Virus record (IMG/VR): IMGVR_UViG_3300035670_000620
Span: 1-38,034 of that record
Source of the DNA: a virus
Reading direction: 5' to 3' (one strand)
DNA: 38,034 bases
The translations under genes and the position numbers were made by a program. The notes below the pieces were generated by a model, which saw only the letters and a list, made by a program, of their open reading frames with translations, had not been told where the DNA came from and did no database searches. Positions 1 through 38,034 of the stretch are shown here, one piece after another. The first letter of the stretch is position 1. The number at the start of each line of letters is the position of its first letter.

Positions 1-100
1 CGCCAGTATCTACGGTAACTTGAGTAGTAGTTGCTGTTGGTTGGACTACTTCGGTTGGATCCTCAAACGTGAATCCAAAATCATAGGTTGTGTTGGACAT
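1..100 (-). CDS. Unknown protein, N-terminal part only (runs off the left edge)
   Basis: An ATG at 98-100 opens a frame that stays open to base 1, giving 33 residues that begin MSNTTYDFGFTFEDP and continue with a Thr/Val-rich stretch. A GAGG ribosome-binding sequence lies a few bases upstream. The start lies 20 bases inside the 3' end of the peptide deformylase gene, the overlapping style seen throughout this strand, so it is probably the next gene of the 47-46-deformylase run. I do not recognise the family from so short a piece and assign no function. Confidence 0.6.
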   Translation of the reverse strand, partial: MSNTTYDFGFTFEDPTEVVQPTATTTQVTVDTG

Positions 101-596
101 ATTTCCTCACATACTTCTTTGCTCGTTTTTCCAGGGACTTCATAGCCATTTTCATCTTCAATTCCGAAGCATGATCAGAGAAGTTCAAGCCAAGCATATG
201 GTCGTATTCATGCTGGAAAATTCTCGCGGGGAGTCCCGAGAGTTCTTCTACTATATATTCACCTTCAACATTCTGATATGAAACAGTTATACTATCTGGA
301 CGCCGAATTGTCAACCATAATCCTGGATAACTTAGACAACCTTCTTTAGCGAGAATAGTTTCAGATGAAGTAGAAACAATCTTCGGATTGAAAATATTCT
401 TTCGATTGTCATCATCCGATCCCATCACAAAAACCTTGGCATCAATTCCTACCTGATTGGCAGATAGACCAAGACCACGAAGGTGGCGGCACTTTGTCCA
501 TAACTTATCAACTAGGTCTTTAGCATCGCCAGTTTCAAAATCAAAAGCAGTGGGTTCTTTTCGCAGTTGCGGATCAGTAAACTTAATTAATTCCAT
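81..596 (-). CDS. def: Peptide deformylase (phage type)
   Basis: This metalloenzyme removes the formyl group from the N-terminal methionine of new proteins. All three family motifs are visible: GLGLSANQ (residues 41-48), EGCLS (85-89, metal-ligand Cys87) and HEYDH (129-133, metal ligands His129 and His133, catalytic Glu130). At 171 residues it is a complete bacterial-length enzyme, with a Lys/Arg-rich helical C-terminus. Its start touches the stop of gene 46 (TAATG), so it is probably co-transcribed with 47 and 46. Deformylases are known in T4-like cyanophages, where they are thought to help process host or phage proteins during infection. Identity is firm; the in vivo target is not visible here. 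Confidence 0.96.
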   Translation of the reverse strand: MELIKFTDPQLRKEPTAFDFETGDAKDLVDKLWTKCRHLRGLGLSANQVGIDAKVFVMGSDDDNRKNIFNPKIVSTSSETILAKEGCLSYPGLWLTIRRPDSITVSYQNVEGEYIVEELSGLPARIFQHEYDHMLGLNFSDHASELKMKMAMKSLEKRAKKYVRKYVQHNL

Positions 597-2311
597 TAGA
601 CCACCATTTCACTGTAGTTGTTTTTCTTTTCAAACTTAATCAGACTGCGAAACTTATCGAACAGTTGATCGCCCTTGTGGCTGATAACAAATACGTTTGT
701 TTCTTCACCCAAAGTATCAAGTAGAGACATAACATAATCTGTACCATTGTTGTCAAGCGAACTATCAAACACCTCATCCAAGATCAGAAGATTGGTAGCT
801 ACACTGTTCTTCATCTTGGCGATAGTGCGCCATGTAAAGAGAAGAGCCAAGTCGATACGCTGCTTTTCACCTTCGGAGAAAGATGCGTAACTGAAATCGT
901 CACGATGGCGAGACTTGATAGTTTCATCAAACTTCTCATCCAGATTAAACTGCACAAAGAAGTCCATGGCTTGCAAGTATTTATTCACCAACTTATTGAT
1001 AACTGGAAGATACTGCCGAATAATCTTAGTCTTAATACCAGTGTCCTTGAGGAGAGTGGAGACAGCATCCATGTAATGCTTTTCTTCATTCAACTTGGCC
1101 TTATCTTCATTCTGTGATAGAACTTCTTTGGCATAAGTTTTCAGTTTAGTCTTTTCAGTATCAATGTCGCCCGTCTTCTCCGAAATGTCTGCAAGTTCCA
1201 AGTTGAGCGCCTGAATAAGTCGTTGTTGGACAATAATTTCGTTGTTGTTTGATAGTATCTTCTGGTTAAACTCTGCGATTTCCCCCAAAATCTTTTGATC
1301 TTCCGCAATGAGTTCCTGAAGTCTCTCAAATTCTTCCGAAAGTTTTTCCATTCCTTCGTTGAGGGATTGCATCTTATCCTTGCGTTCATCCACGAGTGAT
1401 GATTTATGTTCATGTGAGATGCCTTGCTTACAGGTCGGACAGTCTTCCGTCGTCTCATAGAACGATATTTCTTTTTCAATATCACGGAGTTGGGATGAAA
1501 ATTTGGTTTTGAAAGATTCGAGTTTCTTTTGCTTGCTGGTGAGGTCGCCAAGGGCTGCACGGGCTTCCTCTTGTAGAGATTTATCATGTTCAAGAAACTC
1601 GACCGTCTTGAATAGACTCGATACTGTGGTCTCGCATTCCGAAATACGGCTCTTGATTTCATCAACTCTCTTTTCCTTATTTGCTTCAAGAGTATCAACA
1701 TACTCCTTCTGGATAGAAGCCTTCTGCTTTAGAACCTCTAGCTTACCATCAGCATCTTGTAGTCTGTCCTTGAGTTCATTCATCTTGTCTCTTAATACTA
1801 CATTCATAGTGGTAAAGATTTGAATATCAAGTAGGTCTTCGATAATCTCACGGCGAGTACCAGAAGGCAACTGCATGAAAGGTGTGAACGAGGCTGATCC
1901 AAGAATGACAATCTGTGTGAAGGACTTGTAGTTCAACTTGAGAATAGATTCCTCAAGATACTTCTGATAGTCACGAGCGGCTGCATCTTGATTGATTAGA
2001 TCGCCATCGCAATAGATTTCAAAAAGATTTGGCTTAATACCACGAACAATCTTGTAAGACTTGCGACCAGACTGAAACTCCACCTCAACCAGAAGTTGCT
2101 TCTTATTGATTGAGTTTACCAACTGAGGCTTGTTGATGTTACGAAACGGCTTACCGAAAAGACTAAAGCACAATGCATCAAGCATTGTTGACTTACCACC
2201 ACCATTCTCACCAACGATTAGAGTATTGGGTGAACGGTCTAGCTTGATTTCAGTGAACTGGTTGCCAGTAGAAAGAAAGTTCTTCCAGCGAATAGTATTA
2301 AAAATAATCAT
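596..2311 (-). CDS. 46: Recombination endonuclease subunit gp46 (Rad50/SbcC-like ATPase)
   Basis: ATPase half of the phage Mre11-Rad50-type complex, which processes DNA ends for recombination-dependent replication and host DNA breakdown. Walker A GENGGGKS is at residues 34-41, the zinc-hook CPTC at 291-294 between two long coiled-coil arms (about 175-290 and 300-415), the ABC signature SFSEGEKQR at 477-485, and Walker B LLILDEVFD at 508-516, followed by the switch histidine in VISHK. At 571 residues it is close to T4 gp46 (about 560). Its ATG overlaps the stop of gene 47 by four bases (ATGA), suggesting translational coupling of the two subunits. No key residue appears to be missing. Confidence 0.97.
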   Translation of the reverse strand: MIIFNTIRWKNFLSTGNQFTEIKLDRSPNTLIVGENGGGKSTMLDALCFSLFGKPFRNINKPQLVNSINKKQLLVEVEFQSGRKSYKIVRGIKPNLFEIYCDGDLINQDAAARDYQKYLEESILKLNYKSFTQIVILGSASFTPFMQLPSGTRREIIEDLLDIQIFTTMNVVLRDKMNELKDRLQDADGKLEVLKQKASIQKEYVDTLEANKEKRVDEIKSRISECETTVSSLFKTVEFLEHDKSLQEEARAALGDLTSKQKKLESFKTKFSSQLRDIEKEISFYETTEDCPTCKQGISHEHKSSLVDERKDKMQSLNEGMEKLSEEFERLQELIAEDQKILGEIAEFNQKILSNNNEIIVQQRLIQALNLELADISEKTGDIDTEKTKLKTYAKEVLSQNEDKAKLNEEKHYMDAVSTLLKDTGIKTKIIRQYLPVINKLVNKYLQAMDFFVQFNLDEKFDETIKSRHRDDFSYASFSEGEKQRIDLALLFTWRTIAKMKNSVATNLLILDEVFDSSLDNNGTDYVMSLLDTLGEETNVFVISHKGDQLFDKFRSLIKFEKKNNYSEMVV

Positions 2312-3363
2312 ACAGTAACGTTCTGTGCCTCAACATAAAGTTCTTGAAGAATGTTTTTGATACGGCTTTTTTCAAGATCAGTTTGAATAGTGTCAACGAA
2401 ATCAGAAAGGACAGTCATAGTATCTTCCACATTCATTTCTTCATCATCCATAGCTTCTGCTTCAAATTCGGAGAAGTCTTCGATAATTTTTAGTTCAATT
2501 AGATTTAGATCATACAACTTATCAACAAATCGGTCGAACTTATAGAAATCTGTCTTCTTTACAACTACTAACCGAACACAACTCCCAGTAAGTGGACTAA
2601 GATCAAGCAGACTAGGGTCGTTAGCAGTGTCATCATAATAGATTTTATGAAAGATGCGGTTCGGGTTTTCATAAAATTCAACTTCGTTAGTTTCCGTATC
2701 ATAGATGTGATACCCTCTTGGATCATTATAATCGTTCCAAGTAAACTCATAAGTATTACCCAGGTAGACAATATTACCAGAACGACTGCGATGATGGAAA
2801 TGCCCACTACAAACAAGAGGGAACTTATCGAAGCACTTCGTATCCATGCCATGGTCGTTTTTATGTCCTCGATACATTTCGAACCCTGCGAATTCAAAGT
2901 GTCCGAAGACTGCTTGCGCATTGGATGCATTAACTACCTCCATAGTCTGATCATAGTTGCCCGAACAAATCCAAGGAACAAGCAACAAGTTCTTGCCATT
3001 CACGATAATTTCTTCGGCTTCTGAATACGTAAGAACATTTTCGTATTCGCGAAGAAGAAGGTCAAGACTGTTGACCTCATTCGTATTCTTAAAGAACGTA
3101 TCGTGGTTGCCAGCAATCATATGAACGTCAATGCCCATAGCACTGGTCTTATCAAAGAAATACTCACGGCACTTCTTCAACGTATTATAATTTATAAACT
3201 TGCGCCGATCAAAAACATCACCAAGATGAATAATAGTCTTGATTCCTTCCCGCTCCAGATGAGGGAAGAATGTTTCTGTGTAGAACTTCGCAAAGAAGTT
3301 ATCGAACGGAATGGAATCCGACCTAGCACCAAAGTGAGTGTCAGTGATCAGCGCAATTTTCAT
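2308..3363 (-). CDS. 47: Recombination endonuclease subunit gp47 (Mre11/SbcD-like nuclease)
   Basis: Nuclease subunit that pairs with gp46. The metallophosphoesterase motifs occur in order: DTH (8-10), GDVFDRR (48-54), GNHD (85-88), GHFEFAG (154-160) and GHFHH (187-191), supplying the two-metal-site Asp, Asn and His ligands. The C-terminal third (about 240-351) is acidic and lacks catalytic motifs, fitting the capping and partner-binding region of the family. Length is 351 residues, against about 340 in T4. The gene overlaps the upstream exonuclease by ATGA and the downstream gene 46 by ATGA, so three nuclease-related genes sit in one coupled string. Confidence 0.97.
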   Translation of the reverse strand: MKIALITDTHFGARSDSIPFDNFFAKFYTETFFPHLEREGIKTIIHLGDVFDRRKFINYNTLKKCREYFFDKTSAMGIDVHMIAGNHDTFFKNTNEVNSLDLLLREYENVLTYSEAEEIIVNGKNLLLVPWICSGNYDQTMEVVNASNAQAVFGHFEFAGFEMYRGHKNDHGMDTKCFDKFPLVCSGHFHHRSRSGNIVYLGNTYEFTWNDYNDPRGYHIYDTETNEVEFYENPNRIFHKIYYDDTANDPSLLDLSPLTGSCVRLVVVKKTDFYKFDRFVDKLYDLNLIELKIIEDFSEFEAEAMDDEEMNVEDTMTVLSDFVDTIQTDLEKSRIKNILQELYVEAQNVTV

Positions 3364-3899
3364 GACTTCAAAATTCCAATCAAAGTATTCGTCTGGCTAA
3401 TAGCATCATCAAGTGCATGGTGGTGTGTATCGTTTTCACTCGCACGGATCTTGGCATTGCTTAGACCCATAAGATTCATGACGGTGCGATAGCACATGAT
3501 GTTACTGTAACGCCAAGGCCAGCCAAGACCGACCGCTTGATACGCCGACTCCAAGATAGTAATATCGAATGAAGCACCATTACCCCACGGCATTACCTTG
3601 TCTTTACCGATCCAGTCGGTGAAACTTTGCAGTGCTTCCGTAAGAGGCAGTTGGTCTGTAAGAAGTGCATCTCTTGCTGCTGGACTCTGCTTCATCCACC
3701 ATTCTACTGTGTCTTTGGACACATGTAGTCCAGCCGCCTTGCAAGATTTTGCATCAATGTTGCAATAGAACTTATCGATAATACCTTCACCTAGAGTGAA
3801 CTTAGTAGCACCAATAGATAGAATGGTTGCATTGGCTCTTGTAGAAAGAGTTTCCAAATCAATCATTACATGAACTGTATTAGGATCAGTTACTTTCAC
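3360..3899 (-). CDS. 3'-5' exonuclease, DnaQ/RNase T-like (DEDDh)
   Basis: A compact 179-residue DEDDh-type exonuclease. Visible motifs are Exo I MIDLETLS (about 12-19, Asp and Glu ligands), Exo II in the ASFDITILESAY segment, and Exo III HHALDDAISQT near the C-terminus (catalytic His and final Asp). The layout resembles the small phage and bacterial 3'-5' exoribonucleases of the Rv2179c/DUF5051 type more than a polymerase proofreading domain. T4 DexA is a related, longer alternative. The start is a GTG at 3897-3899 whose bases overlap the stop of the upstream 58-residue gene (GTGA); a start at Met12 would remove little. It is coupled to gene 47 by ATGA. Whether RNA or DNA is the substrate cannot be told. 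Confidence 0.85.
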   Translation of the reverse strand: MKVTDPNTVHVMIDLETLSTRANATILSIGATKFTLGEGIIDKFYCNIDAKSCKAAGLHVSKDTVEWWMKQSPAARDALLTDQLPLTEALQSFTDWIGKDKVMPWGNGASFDITILESAYQAVGLGWPWRYSNIMCYRTVMNLMGLSNAKIRASENDTHHHALDDAISQTNTLIGILKS

Positions 3900-4072
3900 T
3901 TCTTTTTTAATCCATTATCTTTGGCATACTTCGTTAGAGCCTTATCACAAAAATCGCGAATGTTCTCTACACTAACCATATAGTTATGTCGAATGTTATA
4001 ATTGTTGGCCTTGTCCTGCATAGCATCGACCATCTGTTGGACGATGGCAGGAACGAGTAGTTCCTTACTCAT
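3896..4072 (-). CDS. Small conserved-looking protein of unknown function (58 aa)
   Basis: An open frame from ATG (4070-4072) to TGA (3896-3898) encodes 58 residues beginning MSKELLVPAIVQQMVDAMQD and ending in a Lys-rich tail. It fills exactly the space between the membrane-protein gene (stop at 4081) and the exonuclease, whose GTG start shares bases with its stop codon. Close packing, the GTGA junction and a protein-like amphipathic helical composition support a real gene. I do not recognise a family. It may be a small binding or regulatory protein, but nothing in the sequence shows this. Confidence 0.72.
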   Translation of the reverse strand: MSKELLVPAIVQQMVDAMQDKANNYNIRHNYMVSVENIRDFCDKALTKYAKDNGLKKK

Positions 4073-4080
4073 AATTCACC

Positions 4081-4443
4081 TTACTTAGTAGGAGGAGGCG
4101 CAGTCTTATTTTCTGCGGGTGCAGTTGCAGCCTCAGTGGGAATGGCTTCTTCTAGAGCCTGCTCGGGATCAGTCTGTTCACCATCAGCGACTCGCTTTAG
4201 CGTAATCTGACCATTACAAATCATATAGTGCTGGCCTTCACCGAGTTTGGAAGACTCCAGATAGATACAGCCAGCGTTCTGAATCGAAACAGTCTGCACA
4301 TCTTCGCGGTGCTGTGATACTCCAGATAGAATCGAAGTAACACCCACGGCGGCGACGGCAAACATAATTAGTGAAACCCAGTTTTCAGAAACAAACGTCT
4401 TAACACCAGGAGTAGAAATCTTGAGGGAGTTCAAATCAGTCAT
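4081..4443 (-). CDS. Single-pass membrane protein of unknown function
   Basis: A 120-residue protein with one predicted transmembrane helix (about residues 21-42, a hydrophobic Leu/Ile/Val/Ala run), a short polar N-terminus, and a C-terminal region ending in an Ala/Pro/Thr/Glu-rich low-complexity tail (about 88-120). There is a single pair of Cys residues (about 59 and 75) after the helix. No enzymatic motif is visible. It sits eight bases upstream of the 58-residue gene and downstream of sigma factor 55. It could be a small inner-membrane effector of host takeover, but that is a guess; topology and role are not determined. Confidence 0.75.
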   Translation of the reverse strand: MTDLNSLKISTPGVKTFVSENWVSLIMFAVAAVGVTSILSGVSQHREDVQTVSIQNAGCIYLESSKLGEGQHYMICNGQITLKRVADGEQTDPEQALEEAIPTEAATAPAENKTAPPPTK

Positions 4444-4475
4444 AACAATTCCTTTTATTGAAAGATAGGTTTATC

Positions 4476-5048
4476 TTACTCTAAATCTAGTCCAGAGTCA
4501 ACAGTTTTTTGTTGATCCAAATATTTTGGTCGGCGTTTAGGAATTTGCTTGACTTCTTCTGGCTTATCAAAGTCATCTATCAAGTCAATCGTCTTTTTCA
4601 GATAGTCAATAAACTCATTGCCATAATCTCCACCATCATGATCTTGCGTGATCAGATCGTGAATATCTAGATTCTTGATATATCTATACTTTGCCTGCTG
4701 TTGCTTCTTCTCTTTCGCGATACGGCGTAAGAAGGCATAATACGTAATCTGTGTGAAGTAAGCGAAAGGATTCTTTGACTTAGCGGGATCAAAGTTATCA
4801 ATGTAAGTAATACAATTTTCGATACCATCGAGAATCATCTCCTCACGATACGTATAGTTTATGAAGTTGGACTTATAGGCTAAGTGATTAGCAATCTTGA
4901 GAAAGCATTCACCCAGATAATTAGGTACTCGCGGCTTCTCTCTACCCTCGGCTTTTGCAGCCAACACGGTATTTCTATATTCTGTTATTCTTTCTAAAAA
5001 TAACGCATTGTCCACATAATGGACATTATTTTTACGATTTTTGGCCAT
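4476..5048 (-). CDS. 55: Late-transcription sigma factor gp55
   Basis: Phage sigma factor that redirects host RNA polymerase to late promoters of the TATAAATA type, which are plentiful further right in this window. The diagnostic region-2-like segment spans about 45-118, with NPFAYFTQITYYAFLRRI followed by a Lys/Gln-rich helix, as in T4 gp55. Length is 190 residues, against 185 in T4. The C-terminus ends SGLDLE, in the place where T4 gp55 carries its sliding-clamp contact; this equivalence is inference. A GGAGGG ribosome-binding site (5052-5057) lies three bases from ATG, and a sigma70-like promoter (5074-5102) lies just upstream, so it is likely expressed before the late genes it controls. 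Confidence 0.93.
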   Translation of the reverse strand: MAKNRKNNVHYVDNALFLERITEYRNTVLAAKAEGREKPRVPNYLGECFLKIANHLAYKSNFINYTYREEMILDGIENCITYIDNFDPAKSKNPFAYFTQITYYAFLRRIAKEKKQQQAKYRYIKNLDIHDLITQDHDGGDYGNEFIDYLKKTIDLIDDFDKPEEVKQIPKRRPKYLDQQKTVDSGLDLE

Positions 5049-5073
5049 TAGCCCTCCATTTCAAACATAGTTT

Positions 5074-5102
5074 GTTATACTATATTTTTTTATTCATAGC
5101 AA
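5074..5102 (-). promoter_or_regulatory. Sigma70-like promoter for gene 55
   Basis: Reading the minus strand, TTGCTA (5097-5102, four of six to TTGACA) is followed by a 17-base AT-rich spacer and TATAAC (5074-5079, five of six to TATAAT). The strong GGAGGG ribosome-binding site and ATG of gene 55 follow within about 30 bases. It sits in the largest non-coding gap of the region (5049-5177). A promoter readable by unmodified host polymerase fits the need to make the late sigma factor before late transcription. Confidence 0.6.
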
Positions 5103-5177
5103 TGTTTTTATTGAAAAAAGTATTTACAGGTTGTGATTCTTGGTGTATAAGAGGCGTGTAGCCTATGAAGAATGAAT

Positions 5178-5537
5178 CTAATTAAGTAATCCTCTGCTTC
5201 TTAGTATTCTTGCTTGAAGCATTTCGAGTTCATCAACTGGTTCGTTCTCTTCAATGTCGGGCACCTTGCCGACGTAGGCGTTATATTGTTCAACAAGATT
5301 TTGTTTTAACGCGCAGGTGGTTAGCACCTCTTTACCACTAATCAGAAAACTTGTATCACCAGAAATTCCTATCCATGGCTTTAAAAGAAAAGTTTCTCCG
5401 TTAACTCCGTTCTGTTGAACGGGGACAGGAACTACCGCTATAGGATCATCTAGCCAAATAGTATTACTGTCAGCTGGTCGGACAACAGCAATGATTGTCT
5501 CACCATTTTTTAATTTAACAACAGTAACCTCACTCAT
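5178..5537 (-). CDS. LSm/Hfq-like small RNA-binding-fold protein
   Basis: The 119-residue product starts VTVVKLKNGETIIAVV, the strand-turn-strand signature of an Sm1 motif. It continues through a second strand region to FLISGKEVLTTCALKQNLVEQY, which resembles an Sm2 segment. An acidic tail (about 92-105) follows. Small Sm-like proteins of this kind are known in T4-like marine phages; their role is not established, though RNA binding or modulation of host small RNAs is plausible. Its start overlaps the stop of uvsW by ATGA, so it is the last gene of the uvsY-uvsW string. Fold assignment rests on pattern only. Confidence 0.65.
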   Translation of the reverse strand: MSEVTVVKLKNGETIIAVVRPADSNTIWLDDPIAVVPVPVQQNGVNGETFLLKPWIGISGDTSFLISGKEVLTTCALKQNLVEQYNAYVGKVPDIEENEPVDELEMLQARILRSRGLLN

Positions 5538-7015
5538 AGCTGGATCCTGACAAGTTTATATTTGAAACCCTCTTCATTATATATCTTGATTCTTTCCACC
5601 ATATGAGTAAGGGTGTAGTTCTTTCTGGACTTCCATGTTAGATCATCCCCGATATCAAAAAGTTTACATGCTGTCTTATCGTTACCTTTTCTGAGGCCTC
5701 TACCGATAGACTGTAGATTGCGAATACGCGACTTAGATGGAGAAGCAAAGATAACGTTGTGTAGGTTTCTAATATTTATGCCCGTTGAAAACGTGCCGTA
5801 GGACGCAATAATAATTGCGTCTTTTTCTTTTTCTGTGATATCTCTAATAGCTTCTCTTTGCTGGGTGTCTGTGCCACCGTGAACAAAGAAAACTTGGCGC
5901 TTGTCCCCAACCTTATCATTGATAAGATCATAAAGAACTTGGCCGTGCTTCTCGACAAACTGGAATAGAACTAGAGTGTTGCCCTTTTGGGTGGTGGCTA
6001 GATTTTTAATAACGTTATTTCTCTTCGGATGTTGAACTAGCCAGTCCATCTCTTGCTGGTAGTTGTAGTCCTTGAGAATCTTTTTCTCTTCATCTGAATA
6101 GTCTAGCACTAGGCAGTTGATATCTAGATCAGCTACCGACCCCTGTTCCATAAGTTCCTTAGTAGAAATAACCTTCTTAACCTTACCGAACAGACCTTCA
6201 AGAATAAGTTTGTGGGTCTTCGTTCCATCTAGAGTTCCAGTAGTTCCTATACGGAATTTTGTGTTGACGCATTTATCAAAGATAGATGTTAGGGACTTTG
6301 CTTTGAACAAGTGCGCTTCGTCTCCGTAGATAACATCGAACCCATCAAAGAATTTTTTGGGCAACTTGTAAATAGATTGCCACGTAGATATTACAATAGG
6401 AGAATCATTCGTCTTTTCGTGACCAGCATAAATTCTGGCGCAGTTCTGCGATGCATACCATTCTGTGTGTGATGCGTAGTCTTGAAAATCTTTATACATC
6501 TGTTCAACGAGTGAGGTGGTAGGCACAATGATAAGTTGCTTACGACCAAACTGTTGGTGATATCTCATTAGTAGATAGATGATCAGTGATTTACCAGATG
6601 CGGTAGGCGAGAGTAGCAGTGTGCGCCCGATGCGGATAGCATACTTAACTGCTTCTAGCTGGTAGTCTCTGGCTTCAATTGGTTTATCTTGACTGTGTAA
6701 ATTTAACGATTCTGCGAATTTCTGCACATCTTCTAGTATAACAGGATCGCCGATACGTTCCATGTTTACGTCTACGGTGTAGTCCAGGCGTTCTGCAAAT
6801 TCTCTTAGATACGGCAACAGGCCAACGTAGAGTTCTTTTGTCCAGATATTGAACAGTCTTGCCTTGCCGTCCCAAAGTTTGGCACGATACGTGGGCATGA
6901 AACGTGCGCCCGGGACTTCAAAGGTGAAGTAATCGTTTAACTCTTGTGCTACGCCAGGATCACAATCGACCTGTAGATGCACTTCATTTTTCTTGGAAAC
7001 TTTTAGATCACTCAC
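5534..7015 (-). CDS. uvsW: UvsW-like DNA/RNA helicase (superfamily 2)
   Basis: ATP-dependent helicase that in T4 unwinds R-loops and branched DNA, shutting off origin-dependent replication and driving recombination-dependent replication. Motifs in order: Q-like ARDYQLEAV (about 115-123), Walker A SPTASGKS (136-143), motif II GDEAH (231-235), motif III-type GTTGTLDGT (257-265), and motif VI QSIGRGLRKG (435-444). The N-terminal 110 residues match the small substrate-recognition domain of UvsW. At 493 residues it is near T4 length (503). It overlaps the SGNH-like gene by 8 bases and the LSm-like gene by ATGA. Confidence 0.95.
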   Translation of the reverse strand: MSDLKVSKKNEVHLQVDCDPGVAQELNDYFTFEVPGARFMPTYRAKLWDGKARLFNIWTKELYVGLLPYLREFAERLDYTVDVNMERIGDPVILEDVQKFAESLNLHSQDKPIEARDYQLEAVKYAIRIGRTLLLSPTASGKSLIIYLLMRYHQQFGRKQLIIVPTTSLVEQMYKDFQDYASHTEWYASQNCARIYAGHEKTNDSPIVISTWQSIYKLPKKFFDGFDVIYGDEAHLFKAKSLTSIFDKCVNTKFRIGTTGTLDGTKTHKLILEGLFGKVKKVISTKELMEQGSVADLDINCLVLDYSDEEKKILKDYNYQQEMDWLVQHPKRNNVIKNLATTQKGNTLVLFQFVEKHGQVLYDLINDKVGDKRQVFFVHGGTDTQQREAIRDITEKEKDAIIIASYGTFSTGINIRNLHNVIFASPSKSRIRNLQSIGRGLRKGNDKTACKLFDIGDDLTWKSRKNYTLTHMVERIKIYNEEGFKYKLVRIQL

Positions 7016-7787
7016 TCATCTTCTCTAAAAACAAACTTGCGATATATTTATGTGCTTCTATACCAGGGTGCATGGCATCTCTGGCCTTATCCATTGTCTG
7101 GAGAGTATCATTTATATCATCAACATTAATACACACAAATTTTGTATTATTTTTTGTGCATAGGTGTTGCATTGACATAATATTTTTAATATAATTAATT
7201 TCTATATTTTCATCAGAACTTAACCATGAATTTAAATGATGCTCTATTAAGTCTTTATCATAATTATCTCTGACACCTTTATCTTTAGAGAAAATATTGA
7301 AGATTTCGGAATCAGAATATCTAGTAGGAAATAAATTATATATTTTTGGAAACAACTGATATAATTTATCGTTCTTGAATTCTTCTCTTCGATGTTTGTA
7401 TGGATACAAAATGAAAACATGCGATGGATTTAATTTCGGCAGCCAATAATTCATTAATCTAAAACATGTATCACCTGATGCTCCAGAAACCCCGAAATTA
7501 TTTTCAGCAATATTCAGTGATGATGCCACAAGTTTGGACCATCTATCATCAACACCAACACCCTCTGCTAATGTGAATGAACATCCCAAAAACATTCCGC
7601 CACCAGAAACAAATTCTTGACTTCTATACCCATCTGAATTGAAACTATAATTCATCTGATATGATTTCCAAAAGTTCATTTCTTCTGGATATTTTTTCAA
7701 ATTAATCTCGAAAATATCTTTCGAGTCCATTATGTTCCAATTACTAGTCTGATTGGCGTTTTTATATTGAGGGGTAAATGGTGGCAT
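7008..7787 (-). CDS. SGNH/GDSL hydrolase-like protein
   Basis: A 259-residue protein carrying SGNH-superfamily blocks. GCSFT at 68-72 supplies a candidate nucleophile Ser70, NFGVSGASGDT at 97-107 is a candidate oxyanion Gly block, and a C-terminal DAMH (Asp237, His240) matches the DxxH catalytic pair. Such proteins are typically esterases or acyl/acetyl hydrolases acting on lipids or polysaccharides; the substrate here is unknown. The ATG at 7785-7787 overlaps the uvsY stop as TGATG and is preferred over a GTG one codon upstream. The gene is inserted between uvsY and uvsW. Its DNA is much more AT-rich than its neighbours (43 G/C in 180 bases over 7141-7320 by hand count, about 24%), pointing to later acquisition. 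Confidence 0.68.
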   Translation of the reverse strand: MPPFTPQYKNANQTSNWNIMDSKDIFEINLKKYPEEMNFWKSYQMNYSFNSDGYRSQEFVSGGGMFLGCSFTLAEGVGVDDRWSKLVASSLNIAENNFGVSGASGDTCFRLMNYWLPKLNPSHVFILYPYKHRREEFKNDKLYQLFPKIYNLFPTRYSDSEIFNIFSKDKGVRDNYDKDLIEHHLNSWLSSDENIEINYIKNIMSMQHLCTKNNTKFVCINVDDINDTLQTMDKARDAMHPGIEAHKYIASLFLEKMSE

Positions 7788-8227
7788 CACATCAATCCGT
7801 TAGTAAACTTGGTCCACTCGATTGCATTCTTAATGTCCCATGTTCTACTATTTAGTGACCGTATGATTTGCTCTAGTTGATATAGTAGGGCTTTGACATA
7901 TTCTACCTTGTCCATTGCACGAATGATATCTTCATCGCAGTTGATACGATCTTCCATATCATGCTTCAATGGTTTTAGGCCTTGATACTGATCCCAACCG
8001 CGTTCCTGTAGTTCGTCATGGGTCATTTCACCGCGAAAGTATTTTGCCTTATCACGGCGCAAACGATAATAGTCTGCTTCTGCTTTGCGCAGTTGTAGTT
8101 TAGTATTAGATAGGACGTTTAAATATTTGGAATGTAGTTCCGGTATTCTTGTTGACTCTCTGCCTAGATTGAGTTCATCAATCTTAGAGTCTTTTGCCCA
8201 CATTTCTTGGACTTCTGATAGTTTCAT
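7787..8227 (-). CDS. uvsY: UvsY-like recombination mediator
   Basis: Mediator that helps load the UvsX recombinase onto single-stranded DNA coated with gp32. The 146-residue sequence opens with EVQEMWAKDSKIDELNL, typical of UvsY, followed by long charged helices (about 40-125) that include a Lys/Arg-rich stretch around YYRLRRDKAKYFRGEM and a C-terminal helix. T4 UvsY has 137 residues. It has its own sigma70-like promoter with an extended -10 (8254-8282) and a GGAG ribosome-binding site. It is the first gene of the run uvsY, SGNH-like, uvsW, LSm-like, 55. Confidence 0.9.
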   Translation of the reverse strand: MKLSEVQEMWAKDSKIDELNLGRESTRIPELHSKYLNVLSNTKLQLRKAEADYYRLRRDKAKYFRGEMTHDELQERGWDQYQGLKPLKHDMEDRINCDEDIIRAMDKVEYVKALLYQLEQIIRSLNSRTWDIKNAIEWTKFTNGLM

Positions 8228-8253
8228 AACAACTCCACATATAAAATAATTTT

Positions 8254-8282
8254 ATTATAGCACGGTTATATCGTAATGTCTA
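8254..8282 (-). promoter_or_regulatory. Sigma70 promoter with extended -10 for uvsY
   Basis: On the minus strand TAGACA (8277-8282, five of six to TTGACA), a 17-base spacer and TATAAT (8254-8259, six of six) occur with TG one base before the hexamer (TGCTATAAT), an extended -10. It overlaps the last codons of the upstream gp3-like tail gene and lies about 27 bases before the uvsY ATG. It marks the boundary between late structural genes and earlier recombination genes. Confidence 0.75.
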
Positions 8283-8839
8283 TACTTAAATGCAGCAATA
8301 CCTTGTAAGAAATTGGCTTGACCCGTGCTGATATCAAAATCAAGACCTTCTAGACTAATTGGAAAAACATCGTAGTAGGTAATCTTGACATTTGGATTAT
8401 TGTCAGAGTCTAGAATAAAGAAATCTGCATCTGAAAAATTACCAAGAGCCTCTAATCTTTTTTCTGGTACGGCTGGAAATCTATATGCTTGACTTTTGTT
8501 CCAGTTAGTGTATTCATCGTGGTTATTTGGAAAGCCAAGACCAATCAACCAATTATATAGTTCGGTATAATTTCTCATATTCTCTTGAACAAGAAATCTA
8601 ATCACTAGATCACCATAGTTAAGTTTATCACCTGGTAACGGTATCTTAGACAGAGGAGTTTCTACCTCTGGTGCACCAATTTGAATTGCTGGAATATTTG
8701 CCGCCTGACAAAAGTATGATACGTTTGGTAGATTGTGAATTTGAAACTTGAACCCATTTGGCTTTAGATAATCAAGATCACTGGGTTGTTGATTGACCCA
8801 GTTACCTTCTGTAATGCCAAGTTCTGTTTTAGTTACCAT
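8255..8839 (-). CDS. 3: Tail-tube-fold protein, probable gp3-like tail completion/sheath stabiliser
   Basis: The 194-residue product has the pattern of contractile-tail tube proteins: a FKFQIHNLPNVSYFCQAANI strand pair, a PLSKIPLPGDKLNYGDL loop-strand, then LVIRFLVQENMRNYTELYNWL, followed by a C-terminal strand region. It is distinct from the gene 19 product in this window. In T4-like cyanophages the gene between 23 and uvsY is called gp3, the tail completion and sheath stabiliser, which supports the name by position. A second tube paralogue, such as gp54, is the alternative. A TATAAATA late box (8858-8865) and a GGAG ribosome-binding site precede it. Confidence 0.65.
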   Translation of the reverse strand: MVTKTELGITEGNWVNQQPSDLDYLKPNGFKFQIHNLPNVSYFCQAANIPAIQIGAPEVETPLSKIPLPGDKLNYGDLVIRFLVQENMRNYTELYNWLIGLGFPNNHDEYTNWNKSQAYRFPAVPEKRLEALGNFSDADFFILDSDNNPNVKITYYDVFPISLEGLDFDISTGQANFLQGIAAFKYRHYDITVL

Positions 8840-8857
8840 TTGTATCTCCTTACGCTA

Positions 8858-8865
8858 TATTTATA
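8858..8865 (-). promoter_or_regulatory. T4-type late promoter for the gp3-like gene
   Basis: A perfect minus-strand TATAAATA box lies 18 bases before the ATG at 8839. It begins four bases beyond the T-run of the gene 23 terminator, so a gp55-dependent promoter is placed directly after transcription stop. Confidence 0.8.
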
Positions 8866-8868
8866 ACG

Positions 8869-8897
8869 AAAAAGGGAGGAGCATTTCTGCCCCTCCC
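8869..8897 (-). terminator. Intrinsic terminator after gene 23
   Basis: On the minus strand GGGAGGGGCA, a GAAA tetraloop and TGCTCCTCCC form a 10-pair stem (one G-U pair), followed at once by five T. It begins about 40 bases after the gene 23 stop codon. A smaller hairpin with a 6-base stem (8910-8928) lies between the stop codon and this one. Stem strength, tetraloop and T-run are classical for a rho-independent terminator. Confidence 0.88.
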
Positions 8898-8935
8898 AGT
8901 TTCTTGCAACCCTCTCTCTAACGGAGAGGTATCGA

Positions 8936-10225
8936 TTACATAAGGTTGGTAACCTTAACGCGACGATAGTATTGGTTGCGGTTTGCAGTGAATGTGTCTG
9001 CGTCGGTTGTGCCGTTCGACTGTGTAACGTATGGGTTAGCAATCATGCCGTAACGAGTCTTGAAGCCAATCTTTGGCTGGAAGCTATTAGGATCGATTGC
9101 ACGAACCATCTGTAGAGGAACGTATGGGCAATAGAAGAGACCAGCGTCATAAGCGTTTGCACCCTTATAACCAACAACGTAGAACTGGCTAGCAGCACCG
9201 GTGTTGGCTGAGTAAGGATCAACATAAACCTTATAACGACCGTTTAGAGTACCAGCAAATGTGTTGCCAGTGTCATCAACGTTCAGGTCAGGCGAACCCT
9301 GTAGAGCGCGGCCTGTGTCAAGAACACCTGCCATTGCAAGAGCAGCGGCAACGTCCGACGAACAGATGATGAAGTTACCCTTACCACGGCGGGTATCTTG
9401 AGCGATTACGTTAGCGTCACGTTCAATGTTGAACAGAAGACCCTTGAAGCGTTCAACGCTCCAACGACCGTTTGAGTCAACGTCAAGGTCGAAAGTACCA
9501 GCAGTTGCGGTCGATGCCGAACCTGTCTTAGCAACCTTGTAGATTGTGCGGATAACTTCGCGGTTGATTTCACCCAGAATTTCTTGCGAAAGGATGTTGC
9601 TGAGTTCTGATTCAGCGTCAAGACCGTGAATGGCCTTAAGATCCTGTGCAAGTTCAACTGTGTATTCTGCCTTTAGAGCGCGGGTCTTAGCAGTAACAGT
9701 TGTCTTCTCGATTGAGAATGCCATTTCACCGAACGACTCACCACCAGTGGTACCAAGTGCTTCGGCGGTTGCTGTTGGCATTGCAGTACCAGTTGTGTAA
9801 GTACCATCAACTGGGTTCGAACCTTCGTGTGCTGTGCCATTTGCGTCACCCGAGAAGTCGGTATCTGCTTCGTTGAAGAGTGCTTCGGTACCGTCTTGAG
9901 TGCTGTAGTGCGACTTCATAGCGAAGATAAGGCCAGTTGGACCAGTCATTGGCTGAACGCCAGCAACGTCATAAGCCATTAGGTTTGGAAGGGCACGGCG
10001 AACTAGTGAGATAAGAATTGGGTCATACTTATCGATTGCACCACCAGAAATGTTGTTGGTTGGTGCGTCTTCGAAAAGTGCAGCCTTTTCTTCACGTAGT
10101 GCCTTTTCTTGGTTTTCAAGAACAACGGCTGTAACAGCGCGCTTGTAGTTATCCTTGATCGAACCTAGACCTTCGTGATTAAGAACTGGTTCCCACTTCT
10201 TCTGTAGTGATTCTGAAAGAAACAT
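8936..10225 (-). CDS. 23: Major capsid protein gp23 precursor
   Basis: Forms the hexamers of the prolate head. The 429-residue precursor starts MFLSESLQKKWEPVLNHEGL, the typical gp23 opening, and continues with IKDNYKRAVTAVVLENQEK. An LFE tripeptide at 50-52 fits the L/I-x-E recognition of the prohead protease, predicting cleavage after Glu52 and a mature chain of about 377 residues. The rest shows the HK97-like T4 capsid pattern, with YDPILISLVRRALPNLMAYD at about 67-86. It is shorter than T4 gp23 (521), as in many marine relatives. Late promoter 10255-10262 and a GGAG site precede it; a strong terminator follows. No separate gp24 vertex paralogue is seen in the window. Confidence 0.96.
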   Translation of the reverse strand: MFLSESLQKKWEPVLNHEGLGSIKDNYKRAVTAVVLENQEKALREEKAALFEDAPTNNISGGAIDKYDPILISLVRRALPNLMAYDVAGVQPMTGPTGLIFAMKSHYSTQDGTEALFNEADTDFSGDANGTAHEGSNPVDGTYTTGTAMPTATAEALGTTGGESFGEMAFSIEKTTVTAKTRALKAEYTVELAQDLKAIHGLDAESELSNILSQEILGEINREVIRTIYKVAKTGSASTATAGTFDLDVDSNGRWSVERFKGLLFNIERDANVIAQDTRRGKGNFIICSSDVAAALAMAGVLDTGRALQGSPDLNVDDTGNTFAGTLNGRYKVYVDPYSANTGAASQFYVVGYKGANAYDAGLFYCPYVPLQMVRAIDPNSFQPKIGFKTRYGMIANPYVTQSNGTTDADTFTANRNQYYRRVKVTNLM

Positions 10226-10254
10226 TTAGTTTTCTCCTTGTGTGTCAATATATT

Positions 10255-10262
10255 TATTTATA
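10255..10262 (-). promoter_or_regulatory. T4-type late promoter for gene 23
   Basis: A perfect minus-strand TATAAATA box 29 bases before the gene 23 ATG, in the 42-base gap after gene 22. The box-to-ATG distance is identical to that of gene 22. A private promoter fits the high demand for capsid protein. Confidence 0.85.
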
Positions 10263-10267
10263 AAAAA

Positions 10268-11425
10268 TTACTTTTGAGCCATTTTGTTGAGTGCTTCAAC
10301 ATACTTATTGACTGTCGATTCGTCTACAAGTTCAACGCCTTCGTCTTCTAGTTTGTCTTCCGAAATAATCGTTGACTTAGAAGCTGGATAATAATTTTCC
10401 TTGATTACGTTCAACTTTTCTTCATAGATTTCTGCATTCTCGAATTCTACATCAGCGACCAATGACTTGAACTTTTCAGCGTCGGTCTTAGCAAGATCCT
10501 CAGCTACGACGGCGAAAACACCTTCCTTCATTAGTTCTACATTGCTATTGTGCAGTTCTACATTTGCAGCAATTGCCTCGTCCAACTTAGCAGAAACTTC
10601 TTCTAGTTGGGCCTGCATTTCACCAAGCACATCATATTTCTCTTCGGGAACATCAATGTAATGTTCTGCGAATAGGTTCTTCATACCGTTGATGAATGAT
10701 TCTGCAATATCTGTGCGTAGACCATTTTCAACGGCGAGTTGATTATCTTCAACCCACTTTTCAATTACATAGCTAAGATATGAATCGACCTTCTCGGTCA
10801 AGTCAGCCTTGAATTCTTCCATAAGTTCAGCGGCTTCGGCGATTAGGCCTTCTTCGATCTGCTGGACTTGATTTGATACGCGGGCAGTAACCATTGCTTC
10901 AAAAAGCGATGATGCTTTACCACGGAATTCTTCTGATAGGTCTTCGTTGCCATCAAAGAGAGTGGCAAGATCGGCAGTGAAATCTTCTTCAATCATTTCG
11001 CCTTCTTCCTCTGTTTCTTCCTGTGCAACGTTACCCTTTGACGATGGCTGATTAACAACCGAAGCTGGATCTGCTACAGTCTTAAAGTTTGGTGCATCAC
11101 CAACTGTACCAGAATGACTCATTAGATCGTCCTGAGAAATCGAAGATGCTTCTTTAGCACCAGGATTTGCAGTGTCATCATCACGCTCACCAGAAACAGT
11201 TGCGTCTTGCGACGAACCCTGGCGAGGCTGAGTTTGATCGCCTGCTACCTTACCTGGGATAGAAGTATCCTTACCCTTTGATGCGCCCATTTCGCCCTCT
11301 GGCGAGGCATCTTCCGACGAACCCTGCTTAGGGTTGGTTGTGTCTCCAGCAACCTTTTCGTCTAGAACTTCTTCGGATAGTTGCTTCTTATTCAGCAACT
11401 CTCTGATTTTGCTTTCTACACTCAT
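10268..11425 (-). CDS. 22: Prohead core scaffolding protein gp22
   Basis: Major internal scaffold of the prohead, degraded by the gp21 protease during maturation. The 385-residue protein is strongly acidic and largely helical or coiled-coil from about 140 onward. Its start MSVESKIRELLNKKQL and C-terminal STVNKYVEALNKMAQ fit gp22 of T4-like phages. It is considerably longer than T4 gp22 (269), mainly through a low-complexity Gly/Ser/Asp/Pro-rich N-terminal region with two near-identical repeats (residues 24-45 and 59-80). Many L/I/V-x-E tripeptides offer protease sites. Its position between 21 and 23 and its own late box (11455-11462) support the call. Confidence 0.9.
   Translation of the reverse strand: MSVESKIRELLNKKQLSEEVLDEKVAGDTTNPKQGSSEDASPEGEMGASKGKDTSIPGKVAGDQTQPRQGSSQDATVSGERDDDTANPGAKEASSISQDDLMSHSGTVGDAPNFKTVADPASVVNQPSSKGNVAQEETEEEGEMIEEDFTADLATLFDGNEDLSEEFRGKASSLFEAMVTARVSNQVQQIEEGLIAEAAELMEEFKADLTEKVDSYLSYVIEKWVEDNQLAVENGLRTDIAESFINGMKNLFAEHYIDVPEEKYDVLGEMQAQLEEVSAKLDEAIAANVELHNSNVELMKEGVFAVVAEDLAKTDAEKFKSLVADVEFENAEIYEEKLNVIKENYYPASKSTIISEDKLEDEGVELVDESTVNKYVEALNKMAQK
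11186..11356 (-). repeat. Duplicated 22-residue segment in the gp22 N-terminus
   Basis: Two coding repeats (11291-11356 and 11186-11251) each encode KVAGD, then a T/Q-rich link, then QGSS(E/Q)DA and a GE ending. They match at most positions and are separated by 13 residues. A third, weaker GE...TANPGAK echo follows. They account for part of the extra length over T4 gp22. Confidence 0.8.
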
Positions 11426-11454
11426 TTGCGTCTCCTAAATGGATTTTTATATTT

Positions 11455-11462
11455 TATTTATA
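11455..11462 (-). promoter_or_regulatory. T4-type late promoter for gene 22
   Basis: A perfect minus-strand TATAAATA box 29 bases before the gene 22 ATG, in the 43-base gap after gene 21, followed by a GGAG ribosome-binding site. It has the same spacing as the gene 23 promoter. Confidence 0.85.
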
Positions 11463-11468
11463 AAAATA

Positions 11469-12125
11469 TTACTTTGAAGAAAGATGGCGCAAGAAACGTT
11501 CAAAGACATGCAGTTTTGCTTCTTCGAGTTGCTTCTTACTTGCTTTCTTAATATACTTCTTGGCCATATCGCAATGCTGTTCGGTCCAAACACCATTCAC
11601 AACAACCCATTCTTTATTTTCCATGATGCCACGAACGAAGGCATCTGGTGCTGAAGGATCAGCAACGATATCCGCCGCTGTTGCTAGATGAAAGTCATCT
11701 TGAACAACTTGAATGCCGTCTCTATTTTCCTTCAATGTTCCTAGGCCTCTTGACGAAACGCCAAGTTGACCGCCAGACTCAATAAGACCACGAGCGATGT
11801 TGCCCATTGGTGTTTCTGTGAGTTTCGCTTTACCTACCCAGTTATCGCCATCGCGGCGAAGTTCTGTGATGATATGCGATACACGATCCAGATTGATCGA
11901 TGGACCATCTGGATGTCCTAGTTCACCGAAGGCTCTGTTGTTCTCTACTGCTTCTTTCATGTAACGTGTAATCTCTTTCTCCATGATTTCTCCTGGATAC
12001 ATACGACCGTTACGATTTTTAATATTGGATTGCAGGAAAACACCCTCGATATAGAGAGCCTTTTTGCCTTCTTTTTCTTCTGTGATGTAACGAACTTGCT
12101 CGTTAACTTCTGTAATAAGTTTCAT
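11469..12125 (-). CDS. 21: Prohead maturation protease gp21
   Basis: Serine protease that cleaves the scaffold and capsid precursors, with a herpesvirus-assemblin-like fold. The catalytic histidine segment ELGHPDGPSINLDRVSH places His71 at the active site; the serine segment GVSSRGLGT (122-130) contains the candidate nucleophile Ser124 or Ser125. The N-terminal NIKNRNGRMYP motif (34-44) is characteristic of this family. Length is 218 residues (T4 about 212). The start overlaps the upstream 129-residue gene by TAATG. It lies directly upstream of its substrate gene 22, as in T4. Confidence 0.95.
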   Translation of the reverse strand: MKLITEVNEQVRYITEEKEGKKALYIEGVFLQSNIKNRNGRMYPGEIMEKEITRYMKEAVENNRAFGELGHPDGPSINLDRVSHIITELRRDGDNWVGKAKLTETPMGNIARGLIESGGQLGVSSRGLGTLKENRDGIQVVQDDFHLATAADIVADPSAPDAFVRGIMENKEWVVVNGVWTEQHCDMAKKYIKKASKKQLEEAKLHVFERFLRHLSSK

Positions 12126-12514
12126 TAGCCTAGATCCCCATCTGCATCTTGGTGCTGTTGTGGACCATAGCCAGCTACTTTAGTAAGTTCTAAAACTACA
12201 GTACCATCACCACCGGTGAATGTTACCACGATATTCGAAGTGCTTTCTTCGTTGTCAGACCAACCAGCAAAATCTAGCCATCCCGATCCTTGATCGTTAA
12301 GTGTCCATAATGTCTGGCCATTTCTAACAATAGTAGCAGAAGTTCCAGACGCTAGTGAATAGTAGATAGACTTAATATGAACAGTTGGTGTCGCAACTGT
12401 TTCGGTTGATTTCTTTAAAGTGGTAGCAAGAGCAATCGTCCCAGCACCAGTACCGCGAACCTTCACTACGCCATGGACTTGTGTTAACTTTAAGACAGAA
12501 ACAGTTGCTGCCAT
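12125..12514 (-). CDS. Probable virion-associated beta-rich protein, unknown
   Basis: A 129-residue protein with alternating hydrophobic strands, many Thr/Gly/Val and no Cys, suggesting a small beta-sandwich, plus a flexible acidic C-terminus (QQHQDADGDLG). It lies between the 68-like gene and the protease gene 21, inside the head gene cluster, and abuts gene 21 by TAATG. T4 has no gene at this place. Position and composition suggest a head decoration or minor structural protein; no family is recognised and no catalytic motif is seen. Confidence 0.7.
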   Translation of the reverse strand: MAATVSVLKLTQVHGVVKVRGTGAGTIALATTLKKSTETVATPTVHIKSIYYSLASGTSATIVRNGQTLWTLNDQGSGWLDFAGWSDNEESTSNIVVTFTGGDGTVVLELTKVAGYGPQQHQDADGDLG

Positions 12515-12533
12515 TTGCTCTTCCCTTTATTTC

Positions 12534-13265
12534 TTAGCCAACGTGTTGTGTAGAGTGCGTGATATCCGCACGATGCACATCCATGCCAGCAGTTCCCTTT
12601 TTGGTTTTCCAATGTGCAGCGGCGTTTTTGGCGGCTTCATATGTCGAGCCAGCATGTGTTTCAAACTTACCGTGCTTTGCATGAACAACAATGAATGGCT
12701 TTAGATCAGACGATTCTTCTACCTTCTTCTTACCGCGAAGAAGTTTGAAATCGTGTCCATCAATCTTGCCATTCTTATTAGCATCAATCTTATGTTGATT
12801 ACCCTTTAGTTCTTCTGACTTTAGAGAATCTTTCATATCTTGCTTAGATTTCTTATGCTTTTCTTTGAATTCTTTGTCGCCCATGGATTCGATATCCATA
12901 GCAATTTCCTTCATGCGACCTTCTTCAAGTTCAACTTCTTCGTTGTATTTTCCAGATGGCACCCTGGCTTTACCCGACCATTTATCTAGAGCGAGTTTTC
13001 TGCCCTTTGAGCGATCTTTTGTTTTGTCTTCGCCTGCTTTGCCGCGATATGAAATTGCCAAATTTGTCGATATTTCATCTAACTGCTCTTCTTCAAGTTC
13101 AACTTCTTCGGCAGCCATCTTGGCAGCGATTGCCATCTGACGGCGCTTCTCTTGCGACTTACCCTTAAACTGAGGAGCATCCGATGCCTGGAAGTCCTTG
13201 ATAACATCACCCATCTTAGCTTTCGCCATGTTGATGCGTTCTTGAAGTTGTTTATAGGTCTTCAT
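12534..13265 (-). CDS. 68: gp68-like prohead core protein with EF-hand-type loop
   Basis: It occupies the place of T4 gene 68 between 67 and 21 and is a highly charged, Lys/Glu-rich protein likely incorporated in the prohead core. It has 243 residues, against 141 in T4. Two EEVELEE motifs (53-59 and 109-115) give L-x-E sites for the gp21 protease, so it may be cut into peptides during maturation. Residues 161-172 read DANKNGKIDGHD, a textbook EF-hand loop with Asp/Asn at positions 1, 3, 5, 9 and 12. The C-terminal 50 residues (VVHAKHGKFETHAGSTYEAA) form a separate small domain. The 68 name is positional; sequence identity to T4 was not tested. The start overlaps gene 67 by 14 bases. Confidence 0.65.
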   Translation of the reverse strand: MKTYKQLQERINMAKAKMGDVIKDFQASDAPQFKGKSQEKRRQMAIAAKMAAEEVELEEEQLDEISTNLAISYRGKAGEDKTKDRSKGRKLALDKWSGKARVPSGKYNEEVELEEGRMKEIAMDIESMGDKEFKEKHKKSKQDMKDSLKSEELKGNQHKIDANKNGKIDGHDFKLLRGKKKVEESSDLKPFIVVHAKHGKFETHAGSTYEAAKNAAAHWKTKKGTAGMDVHRADITHSTQHVG

Positions 13266-13497
13266 CGTTGCCCTCTATTTCTTCTTGGTCGCCATATTCA
13301 TCATCTGTGATTTCGTAATGATCGAAATCTTCTTCATCTGGCGAGTCGTTGAATACACTGTTTGCCATATCTTGTCGCATGTTATCTAAATGTTCGCCTG
13401 CTTTAAGATCCATGATATCGTTGAAAACTTGTTCGGCATCAGCAAATGTGCCATTTTCAATGTTATTTATTAAGTCACTAATGTTACTGTTGTCCAT
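13252..13497 (-). CDS. 67: gp67-like prohead core protein
   Basis: An 81-residue, very acidic protein whose last 30 residues are almost entirely Asp/Glu with Tyr, as in T4 gp67 (80 residues), a prohead core component cut by gp21. The N-terminal half (NNIENGTFADAEQVFNDIMD) is a short amphipathic helical region. An AAGGAC ribosome-binding sequence precedes the ATG, which lies 14 bases inside the end of gene 20. Order 20-67-68-21 is that of T4. The call rests on position, length and composition. Confidence 0.8.
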   Translation of the reverse strand: MDNSNISDLINNIENGTFADAEQVFNDIMDLKAGEHLDNMRQDMANSVFNDSPDEEDFDHYEITDDEYGDQEEIEGNDEDL

Positions 13498-15058
13498 TAT
13501 CTTGTCCTTGGTTTTGCTGTTGAACCGCAGCTGGCGGTTCGCCTTCTAAAGGTGAATAGTCGGGAGGTGAAACTTCTGGAACGGTGGAATCATTTTCCAG
13601 TTTAATTCGTTCTCTATCATCTTCCGATAATTTTAGAATATGCTCTTGGACATATTCTCTGCTATACATTGTACCAATGAACGGAGCAATACCCTGCAAG
13701 ATTTCAACTCTCGACTGTAGAATTTGCTGTTCTTTTGATTCTGTATAGAATGCATCTGTGGCGTAAATGTATTTTAGATCATATCTGATCTTTTCCCAGT
13801 CGGCTTCTGTAATGATTCCCTTGAGAATCAACTGTGTCTTTAGTAGATCATCAAACAGAAGTGAGAAGCGGCGGCGCAGTTTAGCAATGAACTTGGTGAA
13901 CTTCCATTCATCGCGGTTGATTTCTGCGGCGCGACCAAAGTTTAGACCAGTCTGTTGTTCTAGTCTTGACATAGGAACGTTTAGTGATTGATATAGTTTG
14001 CGCTGGAAGTATTCGATATCTCCCATTTCGCCAAGACCCTGCCCACCCGGTAGAGTTTCAATTTGCGTGCCTCTGCCACCTTCGCGGCGAGGCAACCAGA
14101 AGTCTTCGAGCATTGACATAAACTTTTTATCGTCGCGGATTTCACCAGTCTGAGAGTCGTAAACAACTTTGTTACGATACTGGTTCATGATACCCTTGAG
14201 ATACTGTTCGGCTTTGATCTTAGGAAGATTGCCAACGTCAACATAGAATACCCGGCGCTCTGGCGCTCTAGTGATACGATAGATGACTGCGGCATTTTCC
14301 ATCATGCGCAACTGATTTGCTGGGCGAATAGCCTTGTGCAAGTATGACAGTGGCATATTTCTGTCCATGTCCTTCAAGCCCGAAGGAACAAAGCAGATTG
14401 AATCCTTTTCGATGCGCATTGTTGCGCCGGCGGTAGAAGAAAGTTGGGCTGCTGGAGTGAATGTCTTATTAGGAACAAGACCTCTGTCATTGTAGACAAA
14501 GTATTCTTTGATTTCCTTGATGAATTCTACACCAGTCTTAGGATCCTTTTCTTTAAGGACCTCTCTCATCTTCTTAATTTTTCTTGGGTCGATGTAGCGA
14601 ATATCTGCCAGACCCTTCTTTAGATTGGCAGTGTCTACGACCTTATGAAAGAAAAGGCGGCCATCAATATACCAATGTCTAAAGTAATCTTGCGCTCTTA
14701 GATTGAAGTCCAACATATTCAGAAGAGATTTAAATTCTTCTTGGATCATTTTCTTGATTTTATCTGATAGTTCTACACCATCAAGATCAAGTTTGATTGG
14801 CTCTTCGTCATCTAGATTTGCTATTGAATCATTTACGATATCATCAATCGCAGTATCAATGTCTGCCATCATGGCAATGTCACGATACTTACGAATTAAT
14901 TCTACTTCATTATTTGCGGTGCCATCAATGTCGATGTAGGTACCATAATAGCCACCGGCTCTGATAGTCTCTACGCCGCCATCGTCCGTTGGCGCCACAA
15001 ATGATTTCTCAGTTTGTGGCGCCTGGGACTTTTCAATTTTATAACCAAATATCTGCAT
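13484..15058 (-). CDS. 20: Portal vertex protein gp20
   Basis: Forms the dodecameric ring at the unique head vertex through which DNA is packaged and to which the neck binds. Typical gp20 segments are MADIDTAIDDIVNDSI (about 68-83), DLDGVELSDKIKKMIQEEF (about 92-110), RYIDPRKIKKMREV, IKAEQYLKGIMNQYRNKVVY, and SLNVPMSRLEQQTG with NFGRAAEINRDEWKF in the C-terminal half. At 524 residues it equals T4 gp20. The C-terminus is Gln/Pro-rich. It overlaps gene 67 by 14 bases and follows gene 19 in the order of transcription, as in T4. Confidence 0.96.
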   Translation of the reverse strand: MQIFGYKIEKSQAPQTEKSFVAPTDDGGVETIRAGGYYGTYIDIDGTANNEVELIRKYRDIAMMADIDTAIDDIVNDSIANLDDEEPIKLDLDGVELSDKIKKMIQEEFKSLLNMLDFNLRAQDYFRHWYIDGRLFFHKVVDTANLKKGLADIRYIDPRKIKKMREVLKEKDPKTGVEFIKEIKEYFVYNDRGLVPNKTFTPAAQLSSTAGATMRIEKDSICFVPSGLKDMDRNMPLSYLHKAIRPANQLRMMENAAVIYRITRAPERRVFYVDVGNLPKIKAEQYLKGIMNQYRNKVVYDSQTGEIRDDKKFMSMLEDFWLPRREGGRGTQIETLPGGQGLGEMGDIEYFQRKLYQSLNVPMSRLEQQTGLNFGRAAEINRDEWKFTKFIAKLRRRFSLLFDDLLKTQLILKGIITEADWEKIRYDLKYIYATDAFYTESKEQQILQSRVEILQGIAPFIGTMYSREYVQEHILKLSEDDRERIKLENDSTVPEVSPPDYSPLEGEPPAAVQQQNQGQDNGQQ

Positions 15059-15081
15059 TAAATTATCCTAATTGGATTGAA

Positions 15082-15594
15082 TTATGCAGTCAGGTAATGC
15101 GAGTAGTTAAAGGTTACTGTGAACTCTTCAATTACGTCATTCTGACCATACTGTAGTGCGATTTCCGACATGTTAATTGGGAAAGCGTTATAAAGAACAT
15201 ATGTCATAAGTGGATTGTCATTACGATCTAGATGTTCTACTGCCATGTCAACTTGATAGTCGATTGGATTTAGAATGCCAGTGTTGGCTTCTAGATCGTT
15301 CATGCCATTCATCCACTCTTCGAATGGACGACGAAGTGACATATTTGTGTCGTTGACAATTGTGATTGTGAACGGATCAAAGATACGTTCGCCAGCCAAT
15401 TTAACTTCACGACCACGATATTGAACGATTGTTGGGTTTACTGTTGACGCTGGAAGTGCAGCACCAGTAACCAATAGCGAATACTCATTATCAGGAACCG
15501 AAGTTACGTATCCTGGGAATGTAAGAATTACACGAAATTGGTTTGGTCTTGCACCACCTGCCCCTAGTAACCCCTTAAACTTTGAAATATCCAT
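15082..15594 (-). CDS. 19: Tail tube protein gp19
   Basis: Stacks as hexamers to make the inner tail tube. The 170-residue sequence starts MDISKFKGLLGAGGARPNQF and contains RVILTFPGYV, PASTVNPTIVQYRGREVKLAGE, FDPFTITIVNDTNMSLRRPFEEWMN and a C-terminal YDVIEEFTV-type strand before SHY, all hallmarks of T4-like tube proteins (T4 gp19 is 163). It lies directly after the sheath gene and before the portal gene. A one-mismatch late box (15615-15622) and a GGAG site precede it. Confidence 0.95.
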   Translation of the reverse strand: MDISKFKGLLGAGGARPNQFRVILTFPGYVTSVPDNEYSLLVTGAALPASTVNPTIVQYRGREVKLAGERIFDPFTITIVNDTNMSLRRPFEEWMNGMNDLEANTGILNPIDYQVDMAVEHLDRNDNPLMTYVLYNAFPINMSEIALQYGQNDVIEEFTVTFNYSHYLTA

Positions 15595-15614
15595 TTATAC
15601 TTCTCCTATATTTC

Positions 15615-15622
15615 TATTTATT
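15615..15622 (-). promoter_or_regulatory. Probable degenerate late promoter for gene 19
   Basis: The minus strand reads AATAAATA, one mismatch to TATAAATA at position 1, 20 bases before the gene 19 ATG. This falls within the 18-29 base range of several perfect boxes in this window. It sits in the 35-base gap between 18 and 19. It may give extra tube protein beyond read-through from gene 18. Confidence 0.45.
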
Positions 15623-15629
15623 CGGGTTA

Positions 15630-17522
15630 TTAGGCGCCAACTTCTTCAAATGCTACGCTGGTACGTGTTGCCACGAAGTTCAGGTAGATGAAGTTAATTG
15701 ACTTAGCTGGCTTGATGTAGATATCAGCAACGAATTCGTTACGGTCGATAACTTCACCAGTATTGTTTGACTCGTCGCAAACAACGCGGAAGTCATAGAT
15801 ACCACGGCGGCCGCGAACGTCACGTAGGAATGGTTCTACCATTGAACGGAACTGCGAACGGGTGAATACGTCATTGAATTCGAATAGCTGATACTTAGCA
15901 GCGGTAGCAATTGCCTTTTCAAGAACGATGAATAGACGACGAACGTTGATACGGTCGAAAGCAGAAGGCTTGGCGAGAAGAGTCTTATCGCCGTAAAGAA
16001 TTGTGCCTTGACCTGGGAATGTTGTAACTGGGTTAACACCATTCTTGTAAAGTTCGTCGCGTTCTGTTTGGTTAGGAGACCAAAGTAGTTTCACTACATT
16101 CTTGATCTGACCACGATTGTAACCAGCTGGTGACCACCAAGCATCATTGGTTGTATCTGTGCGGGCGCAAAGACCGGCTGTATCGGCGTTCAGAGGAACG
16201 TTTATGTATGCGTCATTATAACGGTCATACTGAACCTTCCAGCCAGAATCCATAACAGCATATGATGTTGCACGATTGATATCGTTTTGACGATATGCAA
16301 CAACATCAACTGCGGCGTCGGCAGCATTGTTCTGAACCGATGTGAGAGGTGGCGAAAGGAATACAACACAATCGAGGCGCGATAGAGCGATATTATCGAT
16401 TGCGTTATTTACAACTGTTGCACTATGACCACCGGTAATGATCAGAGAAACGTCATATAGTTCCTTGTTCTGGAACAGATTGTAACCAGTGATAAGTTCT
16501 GCATCGGTAGGAGCATCAATAGCACCACCAGAAAGGTGGTCAACTACTGCATAGTTCAACACACCGTATGATGTGCCAGCTACGAGGGTGCCCCAGTTGT
16601 CAGTTGTGGTTGCAGCAGTTGGGTGATCAAGCCACCAAACATATGAAGATTGTGCATTAACTACATTCTTGTAGTAGTTTGTTGAACCGTCTGCATTCTT
16701 GGCTGTATTACCCTTAGATAGGAATGGGAACTTTTCTAGAACAGTTCCTCTAACGCCAGTGAAAAGGCCGTTCTTGTCTACTACGATTACGTGAACTTCG
16801 TCGTTTGTTGCGTTATTGTTTGATGCCCAAGTCGAAGTACCAGGTGCACCATCAAACTGCGATGCATATGCCCAGTCGATTAGAAAATCGTCGGCAGAAG
16901 TTGCAACTTGCGCGTTTGCTACAAGCGAAAGAGAAGTATCGCTTGCGATATAAAGAACTTCACCGATTGTATTACCAGCATCATCCTTGAGAATTGCGCC
17001 TACGTGGGTTTCAGTCAAGAATGATGTACCAGAACCAGTTACAGTCTTTGAGTTGGTCGCTGTTGTGATTGTACCAGTGCCAGCAATGTCCTTGAAAGTT
17101 CCACTATCTGCAATAGCAACAACAATGCTGTTACCGAAAATACCAGGATATTTAGCAGCAAATGCGCCCTGATCATTTGAACCAGAAGCATTTGTGGTTA
17201 GATAGATATCTTCATTCTTAATAAGAATACCATCGCCAGCAGAAGTTGCGTTAAGTGCAGAGGTGCCACATGCACGAACAACTTGAAGGTTATTGCCATA
17301 ACCTAGGAAGTTCGCGGCTGAGAACCAGTCTGTTGTGTTATAGCTTGCTGGTCCACCAAATTGTCTTACTAGCTGATTTTCTGAGCCAATAAGTTGAACT
17401 TGTTCTACTGGACCCCAAACGAAGTCACCGCAAAATGCGGCTGCCGATGACGATACTGCAGGAACAACATTAGTTAGATCCTTTTCAGTAACTAGAACAC
17501 CTGGCGATAATTGAAAAGCCAT
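15630..17522 (-). CDS. 18: Contractile tail sheath protein gp18
   Basis: The sheath surrounds the tube and contracts to drive injection. The 630-residue protein (T4 659) starts MAFQLSPGVLVTEKDLTNVV, the standard sheath opening. It has a variable, Thr/Ala/Gly-rich middle (about 100-260) that forms the surface domains, and ends with the conserved polymerising domain: DRINVRRLFIVLEKAI, then FEFNDVFTRSQFRSMVEPFL, then GRRGIYDFRVVCDE, and IKPAKSINFIYLNFVATRT. It is preceded by a perfect late box 53 bases upstream. It is the first gene of the 18-19-20 run in the direction of transcription. Confidence 0.97.
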   Translation of the reverse strand: MAFQLSPGVLVTEKDLTNVVPAVSSSAAAFCGDFVWGPVEQVQLIGSENQLVRQFGGPASYNTTDWFSAANFLGYGNNLQVVRACGTSALNATSAGDGILIKNEDIYLTTNASGSNDQGAFAAKYPGIFGNSIVVAIADSGTFKDIAGTGTITTATNSKTVTGSGTSFLTETHVGAILKDDAGNTIGEVLYIASDTSLSLVANAQVATSADDFLIDWAYASQFDGAPGTSTWASNNNATNDEVHVIVVDKNGLFTGVRGTVLEKFPFLSKGNTAKNADGSTNYYKNVVNAQSSYVWWLDHPTAATTTDNWGTLVAGTSYGVLNYAVVDHLSGGAIDAPTDAELITGYNLFQNKELYDVSLIITGGHSATVVNNAIDNIALSRLDCVVFLSPPLTSVQNNAADAAVDVVAYRQNDINRATSYAVMDSGWKVQYDRYNDAYINVPLNADTAGLCARTDTTNDAWWSPAGYNRGQIKNVVKLLWSPNQTERDELYKNGVNPVTTFPGQGTILYGDKTLLAKPSAFDRINVRRLFIVLEKAIATAAKYQLFEFNDVFTRSQFRSMVEPFLRDVRGRRGIYDFRVVCDESNNTGEVIDRNEFVADIYIKPAKSINFIYLNFVATRTSVAFEEVGA

Positions 17523-17575
17523 ATTCTTCTCCTCGTTGTAAACTAGACAATATTCACTTGTCGTTTTTATGTTTT

Positions 17576-17583
17576 TATTTATA
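17576..17583 (-). promoter_or_regulatory. T4-type late promoter for gene 18
   Basis: A perfect minus-strand TATAAATA box in the 78-base gap between 17 and 18. The leader is longer than at other late genes (53 bases to ATG) and includes a small GACAA/TTGTC hairpin around 17543-17559. Confidence 0.8.
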
Positions 17584-17600
17584 AAATGTGAAAGTTACAG

Positions 17601-19244
17601 TTAGAACATCCAGTTTTTAGGTTGAGGCGTTTCATCATCTTGTGATACCCTCCAAAGATCGCCATTGGATACAAAATAATCTTCTTGGAATCCACTATTT
17701 ATTTCACCGAAAGGTGTTAGTTCATCCTCGATACTATCCATTTGTTCCTTATACATCTTCTCACGGATATCAATATTAGTCATATCTTTGAAGTATGGAT
17801 TACTTGTCATCCATGCAAATAGAACTAGACTCATTACAAGGTCATCAAAGTAACCTTCATCTGCCATCCATGTTCCCTGCTTTTCGATGAAAGTAGAAAA
17901 CTCGGAAATAGTTTCAGCATCAAATACTAATAACTTCTGTTCTTCAAGTAGAGATTTCAGCGCAAAACAACCCTGTCTCTTTACTTGCTTAGTCATTCTA
18001 ACGCCGCGTTGCGTCTTTGTACCAAAGCCCGGTGATAGATATTGCTTCAACGCGGTCTTTACTGTCGTTAGAATGTTATCATATTCTAGTTCCATATGTA
18101 GAATATCAGCCACCTGTTGACCGATATCGTTAATTTCTACTAGAATATATGCTTTATTATAATCATTACCAACTTTGGCCACGATGTTGGGAAACAACAT
18201 CGGAGCAATCTTATTATCACGATATTTGGCGACCAGTTTATATGGTGCTTGAGTTACGTCCATGACTGTGAATGCAGAATAGTCGCCGCCGACACCTCGT
18301 GCGGTGTCTACGCCCATCGCATAGACATGTCCCTCAATCGGTTCTTCAAAGATATCTAGTCCATCTTTCGAGTGAATAGGATCAATAGAACTCATAGCAC
18401 CCAAAGTCTTGGCGCTAATCAGTGTATTACTCGAACCCAAAAACTCACAAAGAACTTCTTGGTTAAACTTTAGTTCGCCAAGCAAGCGAAGTTGTTCTTC
18501 TGCCCATGCTTCGTCTCTACCAGGAATTCTGTGGTAAGGAATGAACATTGGCACGAAGCCATTGTGACCCTTCTCTGCTTCATTCCAGAATTTCCAGAAG
18601 TGATTATAGCCAAGTGGTGTAGAAGTCAACAGAATCTTTGTAGTCTGACCAGCCGAGATGGTAGGATAAACAGAAGCGAAGAATTGTTCTGCGACGGTGT
18701 TTGGAATAATCGCGGCTTCGTCAATGTATAGCCAGTTAACAGATTTACCACGAATACCAGATGCGGTAGTAGCAGCGGTGAAAATCTTAGAACCGTTTTC
18801 AAGTTCTACGTCACCCTTGTTCCATGTCTTGACACCTTGTTGCATCCATAGTGGCAAGTTTTCATACATGCCCTGATAACGAGACATGACTTCTCTCGCG
18901 GCCGCGGTCTTGTTGGCCATGATAGCCACTGTCTTGCTGTCTTGAAATAGTGTGTACCAGAGAATACAAGCAGCCGATGTAATAGTCTTACCCTGCTGGC
19001 GACCTTCCATGAGAATTGCTTTACGATTGTTTAGAATGTGAAGAACTTTTTCCTTCTGACAATCATACAACTTAAACAGTTGCAGACCGTGGTCAAGAGT
19101 AACAATCTGGCAGTAGTTCTCAATAAAATAAATTGGATCTTCCTGACATTTTTCAATTTCTGCCAGCTGCTCTAATGTAAAGTTGTGTTTGTGACCAATC
19201 GGCTTTAGATTAATATTACCGTGATACGAGGATTCCTCACTCAT
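17601..19244 (-). CDS. 17: Terminase large subunit gp17
   Basis: Motor and nuclease that packages DNA into the prohead through gp20. The ATPase has Walker A GRQQGKT (81-87), Walker B LYIDEAA (172-178) and coupling motif LLTSTP (205-210). The RNase-H-like nuclease domain has MGVDTARGVGGDYSAF (Asp313), VEINDIGQQ (from Glu370) and FDDLVMSL (466-473). Length is 547 residues, shorter than T4 (610). The start overlaps the gp16 stop by 8 bases, suggesting coupled synthesis of the two subunits. Confidence 0.97.
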   Translation of the reverse strand: MSEESSYHGNINLKPIGHKHNFTLEQLAEIEKCQEDPIYFIENYCQIVTLDHGLQLFKLYDCQKEKVLHILNNRKAILMEGRQQGKTITSAACILWYTLFQDSKTVAIMANKTAAAREVMSRYQGMYENLPLWMQQGVKTWNKGDVELENGSKIFTAATTASGIRGKSVNWLYIDEAAIIPNTVAEQFFASVYPTISAGQTTKILLTSTPLGYNHFWKFWNEAEKGHNGFVPMFIPYHRIPGRDEAWAEEQLRLLGELKFNQEVLCEFLGSSNTLISAKTLGAMSSIDPIHSKDGLDIFEEPIEGHVYAMGVDTARGVGGDYSAFTVMDVTQAPYKLVAKYRDNKIAPMLFPNIVAKVGNDYNKAYILVEINDIGQQVADILHMELEYDNILTTVKTALKQYLSPGFGTKTQRGVRMTKQVKRQGCFALKSLLEEQKLLVFDAETISEFSTFIEKQGTWMADEGYFDDLVMSLVLFAWMTSNPYFKDMTNIDIREKMYKEQMDSIEDELTPFGEINSGFQEDYFVSNGDLWRVSQDDETPQPKNWMF

Positions 19245-19695
19245 GATCTATGACTTTAGCTTTCTCTGCTTTCAATGCTTTTAGGAGATCCGATGTGGAA
19301 CCAGAAAAGATGATGTTGTTCTGTGTGTCAATATTTTGTTTCTTGGGTTCTTCTTCACGTAATTTCTTTTTTGCATTTTGAAGTGCGAGTAAATCTTTAG
19401 CAGCGTCACCCTTGATCTTCAATAGCTGACCCACAACTTCATATGCACGAGGACTATCACTAGCAAGAGCAACGTTCAACATACCCTGTAATGCTTGATC
19501 GGTTTGTTCTAATGTAGAATTCAACTTAGTTCTAGCAAGATTATAGTCGTCTTCGATATCATCGCCCGTAGATACGATTGCTGGCACCGGCGGCTCTTCA
19601 ACTACTGCTGGCAGTTGTTCTTTTTTGTTTAATGCTTCGTCCATATGCGTTCCAAAGATCGCATCTAGTTTATCATAACTGTTCGAAGGTTTCAT
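19237..19695 (-). CDS. 16: Terminase small subunit gp16
   Basis: Recognises phage DNA and regulates gp17. I take the ATG at 19693-19695 (MKPSNSYDKLDAIFG) because GGAG lies nine bases upstream. A longer frame from 19740 adds 15 hydrophobic residues without a ribosome-binding site and runs deeper into gene 15. The resulting 152 residues (T4 164) contain the central helix pair with AYEVVGQLLKIKGDAAKDLL, typical of gp16, and charged tails. The start lies 23 bases inside the end of gene 15, and the stop overlaps gene 17. Confidence 0.9.
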   Translation of the reverse strand: MKPSNSYDKLDAIFGTHMDEALNKKEQLPAVVEEPPVPAIVSTGDDIEDDYNLARTKLNSTLEQTDQALQGMLNVALASDSPRAYEVVGQLLKIKGDAAKDLLALQNAKKKLREEEPKKQNIDTQNNIIFSGSTSDLLKALKAEKAKVIDHE

Positions 19696-20446
19696 CGAAT
19701 TGCTCCACATAATCCCAATTATCAACCACAGTTGCATCATTCGGTGTAGTCGTTACTTGATAGTTTATTGTTGAATTTTCTGGATCTAATGCAGCATATG
19801 TATTAGCAATAGCTGTTTTAATAATACCCTGTTGTTCAACTGGTCCATAGAAGTTTAGACCGAGAGTAAAGTTTAGATTCCAAATTAATGTTGATCTTTG
19901 AGTGTAATCACTTTCATAATTGTCCTCGTAATTGATACTATCAAGAACAATTTGTAAGTCTCTTTTAATACCCATTTCTGGAATATCGTTAATTGTTACA
20001 CAAAAATCTGGATTGAAGAATGGTAAAATCTGTTCTAGAATTTGAAGACCATCGTCTTGATTTTTTGCTGCAATATATAGAGCAATACTCATATCATACG
20101 GTGTGCTAGTGAATTGTGTGCGTAGTTTATTTGGGTCATCACTAGTCCCAACAGCAACATTCTTCGTAAGCAGATTAATTTTCTTAGATGGATTATATTG
20201 TAGTCCAGTAATTTCAAACCCAATTCTAGGTAAAGTAATCGCAGTTGACGCAGGATCAATACCTGGTACGGATGCAATACGAGTTAGAAACTTTTGTTTA
20301 GGCGCATATGCTAGAGGAACTCTAATCGATTGAGCAATTTCACCCGCCGAGTTTTTACGTTCAACTGTAATCTGGTTGAAAATCGTGCCAAAAGCCACAA
20401 TTGCTTTACGAATATGAGAATGATAAAAATGCTGCTTTAGAAACAT
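19673..20446 (-). CDS. 15: Tail sheath stabiliser / tail terminator gp15
   Basis: Caps the neck-proximal end of the tail and joins it to the gp13-gp14 collar. The 257-residue protein (T4 272) starts MFLKQHFYHSHIRKAIVAFG, with the typical FGTIFNQITVER strand, VPLAYAPKQKFLTR (about 43-56), PRIGFEITGLQYNPSKK, and PYDMSIALYIAAKNQDDGLQ, and then FFNPDFCVTIND. These are consistent gp15 features in marine T4-like phages. Its start shares one base with the stop of gene 14, and its 3' end contains the start of gene 16. The order 14-15-16 is that of T4. Confidence 0.93.
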   Translation of the reverse strand: MFLKQHFYHSHIRKAIVAFGTIFNQITVERKNSAGEIAQSIRVPLAYAPKQKFLTRIASVPGIDPASTAITLPRIGFEITGLQYNPSKKINLLTKNVAVGTSDDPNKLRTQFTSTPYDMSIALYIAAKNQDDGLQILEQILPFFNPDFCVTINDIPEMGIKRDLQIVLDSINYEDNYESDYTQRSTLIWNLNFTLGLNFYGPVEQQGIIKTAIANTYAALDPENSTINYQVTTTPNDATVVDNWDYVEQFDETFEQL

Positions 20447-21198
20447 TACGCGGCCCTCACTTGAACTTCACCGAATGGATTGAATGCAGTAAAGTCTAGA
20501 ATGCCTTCCGCTTCAACTTCGAAATCGTTACTGTCATCTAGCGGATCAACATTTGTTGTGCCAGCTTCATTAACAATTATCGTATCACCGGTTTGTGCTA
20601 GGACGTAATCGCCAGACTGCATCAACAATTGCCAACCGAGTAAATCCTGTGTCTTGCCGTCGGTGATACTGTCGATCTCTTCAACCCCAGTATCAATTGT
20701 TTCAGAACTATACTCAAATACTTCACATGACATTCTATAGGTATAGATTTTACCTAGTTGATAAAACGGATTTAGAAAATCAACATAGTTGATCTGAAAG
20801 AAAGTCTTCGTCTTTGGAAAGAATAATAGATCGCCTTCAGATGGACGTTCTGGTAGTTGGAGACTTTCTGCATTTCTACCAACAGATTCTTCCCAGCGGC
20901 GTCTCGCCACAACAAAAGTGGCATTCGAGCGAAACTCAAAGCCAAACTTTGTCATCAACTCGCCCTGCCCCTCGAAGCCTTCGGTATTTTCGAGATACAT
21001 TTCAAGAGGATATGCTTGGGTAAAATATGATAGAGGGTCTTCACCCAAAATAATATCTTCGTTAGCTATTGTTCTAGGAAGATAGTAAACGTCATGTCCA
21101 TAAATCTTCATGCTTTCGATAATAAGATCCTCCAACAAACGCTGTTCGTTTGTTGTGCCAGATGTATTACCAGATTGAAAGTAGAAGTTTGTGGGCAT
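20446..21198 (-). CDS. 14: Neck protein gp14
   Basis: Together with gp13, forms the head-completion collar between portal and tail. The 250-residue sequence (T4 256) opens MPTNFYFQSG and has LLEDLIIESMKIYGHDVYYL, EDPLSYFTQAYPLEMYLE, FGFEFRSNATFVVARRRWEE and RPSEGDLLFFPKTKTFFQIN, all strongly typical of gp14. The second half contains QLGKIYTYRMSCEVFEYSSE. It lies four bases after gene 13 and touches gene 15. Confidence 0.95.
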   Translation of the reverse strand: MPTNFYFQSGNTSGTTNEQRLLEDLIIESMKIYGHDVYYLPRTIANEDIILGEDPLSYFTQAYPLEMYLENTEGFEGQGELMTKFGFEFRSNATFVVARRRWEESVGRNAESLQLPERPSEGDLLFFPKTKTFFQINYVDFLNPFYQLGKIYTYRMSCEVFEYSSETIDTGVEEIDSITDGKTQDLLGWQLLMQSGDYVLAQTGDTIIVNEAGTTNVDPLDDSNDFEVEAEGILDFTAFNPFGEVQVRAA

Positions 21199-21202
21199 GA
21201 TC

Positions 21203-22171
21203 TTAGCCCACCATAAAATCGACTGGCAACTCGGAACTTAATTGCATGTCTTGTTGAATCATTCGAATTTCTTCTACTGCTTCGTCATATACTTGTTGAC
21301 CATTCATGACGATGCCACCTGGTAGTTGCATACCACCAAATTTCTTCATGTTGTCGCCCCACTGCTTTTTGATAAGTGCAGTTGCATAAGTCTTAAGGAA
21401 ACGGTCATTGTAAACTTGGGTGTATGTGTTTGGATCCACAATACGATAACACTCTACAATAATGAAATCGCCGGGTTCGAAAACATCGTTCCAGTTGCAA
21501 TGAATTTCTAGTTTATCTGTCTTGCGATTGTAGGCAAATGATCTATCACCAACAAGTAACATGTCCAACATTGACAAATATTGTTTCATCTGTGTGTAGT
21601 AAATCATATCTGCCGAAAGCAGATTATACATGTCGTTCATACGGAATTGATATACAATATCAAACATATTATTTGAATTGTTCATACCAGAACTAGGACC
21701 GTTTACTGGTAACACTCTGATTACACCAATAACAGCATCGGGAATAGAAACATAACCGTTTTGAATATCACCTGGAGTATATTGATTTGTGGCTGCTAAT
21801 GCTCTACTGAAACCAGAAGTTAAACCAGTGACAGTTTCGCTGGCTTGAAATGTTCCAGATACTTTGCTCACGGTTAATGTGGTGCTGCTAATCGAAACAA
21901 CCTTACAAGTTGCACCAGATGTAGCGCCCTCAAGAATTTCTCCGACTTCAAAACTTGGGGCAGAAAGACCTGAAAAGCGAAGGGTTGCACCTGTGATTTG
22001 ATGTTGGAGATAAACTCTCTCAACACCATCGAAATGAAACTCTTGGAAATACTGCAATGCGTCATCGATACGATCTTCTATTTGATCGTCATCAACGTTA
22101 ATTTCGATTACAGGAAACCCCAGTCTACGGAGACAGTAATCTATTAGGCCTTGTCTTGATGAAACTGTCAT
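21203..22171 (-). CDS. 13: Neck protein gp13, with a beta-repeat insertion
   Basis: Connector protein that seals the filled head and joins gp14. The N-terminus SSRQGLIDYCLRRLGFPVIE and the DDQIEDRIDDALQYFQEFHF helix are diagnostic, as are NNMFDIVYQFRMNDMYNL and the C-terminal helix with GGIVMNGQQVYDEAVEEI. The 322 residues exceed T4 (309). Between about 60 and 128 there is a Gly/Thr/Ser-rich stretch with strand-turn repeats (GEILEGATSGATCKVVSISS and a second copy-like VSGTFQASETVTGLTSG), likely an extra surface beta domain. A perfect late box lies 19 bases upstream. Confidence 0.94.
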   Translation of the reverse strand: MTVSSRQGLIDYCLRRLGFPVIEINVDDDQIEDRIDDALQYFQEFHFDGVERVYLQHQITGATLRFSGLSAPSFEVGEILEGATSGATCKVVSISSTTLTVSKVSGTFQASETVTGLTSGFSRALAATNQYTPGDIQNGYVSIPDAVIGVIRVLPVNGPSSGMNNSNNMFDIVYQFRMNDMYNLLSADMIYYTQMKQYLSMLDMLLVGDRSFAYNRKTDKLEIHCNWNDVFEPGDFIIVECYRIVDPNTYTQVYNDRFLKTYATALIKKQWGDNMKKFGGMQLPGGIVMNGQQVYDEAVEEIRMIQQDMQLSSELPVDFMVG

Positions 22172-22190
22172 ATTGTGTCCTCTTTAGGAC

Positions 22191-22198
22191 TATTTATA
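22191..22198 (-). promoter_or_regulatory. T4-type late promoter for gene 13
   Basis: A perfect minus-strand TATAAATA box 19 bases before the gene 13 ATG, partly overlapping the stop region of the upstream 79-residue gene. It would start the long 13-14-15-16-17 late transcript. Confidence 0.82.
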
Positions 22199-22433
22199 AC
22201 GAACCCATATCGTAGGAAGTTGCACTAGAAGATTCGAGTAGTCCTAAATCAACAGAATTTGAAAAGAAAACTGGTGTTTCCGTTGTTCCAACTTCAATAA
22301 TACTACCATCTGTCTTCTTTGAATATAACAATCCATCTGCTAAATTGATAGCCAGTTCACCGACAGCAATATCACCCGCCGCCGGTATAGAACCAGTTGT
22401 TTCACTTCTTTTTAATTGGACTACAGTTCCCAT
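22194..22433 (-). CDS. Minimal fibre-type protein (N-cap A, C-cap GSL)
   Basis: A 79-residue protein consisting of the N-terminal module VVQLKRSETTGS...GDIAVGELAINLADGLLYSK, common at the start of T4-like marine phage fibre proteins, joined by a short linker to the ending SYDMGSL. It has no shaft repeats. The same N-module and a very similar ending (SVDYGSL) occur in the 116-residue gene at 23776-24126, so the two are paralogues. Its stop overlaps the gene 13 promoter and its start touches the next gene upstream. Probably a small appendage or fibre-attachment subunit; the exact role is unknown. Confidence 0.68.
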   Translation of the reverse strand: MGTVVQLKRSETTGSIPAAGDIAVGELAINLADGLLYSKKTDGSIIEVGTTETPVFFSNSVDLGLLESSSATSYDMGSL

Positions 22434-23548
22434 TAGTTCAACAATGTCCCTGATGCATCATAAATGTTAATACGATAATATGCACTTGAATTTCCATCTA
22501 GAAGATCGGCATCAAGTCCTGAACCAGAACCATCGACCGTCTTAATCGCATCAAGCATATTAGTTGCGGTAAATGCACCACCCAAAGATACAGAAGTACC
22601 CGCTAAGGTGATTGCACTATTTGCCAGTTTGGCGTTAGCAATAGAACCTGCCAACATGGTGTTAGTAACAGTACCAGTATCAGTGGTATATACACCATTT
22701 GAAACCGAGATTGCACCAGTTGCACTATCATAACTAATACCAGTGCCTGCACTTAATGCGGCTCTTGCTCTAGTATTTGTATAGAAAAGATTTGTAGTAC
22801 CTTCAGTTACATTGTCGGTATCTTTTGTTGCTAACCAAGTATCGGCTGTGCTATCAAAATCTGCCGAAGCAAGTTTTGTGGCAATGCTATTAGTGATTGT
22901 TGTGGAGAAGTTTGCATCATCTCCAAGAGCCGCAGCAAGTTCATTCAACGTATCTAGTGCTGCTGGCGCTGCATCGATTACCGCCGCAACCGCTGTCGTG
23001 GCCGCACTATCAGCATAAGATTTTGTGGCGATAGTGGAATCGACTGCAATTGCACCACTTGTAATAGTGATGCCTGTGCCTGCACTGAAATGTGCGCGAA
23101 CATCACTAGCACTTGGACCAGTATATGTAATTGCTCCAGTTGTGCTGTTATACGCGAGTGAACCGTCGCCACCGGAATCTGTTACCGATATTGCACTTCT
23201 GGCTCTGGCGTTTGTGAAATAAAGATTTGTGCTACCTTCTGTGATTTCATCTGTATTATCTTTACCCGCAACCGCGGTATCAACATAAGTTTTTGTTGCG
23301 ACCGTGCTATCAATATCAAATACACCAGTCGAACTGTTATAATCTAGGCCAGTTCCACCTGAAATATCAGAAAGAGTAATGAAACCAGAAATATCAGATT
23401 CTTTTGCTAGAGCAAAACCACCAGCAGTAGATCCATCATGGACTACTATAGTATCTTTAGTTGTATCTACCGTAACTTCGCCCAACGCACCCGTGAAACT
23501 AGAGTGCTGGACTGTAGTGCCTCTTCGAAGTTGTAAAATCGTTGCCAT
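22433..23548 (-). CDS. Fibre-like structural protein with repeats (N-cap B)
   Basis: A 371-residue, Ser/Thr/Ala/Asp-rich protein. The N-module LQLRRGTTVQHSSFTGALGE...VHDGSTAGG is shared with the 67-residue gene at 23573. The shaft has recurring EGSTNLYFTNARARSA and EGTTNLFYTNTRARAA segments with AGTGI...TGAI strands, and a helical AALDTLNELAAALGDDANF segment often seen in phage tail fibres. The C-terminus reads YDASGTLLN, matching the ending YDSSGTRLN of the gene at 33963-34445. Late-region context and composition indicate a trimeric fibre or appendage protein. No receptor-binding or enzymatic domain is recognised. Confidence 0.72.
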   Translation of the reverse strand: MATILQLRRGTTVQHSSFTGALGEVTVDTTKDTIVVHDGSTAGGFALAKESDISGFITLSDISGGTGLDYNSSTGVFDIDSTVATKTYVDTAVAGKDNTDEITEGSTNLYFTNARARSAISVTDSGGDGSLAYNSTTGAITYTGPSASDVRAHFSAGTGITITSGAIAVDSTIATKSYADSAATTAVAAVIDAAPAALDTLNELAAALGDDANFSTTITNSIATKLASADFDSTADTWLATKDTDNVTEGTTNLFYTNTRARAALSAGTGISYDSATGAISVSNGVYTTDTGTVTNTMLAGSIANAKLANSAITLAGTSVSLGGAFTATNMLDAIKTVDGSGSGLDADLLDGNSSAYYRINIYDASGTLLN

Positions 23549-23572
23549 TTGTGTCTCCTAATCCCACTCTAT

Positions 23573-23776
23573 TTAGTTGTATGTTCCACCATCTAGAATG
23601 GCACCGTCTTCTATGTTGTCAAGAGAAGTCTTTAGTAGTTCATGGCCTCCAGCAGTGGATCCATCATGAACTCTAAGCGACCAATTAGTTGTGTCTACAG
23701 TAATTTCAGCCTCTGCACCCGTAAATGATTGGTGTTGAACCGAAGTACCTCGTCTAAGTTTTACTCTAGCAGCCAT
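23573..23776 (-). CDS. Minimal fibre-type protein (N-cap B, C-cap DGGTY)
   Basis: Only 67 residues: the LRRGTSVQHQSFTGAEAE...VHDGSTAGG module, nearly the same as the start of the 371-residue fibre gene downstream, followed at once by a short tail ending ILDGGTYN. The ending matches IDGGTY of the genes at 24424 and 26100. It is a cap-to-cap protein with no shaft. Start and stop sit between tightly packed neighbours (it shares one base with the upstream gene), and the reading frame is the only plausible one, so it is probably expressed. Possibly a small fibre chaperone, cap or adaptor. Confidence 0.62.
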   Translation of the reverse strand: MAARVKLRRGTSVQHQSFTGAEAEITVDTTNWSLRVHDGSTAGGHELLKTSLDNIEDGAILDGGTYN

Positions 23777-24126
23777 TATAAACTCCCGTAATCTACAGAA
23801 TTATACGCCGCTACATCATCTGTAATCAAGCCATAATCTAAATCTGTTAATTGATTTAGACGAACAATAGCTGTTCCAGGAGATGTTGTAGTATCCACAT
23901 GAAAATCGCTAAATGCAGTATCAGCAAAAGAGATTGTGGCGACGGAAGTAGCACCTGAGCCACCATCAACGTCTACGCCACCAATAGACACTACTGTTCC
24001 GCCTGAGTCCTTTGAGAATAATTTTCGATCTACGAGATTGATCGCTAGTTCACCTACTTCCAAATCACCAGAAGTTGGCTCTGAACCTGCGGTCTCGCTT
24101 CTTTTGATTTGAACTACAGTTGACAT
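23776..24126 (-). CDS. Small fibre-type protein (N-cap A, C-cap GSL)
   Basis: A 116-residue protein starting VVQIKRSETAGSEPTSGDLE, then VGELAINLVDRKLFSKDSGG, the same N-module as the 79-residue protein at 22194. A short Gly/Ser/Thr-rich strand region follows (about 55-95) and it ends SVDYGSL. It appears to be an intermediate-length paralogue. Ten bases separate it from the upstream coiled-coil gene. Likely a virion appendage component; I cannot assign a T4 equivalent. Confidence 0.66.
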   Translation of the reverse strand: MSTVVQIKRSETAGSEPTSGDLEVGELAINLVDRKLFSKDSGGTVVSIGGVDVDGGSGATSVATISFADTAFSDFHVDTTTSPGTAIVRLNQLTDLDYGLITDDVAAYNSVDYGSL

Positions 24127-24135
24127 AGTTTAATC

Positions 24136-24375
24136 CTATTCATCTTTCGTAAATTTAGATTCTTCCCAGTCGGCTTTTGCTTTCTTTGCTTGTGCTGGAA
24201 CTTTAGCATTATCTGCGATAACGTTTTCCAATTCAGCAATCTTAGCAGTCAATTCAGCAACAGTTTCATTTGCCATAGTCAACTGGGTTTTCAACATAAT
24301 ATTATCAAGTGTTGATGCCTTAAGTTGTTCGGCCAAATTATTAATATACGAATTGATAAACTTAGTTTGATCCAT
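24136..24375 (-). CDS. Small coiled-coil protein of unknown function
   Basis: A 79-residue protein that is almost entirely one predicted coiled coil (about 8-57, with Leu/Ile/Val heptads in the NNLAEQLKASTLDNIMLK and TVAELTAKIAELENVI stretches), followed by a charged Lys/Glu/Trp tail. It lies among fibre genes, and a strong hairpin (24394-24414) separates it from the large fibre gene upstream. It may be a chaperone or trimerisation factor for the fibres, in the way T4 gp57A assists fibres, but that is inference from position and size only. Confidence 0.6.
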   Translation of the reverse strand: MDQTKFINSYINNLAEQLKASTLDNIMLKTQLTMANETVAELTAKIAELENVIADNAKVPAQAKKAKADWEESKFTKDE

Positions 24376-24393
24376 AATGTATCTCCAAAATGT

Positions 24394-24414
24394 GGGGAGG
24401 GATAATCCCTCCCC
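24394..24414 (-). terminator. GC-rich hairpin between fibre genes (terminator or mRNA-stabilising)
   Basis: A perfect 9-base inverted repeat (GGGGAGGGA / TCCCTCCCC) with a three-base loop lies ten bases after the stop of the 549-residue fibre gene and just before the ribosome-binding site of the coiled-coil gene. On the minus strand it is followed by ACATTTTGG, a short T-run three bases away, so termination would be partial. It may attenuate or protect the mRNA. Confidence 0.55.
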
Positions 24415-24423
24415 TATAATTTA

Positions 24424-26073
24424 TTAGTAAGTTCCGCCGTCGATATTACCGAACGAAGGAGCATTACCTGAACCGTTAGAAAGAAGAACTTGTCCTGCAG
24501 TTCCTACTGCGGTAGCACCAATAGCACTTGTACCACCGCCAAAGAGAACGCCGTTAGCAGTTAGTGTAGTTGCACCCGTACCACCGTCTGCTACACCGAT
24601 AGCAGATGAAAGACCGGAAACTGTACCACCTGAAAGCGAACCTTCGAGGTTAGCAACGAGTGTAGCAACTGTATAGCCAGTGCCAGCAACGTTGACAGTT
24701 GTTGTAGGAGCAGTTTGAAGATCCTTGAAGAGTTTCCACTTACCGTCGGATGCGTCACGGAACAGACCAGCATAGAGGTCTTGTGAACCGCTTGTGTCAT
24801 ACATACCGAACAGACCAAGGTCAACTGCGTCTGTTGAGTTGTTGTCGTTACCAACAAAAACGAGAGGGTCAGTTACCGAGATTGTTGTTGAATTAACAGT
24901 TGTGGTTGTGCCTGTAACTGTTAGGTTACCAGCAACAGTAATGTTTGTTGCGGTAATGTCGTCCGAGTTTAGCGTACCATCAACAGTAACATCATTGAAT
25001 GTAACGTTAGCAGTAGTAGAAACGTCTTGACCAATTTCAATTGTTACTGCACCACCAGCAACAGAAGTTGAAACACCTGTGCCGCCACTGAAAGTTAGAG
25101 TGTCAGTAGCAAGTGAGATTGTATCTGTGCCGCTGTCACCAGCAACATCAAGATCGGTCGAAATGGATTGTTCGCCAGCAGCGGTCAGACGACCCTGAGC
25201 GTCAACTGTGAAAGTTGGAATTGCGGTTGAAGAACCGTAAGAACCAGCAGTGACCGCTGTGTTGTCTAGATCGATTGTACCAGATGTATATGTAATACCT
25301 GTGCCGCCAGAAAGATGACTGTCAACACGACCAGTTGTGAAGTAAAGATTGCTCATTCCTTCAGATAGATCGTCTGTATCATGGTTCGAAAGAGATGATA
25401 CAGTACCAGTTACGTCACCTGTTAGATCAGCAGTTACGGTAGCAAAAGTTACGTTTGCACTAGTGCTTACATCTTGACCAATGCTAATTGTACCTGTGTT
25501 ATAAGTGACGCCAGTACCACCAGATAGATGGTTATCAACACGACCCGTTGTGAAGTAAAGATTACTTACACCTTCTGCTAGATCGTCCGTGTCAAATGTA
25601 GCAAGTGAAACGGCAGAAGCGGTGTATGAGATTACACCAGTTGTATTATCATACGAAAGGTCACCAGAAACACTGACGGCGCCTCTTGCGCGGGCATCGG
25701 TGTAGTAAAGATTTGTAGAGCCTTCACTTAGATCGTCTGTGTCATGGTTCGAAATCGAGGAAACTGTACCAGTTACGTCACCGGTAAGATCGGCTGTGAT
25801 TACGCCAGCAGAGAAGTTACCTGAACCGTCGCGCTTTACGATGGCGGATGCAGTATTTGCATTCGTCGCAGCATCTACGAGAGCGGTATACTTTTTACCA
25901 CCAATGGCGTCAATAACAGCGCCACCAGAAGAGTTTACAGATTCGATATACAGAACACCCGCTGCCCCATTATTGGCTGCGTCTTCTGCATATGCCATTT
26001 CACCTTCTAGAAGATCCGAAGTTGCTGGTGCAGTTGAGCCAGAACTTCTCTTGATTTGAATAATTGTTGACAT
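24424..26073 (-). CDS. Repetitive tail-fibre-like structural protein
   Basis: A 549-residue, Gly/Ser/Thr/Val-rich protein. It starts with a variant N-module IIQIKRSSGSTAPATSDLLEGEMAYA. Two long internal repeats follow: TADLTGDVTGTVSS plus SNHDTDDLSEG (residues 93-125 and 214-246), and the DTDDL...NLYFTTGRVDxHLSGGTG segment (161-196 and 232-267). A FVGNDNNSTDAVDLGLFGMY segment (about 410) leads to a C-terminal domain with GGTGATTLTANGVLFGGGTS, a sequence widespread near the ends of phage fibre and appendage proteins. It ends IDGGTY. Composition and repeats indicate a trimeric beta-rich fibre; the receptor is unknown. A late box lies about 200 bases upstream, inside the small neighbouring gene. 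Confidence 0.75.
   Translation of the reverse strand: MSTIIQIKRSSGSTAPATSDLLEGEMAYAEDAANNGAAGVLYIESVNSSGGAVIDAIGGKKYTALVDAATNANTASAIVKRDGSGNFSAGVITADLTGDVTGTVSSISNHDTDDLSEGSTNLYYTDARARGAVSVSGDLSYDNTTGVISYTASAVSLATFDTDDLAEGVSNLYFTTGRVDNHLSGGTGVTYNTGTISIGQDVSTSANVTFATVTADLTGDVTGTVSSLSNHDTDDLSEGMSNLYFTTGRVDSHLSGGTGITYTSGTIDLDNTAVTAGSYGSSTAIPTFTVDAQGRLTAAGEQSISTDLDVAGDSGTDTISLATDTLTFSGGTGVSTSVAGGAVTIEIGQDVSTTANVTFNDVTVDGTLNSDDITATNITVAGNLTVTGTTTTVNSTTISVTDPLVFVGNDNNSTDAVDLGLFGMYDTSGSQDLYAGLFRDASDGKWKLFKDLQTAPTTTVNVAGTGYTVATLVANLEGSLSGGTVSGLSSAIGVADGGTGATTLTANGVLFGGGTSAIGATAVGTAGQVLLSNGSGNAPSFGNIDGGTY
25273..25797 (-). repeat. Tandem coding repeats in the 549-residue fibre
   Basis: Unit 1 (25699-25797 and 25336-25434) encodes TADLTGDVTGTVSS(I/L)SN then HDTDDLSEG and NLY(Y/F)T. 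Unit 2 (25486-25593 and 25273-25380) encodes DTDDL(A/S)EG then NLYFTTGRVD(N/S)HLSGGTG. The units interleave, showing past internal duplication of a shaft segment. Confidence 0.8.
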
Positions 26074-26099
26074 TTAGCTTTCCTTTTTTGTTATCTAGA

Positions 26100-26315
26100 T
26101 CAATAAGTTCCGCCGTCTATTGCAGTCGGTGTTACTGTAGTAGCAGGATTTACTGCTTCCCATTTCTTTGTTTCCGAATTGTAAATCAAAGTGTAACCAT
26201 CTTGTAATCCGGTAGCATCAACGTCTGCTAAACTTTTAACATCCGCTGCGGCACGCTTGCTTACTATGTTTGTATTTATAGTTTTAGTGTTTGGAACAGT
26301 AACTTTTACAGCCAT
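26100..26315 (-). CDS. Small structural-type protein ending IDGGTY
   Basis: A 71-residue protein with a beta-rich N-terminus (VKVTVPNTKTINTNIVSKRA), then a segment SLADVDATGLQDGYTLIYNSETKKWEAV that resembles the short hairpin repeat found near the ends of many marine-phage fibre proteins, and the ending TAIDGGTY. The same six-residue ending is used by the 549-residue fibre immediately downstream. It shares one base with the upstream 109-residue gene. A TATAAATA box lies inside its coding region. Likely an appendage component. Confidence 0.62.
   Translation of the reverse strand: MAVKVTVPNTKTINTNIVSKRAAADVKSLADVDATGLQDGYTLIYNSETKKWEAVNPATTVTPTAIDGGTY
26273..26280 (-). promoter_or_regulatory. 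Possible intragenic late promoter
   Basis: A perfect minus-strand TATAAATA lies in codons 12-15 of the 71-residue gene, 199 bases before the ATG of the 549-residue fibre gene. It may raise fibre expression, but it could also be chance in AT-rich coding sequence (ThrIleAsnThr codons). Confidence 0.35.
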
Positions 26316-26644
26316 TATTTGGTAACCTCCGGATTGACAACCACAATTCCCTCAAGAACTCTTAGAGTTTCTTCTGGGCTTGTGATTTCGATATCGTAAA
26401 CGTATCTACCAGCCTTTATAGCAGAAGTTTCTTCGGCGGTAAGAGAGATTGTTACTTCGCCATCCAATGGAGAAGACACATCTGCGGTAAAATTTATCGC
26501 AGTGTTAGTATAATAAGATTTACGCATCTGAGACGATGCTTCATAATCAGATAAATCTTTAAGATCACCGAATTGATCAGACACAGCAATAGTGAATGAG
26601 AACGTTGTTCCCTGATCAATATAAATGTTTTGAACTTGTGCCAT
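26315..26644 (-). CDS. Ig-like/BppU-N-like small structural protein
   Basis: A 109-residue single-domain protein with the pattern IYIDQGTTFSFTIAVSDQFG, then DLKDLSDYEASSQMRKSYY, GEVTISLTAEETSAI, and AGRYVYDIEIT...RVLEGIVVVNPEVT. This is the strand order of the small beta-sandwich used at the N-terminus of many phage baseplate upper or fibre-attachment proteins (BppU-N type). It is the first gene of the minus-strand fibre run and has a perfect late promoter 26 bases upstream. It probably attaches to the tail or baseplate, which is inference from fold pattern. Confidence 0.7.
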   Translation of the reverse strand: MAQVQNIYIDQGTTFSFTIAVSDQFGDLKDLSDYEASSQMRKSYYTNTAINFTADVSSPLDGEVTISLTAEETSAIKAGRYVYDIEITSPEETLRVLEGIVVVNPEVTK

Positions 26645-26653
26645 GAGAACCCT

Positions 26654-26661
26654 TATAAATC
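26654..26661 (+). promoter_or_regulatory. Possible plus-strand late promoter of the glycosyltransferase block
   Basis: The plus strand reads TATAAATC, one mismatch (last base) to the late box, 31 bases before the first plus-strand ATG (26693). It lies in the transcribed leader of the divergent minus-strand gene. A sigma70-like TATAAT at 26675-26680 without a good -35 is the alternative. Confidence 0.35.
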
Positions 26662-26670
26662 TTTTCGTTC

Positions 26671-26678
26671 TATTTATA
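26671..26678 (-). promoter_or_regulatory. T4-type late promoter for the 26644 fibre run
   Basis: A perfect minus-strand TATAAATA box 26 bases before the ATG of the Ig-like gene, in the 48-base gap between divergent genes. Confidence 0.8.
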
Positions 26679-26692
26679 ATAATGAGTGAGTA

Positions 26693-27379
26693 ATGAAAAC
26701 TATCTTGATGCTGAAATACGGCACAAAATATAGCAAAGAAGATGTGGATCGTATCATAAATGCGACGAACAGAAAGTATAACTATGTCTGTATTACAGAT
26801 GATGATACACTAGATCCAATAGTAAAGACTATTCCTTTACCAGAAGACGTTGACGGAACATTCATTAAAGTGTGGATGTATGGCCTAGAAGACTTGGGGG
26901 ACGTTCTTTACTTCGACCTTGACATTAGAATACAAAAAGATATAGAACATCTATGGAATTATATTGACGAGCGCCCCACAATATGCTATACATATTGGAA
27001 AGATATTAGTTGGGTAGATCAACCAGCGCAATCTTATAGCACACAATATCTTAGTAACTATAACTCTAGTGCAGTTTTGTGGCGTTCTGGTAGTCCTAAG
27101 GCTAAACAGATTTGGGAACATTTCGAAAAAGACATGGACTACTATATGATCAAATATTGGGGTGACGATAGATTTCTATGGCATGAAAAGTTTGACTTTA
27201 AGTGGTTCCCGAAAGGAGAGTTTTACTCTTTTCTTTATGGAGCAGACTACTATGATCCAGAAAAGAGAGTAGTAGATAGATATCGACCAGAATATACAGT
27301 ATGCCTTTTAAATGGCTTAGATTACTATCCAGGATACGACAAGAAATATGATGATCTTTCTAACAATAAAATGGGGTGA
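26693..27379 (+). CDS. Glycosyltransferase-like protein, paralogue 1 of 4
   Basis: A 228-residue protein beginning ILMLKYGTKYSKEDVDRII. It contains the GT-A-type metal/sugar-nucleotide motif in GDVLYFDLDIRIQKDI (Asp-Leu-Asp at 75-77), a preceding CITDDD strand end, and downstream YNSSAVLWRSG, where the acceptor region is expected. The same signposts (KxGxKYxxxxV, FDLD...Q, NSS...W, YSxxxG, C-terminal (I/V)CLxN) recur in the next three genes, showing common descent. It is the most divergent of the four: the second region between strand 2 and DxD is shorter. It is the first gene of the plus-strand block and overlaps paralogue 2 by 32 bases. Sugar and acceptor are unknown. Confidence 0.68.
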   Translation: MKTILMLKYGTKYSKEDVDRIINATNRKYNYVCITDDDTLDPIVKTIPLPEDVDGTFIKVWMYGLEDLGDVLYFDLDIRIQKDIEHLWNYIDERPTICYTYWKDISWVDQPAQSYSTQYLSNYNSSAVLWRSGSPKAKQIWEHFEKDMDYYMIKYWGDDRFLWHEKFDFKWFPKGEFYSFLYGADYYDPEKRVVDRYRPEYTVCLLNGLDYYPGYDKKYDDLSNNKMG

Positions 27380-28115
27380 CAAATATTCCGAGAAGTATGT
27401 GAATAATCTTTACAAAATGGTAAAGAAGAATTACACAAAAGATTTTAGGTTTATCTGTTACACCGACGATTCAAAAAAGATCAATAAGAACATCGAAGTT
27501 GTTCCTATTCCAGATGATGATCTTTTACATCCAAAATATTATTATGGCAAAGAAGCATTCTGTTTTGACCGAGCAAAGTTTCTAGTATTCAACTCGGAAG
27601 AATGGCTAGATTGTGAGTCAGAAGATCAGTTTTGTTACTTTGATTTGGATCTAGTTATTCAGAACAACATCGATGAAATAGATGAACTGGCCGAGAAACC
27701 CAGAATAGCACATAGTCTGTGGCAACCTGCTGGCCAAATGGATGATAGATTCTTCATTGAGACTAGGGGAACCTACTACAACTCTAGTATGATGCTATGG
27801 TCATATGGTCAATGTCAGCATATATATTACGATGTTTACGAAGAATCTGAAATCATATTTAAGACTTTCTTCAAGGGTAGTGACAACTATCATTTCTGGC
27901 GCCAGAGAGGATTCTGGAAAAACATTCCCGATCATTGGATCTATTCATGGAACAGAGGTCGTTATCATCCAGAAGATGTAGAACGTTTCAAGTTTAGAAG
28001 TGATGCCAAAATATGTCTGTTCAATACAGATAATGTTCCTCATCCTTCAGCAAAAGATCATGTAGAACTTATTGAATGTAATGATAGAAGAATAATTGAT
28101 TTATGGACAAAATAA
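27348..28115 (+). CDS. Glycosyltransferase-like protein, paralogue 2 of 4
   Basis: A 255-residue protein starting MMIFLTIKWGDKYSEKYVNN, with FICYTDDS (strand 2 end), HPKYYYG and the GT-A motif CYFDLDLVIQNNID (Asp-Leu-Asp 99-101). It continues YYNSSMMLWSYGQ, GSDNYHFWRQRGFW, IYSWNRGR and ICLFNTDNVPHP. The DNYHFW aromatic motif near the C-terminus is shared with paralogue 3. Two ATGs (27348, 27351) are possible and differ by one residue. It overlaps paralogue 1 by 32 bases and paralogue 3 by 13. A 120-base sample of this gene (27361-27480) is about 29% G+C by hand count, lower than paralogue 3. Confidence 0.72.
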   Translation: MMIFLTIKWGDKYSEKYVNNLYKMVKKNYTKDFRFICYTDDSKKINKNIEVVPIPDDDLLHPKYYYGKEAFCFDRAKFLVFNSEEWLDCESEDQFCYFDLDLVIQNNIDEIDELAEKPRIAHSLWQPAGQMDDRFFIETRGTYYNSSMMLWSYGQCQHIYYDVYEESEIIFKTFFKGSDNYHFWRQRGFWKNIPDHWIYSWNRGRYHPEDVERFKFRSDAKICLFNTDNVPHPSAKDHVELIECNDRRIIDLWTK

Positions 28116-28939
28116 GAGTCAACTACGTCTGTTGTAAATGGGGTACCAAATACAATCCAGAGTTTGTCAATCGTCTCTATCGAATGGCAAAGAAGCACAC
28201 CCCAAATCGTTTCGAGTTTCATTTCTATTGCTATACAGACAACAGTGAAGGTTTTGAAGATGAAATCAAAGTCATTGACTTCCCAGACATCCCAGATATC
28301 CACCCGAAATACTGGTTCGGTTCAGACGATTTCAAGTATGGTATGGCCCGTTGCTGGGATAGACCCAAGACATTTATCTTCAACACCCACAACTTCGCAG
28401 AAGATAAACCAAATGGCAGATTTGTATTCTTCGATCTGGATGTAATCATTCAAAACGACCTGTCACCGATCATCACTTATGACTTTGATCATCCTACTAA
28501 GTTACGTTCATGGTGGCAGGATCCGCGACCTATGAAGTCTCGTAACTTCAAATTGTCACATGGCGCATACACAAATGGTAGTTGTATGGTGTGGTCGAAT
28601 GATCAAACAGAATGCATCTGGCAGGATGTGTTAGAGAATCAAGAACGTATCTGGTTTACGTTCACGGATGGAACTGACAACTATCATAGCTGGCGATGGG
28701 GTGACTTTAGACGCGATGGTGAACCTCCATTATGGAAACATTTCCCCAGCACTTTTGCATACTCCTACAATAGAGGAAGAGACTGGGATGCAGGTGATTT
28801 AGAAGTATCTAAATATAGAAAGAACTGTATTCTGTGTGTCTTCAACGTTGATTTGCTTCCGTTTCAAGACAATAGCAGAGGCAAGGTGAAGCAGGAATCA
28901 TTAGTTGATCCTGATCTATTAGAGCATTGGAATGTTTGA
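28103..28939 (+). CDS. Glycosyltransferase-like protein, paralogue 3 of 4
   Basis: A 278-residue protein with VNYVCCKWGTKYNPEFVNRL, HFYCYTDNSEG, HPKYWFGSDDF and the GT-A motif RFVFFDLDVIIQNDL (Asp-Leu-Asp 111-113). It continues TNGSCMVWSNDQ, GTDNYHSWRWGDF, FAYSYNRGRDWD and CVFNVDLLPF. It is the longest of the set. The start ATG lies 13 bases inside paralogue 2, and the stop TGA overlaps the ATG of paralogue 4 (TGATG). A 60-base sample near its start (28141-28200) is 43% G+C, unlike the 29% of paralogue 2, so the array may not be one recent duplication. Donor and acceptor are unknown. Confidence 0.74.
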   Translation: MDKIRVNYVCCKWGTKYNPEFVNRLYRMAKKHTPNRFEFHFYCYTDNSEGFEDEIKVIDFPDIPDIHPKYWFGSDDFKYGMARCWDRPKTFIFNTHNFAEDKPNGRFVFFDLDVIIQNDLSPIITYDFDHPTKLRSWWQDPRPMKSRNFKLSHGAYTNGSCMVWSNDQTECIWQDVLENQERIWFTFTDGTDNYHSWRWGDFRRDGEPPLWKHFPSTFAYSYNRGRDWDAGDLEVSKYRKNCILCVFNVDLLPFQDNSRGKVKQESLVDPDLLEHWNV

Positions 28940-29622
28940 TGATTAATATCTACACCGTGAAATGGGGCTTTAAGTATGGACCAGAATATGTCAATCGCAT
29001 ATTCGATGAGTGCAAACAACACATTACTGCCGAGTTTGAGTTTCATTGTATCACAGAACACTCTGTAGGTCTCAATCCAGAAATCACTGTAATTGATTTG
29101 CCCGCAGACAACTACTACGAAAAGTGGTGGAACAAATTATATTTGTTTGATCGTCATCTAATGAGAAAAGATGGAGAAAAGTTATTCTTCGATCTTGACA
29201 TTTCAATTCAGCAAAATATCGACTGTATCGTAGAACATGATCCAGAAGACGGATTGACTTTTGTTCGCACCCACTGGCACAATCTAAACAAGATGAAGAA
29301 AGATTGTAAGGATATACCCCATAAGTATACCGATTTAAACTCAAGTGTTCTTAGATGGAACGATAGGTTAGACATTGACAAAATCACCAAGTTCGTTAGA
29401 GATTATCCTGATCAAATGTTTTTTTATTATCGGGGTCTGGATAATATGTTCGGTCATCAGCGAGAACGTCTTTTAAAGATTAATTATTTTCCTGATGGAT
29501 GGGTATACAGTTACAACTATGGTTACATGTGGCCAACAGATGTGAGAGAACAAGTCATTCGTGAAGAGCCACTAATTTGTCTATATGATTCAATGGAAAG
29601 ACCGCAAGATGCTAAACTATAA
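28939..29622 (+). CDS. Glycosyltransferase-like protein, paralogue 4 of 4
   Basis: A 227-residue protein beginning MINIYTVKWGFKYGPEYVNR, with EFHCITEHSVGLN and the GT-A motif KLFFDLDISIQQNID (Asp-Leu-Asp 85-87). It continues DLNSSVLRWND, YRGLDNMFGHQ, VYSYNYGYMWP and LICLYDSMERP. I start it at the ATG of 28939-28941, which overlaps the stop of paralogue 3 as TGATG, rather than at a TTG four codons upstream. It is shorter than paralogues 2 and 3 in the segment before DxD. It overlaps the methyltransferase-like gene by 14 bases. Confidence 0.72.
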   Translation: MINIYTVKWGFKYGPEYVNRIFDECKQHITAEFEFHCITEHSVGLNPEITVIDLPADNYYEKWWNKLYLFDRHLMRKDGEKLFFDLDISIQQNIDCIVEHDPEDGLTFVRTHWHNLNKMKKDCKDIPHKYTDLNSSVLRWNDRLDIDKITKFVRDYPDQMFFYYRGLDNMFGHQRERLLKINYFPDGWVYSYNYGYMWPTDVREQVIREEPLICLYDSMERPQDAKL

Positions 29623-30265
29623 TTTTTTGAACAACTATCGTAATTGGGGTGAAGGTCTAGATAAGATCAGCCATGAAATGCCATATAAGCATGATGACTT
29701 TCGCAAATCTTTGAATCCAAATACAATGGATGCAGCAATTTGGCTAGTCGAAGAACTGAAAAAGCATGTTGACTTTACGAAGAAACTTGATATCACGATT
29801 CTAAACTCTTGGCTAGGCTTCCCCCTAGTTCCTTTACTATGTGAAAATCTAAGCGTAAAGAAGTTAAATCTAATCGATGTTGATAAAGATGCATTGGAAC
29901 TTTCTAAAGTTTTCAATCGTTATTATTCAGAAAAGGATATCGAACTTAATCACTTGAATTGGGATGTTCCCTTTGCATATCATGATATCAATGCTCTTCG
30001 TACCGATGTTGTTATTTCTCTTTCATGTGAGGCAATGTATCCGCTAAAGAATATGACGACCGCAAACAAGGATTGTATCTTTGCATGCCAATCATCTAAC
30101 GTGTTTAGAGAAATGTATGGCATAAACTGTGTTCCTACAATTCAGGATCATATCGAAAACGTCGGAATAAATAATATTATGTACCAAGGTCAAATCGAAC
30201 AATCATATTGGTCGTGGGACGGCAAGGTAAACTTCGATAGATTTATGGTTGTAGGAAGGAAATAA
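29609..30265 (+). CDS. SAM-dependent methyltransferase-like protein
   Basis: A 218-residue protein with a class-I (Rossmann-like) layout: KKLDITILNSWLGFPLVPLL (59-78) stands where motif I is expected, followed by KKLNLIDVDKDALELSKVF (84-102) with an acidic end of strand 2 (Asp90/Asp92). DVVISLSCEAMYPL further on resembles the motif IV strand and loop. The glycine loop is atypical (NSWLGFP instead of GxGxG), so it could be a divergent or non-methyltransferase member. I choose the ATG at 29609 because GGAAAG lies upstream; an in-frame ATG at 29585 lacks such a site. One base separates its stop from the next gene, so it belongs to the same unit as the four glycosyltransferase-like genes. Confidence 0.55.
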   Translation: MLNYNFLNNYRNWGEGLDKISHEMPYKHDDFRKSLNPNTMDAAIWLVEELKKHVDFTKKLDITILNSWLGFPLVPLLCENLSVKKLNLIDVDKDALELSKVFNRYYSEKDIELNHLNWDVPFAYHDINALRTDVVISLSCEAMYPLKNMTTANKDCIFACQSSNVFREMYGINCVPTIQDHIENVGINNIMYQGQIEQSYWSWDGKVNFDRFMVVGRK

Positions 30266-30266
30266 A

Positions 30267-30941
30267 ATGGGTAAAGCGAAAATCGTTGCACCTCCTCCAA
30301 AAGATTATATTCCAGAACCCCTGATTTCTCCTCCAGTAGAAATAAATTTAGAAGAAACTGTTATTCAAGAATGGTCTGATAGTAATTTAATTGAACAGTT
30401 AGACGAAATAATTGTTCAGGAAGAACCAGTGTCTTCCGAAGAAGAACTCGAAAAAGAGCGTATCGCACAAGAAAAATATGAAGAAATTCAACGGCAAAAG
30501 ATAGAAGCAGAAGAACAGGCTAAGCGAAGAGAAAAGCTGGAAAAGAAAAGTAAGAAAAAAGATACAGAATTATTAGCAGAATTAGAATTATTACGTGCAT
30601 CAAACGAACAACTTGCGCGAGAAAAAGAAGCAGCAGAAAAAGCAAGAGAGGAAACTATTCTTGCTATGCGTAATAAAGCCACTGAACAGCGCGGCAATCA
30701 ATTAAATTTAGTGAAGCAACGCAAGCCTTCTCTTTGGACAAGATTTAAAAATCTACTAAAGAGAAGAAGAATGCAAGTAGCAACGGTAGGAATTAAAAAC
30801 TATGAAACCGCAATTCTACAACGAGCGAGAATTGCGGTCCCAAAGATGTTAGATGATTTAGAAAAGATGCACGAACAGTTGACTATAATGGAAGAACTGT
30901 TAGCAAAATATACCGAGCGTCAAAAAATTAAAGATCAGTAA
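30267..30941 (+). CDS. Coiled-coil protein of unknown function
   Basis: A 224-residue protein in three parts: a Pro/Glu-rich acidic N-terminus (1-55, with APPPKDYIPEP), a long, very charged coiled coil (about 56-145), and a basic segment (QRKPSLWTRFKNLLKRRRMQ, about 151-170) followed by a C-terminal helical hairpin. No membrane segment or catalytic motif is seen. It is the last gene of the plus-strand block and ends tail-to-tail with the oxygenase-like gene, overlapping it by 14 bases. It could scaffold the neighbouring enzymes or be virion-associated; neither is shown. Confidence 0.65.
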   Translation: MGKAKIVAPPPKDYIPEPLISPPVEINLEETVIQEWSDSNLIEQLDEIIVQEEPVSSEEELEKERIAQEKYEEIQRQKIEAEEQAKRREKLEKKSKKKDTELLAELELLRASNEQLAREKEAAEKAREETILAMRNKATEQRGNQLNLVKQRKPSLWTRFKNLLKRRRMQVATVGIKNYETAILQRARIAVPKMLDDLEKMHEQLTIMEELLAKYTERQKIKDQ

Positions 30942-31575
30942 AATCTAATCCAGAAATATCTTCAACCATTGATTTCCAGAGGTCCTCATGGGGAATGACG
31001 TAACCGAGAGTGAGTCGCTTGCTGCGACTCCCAGCACAATGATAGAAGACTTGATCAGTCTCACTCCGCCTACCGAAGTAACCGACCTTGACCGACCAAC
31101 CCTTGGGGTCCCAAAGAGTGACCACTTCTTTTGTTACTGGGTCTAGATATCTAAAGAAGCCAGCATTTTCTTCTGTATTATAGGTTAGAAGAATATTATA
31201 GCCAGCGGCGTTCCAGTTTGTATGCCAGCCCATGAATCCATTTTCTGGATAGTAAACATGAACGGCGTTGTTTCTAGCACCCAGAAAAGAGATAAGTTCT
31301 CTATTTAATTTTTGTTGCTTTTCTCTATGAATGGTTGGAACTGAGTCTACCATACCAATATCACAACAGAATGCTGTTTCTGGATAACCTTCATGATCGC
31401 CGTCTTTATCGACAATTTCGTTCATATACGTTTCGGATGTGCCGCTATCAATATCAAACCCGCGGCGTCTATCTGGTTCACGTAAACTATCATGGTCGGT
31501 TTGAGAGAAGAACCATTCCGTATAGGGAGTGAGTATCTCCAAAAGTTCTGGATTAATCGTATTAGAAAATTTCAT
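30928..31575 (-). CDS. 2OG-Fe(II) oxygenase-like protein with HxN in place of HxD
   Basis: A 215-residue protein with the C-terminal double-stranded beta-helix pattern of 2-oxoglutarate/Fe(II) oxygenases. GFMGWHTNWNAAGYNILL gives His118 and Asn120 where the metal-binding HxD is expected, GFFRYLDPVTKEVVTLWDPK is the middle strand set, and FYHCAGSRSKRLTLGYVI gives the distal His179 and the 2OG-binding Arg187. The Asn replacing Asp would leave only two protein metal ligands, so catalysis may be altered, as in halogenase-type variants, or lost. The ATG (31573-31575) overlaps the stop of the upstream glycosyltransferase as TGATG, so the two are translationally linked. It faces the plus-strand block end to end. 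Confidence 0.62.
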   Translation of the reverse strand: MKFSNTINPELLEILTPYTEWFFSQTDHDSLREPDRRRGFDIDSGTSETYMNEIVDKDGDHEGYPETAFCCDIGMVDSVPTIHREKQQKLNRELISFLGARNNAVHVYYPENGFMGWHTNWNAAGYNILLTYNTEENAGFFRYLDPVTKEVVTLWDPKGWSVKVGYFGRRSETDQVFYHCAGSRSKRLTLGYVIPHEDLWKSMVEDISGLDFTDL

Positions 31576-32273
31576 CACTTGTCCCTGACGGCTGGTGGCA
31601 AGGTATAGTGATAGATGACTATCTCTTGTCCTTGTAATTCTTCTTCTTTATAACCTACAACAAAATTCCAACGGGCATCTGGATCGGGAAATCTTCCAGT
31701 TTTTACACCAGTATTTCCATATGTCAATAGACGCCACATTGTAAATGTATCCCACTGTAATGCGTCTGCTGGATAGTGTTGTCTGTCAAATCCTGGTTCA
31801 TTCTGTCTCTGATATTCTCCCCACCAAGAGGCCATCAACTGCAATGTTTTGGTATTATTGCGATAGATGAATAAGCCACAATGCTCGGTCATTTCTTCTG
31901 TATCAGAAAGTTTAGTCAAAGCAGCATTATACGGACGATTGGCAGTGAATAGAACATCCACATTATCTGGAATCTGATCAAATATTTTTTGAATATCGTC
32001 GTGTTGAACTTCTGTATCACAGTCCATATAAACTGTCAAGTCGTATGGCGTCTTATCTAGCGCCCATAACTTGGCACGCTTATGATATGGCACACCATCG
32101 GTAATAATGTTTTCGAAGATTTCTTCGTCCCCTGGTTCCACCCATTCTGGATGTGTGAACAATGTAATCTTAGCTTCTGGCCAATAGTCTAGTAAAGATA
32201 GAGCAGAGTTTTTAGCAGCGCGGTAGTAGCCTCGGCGAAGAGATGCTACGTAAACAAAACCATTATTCGGCAT
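31575..32273 (-). CDS. Glycosyltransferase, GT-A type
   Basis: A 232-residue protein with the start FVYVASLRRGYYRAAKNSALSL, as in GT-A or GT8-like enzymes, KITLFTHPEW, AKLWALDKTPYDLTVYMDCD (Asp-Cys-Asp at 84-86, candidate DxD), and a C-terminal QWDTFTMWRLL with IYHYTLPPAV (a metal- or phosphate-binding His near the end, typical of such folds). It is only distantly similar to the four plus-strand paralogues. The stop overlaps the start of the oxygenase-like gene, and its start overlaps the end of the upstream 155-residue gene by 11 bases. Sugar and acceptor are unknown. Confidence 0.75.
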   Translation of the reverse strand: MPNNGFVYVASLRRGYYRAAKNSALSLLDYWPEAKITLFTHPEWVEPGDEEIFENIITDGVPYHKRAKLWALDKTPYDLTVYMDCDTEVQHDDIQKIFDQIPDNVDVLFTANRPYNAALTKLSDTEEMTEHCGLFIYRNNTKTLQLMASWWGEYQRQNEPGFDRQHYPADALQWDTFTMWRLLTYGNTGVKTGRFPDPDARWNFVVGYKEEELQGQEIVIYHYTLPPAVRDK

Positions 32274-32730
32274 TCTTTTCTTCTTCCATGATCAGCATGG
32301 TAGCGTATGCCATAACTTCAAGTGCCGATTTCGATCTGCGGATCTTCGTCTTCATCGCCTTGTTGGTAGAGTTTTTGATTACGGGAACTTCGAATGCTTC
32401 TAGCTTGGCTTCGAATAGTGCTTCGTCCTTGCGGCGCTGTTGATCCACCTTTGAACGTTCCATTCTCTGGCGAACTTCTTCTGAACGGCGCTCTTCTCTG
32501 AGGCGAGTATTTTCATCAATCTCGGTCTCAGTAAACTTATTCATAATAGCAATGTAATCTGGATTATTACCTTCACCAGAAACAGAAGCAGGTAGTCGCT
32601 TACCATCTGGATAGATGATAACTACCATTACCTGCTTTTGTTCTTTATTCAGCCAGAAAGGTTCTTCGTAATCTTTTGTTTCGGTAGTAACAACCGAGTC
32701 CAATACCACAGCATCTTCATCCACAATCAT
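32263..32730 (-). CDS. Protein of unknown function, charged helical
   Basis: A 155-residue protein with a beta-type N-terminal half (KDYEEPFWLNKEQKQVMVVI, then YPDGKRLPASVSGEG) and a very charged Arg/Glu-rich helical middle (about 75-115), ending in a short helix ALEVMAYATMLIMEEEK. No enzyme motif is seen. It is the first gene of a small run with the glycosyltransferase and oxygenase-like genes, overlapping the former by 11 bases. A GGAG site precedes the ATG. It may be a chaperone or virion-associated protein, which is a guess from its position after structural genes. Confidence 0.65.
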   Translation of the reverse strand: MIVDEDAVVLDSVVTTETKDYEEPFWLNKEQKQVMVVIIYPDGKRLPASVSGEGNNPDYIAIMNKFTETEIDENTRLREERRSEEVRQRMERSKVDQQRRKDEALFEAKLEAFEVPVIKNSTNKAMKTKIRRSKSALEVMAYATMLIMEEEKNAE

Positions 32731-32765
32731 TCAAATCTCCATAAAATGAAATAATATAAAGTATA

Positions 32766-32773
32766 TAGTTATA
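32766..32773 (-). promoter_or_regulatory. Possible degenerate late promoter upstream of the 32730 gene
   Basis: The minus strand reads TATAACTA (one mismatch to TATAAATA) in the 45-base gap between genes, 35 bases before the ATG at 32730. The gap is AT-rich, so chance occurrence is possible. Confidence 0.35.
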
Positions 32774-32775
32774 GT

Positions 32776-33951
32776 TTATGCGGTGCGAATCCAGAGAGAA
32801 ACCGTGCTTACTGTATCCTTGGTAGAAATAACTGTATCTCCGGCATATGTACCAGAGTATGAGCCAGCATAAGTTCTTGAGCCAGAATAGTTAGCAGAAT
32901 AAGTTCTAGAACCAGCGAACGAGTTACCGTATGATCCAGAATAAGTTCTTGAGCCCGAATAATTAGCCGAATATGTTCGCGAGCCAGCATATGAACCCCC
33001 AACATAACCACCATAATATAAGATATATGTATTAGAATATGTTCTAGCACCACCGTATGTGGTGCTATAAGTTCTATTACCGGCAAAGGTATTAGTGTAG
33101 CTGGTTGAATATGTTCTAGTACCACCATATGTAGTGCTATACGTTCTATCACCACTGTATGAACCAGTGTAGTTCTGAGAAACTACCTGTTCACGGGTGT
33201 CTGAACCCGATCCCATACTAACCCAAGTGCCACCAACAGGAGTTGACGCCTGAAGTTTATATGTACCGACACCAGTATCGATAATACGATTACGGAAGTT
33301 TGGAATCAGTTGTTCAATTTCGGCATCCGACATTTGCTTAATATTGTTGCCGTTATATGTTTTCAACGGACGTAAATCACCGTCGGGTGTCGAAGTTGCT
33401 GCGGTCTTTTGCCAAATATAGTATGTGGTATTACCACCGTTTGCAACGTCGGTAATAGTATATCTTGCTGTCCAAGTACCACCGGCTGGAGCAGAACCTG
33501 CAAGACGATATTGACCAGCGGTATATGAAGATTCTGTTACCATTGCGGTGATAACTTTATCTAGAACATCCGTATCAATTTCACCGTCAGTAAGTTCTTC
33601 GATACCAGAGCCATAGCCAACTGGACGATTGGTAATACTTTCGGACGCGGCCGCAGTTATCTGTTTTGCGTAATAAGTTGTAGTAGTTGATGCACCAGTA
33701 GCAGGGTGAGTGCCAGTCGCTTCTGTTCTATCTGTATCAGCGAATGTACCGATTGCCGTACCAGAAAGTGCATTTGCAGTATCAACGTTGATATCGGCAG
33801 TGTTCGAACCATTACCAGCAGCACCAGCAAATCCTACCGTGATCTTATTAGCAATATAGTTTTTAATTTCTGTGTCCGACATAGCCTGCAAACCCTGAAA
33901 GTTTGAGGACGTAATCGGCGTACCAGATGCTTTGATCTTTAGAGGATTCAT
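32776..33951 (-). CDS. Structural protein with Tyr/Ser/Gly-rich C-terminal repeats
   Basis: A 391-residue protein. The first two thirds contain three related modules introduced by MSDTEIKNYI (24-33), LTDGEIDTDV (120-129) and MSDAEIEQLI (207-216). Two are preceded or followed by Y(R/K)LxxSxPxGGTW (149-160 and 231-243), pointing to internal triplication. Residues 261-371 are a low-complexity repeat built from RTYS and YxGS units, with eight RTY(S/A) copies. A short C-terminal strand segment ends LWIRTA. There are no Cys. Position among fibre genes indicates a virion appendage protein; the Tyr-rich repeat could form stacked beta strands and offers many Ser/Thr/Tyr hydroxyls. I do not recognise a T4 equivalent. 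Confidence 0.7.
   Translation of the reverse strand: MNPLKIKASGTPITSSNFQGLQAMSDTEIKNYIANKITVGFAGAAGNGSNTADINVDTANALSGTAIGTFADTDRTEATGTHPATGASTTTTYYAKQITAAASESITNRPVGYGSGIEELTDGEIDTDVLDKVITAMVTESSYTAGQYRLAGSAPAGGTWTARYTITDVANGGNTTYYIWQKTAATSTPDGDLRPLKTYNGNNIKQMSDAEIEQLIPNFRNRIIDTGVGTYKLQASTPVGGTWVSMGSGSDTREQVVSQNYTGSYSGDRTYSTTYGGTRTYSTSYTNTFAGNRTYSTTYGGARTYSNTYILYYGGYVGGSYAGSRTYSANYSGSRTYSGSYGNSFAGSRTYSANYSGSRTYAGSYSGTYAGDTVISTKDTVSTVSLWIRTA
32839..33171 (-). repeat. RTYS/YxGS coding repeat array
   Basis: About 111 codons encode RTYS or RTYA eight times (starting at residues 269, 279, 293, 303, 325, 335, 349, 359), separated by YSGS, YGG, FAG or YAG blocks. Steps between copies are 10, 14, 10, 22, 10, 14, 10 residues, which is symmetric about the centre. 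DNA repeats are imperfect, so selection on the protein or an old duplication is likely. Confidence 0.85.
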
Positions 33952-33962
33952 TTCTTATAACC

Positions 33963-34445
33963 TTAGTTTAGTCTAGTGCCGCTTGAATCGTATACCAGAA
34001 GTGGTGTCAATGAGAACCAATCGGTGCCGTCTTTTGCTACAAATGTTGCGCTTGAACCTGCAGCAAGTGTTACCGCAGCATCAGCCGTGCCACCATTGAT
34101 TTTATCAGATGTATTAGGATAAATCAATAGATTTGTAGCAGTAGTATTTACTACTGTATAAGTCAAAGATGCAGAAGCCGCAGGTAGTTTAACACCCTGA
34201 CCAGATGATACAGAGGTGACGATGCTGTATACTGTAGCAAGAGTTGTAGCGGTACTTTGATTGGTACCAGCTGCCGAAACTGCCGCGGTAATCGATGGCT
34301 TAAAATCACCGGAAAGAGTAACGTCTGTGAATTCTGGACTATCACCAGATTCATACTTATCGGTGTTTAGATTGTTGAAGTTATTATCAACTTCTGTGTT
34401 CGTAAGAGGTGAGCCTTTTACGGATCTTAGAGTGATTGTTGACAT
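33963..34445 (-). CDS. Short fibre-type structural protein
   Basis: A 160-residue protein starting ITLRSVKGSPLTNTEVDNNFNNLN, the widespread start of marine T4-like phage fibre or appendage proteins (SPLTxxEVDxNFxNL). It continues with a beta-rich Ser/Thr/Val section and a GSSATFVAKDGTDWFSL segment, and ends YDSSGTRLN, the ending shared with the 371-residue fibre at 22433. A perfect late box lies 72 bases upstream inside the neighbouring small gene. Likely a trimeric short fibre or collar appendage; no receptor information. Confidence 0.7.
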   Translation of the reverse strand: MSTITLRSVKGSPLTNTEVDNNFNNLNTDKYESGDSPEFTDVTLSGDFKPSITAAVSAAGTNQSTATTLATVYSIVTSVSSGQGVKLPAASASLTYTVVNTTATNLLIYPNTSDKINGGTADAAVTLAAGSSATFVAKDGTDWFSLTPLLVYDSSGTRLN

Positions 34446-34449
34446 AGTT

Positions 34450-34686
34450 TTAGTTACCTTGTTTGTCTAATATTTGTTGCAACAAAGATTTGATATCTAG
34501 CATTTCTTGTCTTAGACTATTTATATCACCTTCAATTGTTTTCATTTTTAATTGATCACTTCTAGCCTTTTCTTTTTTGGCACGATATGCTTTCAAACCA
34601 TCTGCATCGGTTGATATTAGAGCCTTGGAATTACCATCTCTAACGTATTTAGTCGTGTCATCCAGGCTATATCTTTGCTGCAACAT
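34450..34686 (-). CDS. Small coiled-coil protein, unknown
   Basis: A 78-residue protein with a DTTKYVRDGNSKALISTD segment followed by a Lys-rich stretch and a C-terminal coiled coil (about 45-75, IEGDINSLRQEMLDIKSLLQ). It lies between the very large virion protein and the short fibre gene, four bases from the latter. Such small conserved proteins are frequent among T4-like phage virion genes. Role unknown; a trimerisation aid or tail component is possible. Confidence 0.62.
   Translation of the reverse strand: MLQQRYSLDDTTKYVRDGNSKALISTDADGLKAYRAKKEKARSDQLKMKTIEGDINSLRQEMLDIKSLLQQILDKQGN
34518..34525 (-). promoter_or_regulatory. Late promoter inside the small coiled-coil gene
   Basis: A perfect minus-strand TATAAATA box within the coding region of the 78-residue gene, 72 bases before the ATG of the short fibre gene. 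It would allow separate late expression of the fibre and the repeat protein. Confidence 0.55.
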
Positions 34687-34687
34687 A

Positions 34688-37600
34688 TTACGCCTGCAGT
34701 GCTATTGCGCGAAGTTCTCTAACCTTAGGAACAACACATTGCTTGGATGAAAGCATAACAACTTTAACTGCAAAAGTCTTGTAGCCGGTATATGTCACAC
34801 CACCGGAAGTATATTCGAATACTCCATCGCCGTTAAGGGAAGTTGATGGAATATCATATGAATACTCTACGAAACTTGATGTTTGAGTCGATAGTGCTTC
34901 TGTAGTTGTAAGTTCAATCCAATCCTTATCATCGAATGAACCAGGATCAGTTTGATGTAAGAACTTTGCGTATACCTTAACACTAGTTCCAGTTGGCAGA
35001 TAGTTACTTAGATATACTCTAAGGTCTTCTGCTTCCTGGCCATCGTCCAATACAACACGGCGTGAAACATACTTAGATGCCGCGCTTCCCACTGTTGTAT
35101 CTTCATCTGTTACATCGTTGTTAATATCGTTCGCAATAACTACCATAGAACATTTTCTAAGATCAATAACTGGCGACACGGTTGATGTTTGAGTGTTCAT
35201 ACCGAGTTTGATGTTGAATGACTTGTCGCCACCAAGATCAGCCTGTTCATTCGAGTATGAGCGAATTGATGCATCAAATGCCAGTTCTGTGGTCTTGTCT
35301 GGAACAAAATTATAATAGGTCGTTGAGCCAGACGATTCTGAACCTGTATTTGCAGTAGCAGAATATGACCAAATTAGATTTGTTGTAGTATGCTCCAGAT
35401 ACCCCACGTTTGCACCAAGGGCATTTAGAATTTTATCTTCAAGTTCTACAATCTCTGCATATGATGTACCGTTACCAACCACATCATTTTGTGAGAACGA
35501 TCCAGATTCCACGAAAATCTTAGCAACATTATACAGTCCATCATAGTCTCTAACGAAACCGTAATTTAGTGTTACTGTGACTTCCGCATCTGTACCAGAA
35601 CCGCTTGAAATTGTCAATGTTGGATTGCTAGTATAACCAGCACCAGGATTTGTTACAACAACATCCGTTACTACGCCACCTGCAATTGTTACATCAACTG
35701 TAGCATTTGTAGTTGCGCCGCCGCCACTTAGCGTATGTGATATTGTTCCATTTGTGTATCCTGTGCCACTATCTACGATATCAAACGTGAAACCATGAAC
35801 CTTATCACCGGATGCAAATGCGCCGCTTGAGAAAGATTCGAATTTCGCATAATCCACATTGAATGTTGACAGTGTGATATCAGCAATAGTACCGACTTCG
35901 AAGTCTGCACGGTTCAGTGCAAACTTAATATCTTCGGCCTGCCATGCAGTCCATGTTCTGTTGTTAGCCGAGGTGAACAGAACGCCAGTATTTGGCTGCT
36001 CTGAGATACGAGTAGTAGTATTAAGTTGATTTTCACCCAATTCAGAAACCCAAATTGTATAGTTTGGATCATTACCTGCAGGTAGAAGAACAAAACAATA
36101 TTCTGTATTATTCTGTAGATAGACCGGTGATGGGAATGTGAATGTGGTAACCGTTTCGCCATTATCAGGATCAACATTAATCTGGCTTGGATTTAGAGTT
36201 ACTTCACTAAATGGTAGAACTGTATTGCCAGGATAACCGTTGACCACTTCACGAAGTTGGAGTGTAATGGGAGCGGTTTCAGACTTAGTTCTAAAGAAGA
36301 TATCAAGAGAAGTCACATAGCAGCCAGAAGGCATCTGCGAAACATAGAATGTTTGTGCAATTGGATCCAGACGAATGCTACTGAAATCTGCCCAACATGC
36401 ATTTCCGATTGCACCCCAGTTCCAATTCCAACAGATATCGAAATCTGCTTGCGGAGTTTCTGTTAGAACAACTGGATCAGTTGTTTCATCTACAGGTTCT
36501 TCATTAGGTGTTGTCGTTGTCGTTGTCGTATTGTTGACGGTTTCTGTTTCAGTTATTGTAGCAGCTGGCGTTGAGGTATCACCAACAGTAGCAGCAACGG
36601 CAGTGACAGTGGGTGCTGGTATTGTACCGACTGTTCGTTCATCAAGTCTTACGGTTGTGCTATTTGTGTCCGTAACTGTTCTACTACCACTAACCGTGTT
36701 CATAGAAACATTAGCAACTCTGGTTGAGATTACTGTATCTTGAACGTTTTGTGATAGACCATTTGCAGAGAATACTTGAGTTGCAGAAGTAGTTACAAAC
36801 TTATCTCTATTTTTTGAATCGTCTACAAGACGGAACTTCTTTTCGCCTACGCGGAAAGTGCCAGCAGGAATTCTAAACTGACCAACGCAATTACCGTTTG
36901 CGTCTGTGATAAGAGGATCACCCCAGTCTCCATTAGCATTAGCAGACTGTAGAATCGAATTTTCTACGTTCGCAGTGAGTGCAGCACTTGATAGGGGGCG
37001 GCAATTATCTGCAACCGCAACTCCGTCAAAGAACGGATAAACGCGAGTTAGTGGTTTCAATCTAGTTGCAGTAAATGTAACTGTGATTGAGCGCATGAAA
37101 GGAATAATAGATGTATTAGTTACTCTAGGTCCAATGCGTTGTGTCTGTGTTTCTGGAGTCACAGACATTTGAATACCTTGGCGAGTTTGGCGTTGTTCTG
37201 TAGTTGTTGTTACAACTTGAGTTTGTTCCTGGAAGATTGTATTACCATCAACGCGAGTATTTCCACCGACAATAGCGCCTTCTGATACTCCAGTAACTCT
37301 ACCTGTGCCAAGGTCTTGCCAATCTTCCCACTGGGTACCCCATGCATCTGCCATAGTTTCCCATGCGTCATAGTTACCATCGAAGTTAGCTGCAATATCA
37401 GGAAGAACTGTAGTATCTGTCCAGTTATCAACTGGCGGATCTAATTGCATATCACCAGAATATACGAAAAGAAGTTCGCCGACGCAGTTTCTAAACTTAG
37501 ATGCAAAGAGATTGCTAGTCAATGCAACTTCTGTATATGGTAGTGTTAGTAGATCGCCTGTCTTTTGAACGTTTGTTGATTGATCAGAAAGATATCTAAG

Positions 37601-38034
37601 ATCAACGTTTTCCATAAAGAAGAATGGACGTAACTCTTTTTTCATAGGATCAATAGAGCAATGATGTTCATTGTCAAGAACATTTGCCACGTTATGGCCA
37701 GTGAATGCATCAACAAGAATGCCATTCTTGAAACGGTCTAGACCCGATGCGTCTGTAATAGTAAGATCGCTTGCCGCTTTTTCTAGCAGATTTAATGATG
37801 TATAATATTCTAAGCGATTGAGTCTTTGCTCCAGGACACCAATATCTCGCATTGTATATCTGCGGTTATCGATTGCCTTATATTTCACACCATAATCTGT
37901 TCTACCAGCTGTCTTAGCAACATTTGGTGCAAGAGATGGATAAGGAGGAATATTTACTACAGCAATAGACATTCCGTTAGCAGGCTCGACTGGATCTTGT
38001 GGAACTAATCCAGGAACACCATACACGGACGAGA
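34688..38034 (-). CDS. Large virion protein (DUF4815-type), C-terminal part, runs off the right edge
   Basis: At least 1,115 residues are open to the window edge; the apparent first codon at 38026 is an internal GTG (valine), so the true start lies outside. The segment RRYTMRDIGVLEQRLNRLEY, followed by YTSLNLLEKAASDLTI and DRFKNGILVDAFTGHN, marks the DUF4815 family of large phage virion proteins in marine T4-like phages. Further on come an immunoglobulin-like region, a long Thr-rich linker (TETETVNNTTTTTTTPNEEP), a Trp-rich block (DICWNWNWGAIGNACW), and a later GGGATTNATVDVTIAGGVVT/NPGAGYTSNPTLTISSG repeat typical of fibre shafts. It is probably a main tail or baseplate appendage protein. The protein partner is unknown. 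Confidence 0.8.
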   Translation of the reverse strand, partial: SSVYGVPGLVPQDPVEPANGMSIAVVNIPPYPSLAPNVAKTAGRTDYGVKYKAIDNRRYTMRDIGVLEQRLNRLEYYTSLNLLEKAASDLTITDASGLDRFKNGILVDAFTGHNVANVLDNEHHCSIDPMKKELRPFFFMENVDLRYLSDQSTNVQKTGDLLTLPYTEVALTSNLFASKFRNCVGELLFVYSGDMQLDPPVDNWTDTTVLPDIAANFDGNYDAWETMADAWGTQWEDWQDLGTGRVTGVSEGAIVGGNTRVDGNTIFQEQTQVVTTTTEQRQTRQGIQMSVTPETQTQRIGPRVTNTSIIPFMRSITVTFTATRLKPLTRVYPFFDGVAVADNCRPLSSAALTANVENSILQSANANGDWGDPLITDANGNCVGQFRIPAGTFRVGEKKFRLVDDSKNRDKFVTTSATQVFSANGLSQNVQDTVISTRVANVSMNTVSGSRTVTDTNSTTVRLDERTVGTIPAPTVTAVAATVGDTSTPAATITETETVNNTTTTTTTPNEEPVDETTDPVVLTETPQADFDICWNWNWGAIGNACWADFSSIRLDPIAQTFYVSQMPSGCYVTSLDIFFRTKSETAPITLQLREVVNGYPGNTVLPFSEVTLNPSQINVDPDNGETVTTFTFPSPVYLQNNTEYCFVLLPAGNDPNYTIWVSELGENQLNTTTRISEQPNTGVLFTSANNRTWTAWQAEDIKFALNRADFEVGTIADITLSTFNVDYAKFESFSSGAFASGDKVHGFTFDIVDSGTGYTNGTISHTLSGGGATTNATVDVTIAGGVVTDVVVTNPGAGYTSNPTLTISSGSGTDAEVTVTLNYGFVRDYDGLYNVAKIFVESGSFSQNDVVGNGTSYAEIVELEDKILNALGANVGYLEHTTTNLIWSYSATANTGSESSGSTTYYNFVPDKTTELAFDASIRSYSNEQADLGGDKSFNIKLGMNTQTSTVSPVIDLRKCSMVVIANDINNDVTDEDTTVGSAASKYVSRRVVLDDGQEAEDLRVYLSNYLPTGTSVKVYAKFLHQTDPGSFDDKDWIELTTTEALSTQTSSFVEYSYDIPSTSLNGDGVFEYTSGGVTYTGYKTFAVKVVMLSSKQCVVPKVRELRAIALQA

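Follow-up and report, generated by a model that had tools for sequence, protein, structure and literature searches.

Why should seven fibre genes in a single viral DNA fragment carry recurring short C-terminal endings? The fragment that hosts this cassette, analysed over its whole length of 38,034 nucleotides (hereafter the window), is Kyanoviridae-like (T4-like), and the original prediction took the endings to be docking or trimerisation tags on fibres that evolve by the shuffling of caps and shafts. The docking idea is supported here in a more specific form, namely that from the class of the tag one can predict which N-terminal domain the next gene carries, and we consider that the endings are probably C-terminal docking tags that join consecutive fibre segments as a plug and a socket. 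Under this model each segment would end in a plug, either D-x-G-[S/T/G/A]-[hydrophobic] (the DYGSL or DGGTY class) or of the GTLLN class, and a trimer of one segment would insert its tail into the socket, an N-terminal beta domain (Mtd_N or its probable relative QxKRS) of the next segment, which is usually encoded immediately downstream of the plug segment. Separately made trimers could then join end to end, with small proteins such as a 67-aa protein composed of a socket and a tag serving as putative connectors, and with the shafts between both caps being exchangeable. Physical binding of the tag in the N-domain, the trimer stoichiometry, and the order of the segments in the virion are what we infer from the genomic data presented below.

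The fibre cassette and its endings

The cassette lies entirely on the minus strand and begins with an untagged gene (26315..26644) for a 109-aa LtfC/BppU-like beta-sandwich protein (phrog_3304/1084). The first tagged protein, of 71 aa and at the T4-like GC 508 position (26100..26315), has an N-terminal type of its own and ends in DGGTY (tag codons 26103-26117), and it is followed by a 549-aa fibre (24424..26073) with a QxKRS-type N-domain (~25924-26073) and the C-terminal DGGTY (24427-24441). A conserved 79-aa coiled-coil-like protein that carries no tag (24136..24375) sits between this gene and the next tagged one, which encodes a 116-aa segment (23776..24126; QxKRS N-domain ~23977-24126, C-terminal DYGSL 23779-23793) and whose stop overlaps the start of the gene for the 67-aa putative connector (23573..23776; Mtd_N domain ~23627-23776, DGGTY(N) tag 23579-23593). 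Next come a 371-aa fibre (22433..23548) with an Mtd_N domain (~23399-23548) and the ending YDASGTLLN (22436-22462), and, as the QxKRS gene following it, a 79-aa segment (22194..22433) with a QLKRS N-domain and a DMGSL tag (22197-22211), which is the last gene before the gp13-like neck or head-tail adaptor gene (21203..22171) used as the synteny anchor. A 160-aa protein encoded apart from these, also on the minus strand (33963..34445), ends in YDSSGTRLN and has few remote relatives; it shares only the likeness of its ending to that of the 371-aa fibre, with no socket gene downstream and no supporting pairing. A Megablast comparison of the cassette with phages returned zero matches.

In translation the endings read SYDMGSL (22194), SVDYGSL (23776), DGGTY (24424 and 26100), YDASGTLLN (22433), and YDSSGTRLN (33963). 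The claim that seven genes share such endings holds, with the correction that the 67-aa protein ends in DGGTYN, one residue longer than DGGTY, whereas the division into three unrelated types does not: both DGGTY and DYGSL/DMGSL fit a single motif, D-x-G-[ST]-hydrophobic-COOH, which leaves two or three classes of tag. The chance of an exact C-terminal pentamer match is ~8e-7 per pair, with 0.001 expected among 50 genes, and coincidence is a negligible source of the common endings. Across 309 sequences (308 related loci and the window; 630,000 residues), [DN]GG[TSV][YF] was C-terminal 209 times, lay 1-5 residues from the end 33 times and was internal 13 times, while Y[DN]xxG..LN was terminal 61 times and internal once. 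Homologues hold the endings at the extreme C-terminus, as proposed for C-terminal anchors, and the sequence preceding them is unconserved. Among 32 non-redundant tagged versions of the gene that follows the 109-aa LtfC-like gene, pairwise identity is 68% over the tag and falls to 13% and 10% over the 10 and 30 residues preceding it, respectively; among 35 non-redundant proteins encoded upstream of Mtd_N genes, conservation is confined to the last five of 28 aligned residues.

The N-terminal domain of the following gene

Two N-terminal modules recur in the cassette, as had been recognised at the outset, with the 549-aa fibre also carrying the QxKRS type. The N-terminal domains of the 22433 and 23573 proteins are Mtd_N (PF18454), a 37-residue Pfam domain, with scores of 53.3 and 55.5 bits, respectively, against a curated cut-off of 26.3, and phmmer with the 67-aa protein finds Mtd chains (E 1.2e-9). 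In the predicted structures, which are of monomers only and in both of which the tag region is the low-confidence end, the 67-aa protein adopts the Mtd_N fold in its AlphaFold model (the top Foldseek matches are Mtd entries, prob 0.99-1.00, best E 4e-3, with only a low Z of 2.7-3.3 in a VIA fold check), and the model of the 116-aa QxKRS protein gave no significant match in a fold search. The QxKRS domain alone had no match in Pfam; a relationship to Mtd_N is suggested by hhalign, in which 41 of 55 columns are colinear (E 4e-5, at a probability of only 70%), and by an overlap of 189 proteins in iterative HMM searches.

The tag stands directly upstream of 60 of 122 non-redundant Mtd_N genes (55 of 85 when viral ones are counted) and is found among other genes in 63 of 1528 cases (4%), many of these being tagged fibre genes themselves; the enrichment is strong (Fisher p = 5e-41), with 1.1 occurrences expected from the internal rate against the 60 observed. 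When 2.9 million viral contigs were scanned blind at the DNA level, 37 genes were retrieved in which DYG[ST][LIV]-stop overlaps an ATGGC start, and all 37, from approximately six lineages, are directly followed by an Mtd_N gene, in contrast to none of the eight matches with open reading frames for the control DYGR[LIV]. Sorted by class, DYGSL-type tags precede an Mtd_N gene in 35 of 40 cases (38 of 40 when counted by eye), GTLLN precedes a QxKRS gene in six of seven, and DGGTY (n=55) precedes QxKRS in 23 and Mtd_N in five, the counts for the last two classes coming mostly from one phage family, in which conserved gene order could contribute. DGG[TS][YF] tags also track the QxKRS N-domain in cis or in trans, in eight of eight tagged phages against neither of two untagged Kyanoviridae-type ones: where the QxKRS gene is not adjacent in DGG-tagged phages it is located elsewhere, and no QxKRS gene is present in HTVC008M or S-SSM7, in which the matching gene lacks a DGG tag.

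The proteins that carry the tag upstream of Mtd_N are mutually unrelated, including a T7-like fibre, a protein resembling the P22 spike head, and proteins from 69 aa to 1200 aa. The fibre Bbp9 of phage BPP-1 ends in ADLGGIA and is followed by mtd, and comparable upstream endings occur in AH02 (NLGGLA), a Syntrophomonadaceae phage (DWGSLT), S-TIP37 (DFGTL), CRP-3 (DFGSI), HTVC008M (DLGSVA), GP100 (DMGVLP), and Vibrio phage 1.021.A (DYGSVA). In four Vibrio phages the tag and Mtd_N are fused with 3-5 residues between them, as in 1.007.O (DLGSV-DNGT-KLQHRRGT) and 1.060.A (DFGLV-TSGT-EVKHRRGT), with similar fusions in qdvp001 and 10AMN; searches of viral contigs for relatives of these fusions found none or were uninformative, and fusion candidates in the fetched loci were artefacts of upstream start codons. 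Counter-cases exist: for approximately one third of the viral Mtd_N genes the gene upstream lacks the tag (the S-CAM1/S-SSM7 lineage, counted as one, Phosso, K437b, L409, and L437), and no socket gene follows the tagged gene that adjoins gp13.

The interchangeability of caps originally proposed stands as far as the exchange of shafts between caps is concerned. At slot E, proteins of 69 to 892 aa follow the same Mtd_N cap and mostly keep the same ending, and at slot C a common QxKRS N-domain and a common D-x-G tag flank two unrelated middles. The endings themselves are not freely interchangeable, as each tends to go with one socket type. We tentatively favour the view that a D-x-G-[ST]-hydrophobic tag and class-matched sockets (Mtd_N, QxKRS) form a general code across tailed phages, one that would include Mtd held on Bbp9 of BPP-1 and further classes such as DGGTY, GTLLN, and perhaps AIALG or MMMGA.

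Alternative readings of the endings

The most serious competitor, which we regard as unlikely, is that the tag caps its own fibre for trimerisation or registration and that the tagged fibre and the Mtd_N gene are merely a co-transferred cassette. Every carrier does resemble a trimeric fibre or spike protein, adjacent fibre genes are often swapped jointly, and gene order in Kyanoviridae is conserved, but we disfavour this reading because the upstream carriers are unrelated to one another, because the fusions retain the tag as an internal sequence immediately preceding Mtd_N, and because the DGG tag and QxKRS co-occur in trans. It is less probable still, and in our estimation quite improbable, that an assembly chaperone recognises the tag, for example the 109-aa LtfC-like protein, which is annotated as an L-shaped tail fibre assembly protein and whose gene immediately precedes the first tagged one in the majority of related phages; the tagged Mtd_N systems of BPP-1, S-TIP37, CRP-3, and AH02 have no LtfC-like neighbour by annotation, and the tag class goes with the N-domain of the next gene. 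Least credible is a Shine-Dalgarno artefact of the overlapping next gene (GGAGGT codes for DGG-, GGAAGT for -GS-), to which the tag codons containing GGAG or GAGG in 30/44 (DYGSL) and 14/20 (DGGTY) genes with the next start within 5 nt lend some appeal, but which is largely rejected as contradicted by the codon data, given that these strings occur in only 3/18 and 4/44, respectively, where the next start lies over 20 nt downstream and the residues are unchanged, that Gly is encoded by all four of its codons and Ser/Thr by several, and that the fusions retain the tag.

Relation to known attachment systems

Mtd is the classic DGR-diversified receptor binder of Bordetella phage BPP-1. It sits at the fibre ends (PMC3567102), and its N-terminal beta-prism (PF18454; PDB 1YU0-1YU4), a member of the same N-domain family as in the 67-aa and 371-aa proteins of the window and in the downstream partners, has only been presumed to attach it to the tail fibre (PMC10743442). 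Neither source (PMC3567102, PMC10743442) describes which part of the fibre holds Mtd, and for this other half of the joint we propose the five-residue D-x-G-[ST]-hydrophobic tag, which is present on Bbp9. The PDB chains with Mtd_N are of Mtd alone, with no partner structure, and a comparison of Bbp9 with solved structures matched no more than portions of a tailspike and a 60 kDa protein. Unlike Mtd, the window proteins show no evidence of a C-type-lectin tip or a DGR. The genome comparisons suggest that the tail of one fibre protein inserts into the N-terminal end of the next, which, if true, would explain how many phages, including the carrier of Mtd, join interchangeable fibre pieces. The tag would then provide a one-line sequence test predicting which phage proteins are joined, could account for the very small proteins (67-80 aa) of fibre operons as connectors, and may aid the annotation of fibres in marine phages, many of which appear in records only as hypothetical proteins.

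We found no description of a C-terminal docking motif in the literature. In the anchor-branched receptor-binding protein (RBP) systems of phages G7C, K1-5, and Klebsiella KP32, one fibre protein is proposed to attach to a dedicated domain of a second through a short conserved peptide, which is N-terminal on the distal RBP and docks on a T4gp10-like domain (PMC6872550), whereas in the window the conserved peptide is the extreme C-terminus of the proximal, upstream protein and its putative partner is the N-terminal domain of the distal one; the profiles matched by the partner domains are those of Mtd_N or of phage fibre N-termini. The T4 long tail fibre and collar fibritin likewise involve segmented or gp13-adjacent fibre genes. 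A Pfam scan of ten proteins at E 0.1 detected no fibritin or T4 fibre-joint family, and the proposed joint differs from the T4 fibre joints in consisting of a 5-residue tag and a small N-domain. In position the cassette does correspond to T4 fibritin (Wac), with its 22194 gene adjoining the gp13-like gene.

The fibre cassette and its endings

The window, a 38-kb virus record in its own right, has T4-type structural matches among its genes (major head protein, portal, sheath, large terminase, and gp13/gp14-like neck proteins), and the nearest named relatives of its fibre cassette are Kyanoviridae, namely Synechococcus, Pelagibacter, and Methylophilales phages. Seven minus-strand genes lie between a 109-aa LtfC-like gene (26315–26644) and gp13, six of them bearing a conserved C-terminal ending, or tag: a 71-aa protein (26100–26315) ending DGGTY; a 549-aa protein (24424) with a QIKRS N-domain, ending DGGTY; an untagged, coiled-coil-like 79-aa protein (24136–24375); a 116-aa protein (23776–24126) with a QIKRS N-domain, ending DYGSL; a 67-aa protein (23573) with Mtd_N, the presumed attachment domain of phage BPP-1 Mtd, ending DGGTYN; a 371-aa Mtd_N protein (22433) ending SGTLLN; and a 79-aa protein (22194) with a QLKRS N-domain, ending DMGSL. 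The protein at 33963 falls outside this cassette, and its YDSSGTRLN ending, which lacks pairing support, may be a coincidence. Many Kyanoviridae conserve the coiled-coil-like protein (MDQTKFINSYINNLAEQL...) with a tagged fibre gene on each side of it.

The original prediction that the shared endings are real and C-terminal is borne out by a census of 2604 distinct proteins (309 sequences), in which [DN]GG[TSV][YF] stood at the terminus 209 times, near it 33 times, and inside the protein just 13 times, and Y[DN]xxG..LN at the terminus 61 times and inside once. The tag is retained in 32 of 47 non-redundant versions of the gene after the LtfC-like gene, with 68% pairwise identity over the tag against 13% and 10% over the preceding 10 and 30 residues. 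Across 90 loci, endings are largely constant at each gene position while lengths vary widely, and at one position (slot C) two unrelated middle sections are flanked by the same N-domain and tag, providing direct evidence of the proposed cap-and-shaft exchange.

Endings common to proteins of very different length also include AIALG/AIAVALG, FMMMGA, and EIYGFV (related loci L083, L176, L178, L200, L323, L409, and L444), possibly additional tag classes.

Pairing of the DYGSL-type tag with Mtd_N

DGGTY, DYGSL, DMGSL, and DLGSV align as one motif, D-x-G-[STGA]-hydrophobic, which ends the gene directly upstream of Mtd_N in unrelated named phages: S-TIP37, which is T7-like (DFGTL), Roseobacter CRP-3 (DFGSI), Pelagibacter HTVC008M (DLGSVA), BPP-1 Bbp9 (DLGGIA), a Syntrophomonadaceae phage (DWGSLT), Pseudomonas AH02 (NLGGLA) and GP100 (DMGVLP), and Vibrio 1.021.A (DYGSVA). 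In non-redundant sets, 60 of 122 genes upstream of Mtd_N are tagged (55 of 85 in viral loci) versus 63 of 1528 other genes, many of these 63 being tagged fibre genes themselves; the internal motif rate predicts 1.1 tagged upstream genes. Conservation among 35 aligned non-redundant upstream proteins is confined to the last 5 of 28 columns, and a tagged neighbour is missing for roughly a third of the viral Mtd_N genes, one cyanophage lineage accounting for several of these.

The blind reverse scan, which avoids sampling around Mtd_N, covered the DNA of 2.9 million viral contigs for DYG[STRCW]-[LIV]-stop overlapping ATGGC and returned 53 matches. Mtd_N came next in 37/37 matches with S or T at position 4 ending an ORF and in 0/8 with R there, a result of qualitative strength because the 37 represent about six lineages; the other 8 had no sizeable upstream ORF. 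In four Vibrio phages Mtd_N lies inside a longer protein, with the tag 3–5 residues ahead in all four (SDLGSV-DNGT-KLQHRRGT, SDFGLV-TSGT-EVKHRRGT, NDYGAV-VGDGL-VVKHRRGT, and NNYGPL-SEDGL-TVSHRSGN); since split phages place stop and start within this linker, tag and Mtd_N are suggested to form a single joint module, usually divided over two genes.

A reading of the tag as a ribosome-binding site was largely rejected, as synonymous codons keep its residues constant where the next start is far. GGAG or GAGG occurs in the tag codons of DYGSL and DGGTY in 30/44 and 14/20 cases with the next start within 5 nt, versus 3/18 and 4/44, with residues unchanged, at distances above 20 nt; the Shine-Dalgarno role is a secondary use. 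Overlapping gene pairs often show such dual-use stretches, e.g., 23776–23793.

A second D-Y-G-L-I-T copy often stands about 13 residues ahead of terminal DYGSL (DYGLITDxxxxxxxDYGSL; 23776–24126 and many upstream proteins), as if the motif had been doubled. In Parasutterella/Mesosutterella loci (L332, L348), DLGGLS or DLGELS tags precede tandem Mtd_N proteins whose repetitive C-termini are rich in Cys (TYCAYCTHCS...). Gut Alphaproteobacteria (L337, L349, L360, L372, and similar) encode in their genomes Mtd_N proteins of about 190 aa, perhaps domesticated, which come after an untagged gene some 800 aa long and directly before an acetate-kinase-like gene starting MYILALNCGSSS.

The DGG and GTLLN classes

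DGG[TS][YF] is followed by a QxKRS gene in 23 of 55 non-redundant pairs and by Mtd_N in 5, most of the remainder having a small coiled-coil gene or gp13 next; GTLLN precedes QxKRS in 6/7. Because a single phage family supplies most examples of these classes, the claim is weaker than that for DYGSL and Mtd_N. A DGG-tagged gene directly precedes gp13 in S-T4, Sf-CH5, S-SRM01, and ACG-2014f, and precedes a coil gene and then gp13 in DSL-LC03, with a QxKRS fibre elsewhere in each genome; no QxKRS fibre occurs in HTVC008M or S-SSM7, where the corresponding gene is without the DGG tag, or in the non-Kyanoviridae Mtd_N phages, save one weak match to the very gene that encodes Mtd_N. Judged by sequence, the QxKRS domain is probably related, at a distance, to Mtd_N.

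A proposed tag joint between fibre segments

Mtd is located at the end of tail fibres (PMC3567102), its N-terminal beta-prism presumably contacting the fibre (PMC10743442), and Mtd alone represents Mtd_N among solved structures. The model of the 67-aa protein matches the Mtd N-terminal fold best, a second comparison agreeing with low Z; the tag is its least confident part, as expected of an element acting in trans, which is not evidence of binding. The data show the pairing, position, and conservation of the tag, and we infer that it binds the N-domain: three C-terminal tags per trimeric segment would most likely dock into the trimeric N-domain of the segment that follows, and independently folding pieces would assemble into chains, e.g., in the order 116 aa, 67 aa, 371 aa, 79 aa. 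Conserved-peptide docking has likewise been proposed for Klebsiella phage receptor-binding proteins, but it uses the opposite terminus and a different partner domain (PMC6872550), and the proposed tag joint is therefore not a member of that type.

Elsewhere in the window, four similar genes in a row (26693–29622, plus strand), possibly glycosyltransferase-like, share the N-terminal pattern xxKWGxKYxxxxVNxxY and form an opposite-strand insertion in the tail module that is retained in relatives. A 391-aa protein (32776–33951, minus strand) without a PHROGs family match contains many SYSGSRTYS/YTNTFAGNRTYS repeats.

Follow-up and report, generated by a model that had tools for sequence, protein, structure and literature searches.

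In streptococcal SRRP adhesin islands (PsrP with GlyA-GlyG), glycosyltransferases (GTs) are encoded beside a repetitive adhesin and act on it stepwise. GTs in the fibre region of phages are already known as well. The host recognition cluster of pelagimyophages, which is located between VrlC and gp14, was called nonsyntenic and its GTs were read as LPS enzymes (PMC7029224). The purpose of sugar-transfer genes in many aquatic T4-like phages is disputed.

The locus analysed here (26693-30941) is part of a window, i.e. the whole stretch of DNA under analysis, of 38,034 nt (IMGVR_UViG_3300035670_000620, positions 1 to 38,034), and the phages carrying it are an uncultured, T4-like group from lakes and estuaries. 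They resemble the pelagimyophages of PMC7029224 in being T4-like (major capsid protein 66-68%) and in having GTs close to gp14, within the variable fibre region, but in our case the cassette is fixed in all sampled relatives and tracks the fibre-side genes. With the PsrP island the locus shares several GTs in a cluster adjoining a repetitive adhesin gene; however, the carrier is a phage and not a bacterium, and there is no homology between the adhesins. In Tetraselmis viridis virus S20, a GT2-like protein (33% across 46% of the query) is encoded among several GTs and a methyltransferase, close to head and tail genes, but S20 is another type of phage and the order OX-GT5-LtfC described below was not seen in it. 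The literature searched on phage fibre glycosylation contained no cassette with this gene order and link to a fibre.

Gene order and late-type promoter

The cassette and its surroundings comprise the following features:

26315..26644, minus strand: LtfC-like gene for tail-fibre assembly, adjoining the block on the left and divergent from it, edge of the GT slot
26645..26692, no strand: predicted divergent late-promoter region, 48 bp, with a plus box and a minus box
26693..27379, plus strand: GT1, predicted GT-A glycosyltransferase (phrog_1962 glycosyltransferase, E 4.5e-12)
27348..28115, plus strand: GT2, predicted GT-A glycosyltransferase paralogue (phrog_1962, E 2.1e-7)
28103..28939, plus strand: GT3, predicted GT-A glycosyltransferase (AF2 model), most constrained gene of the cassette
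28936..29622, plus strand: GT4, predicted GT-A glycosyltransferase paralogue (phrog_1962, E 5.3e-8)
29585..30265, plus strand: MT, predicted class I SAM-dependent methyltransferase fold (AF2 model)
30267..30941, plus strand: CC, coiled-coil protein, evolves fast
30928..31578, minus strand: OX, 2OG-oxygenase-like (HxN...H...RxT), syntenic partner of GT5
31575..32273, minus strand: GT5, further glycosyltransferase with a DCD motif
32263..32730, minus strand: g32263, small conserved gene separating GT5 from the fibre
32776..33951, minus strand: fibre carrying Gly-Ser-Arg-Thr-Tyr repeats, putative target of glycosylation

A check of the ORF list and coordinates bore out the preliminary description in that 26693-30941 is the sole plus-strand coding block of the window and contains the four GT paralogues, followed by the class I SAM methyltransferase MT and the coiled-coil gene CC; the remaining plus-strand ORFs of at least 80 aa each lie opposite a longer minus-strand gene. 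The block had been placed between two sets of minus-strand fibre genes, which applies in part: on the right, the neighbours are OX and another GT, and the fibre gene lies beyond OX and GT5. These two minus-strand genes had been overlooked and are members of the same system as the plus-strand GTs. The left neighbour matches phrog_1084 (E 1.3e-27) and phrog_3304, “L-shaped tail fiber protein assembly” (E 1.9e-22).

The plus-strand genes overlap by 32, 13, 4 and 38 nt, followed by a 1-nt gap (for GT4, an alternative TTG start at 28927 is possible instead of the ATG at 28936). Together with a conserved late promoter, these overlaps support the single transcript that had been suggested. A T4-late-type plus box TTATAAAT is located at 26653-26660 ahead of GT1, and a minus box TATAAATA at 26671-26678 within the 48-bp divergent region. 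The plus box is retained in 35 of 39 distinct relatives and the minus box in all 39, although the flanks of the intergenic stretch vary. In the window, TATAAATA occurs 8 times, always on the minus strand (2.7 expected), and five of these copies are found a short way upstream of a gene start. Judging from the sequence, the cassette is most likely a late operon.

Predicted enzymes of the cassette

When the window's own record was searched with GT3, GT2 (E 4.6e-48, 40% identity), GT4 (2.1e-20) and GT1 (1.5e-7) were found, i.e. the four plus-strand GTs are paralogues with a similarity far above chance. The described difference in base composition could be reproduced (GC 0.36 in GT1, 0.35 in GT2, 0.42 in GT3 and 0.37 in GT4). 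Across 56 aligned GT sequences, the KxGxKY...V start and the motifs DLD and NxS vary little or not at all (D111-L-D113 is invariant), while the aromatic C-terminus ascribed to all four did not emerge as a conserved shared feature. Apparent stops in 36 GT1 relatives were an artefact of alignments that extended a few codons past the gene end.

A structure model was made for GT3 (AF2, pLDDT 84.9), and the paralogues were assigned via the alignment. Against PDB structures, the model reaches Z 15-17 across 200-240 residues with GlyE (16.7), LgtC (16.4), UGGT (16.4) and glycogenin; the GT8-type GlyE is thus the top match, with a resemblance on par with that to the other three. As in the GT8/GT24 GT-A transferases (LgtC, glycogenin, UGGT, LARGE1), the DxD directly follows a core strand, but identity to these enzymes is only 7-15%. 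Two outcomes had been named that would speak against glycosyltransferases, a fold of other than nucleotide-sugar type and loss of the DxD in relatives. Neither occurred: the predicted fold is GT-A, and the DLD is present in every distinct GT1-GT4 relative examined. From the predicted fold and the retained DxD, GT1-GT4 are assigned as GT-A-fold, GT8/GT24/glycogenin-like glycosyltransferases. None of the window's proteins passed a curated family threshold. For Pfam GT8 (PF01501), GT1 scored 14.6 bits where 24.3 are required and GT2-GT4 gave no match; nine of 56 relatives gave hits (best E 7.5e-4). PDB sequence searches with four profiles yielded chance matches only, and isolate phages contained no match to GT1, GT3 or the fibre.

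The AF2 model of MT (pLDDT 85.4) has NodS (Z 15.6) and BioC (Z 15.1) as fold neighbours, a Rossmann-like methyltransferase fold by which MT is classified as class I. CC has the highest ratio of changes at first and second positions to those at four-fold sites in the cassette (0.46), and no homologue was found between MT and OX in three other cassettes (L005, L055 and L257).

OX shows 30% and GT5 31% identity to the genes in the same positions of Phage C48C1. The distal H180 of OX is invariant in 16 sequences, as are R188 and T190, an RxT with the Arg about eight residues past the distal His. However, the first motif of the iron triad reads H119-x-N121 and not HxD/E in all 16, including C48C1, and because HxN replaces HxD, the activity of OX is uncertain. 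No 2OG family was among the Pfam matches of the 16 members at E up to 1, and no PDB sequence matched OX. GT5 has a weak match to Glycos_transf_2 (E 0.0077), which is also hit by 12 of 16 relatives.

Conservation and divergence among relatives

A sample of 80 loci was fetched by means of LtfC. In each of those that extend past LtfC, the GT genes are present in unchanged order. Grouping of loci was contig-based, as shared 250-mers had merged 213 loci into one cluster. The GTs and MT form one conserved unit with OX, GT5, g32263 and the repetitive fibre. Phage C48C1 (OQ984149) and its relatives share the order repeat fibre, g32263, GT5, OX, LtfC: the g32263 counterpart occupies the same place, and repeat-rich fibres are found in the position equivalent to 32776..33951. 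This order is retained in distant T4-like phages, with repeat fibres upstream in the displayed loci. The copy-number comparison proposed in the preliminary description revealed that, in these distant phages, the slot between OX and LtfC is empty or holds one or two GTs, which are located on the fibre/OX/LtfC strand and abut OX. Most C48C1-like phages have GT5-OX and a slot without a GT; the extra GTs are therefore not essential to that fibre type.

With gp14 as the backbone gene controlled for, the distances of GT1, GT2, OX and GT5 track those of g32263, and GT1 tracks OX (partial r 0.65-0.89, p 0.0005; 0.89 for GT1 and OX). Genome-wide inheritance alone is thus insufficient to account for the match between GT1 and OX. 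GT3 and GT4, although located between the co-diverging genes, do not track g32263 after this control, and GT4 diverges with MT instead. Fibre type, which was compared by the kind of repeat, and backbone are separated in two lineages: c681 (gp14 70%) has an RTY fibre and a GT1 of 76%, whereas c912 (gp14 85%) has a different fibre and a GT1 of 62%. Fibre class and enzyme class have a history in common with the genome, so that few independent switches, in about two informative lineages, carry the correlation. In GT3, the most constrained gene, first and second positions are nearly unchanged, while four-fold sites differ as much as those of its neighbours (0.49); on this ground, the idea that its conservation stems from a recent horizontal sweep was rejected.

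Proposed target of the glycosyltransferases

We conclude that the block probably makes up the larger half of a module which is expressed late and glycosylates a tail fibre. Of the three targets considered in the preliminary description, a virion appendage has the best support, a host surface glycan is the competing candidate, and modification of a nucleotide or of DNA is unlikely. Substrate, sugar and chemistry are what we infer as follows. OX, GT5, GT1 and GT2 would act on or near the Tyr/Ser/Thr (or Asn-rich) repeats of the fibre, which OX might hydroxylate before glycosylation. GT3 and GT4 would extend the chain using host-supplied nucleotide sugars, and MT would methylate it; the order of these steps is a guess. 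The product would be a glycosylated virion fibre with altered host recognition, stability or protection. No NTP_transferase-family gene was found in the records of 10 relatives (some fragmentary), consistent with sugar donors supplied by the host. A PF01370 epimerase-type gene is present in three of six records, distant from the cassette. psbA is absent from seven relatives' records, which therefore lend no support to a cyanobacterial host.

More tentatively, the cassette can be pictured as a dedicated and modular assembly line for the fibre's glycan, in which OX, GT5, GT1 and GT2 are matched to the repeats (Arg-Thr-Tyr or Asn-rich), GT3, GT4 and MT are a shared and strongly constrained set for extension that moves independently of fibre type, and the slot has filled stepwise from none to four GTs in T4-like phages. 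The unequal conservation of the four GTs is compatible with the “stepwise or substrate-diversified” glycan building suggested before. Order, promoter and matched divergence tie the GTs of this cassette to one fibre, so that the presence of sugar enzymes in such phages has a concrete explanation which can be tested, and the occurrence of 0, 1, 2 and 4 GTs in one slot provides a natural series for asking whether phages put glycans on the fibres with which they bind the host. If they do, the sequence of a fibre does not by itself suffice to predict receptor binding.

The GTs could instead remodel a host surface glycan (LPS), blocking superinfection or the sticking of progeny to debris. An LPS role has been suggested for GTs of the same pelagimyophage genome region (PMC7029224), the best fold neighbours of GT3 include the LPS galactosyltransferase LgtC, and late expression would also fit a role at release. 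We nevertheless consider this unlikely: the GTs of distant relatives are on the fibre strand beside OX and LtfC, GT1 and GT2 vary with the fibre-side g32263 and not with the genome backbone alone, and OX has no obvious part in LPS remodelling. It is quite improbable that the target of the GTs is a different virion protein (capsid or tail tube) or an intracellular host protein, with the fibre region as a habitual insertion spot. The region is already known to receive inserted genes, and capsid glycosylation by phage GTs has been suggested in mycobacteriophages, e.g. Maravista (PMC11256854), but the gene order is constant across the sampled relatives and GT1, GT2, OX and GT5 diverge with g32263, not with gp14. 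As the window derives from a T4-like phage, we also considered that the GTs might counter restriction by glycosylating nucleotides or the bases of the phage DNA, as is well known from DNA glucosylation in T4-like phages, and rejected this as highly improbable: the predicted fold of the cassette GTs is GT-A, near GT8 and GT24, whereas T4 AGT and BGT have the GT-B fold, and the genes are located behind a late promoter within the late structural region.

Layout of the fibre region

The window is a piece of a T4-like phage genome: in the major capsid protein it shares 66-68% identity with Methylophilales phage Melnitz and with Pelagibacter phages, and the minus strand carries head, tail and packaging genes. 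A peptide deformylase gene lies at 81-596 (phrog_2890, E 1.2e-39). The variable fibre region contains a single plus-strand block.

20446-21198: gp14, left limit of the region
26693-30941 (+): four glycosyltransferase paralogues (GT1 to GT4), a methyltransferase (MT) and a coiled-coil gene (CC)
30928-31578 (-): 2OG-oxygenase-like gene (OX), convergent neighbour of the block
31575-32273 (-): fifth transferase (GT5), convergent neighbour beyond OX
at 34688: large gene, right limit

Neighbouring genes of the block share 4 to 38 nt, or else a single nucleotide separates them. The inverted multi-transferase block of the preliminary description stands, but the convergent OX and GT5 had been overlooked. 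Beyond GT5, also on the minus strand, lie a small gene, g32263, and then a fibre with Gly-Ser-Arg-Thr-Tyr repeats.

Constancy and history of the cassette

A GT3 query of viral contigs matched 428 stretches, and the 80 loci kept share one cassette and gene order, to the limits of their contigs. As a sample fetched by GT3 is biased towards GT3, the tail-fibre assembly gene left of GT1 (LtfC) was taken as an independent query. Among its 80 loci, transferases were present in every one extending past LtfC, MT, OX and GT5 in those of sufficient length, and only CC was sometimes undetected. GT3 is 86-92% identical in most relatives, even with GT1 at 57%. Within one class, GT3 and its neighbours differ about equally at four-fold sites (0.43-0.55), but GT3 far less at first and second codon positions (0.042 vs 0.080-0.199 in other genes); this is the mark of purifying selection rather than of a recent sweep. 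One contig with the cassette, filed under a Bifidobacterium breve MAG (L085; GT3 88% identical), is probably mis-binned phage DNA.

Phage C48C1 shares with the window the order repeat fibre, g32263, GT5, OX, LtfC, but has no transferase between OX and LtfC. When its OX was used as query, at least 63 of the 80 relatives fetched had the C48C1 gene order with no recognisable transferase in this slot. Others have one or two of the window's family exactly there, on the strand of OX and LtfC, which argues that transferases and fibre genes cooperate. The window's clade differs from C48C1-type phages in having four transferases and MT in the slot, inverted; position is the constant feature, and orientation varies. 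In another relative a giant Ser/Val-rich repeat protein occupies the slot in place of transferases (L412 7700-13087). In a 171-kb relative, 24 tRNA genes form a single cluster, and there is also a tmRNA gene (L101 5259-13427; L095 14720-15093).

Enzyme-fibre match and late-type promoter

Protein distances were compared among 17 contigs, with gp14 as backbone control. GT1 follows OX (r 0.93; 0.89 once gp14 is allowed for), and GT2-OX (0.85), OX-GT5 (0.83) and GT1-GT5 (0.71) also match, although such Mantel-type tests overstate certainty when sequences are related. With gp14 corrected for, GT1 showed no link to GT3 or GT4 (0.06 each). GT1 (0.84), GT2 (0.79), OX (0.83) and GT5 (0.65) also match g32263; GT3 (-0.07) and GT4 (-0.13) do not. 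Relatives with GT1 76-92% identical to the window's have a fibre with Arg-Thr-Tyr repeats, and those at 58-63% have Asn-rich repeats, mostly spread over two fibres. Two lineages decouple this match from the backbone and provide the genuinely independent evidence: c681 has gp14 at 70%, yet GT1 at 76% and the Arg-Thr-Tyr fibre, and c912 has gp14 at 85%, yet GT1 at 62% and a different fibre type.

LtfC and GT1 are separated by 48 bp, and this gap has a T4-late-type box in both directions. Of 39 distinct sequences, all have the minus-strand box and 35 the plus-strand box, whose conservation may partly have another cause because it abuts the LtfC ribosome-binding region. The window has 8 copies of TATAAATA against 2.7 expected, on the minus strand only, and five of them closely precede a gene start, gp23 and gp22 among them. 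The only plus-strand TTATAAAT closely upstream of a gene start is that before GT1.

Enzymes and proposed function

GT1, GT2 and GT4 match phrog_1962 'glycosyltransferase'. GT3 is predicted to adopt a GT-A fold (pLDDT 84.9), and its nearest structural neighbours are enzymes of the GT8 and GT24 type (GlyE Z 16.7, LgtC 16.4, UGGT 16.4, glycogenin 15.8; ranks less than 1 Z apart are ties). The DLD motif is invariant across 56 aligned sequences and kept in all distinct relatives examined, the few substitutions being confined to the residues that follow it. MT has a predicted class I methyltransferase fold. OX has the distal H...RxT of a 2OG oxygenase, but is called oxygenase-like only, because HxN replaces HxD, as in the window and in L090 9717-10424, in 16 of 16 aligned sequences, distant C48C1 included; this would mean that the metal site is of another kind or that the protein's role is not catalytic.

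These data fit best, and with reasonable though far from full confidence, a late module glycosylating the adjacent fibre. From the divergence pattern, OX, GT5, GT1 and GT2 would face the fibre, and GT3, GT4 and MT would extend the glycan. The donor sugars probably come from the host, as the records of ten relatives, several being fragments, contain no NTP_transferase-family gene. The main rival is LPS remodelling, which is how transferases in the corresponding region of pelagimyophages have been read (PMC7029224). That the transferases glycosylate DNA is unlikely. Transferases are already known from this part of T4-like phage genomes, and so are transferase clusters beside repetitive adhesins; a limited literature search found no precedent for a fixed, late, fibre-linked cassette with a graded number of transferases.

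Some relatives carry additional cassette genes. The TylF-like methyltransferases are of a kind familiar from sugar O-methylation, and the PolyA_pol match of the nucleotidyltransferase-like insert is weak and found in L008 only.

Additional genes in relatives' cassettes
Methyltransf_24/TylF-like methyltransferase after MT: L029 4775-5377; L051 8841-9437; L036 4113-4712; L056 10146-10745; L064 4287-4889; L059 4526-5143
Nucleotidyltransferase-like gene between OX and GT5: L008 6597-7172; L011 5833-6408; L061 11415-11990; L049 4231-4788
GT2 extended at its C-terminus by a weak SPASM-like domain: L257 4734-6131
Separate protein after GT2 that ends in a weak SPASM-like domain: L086 6302-7792
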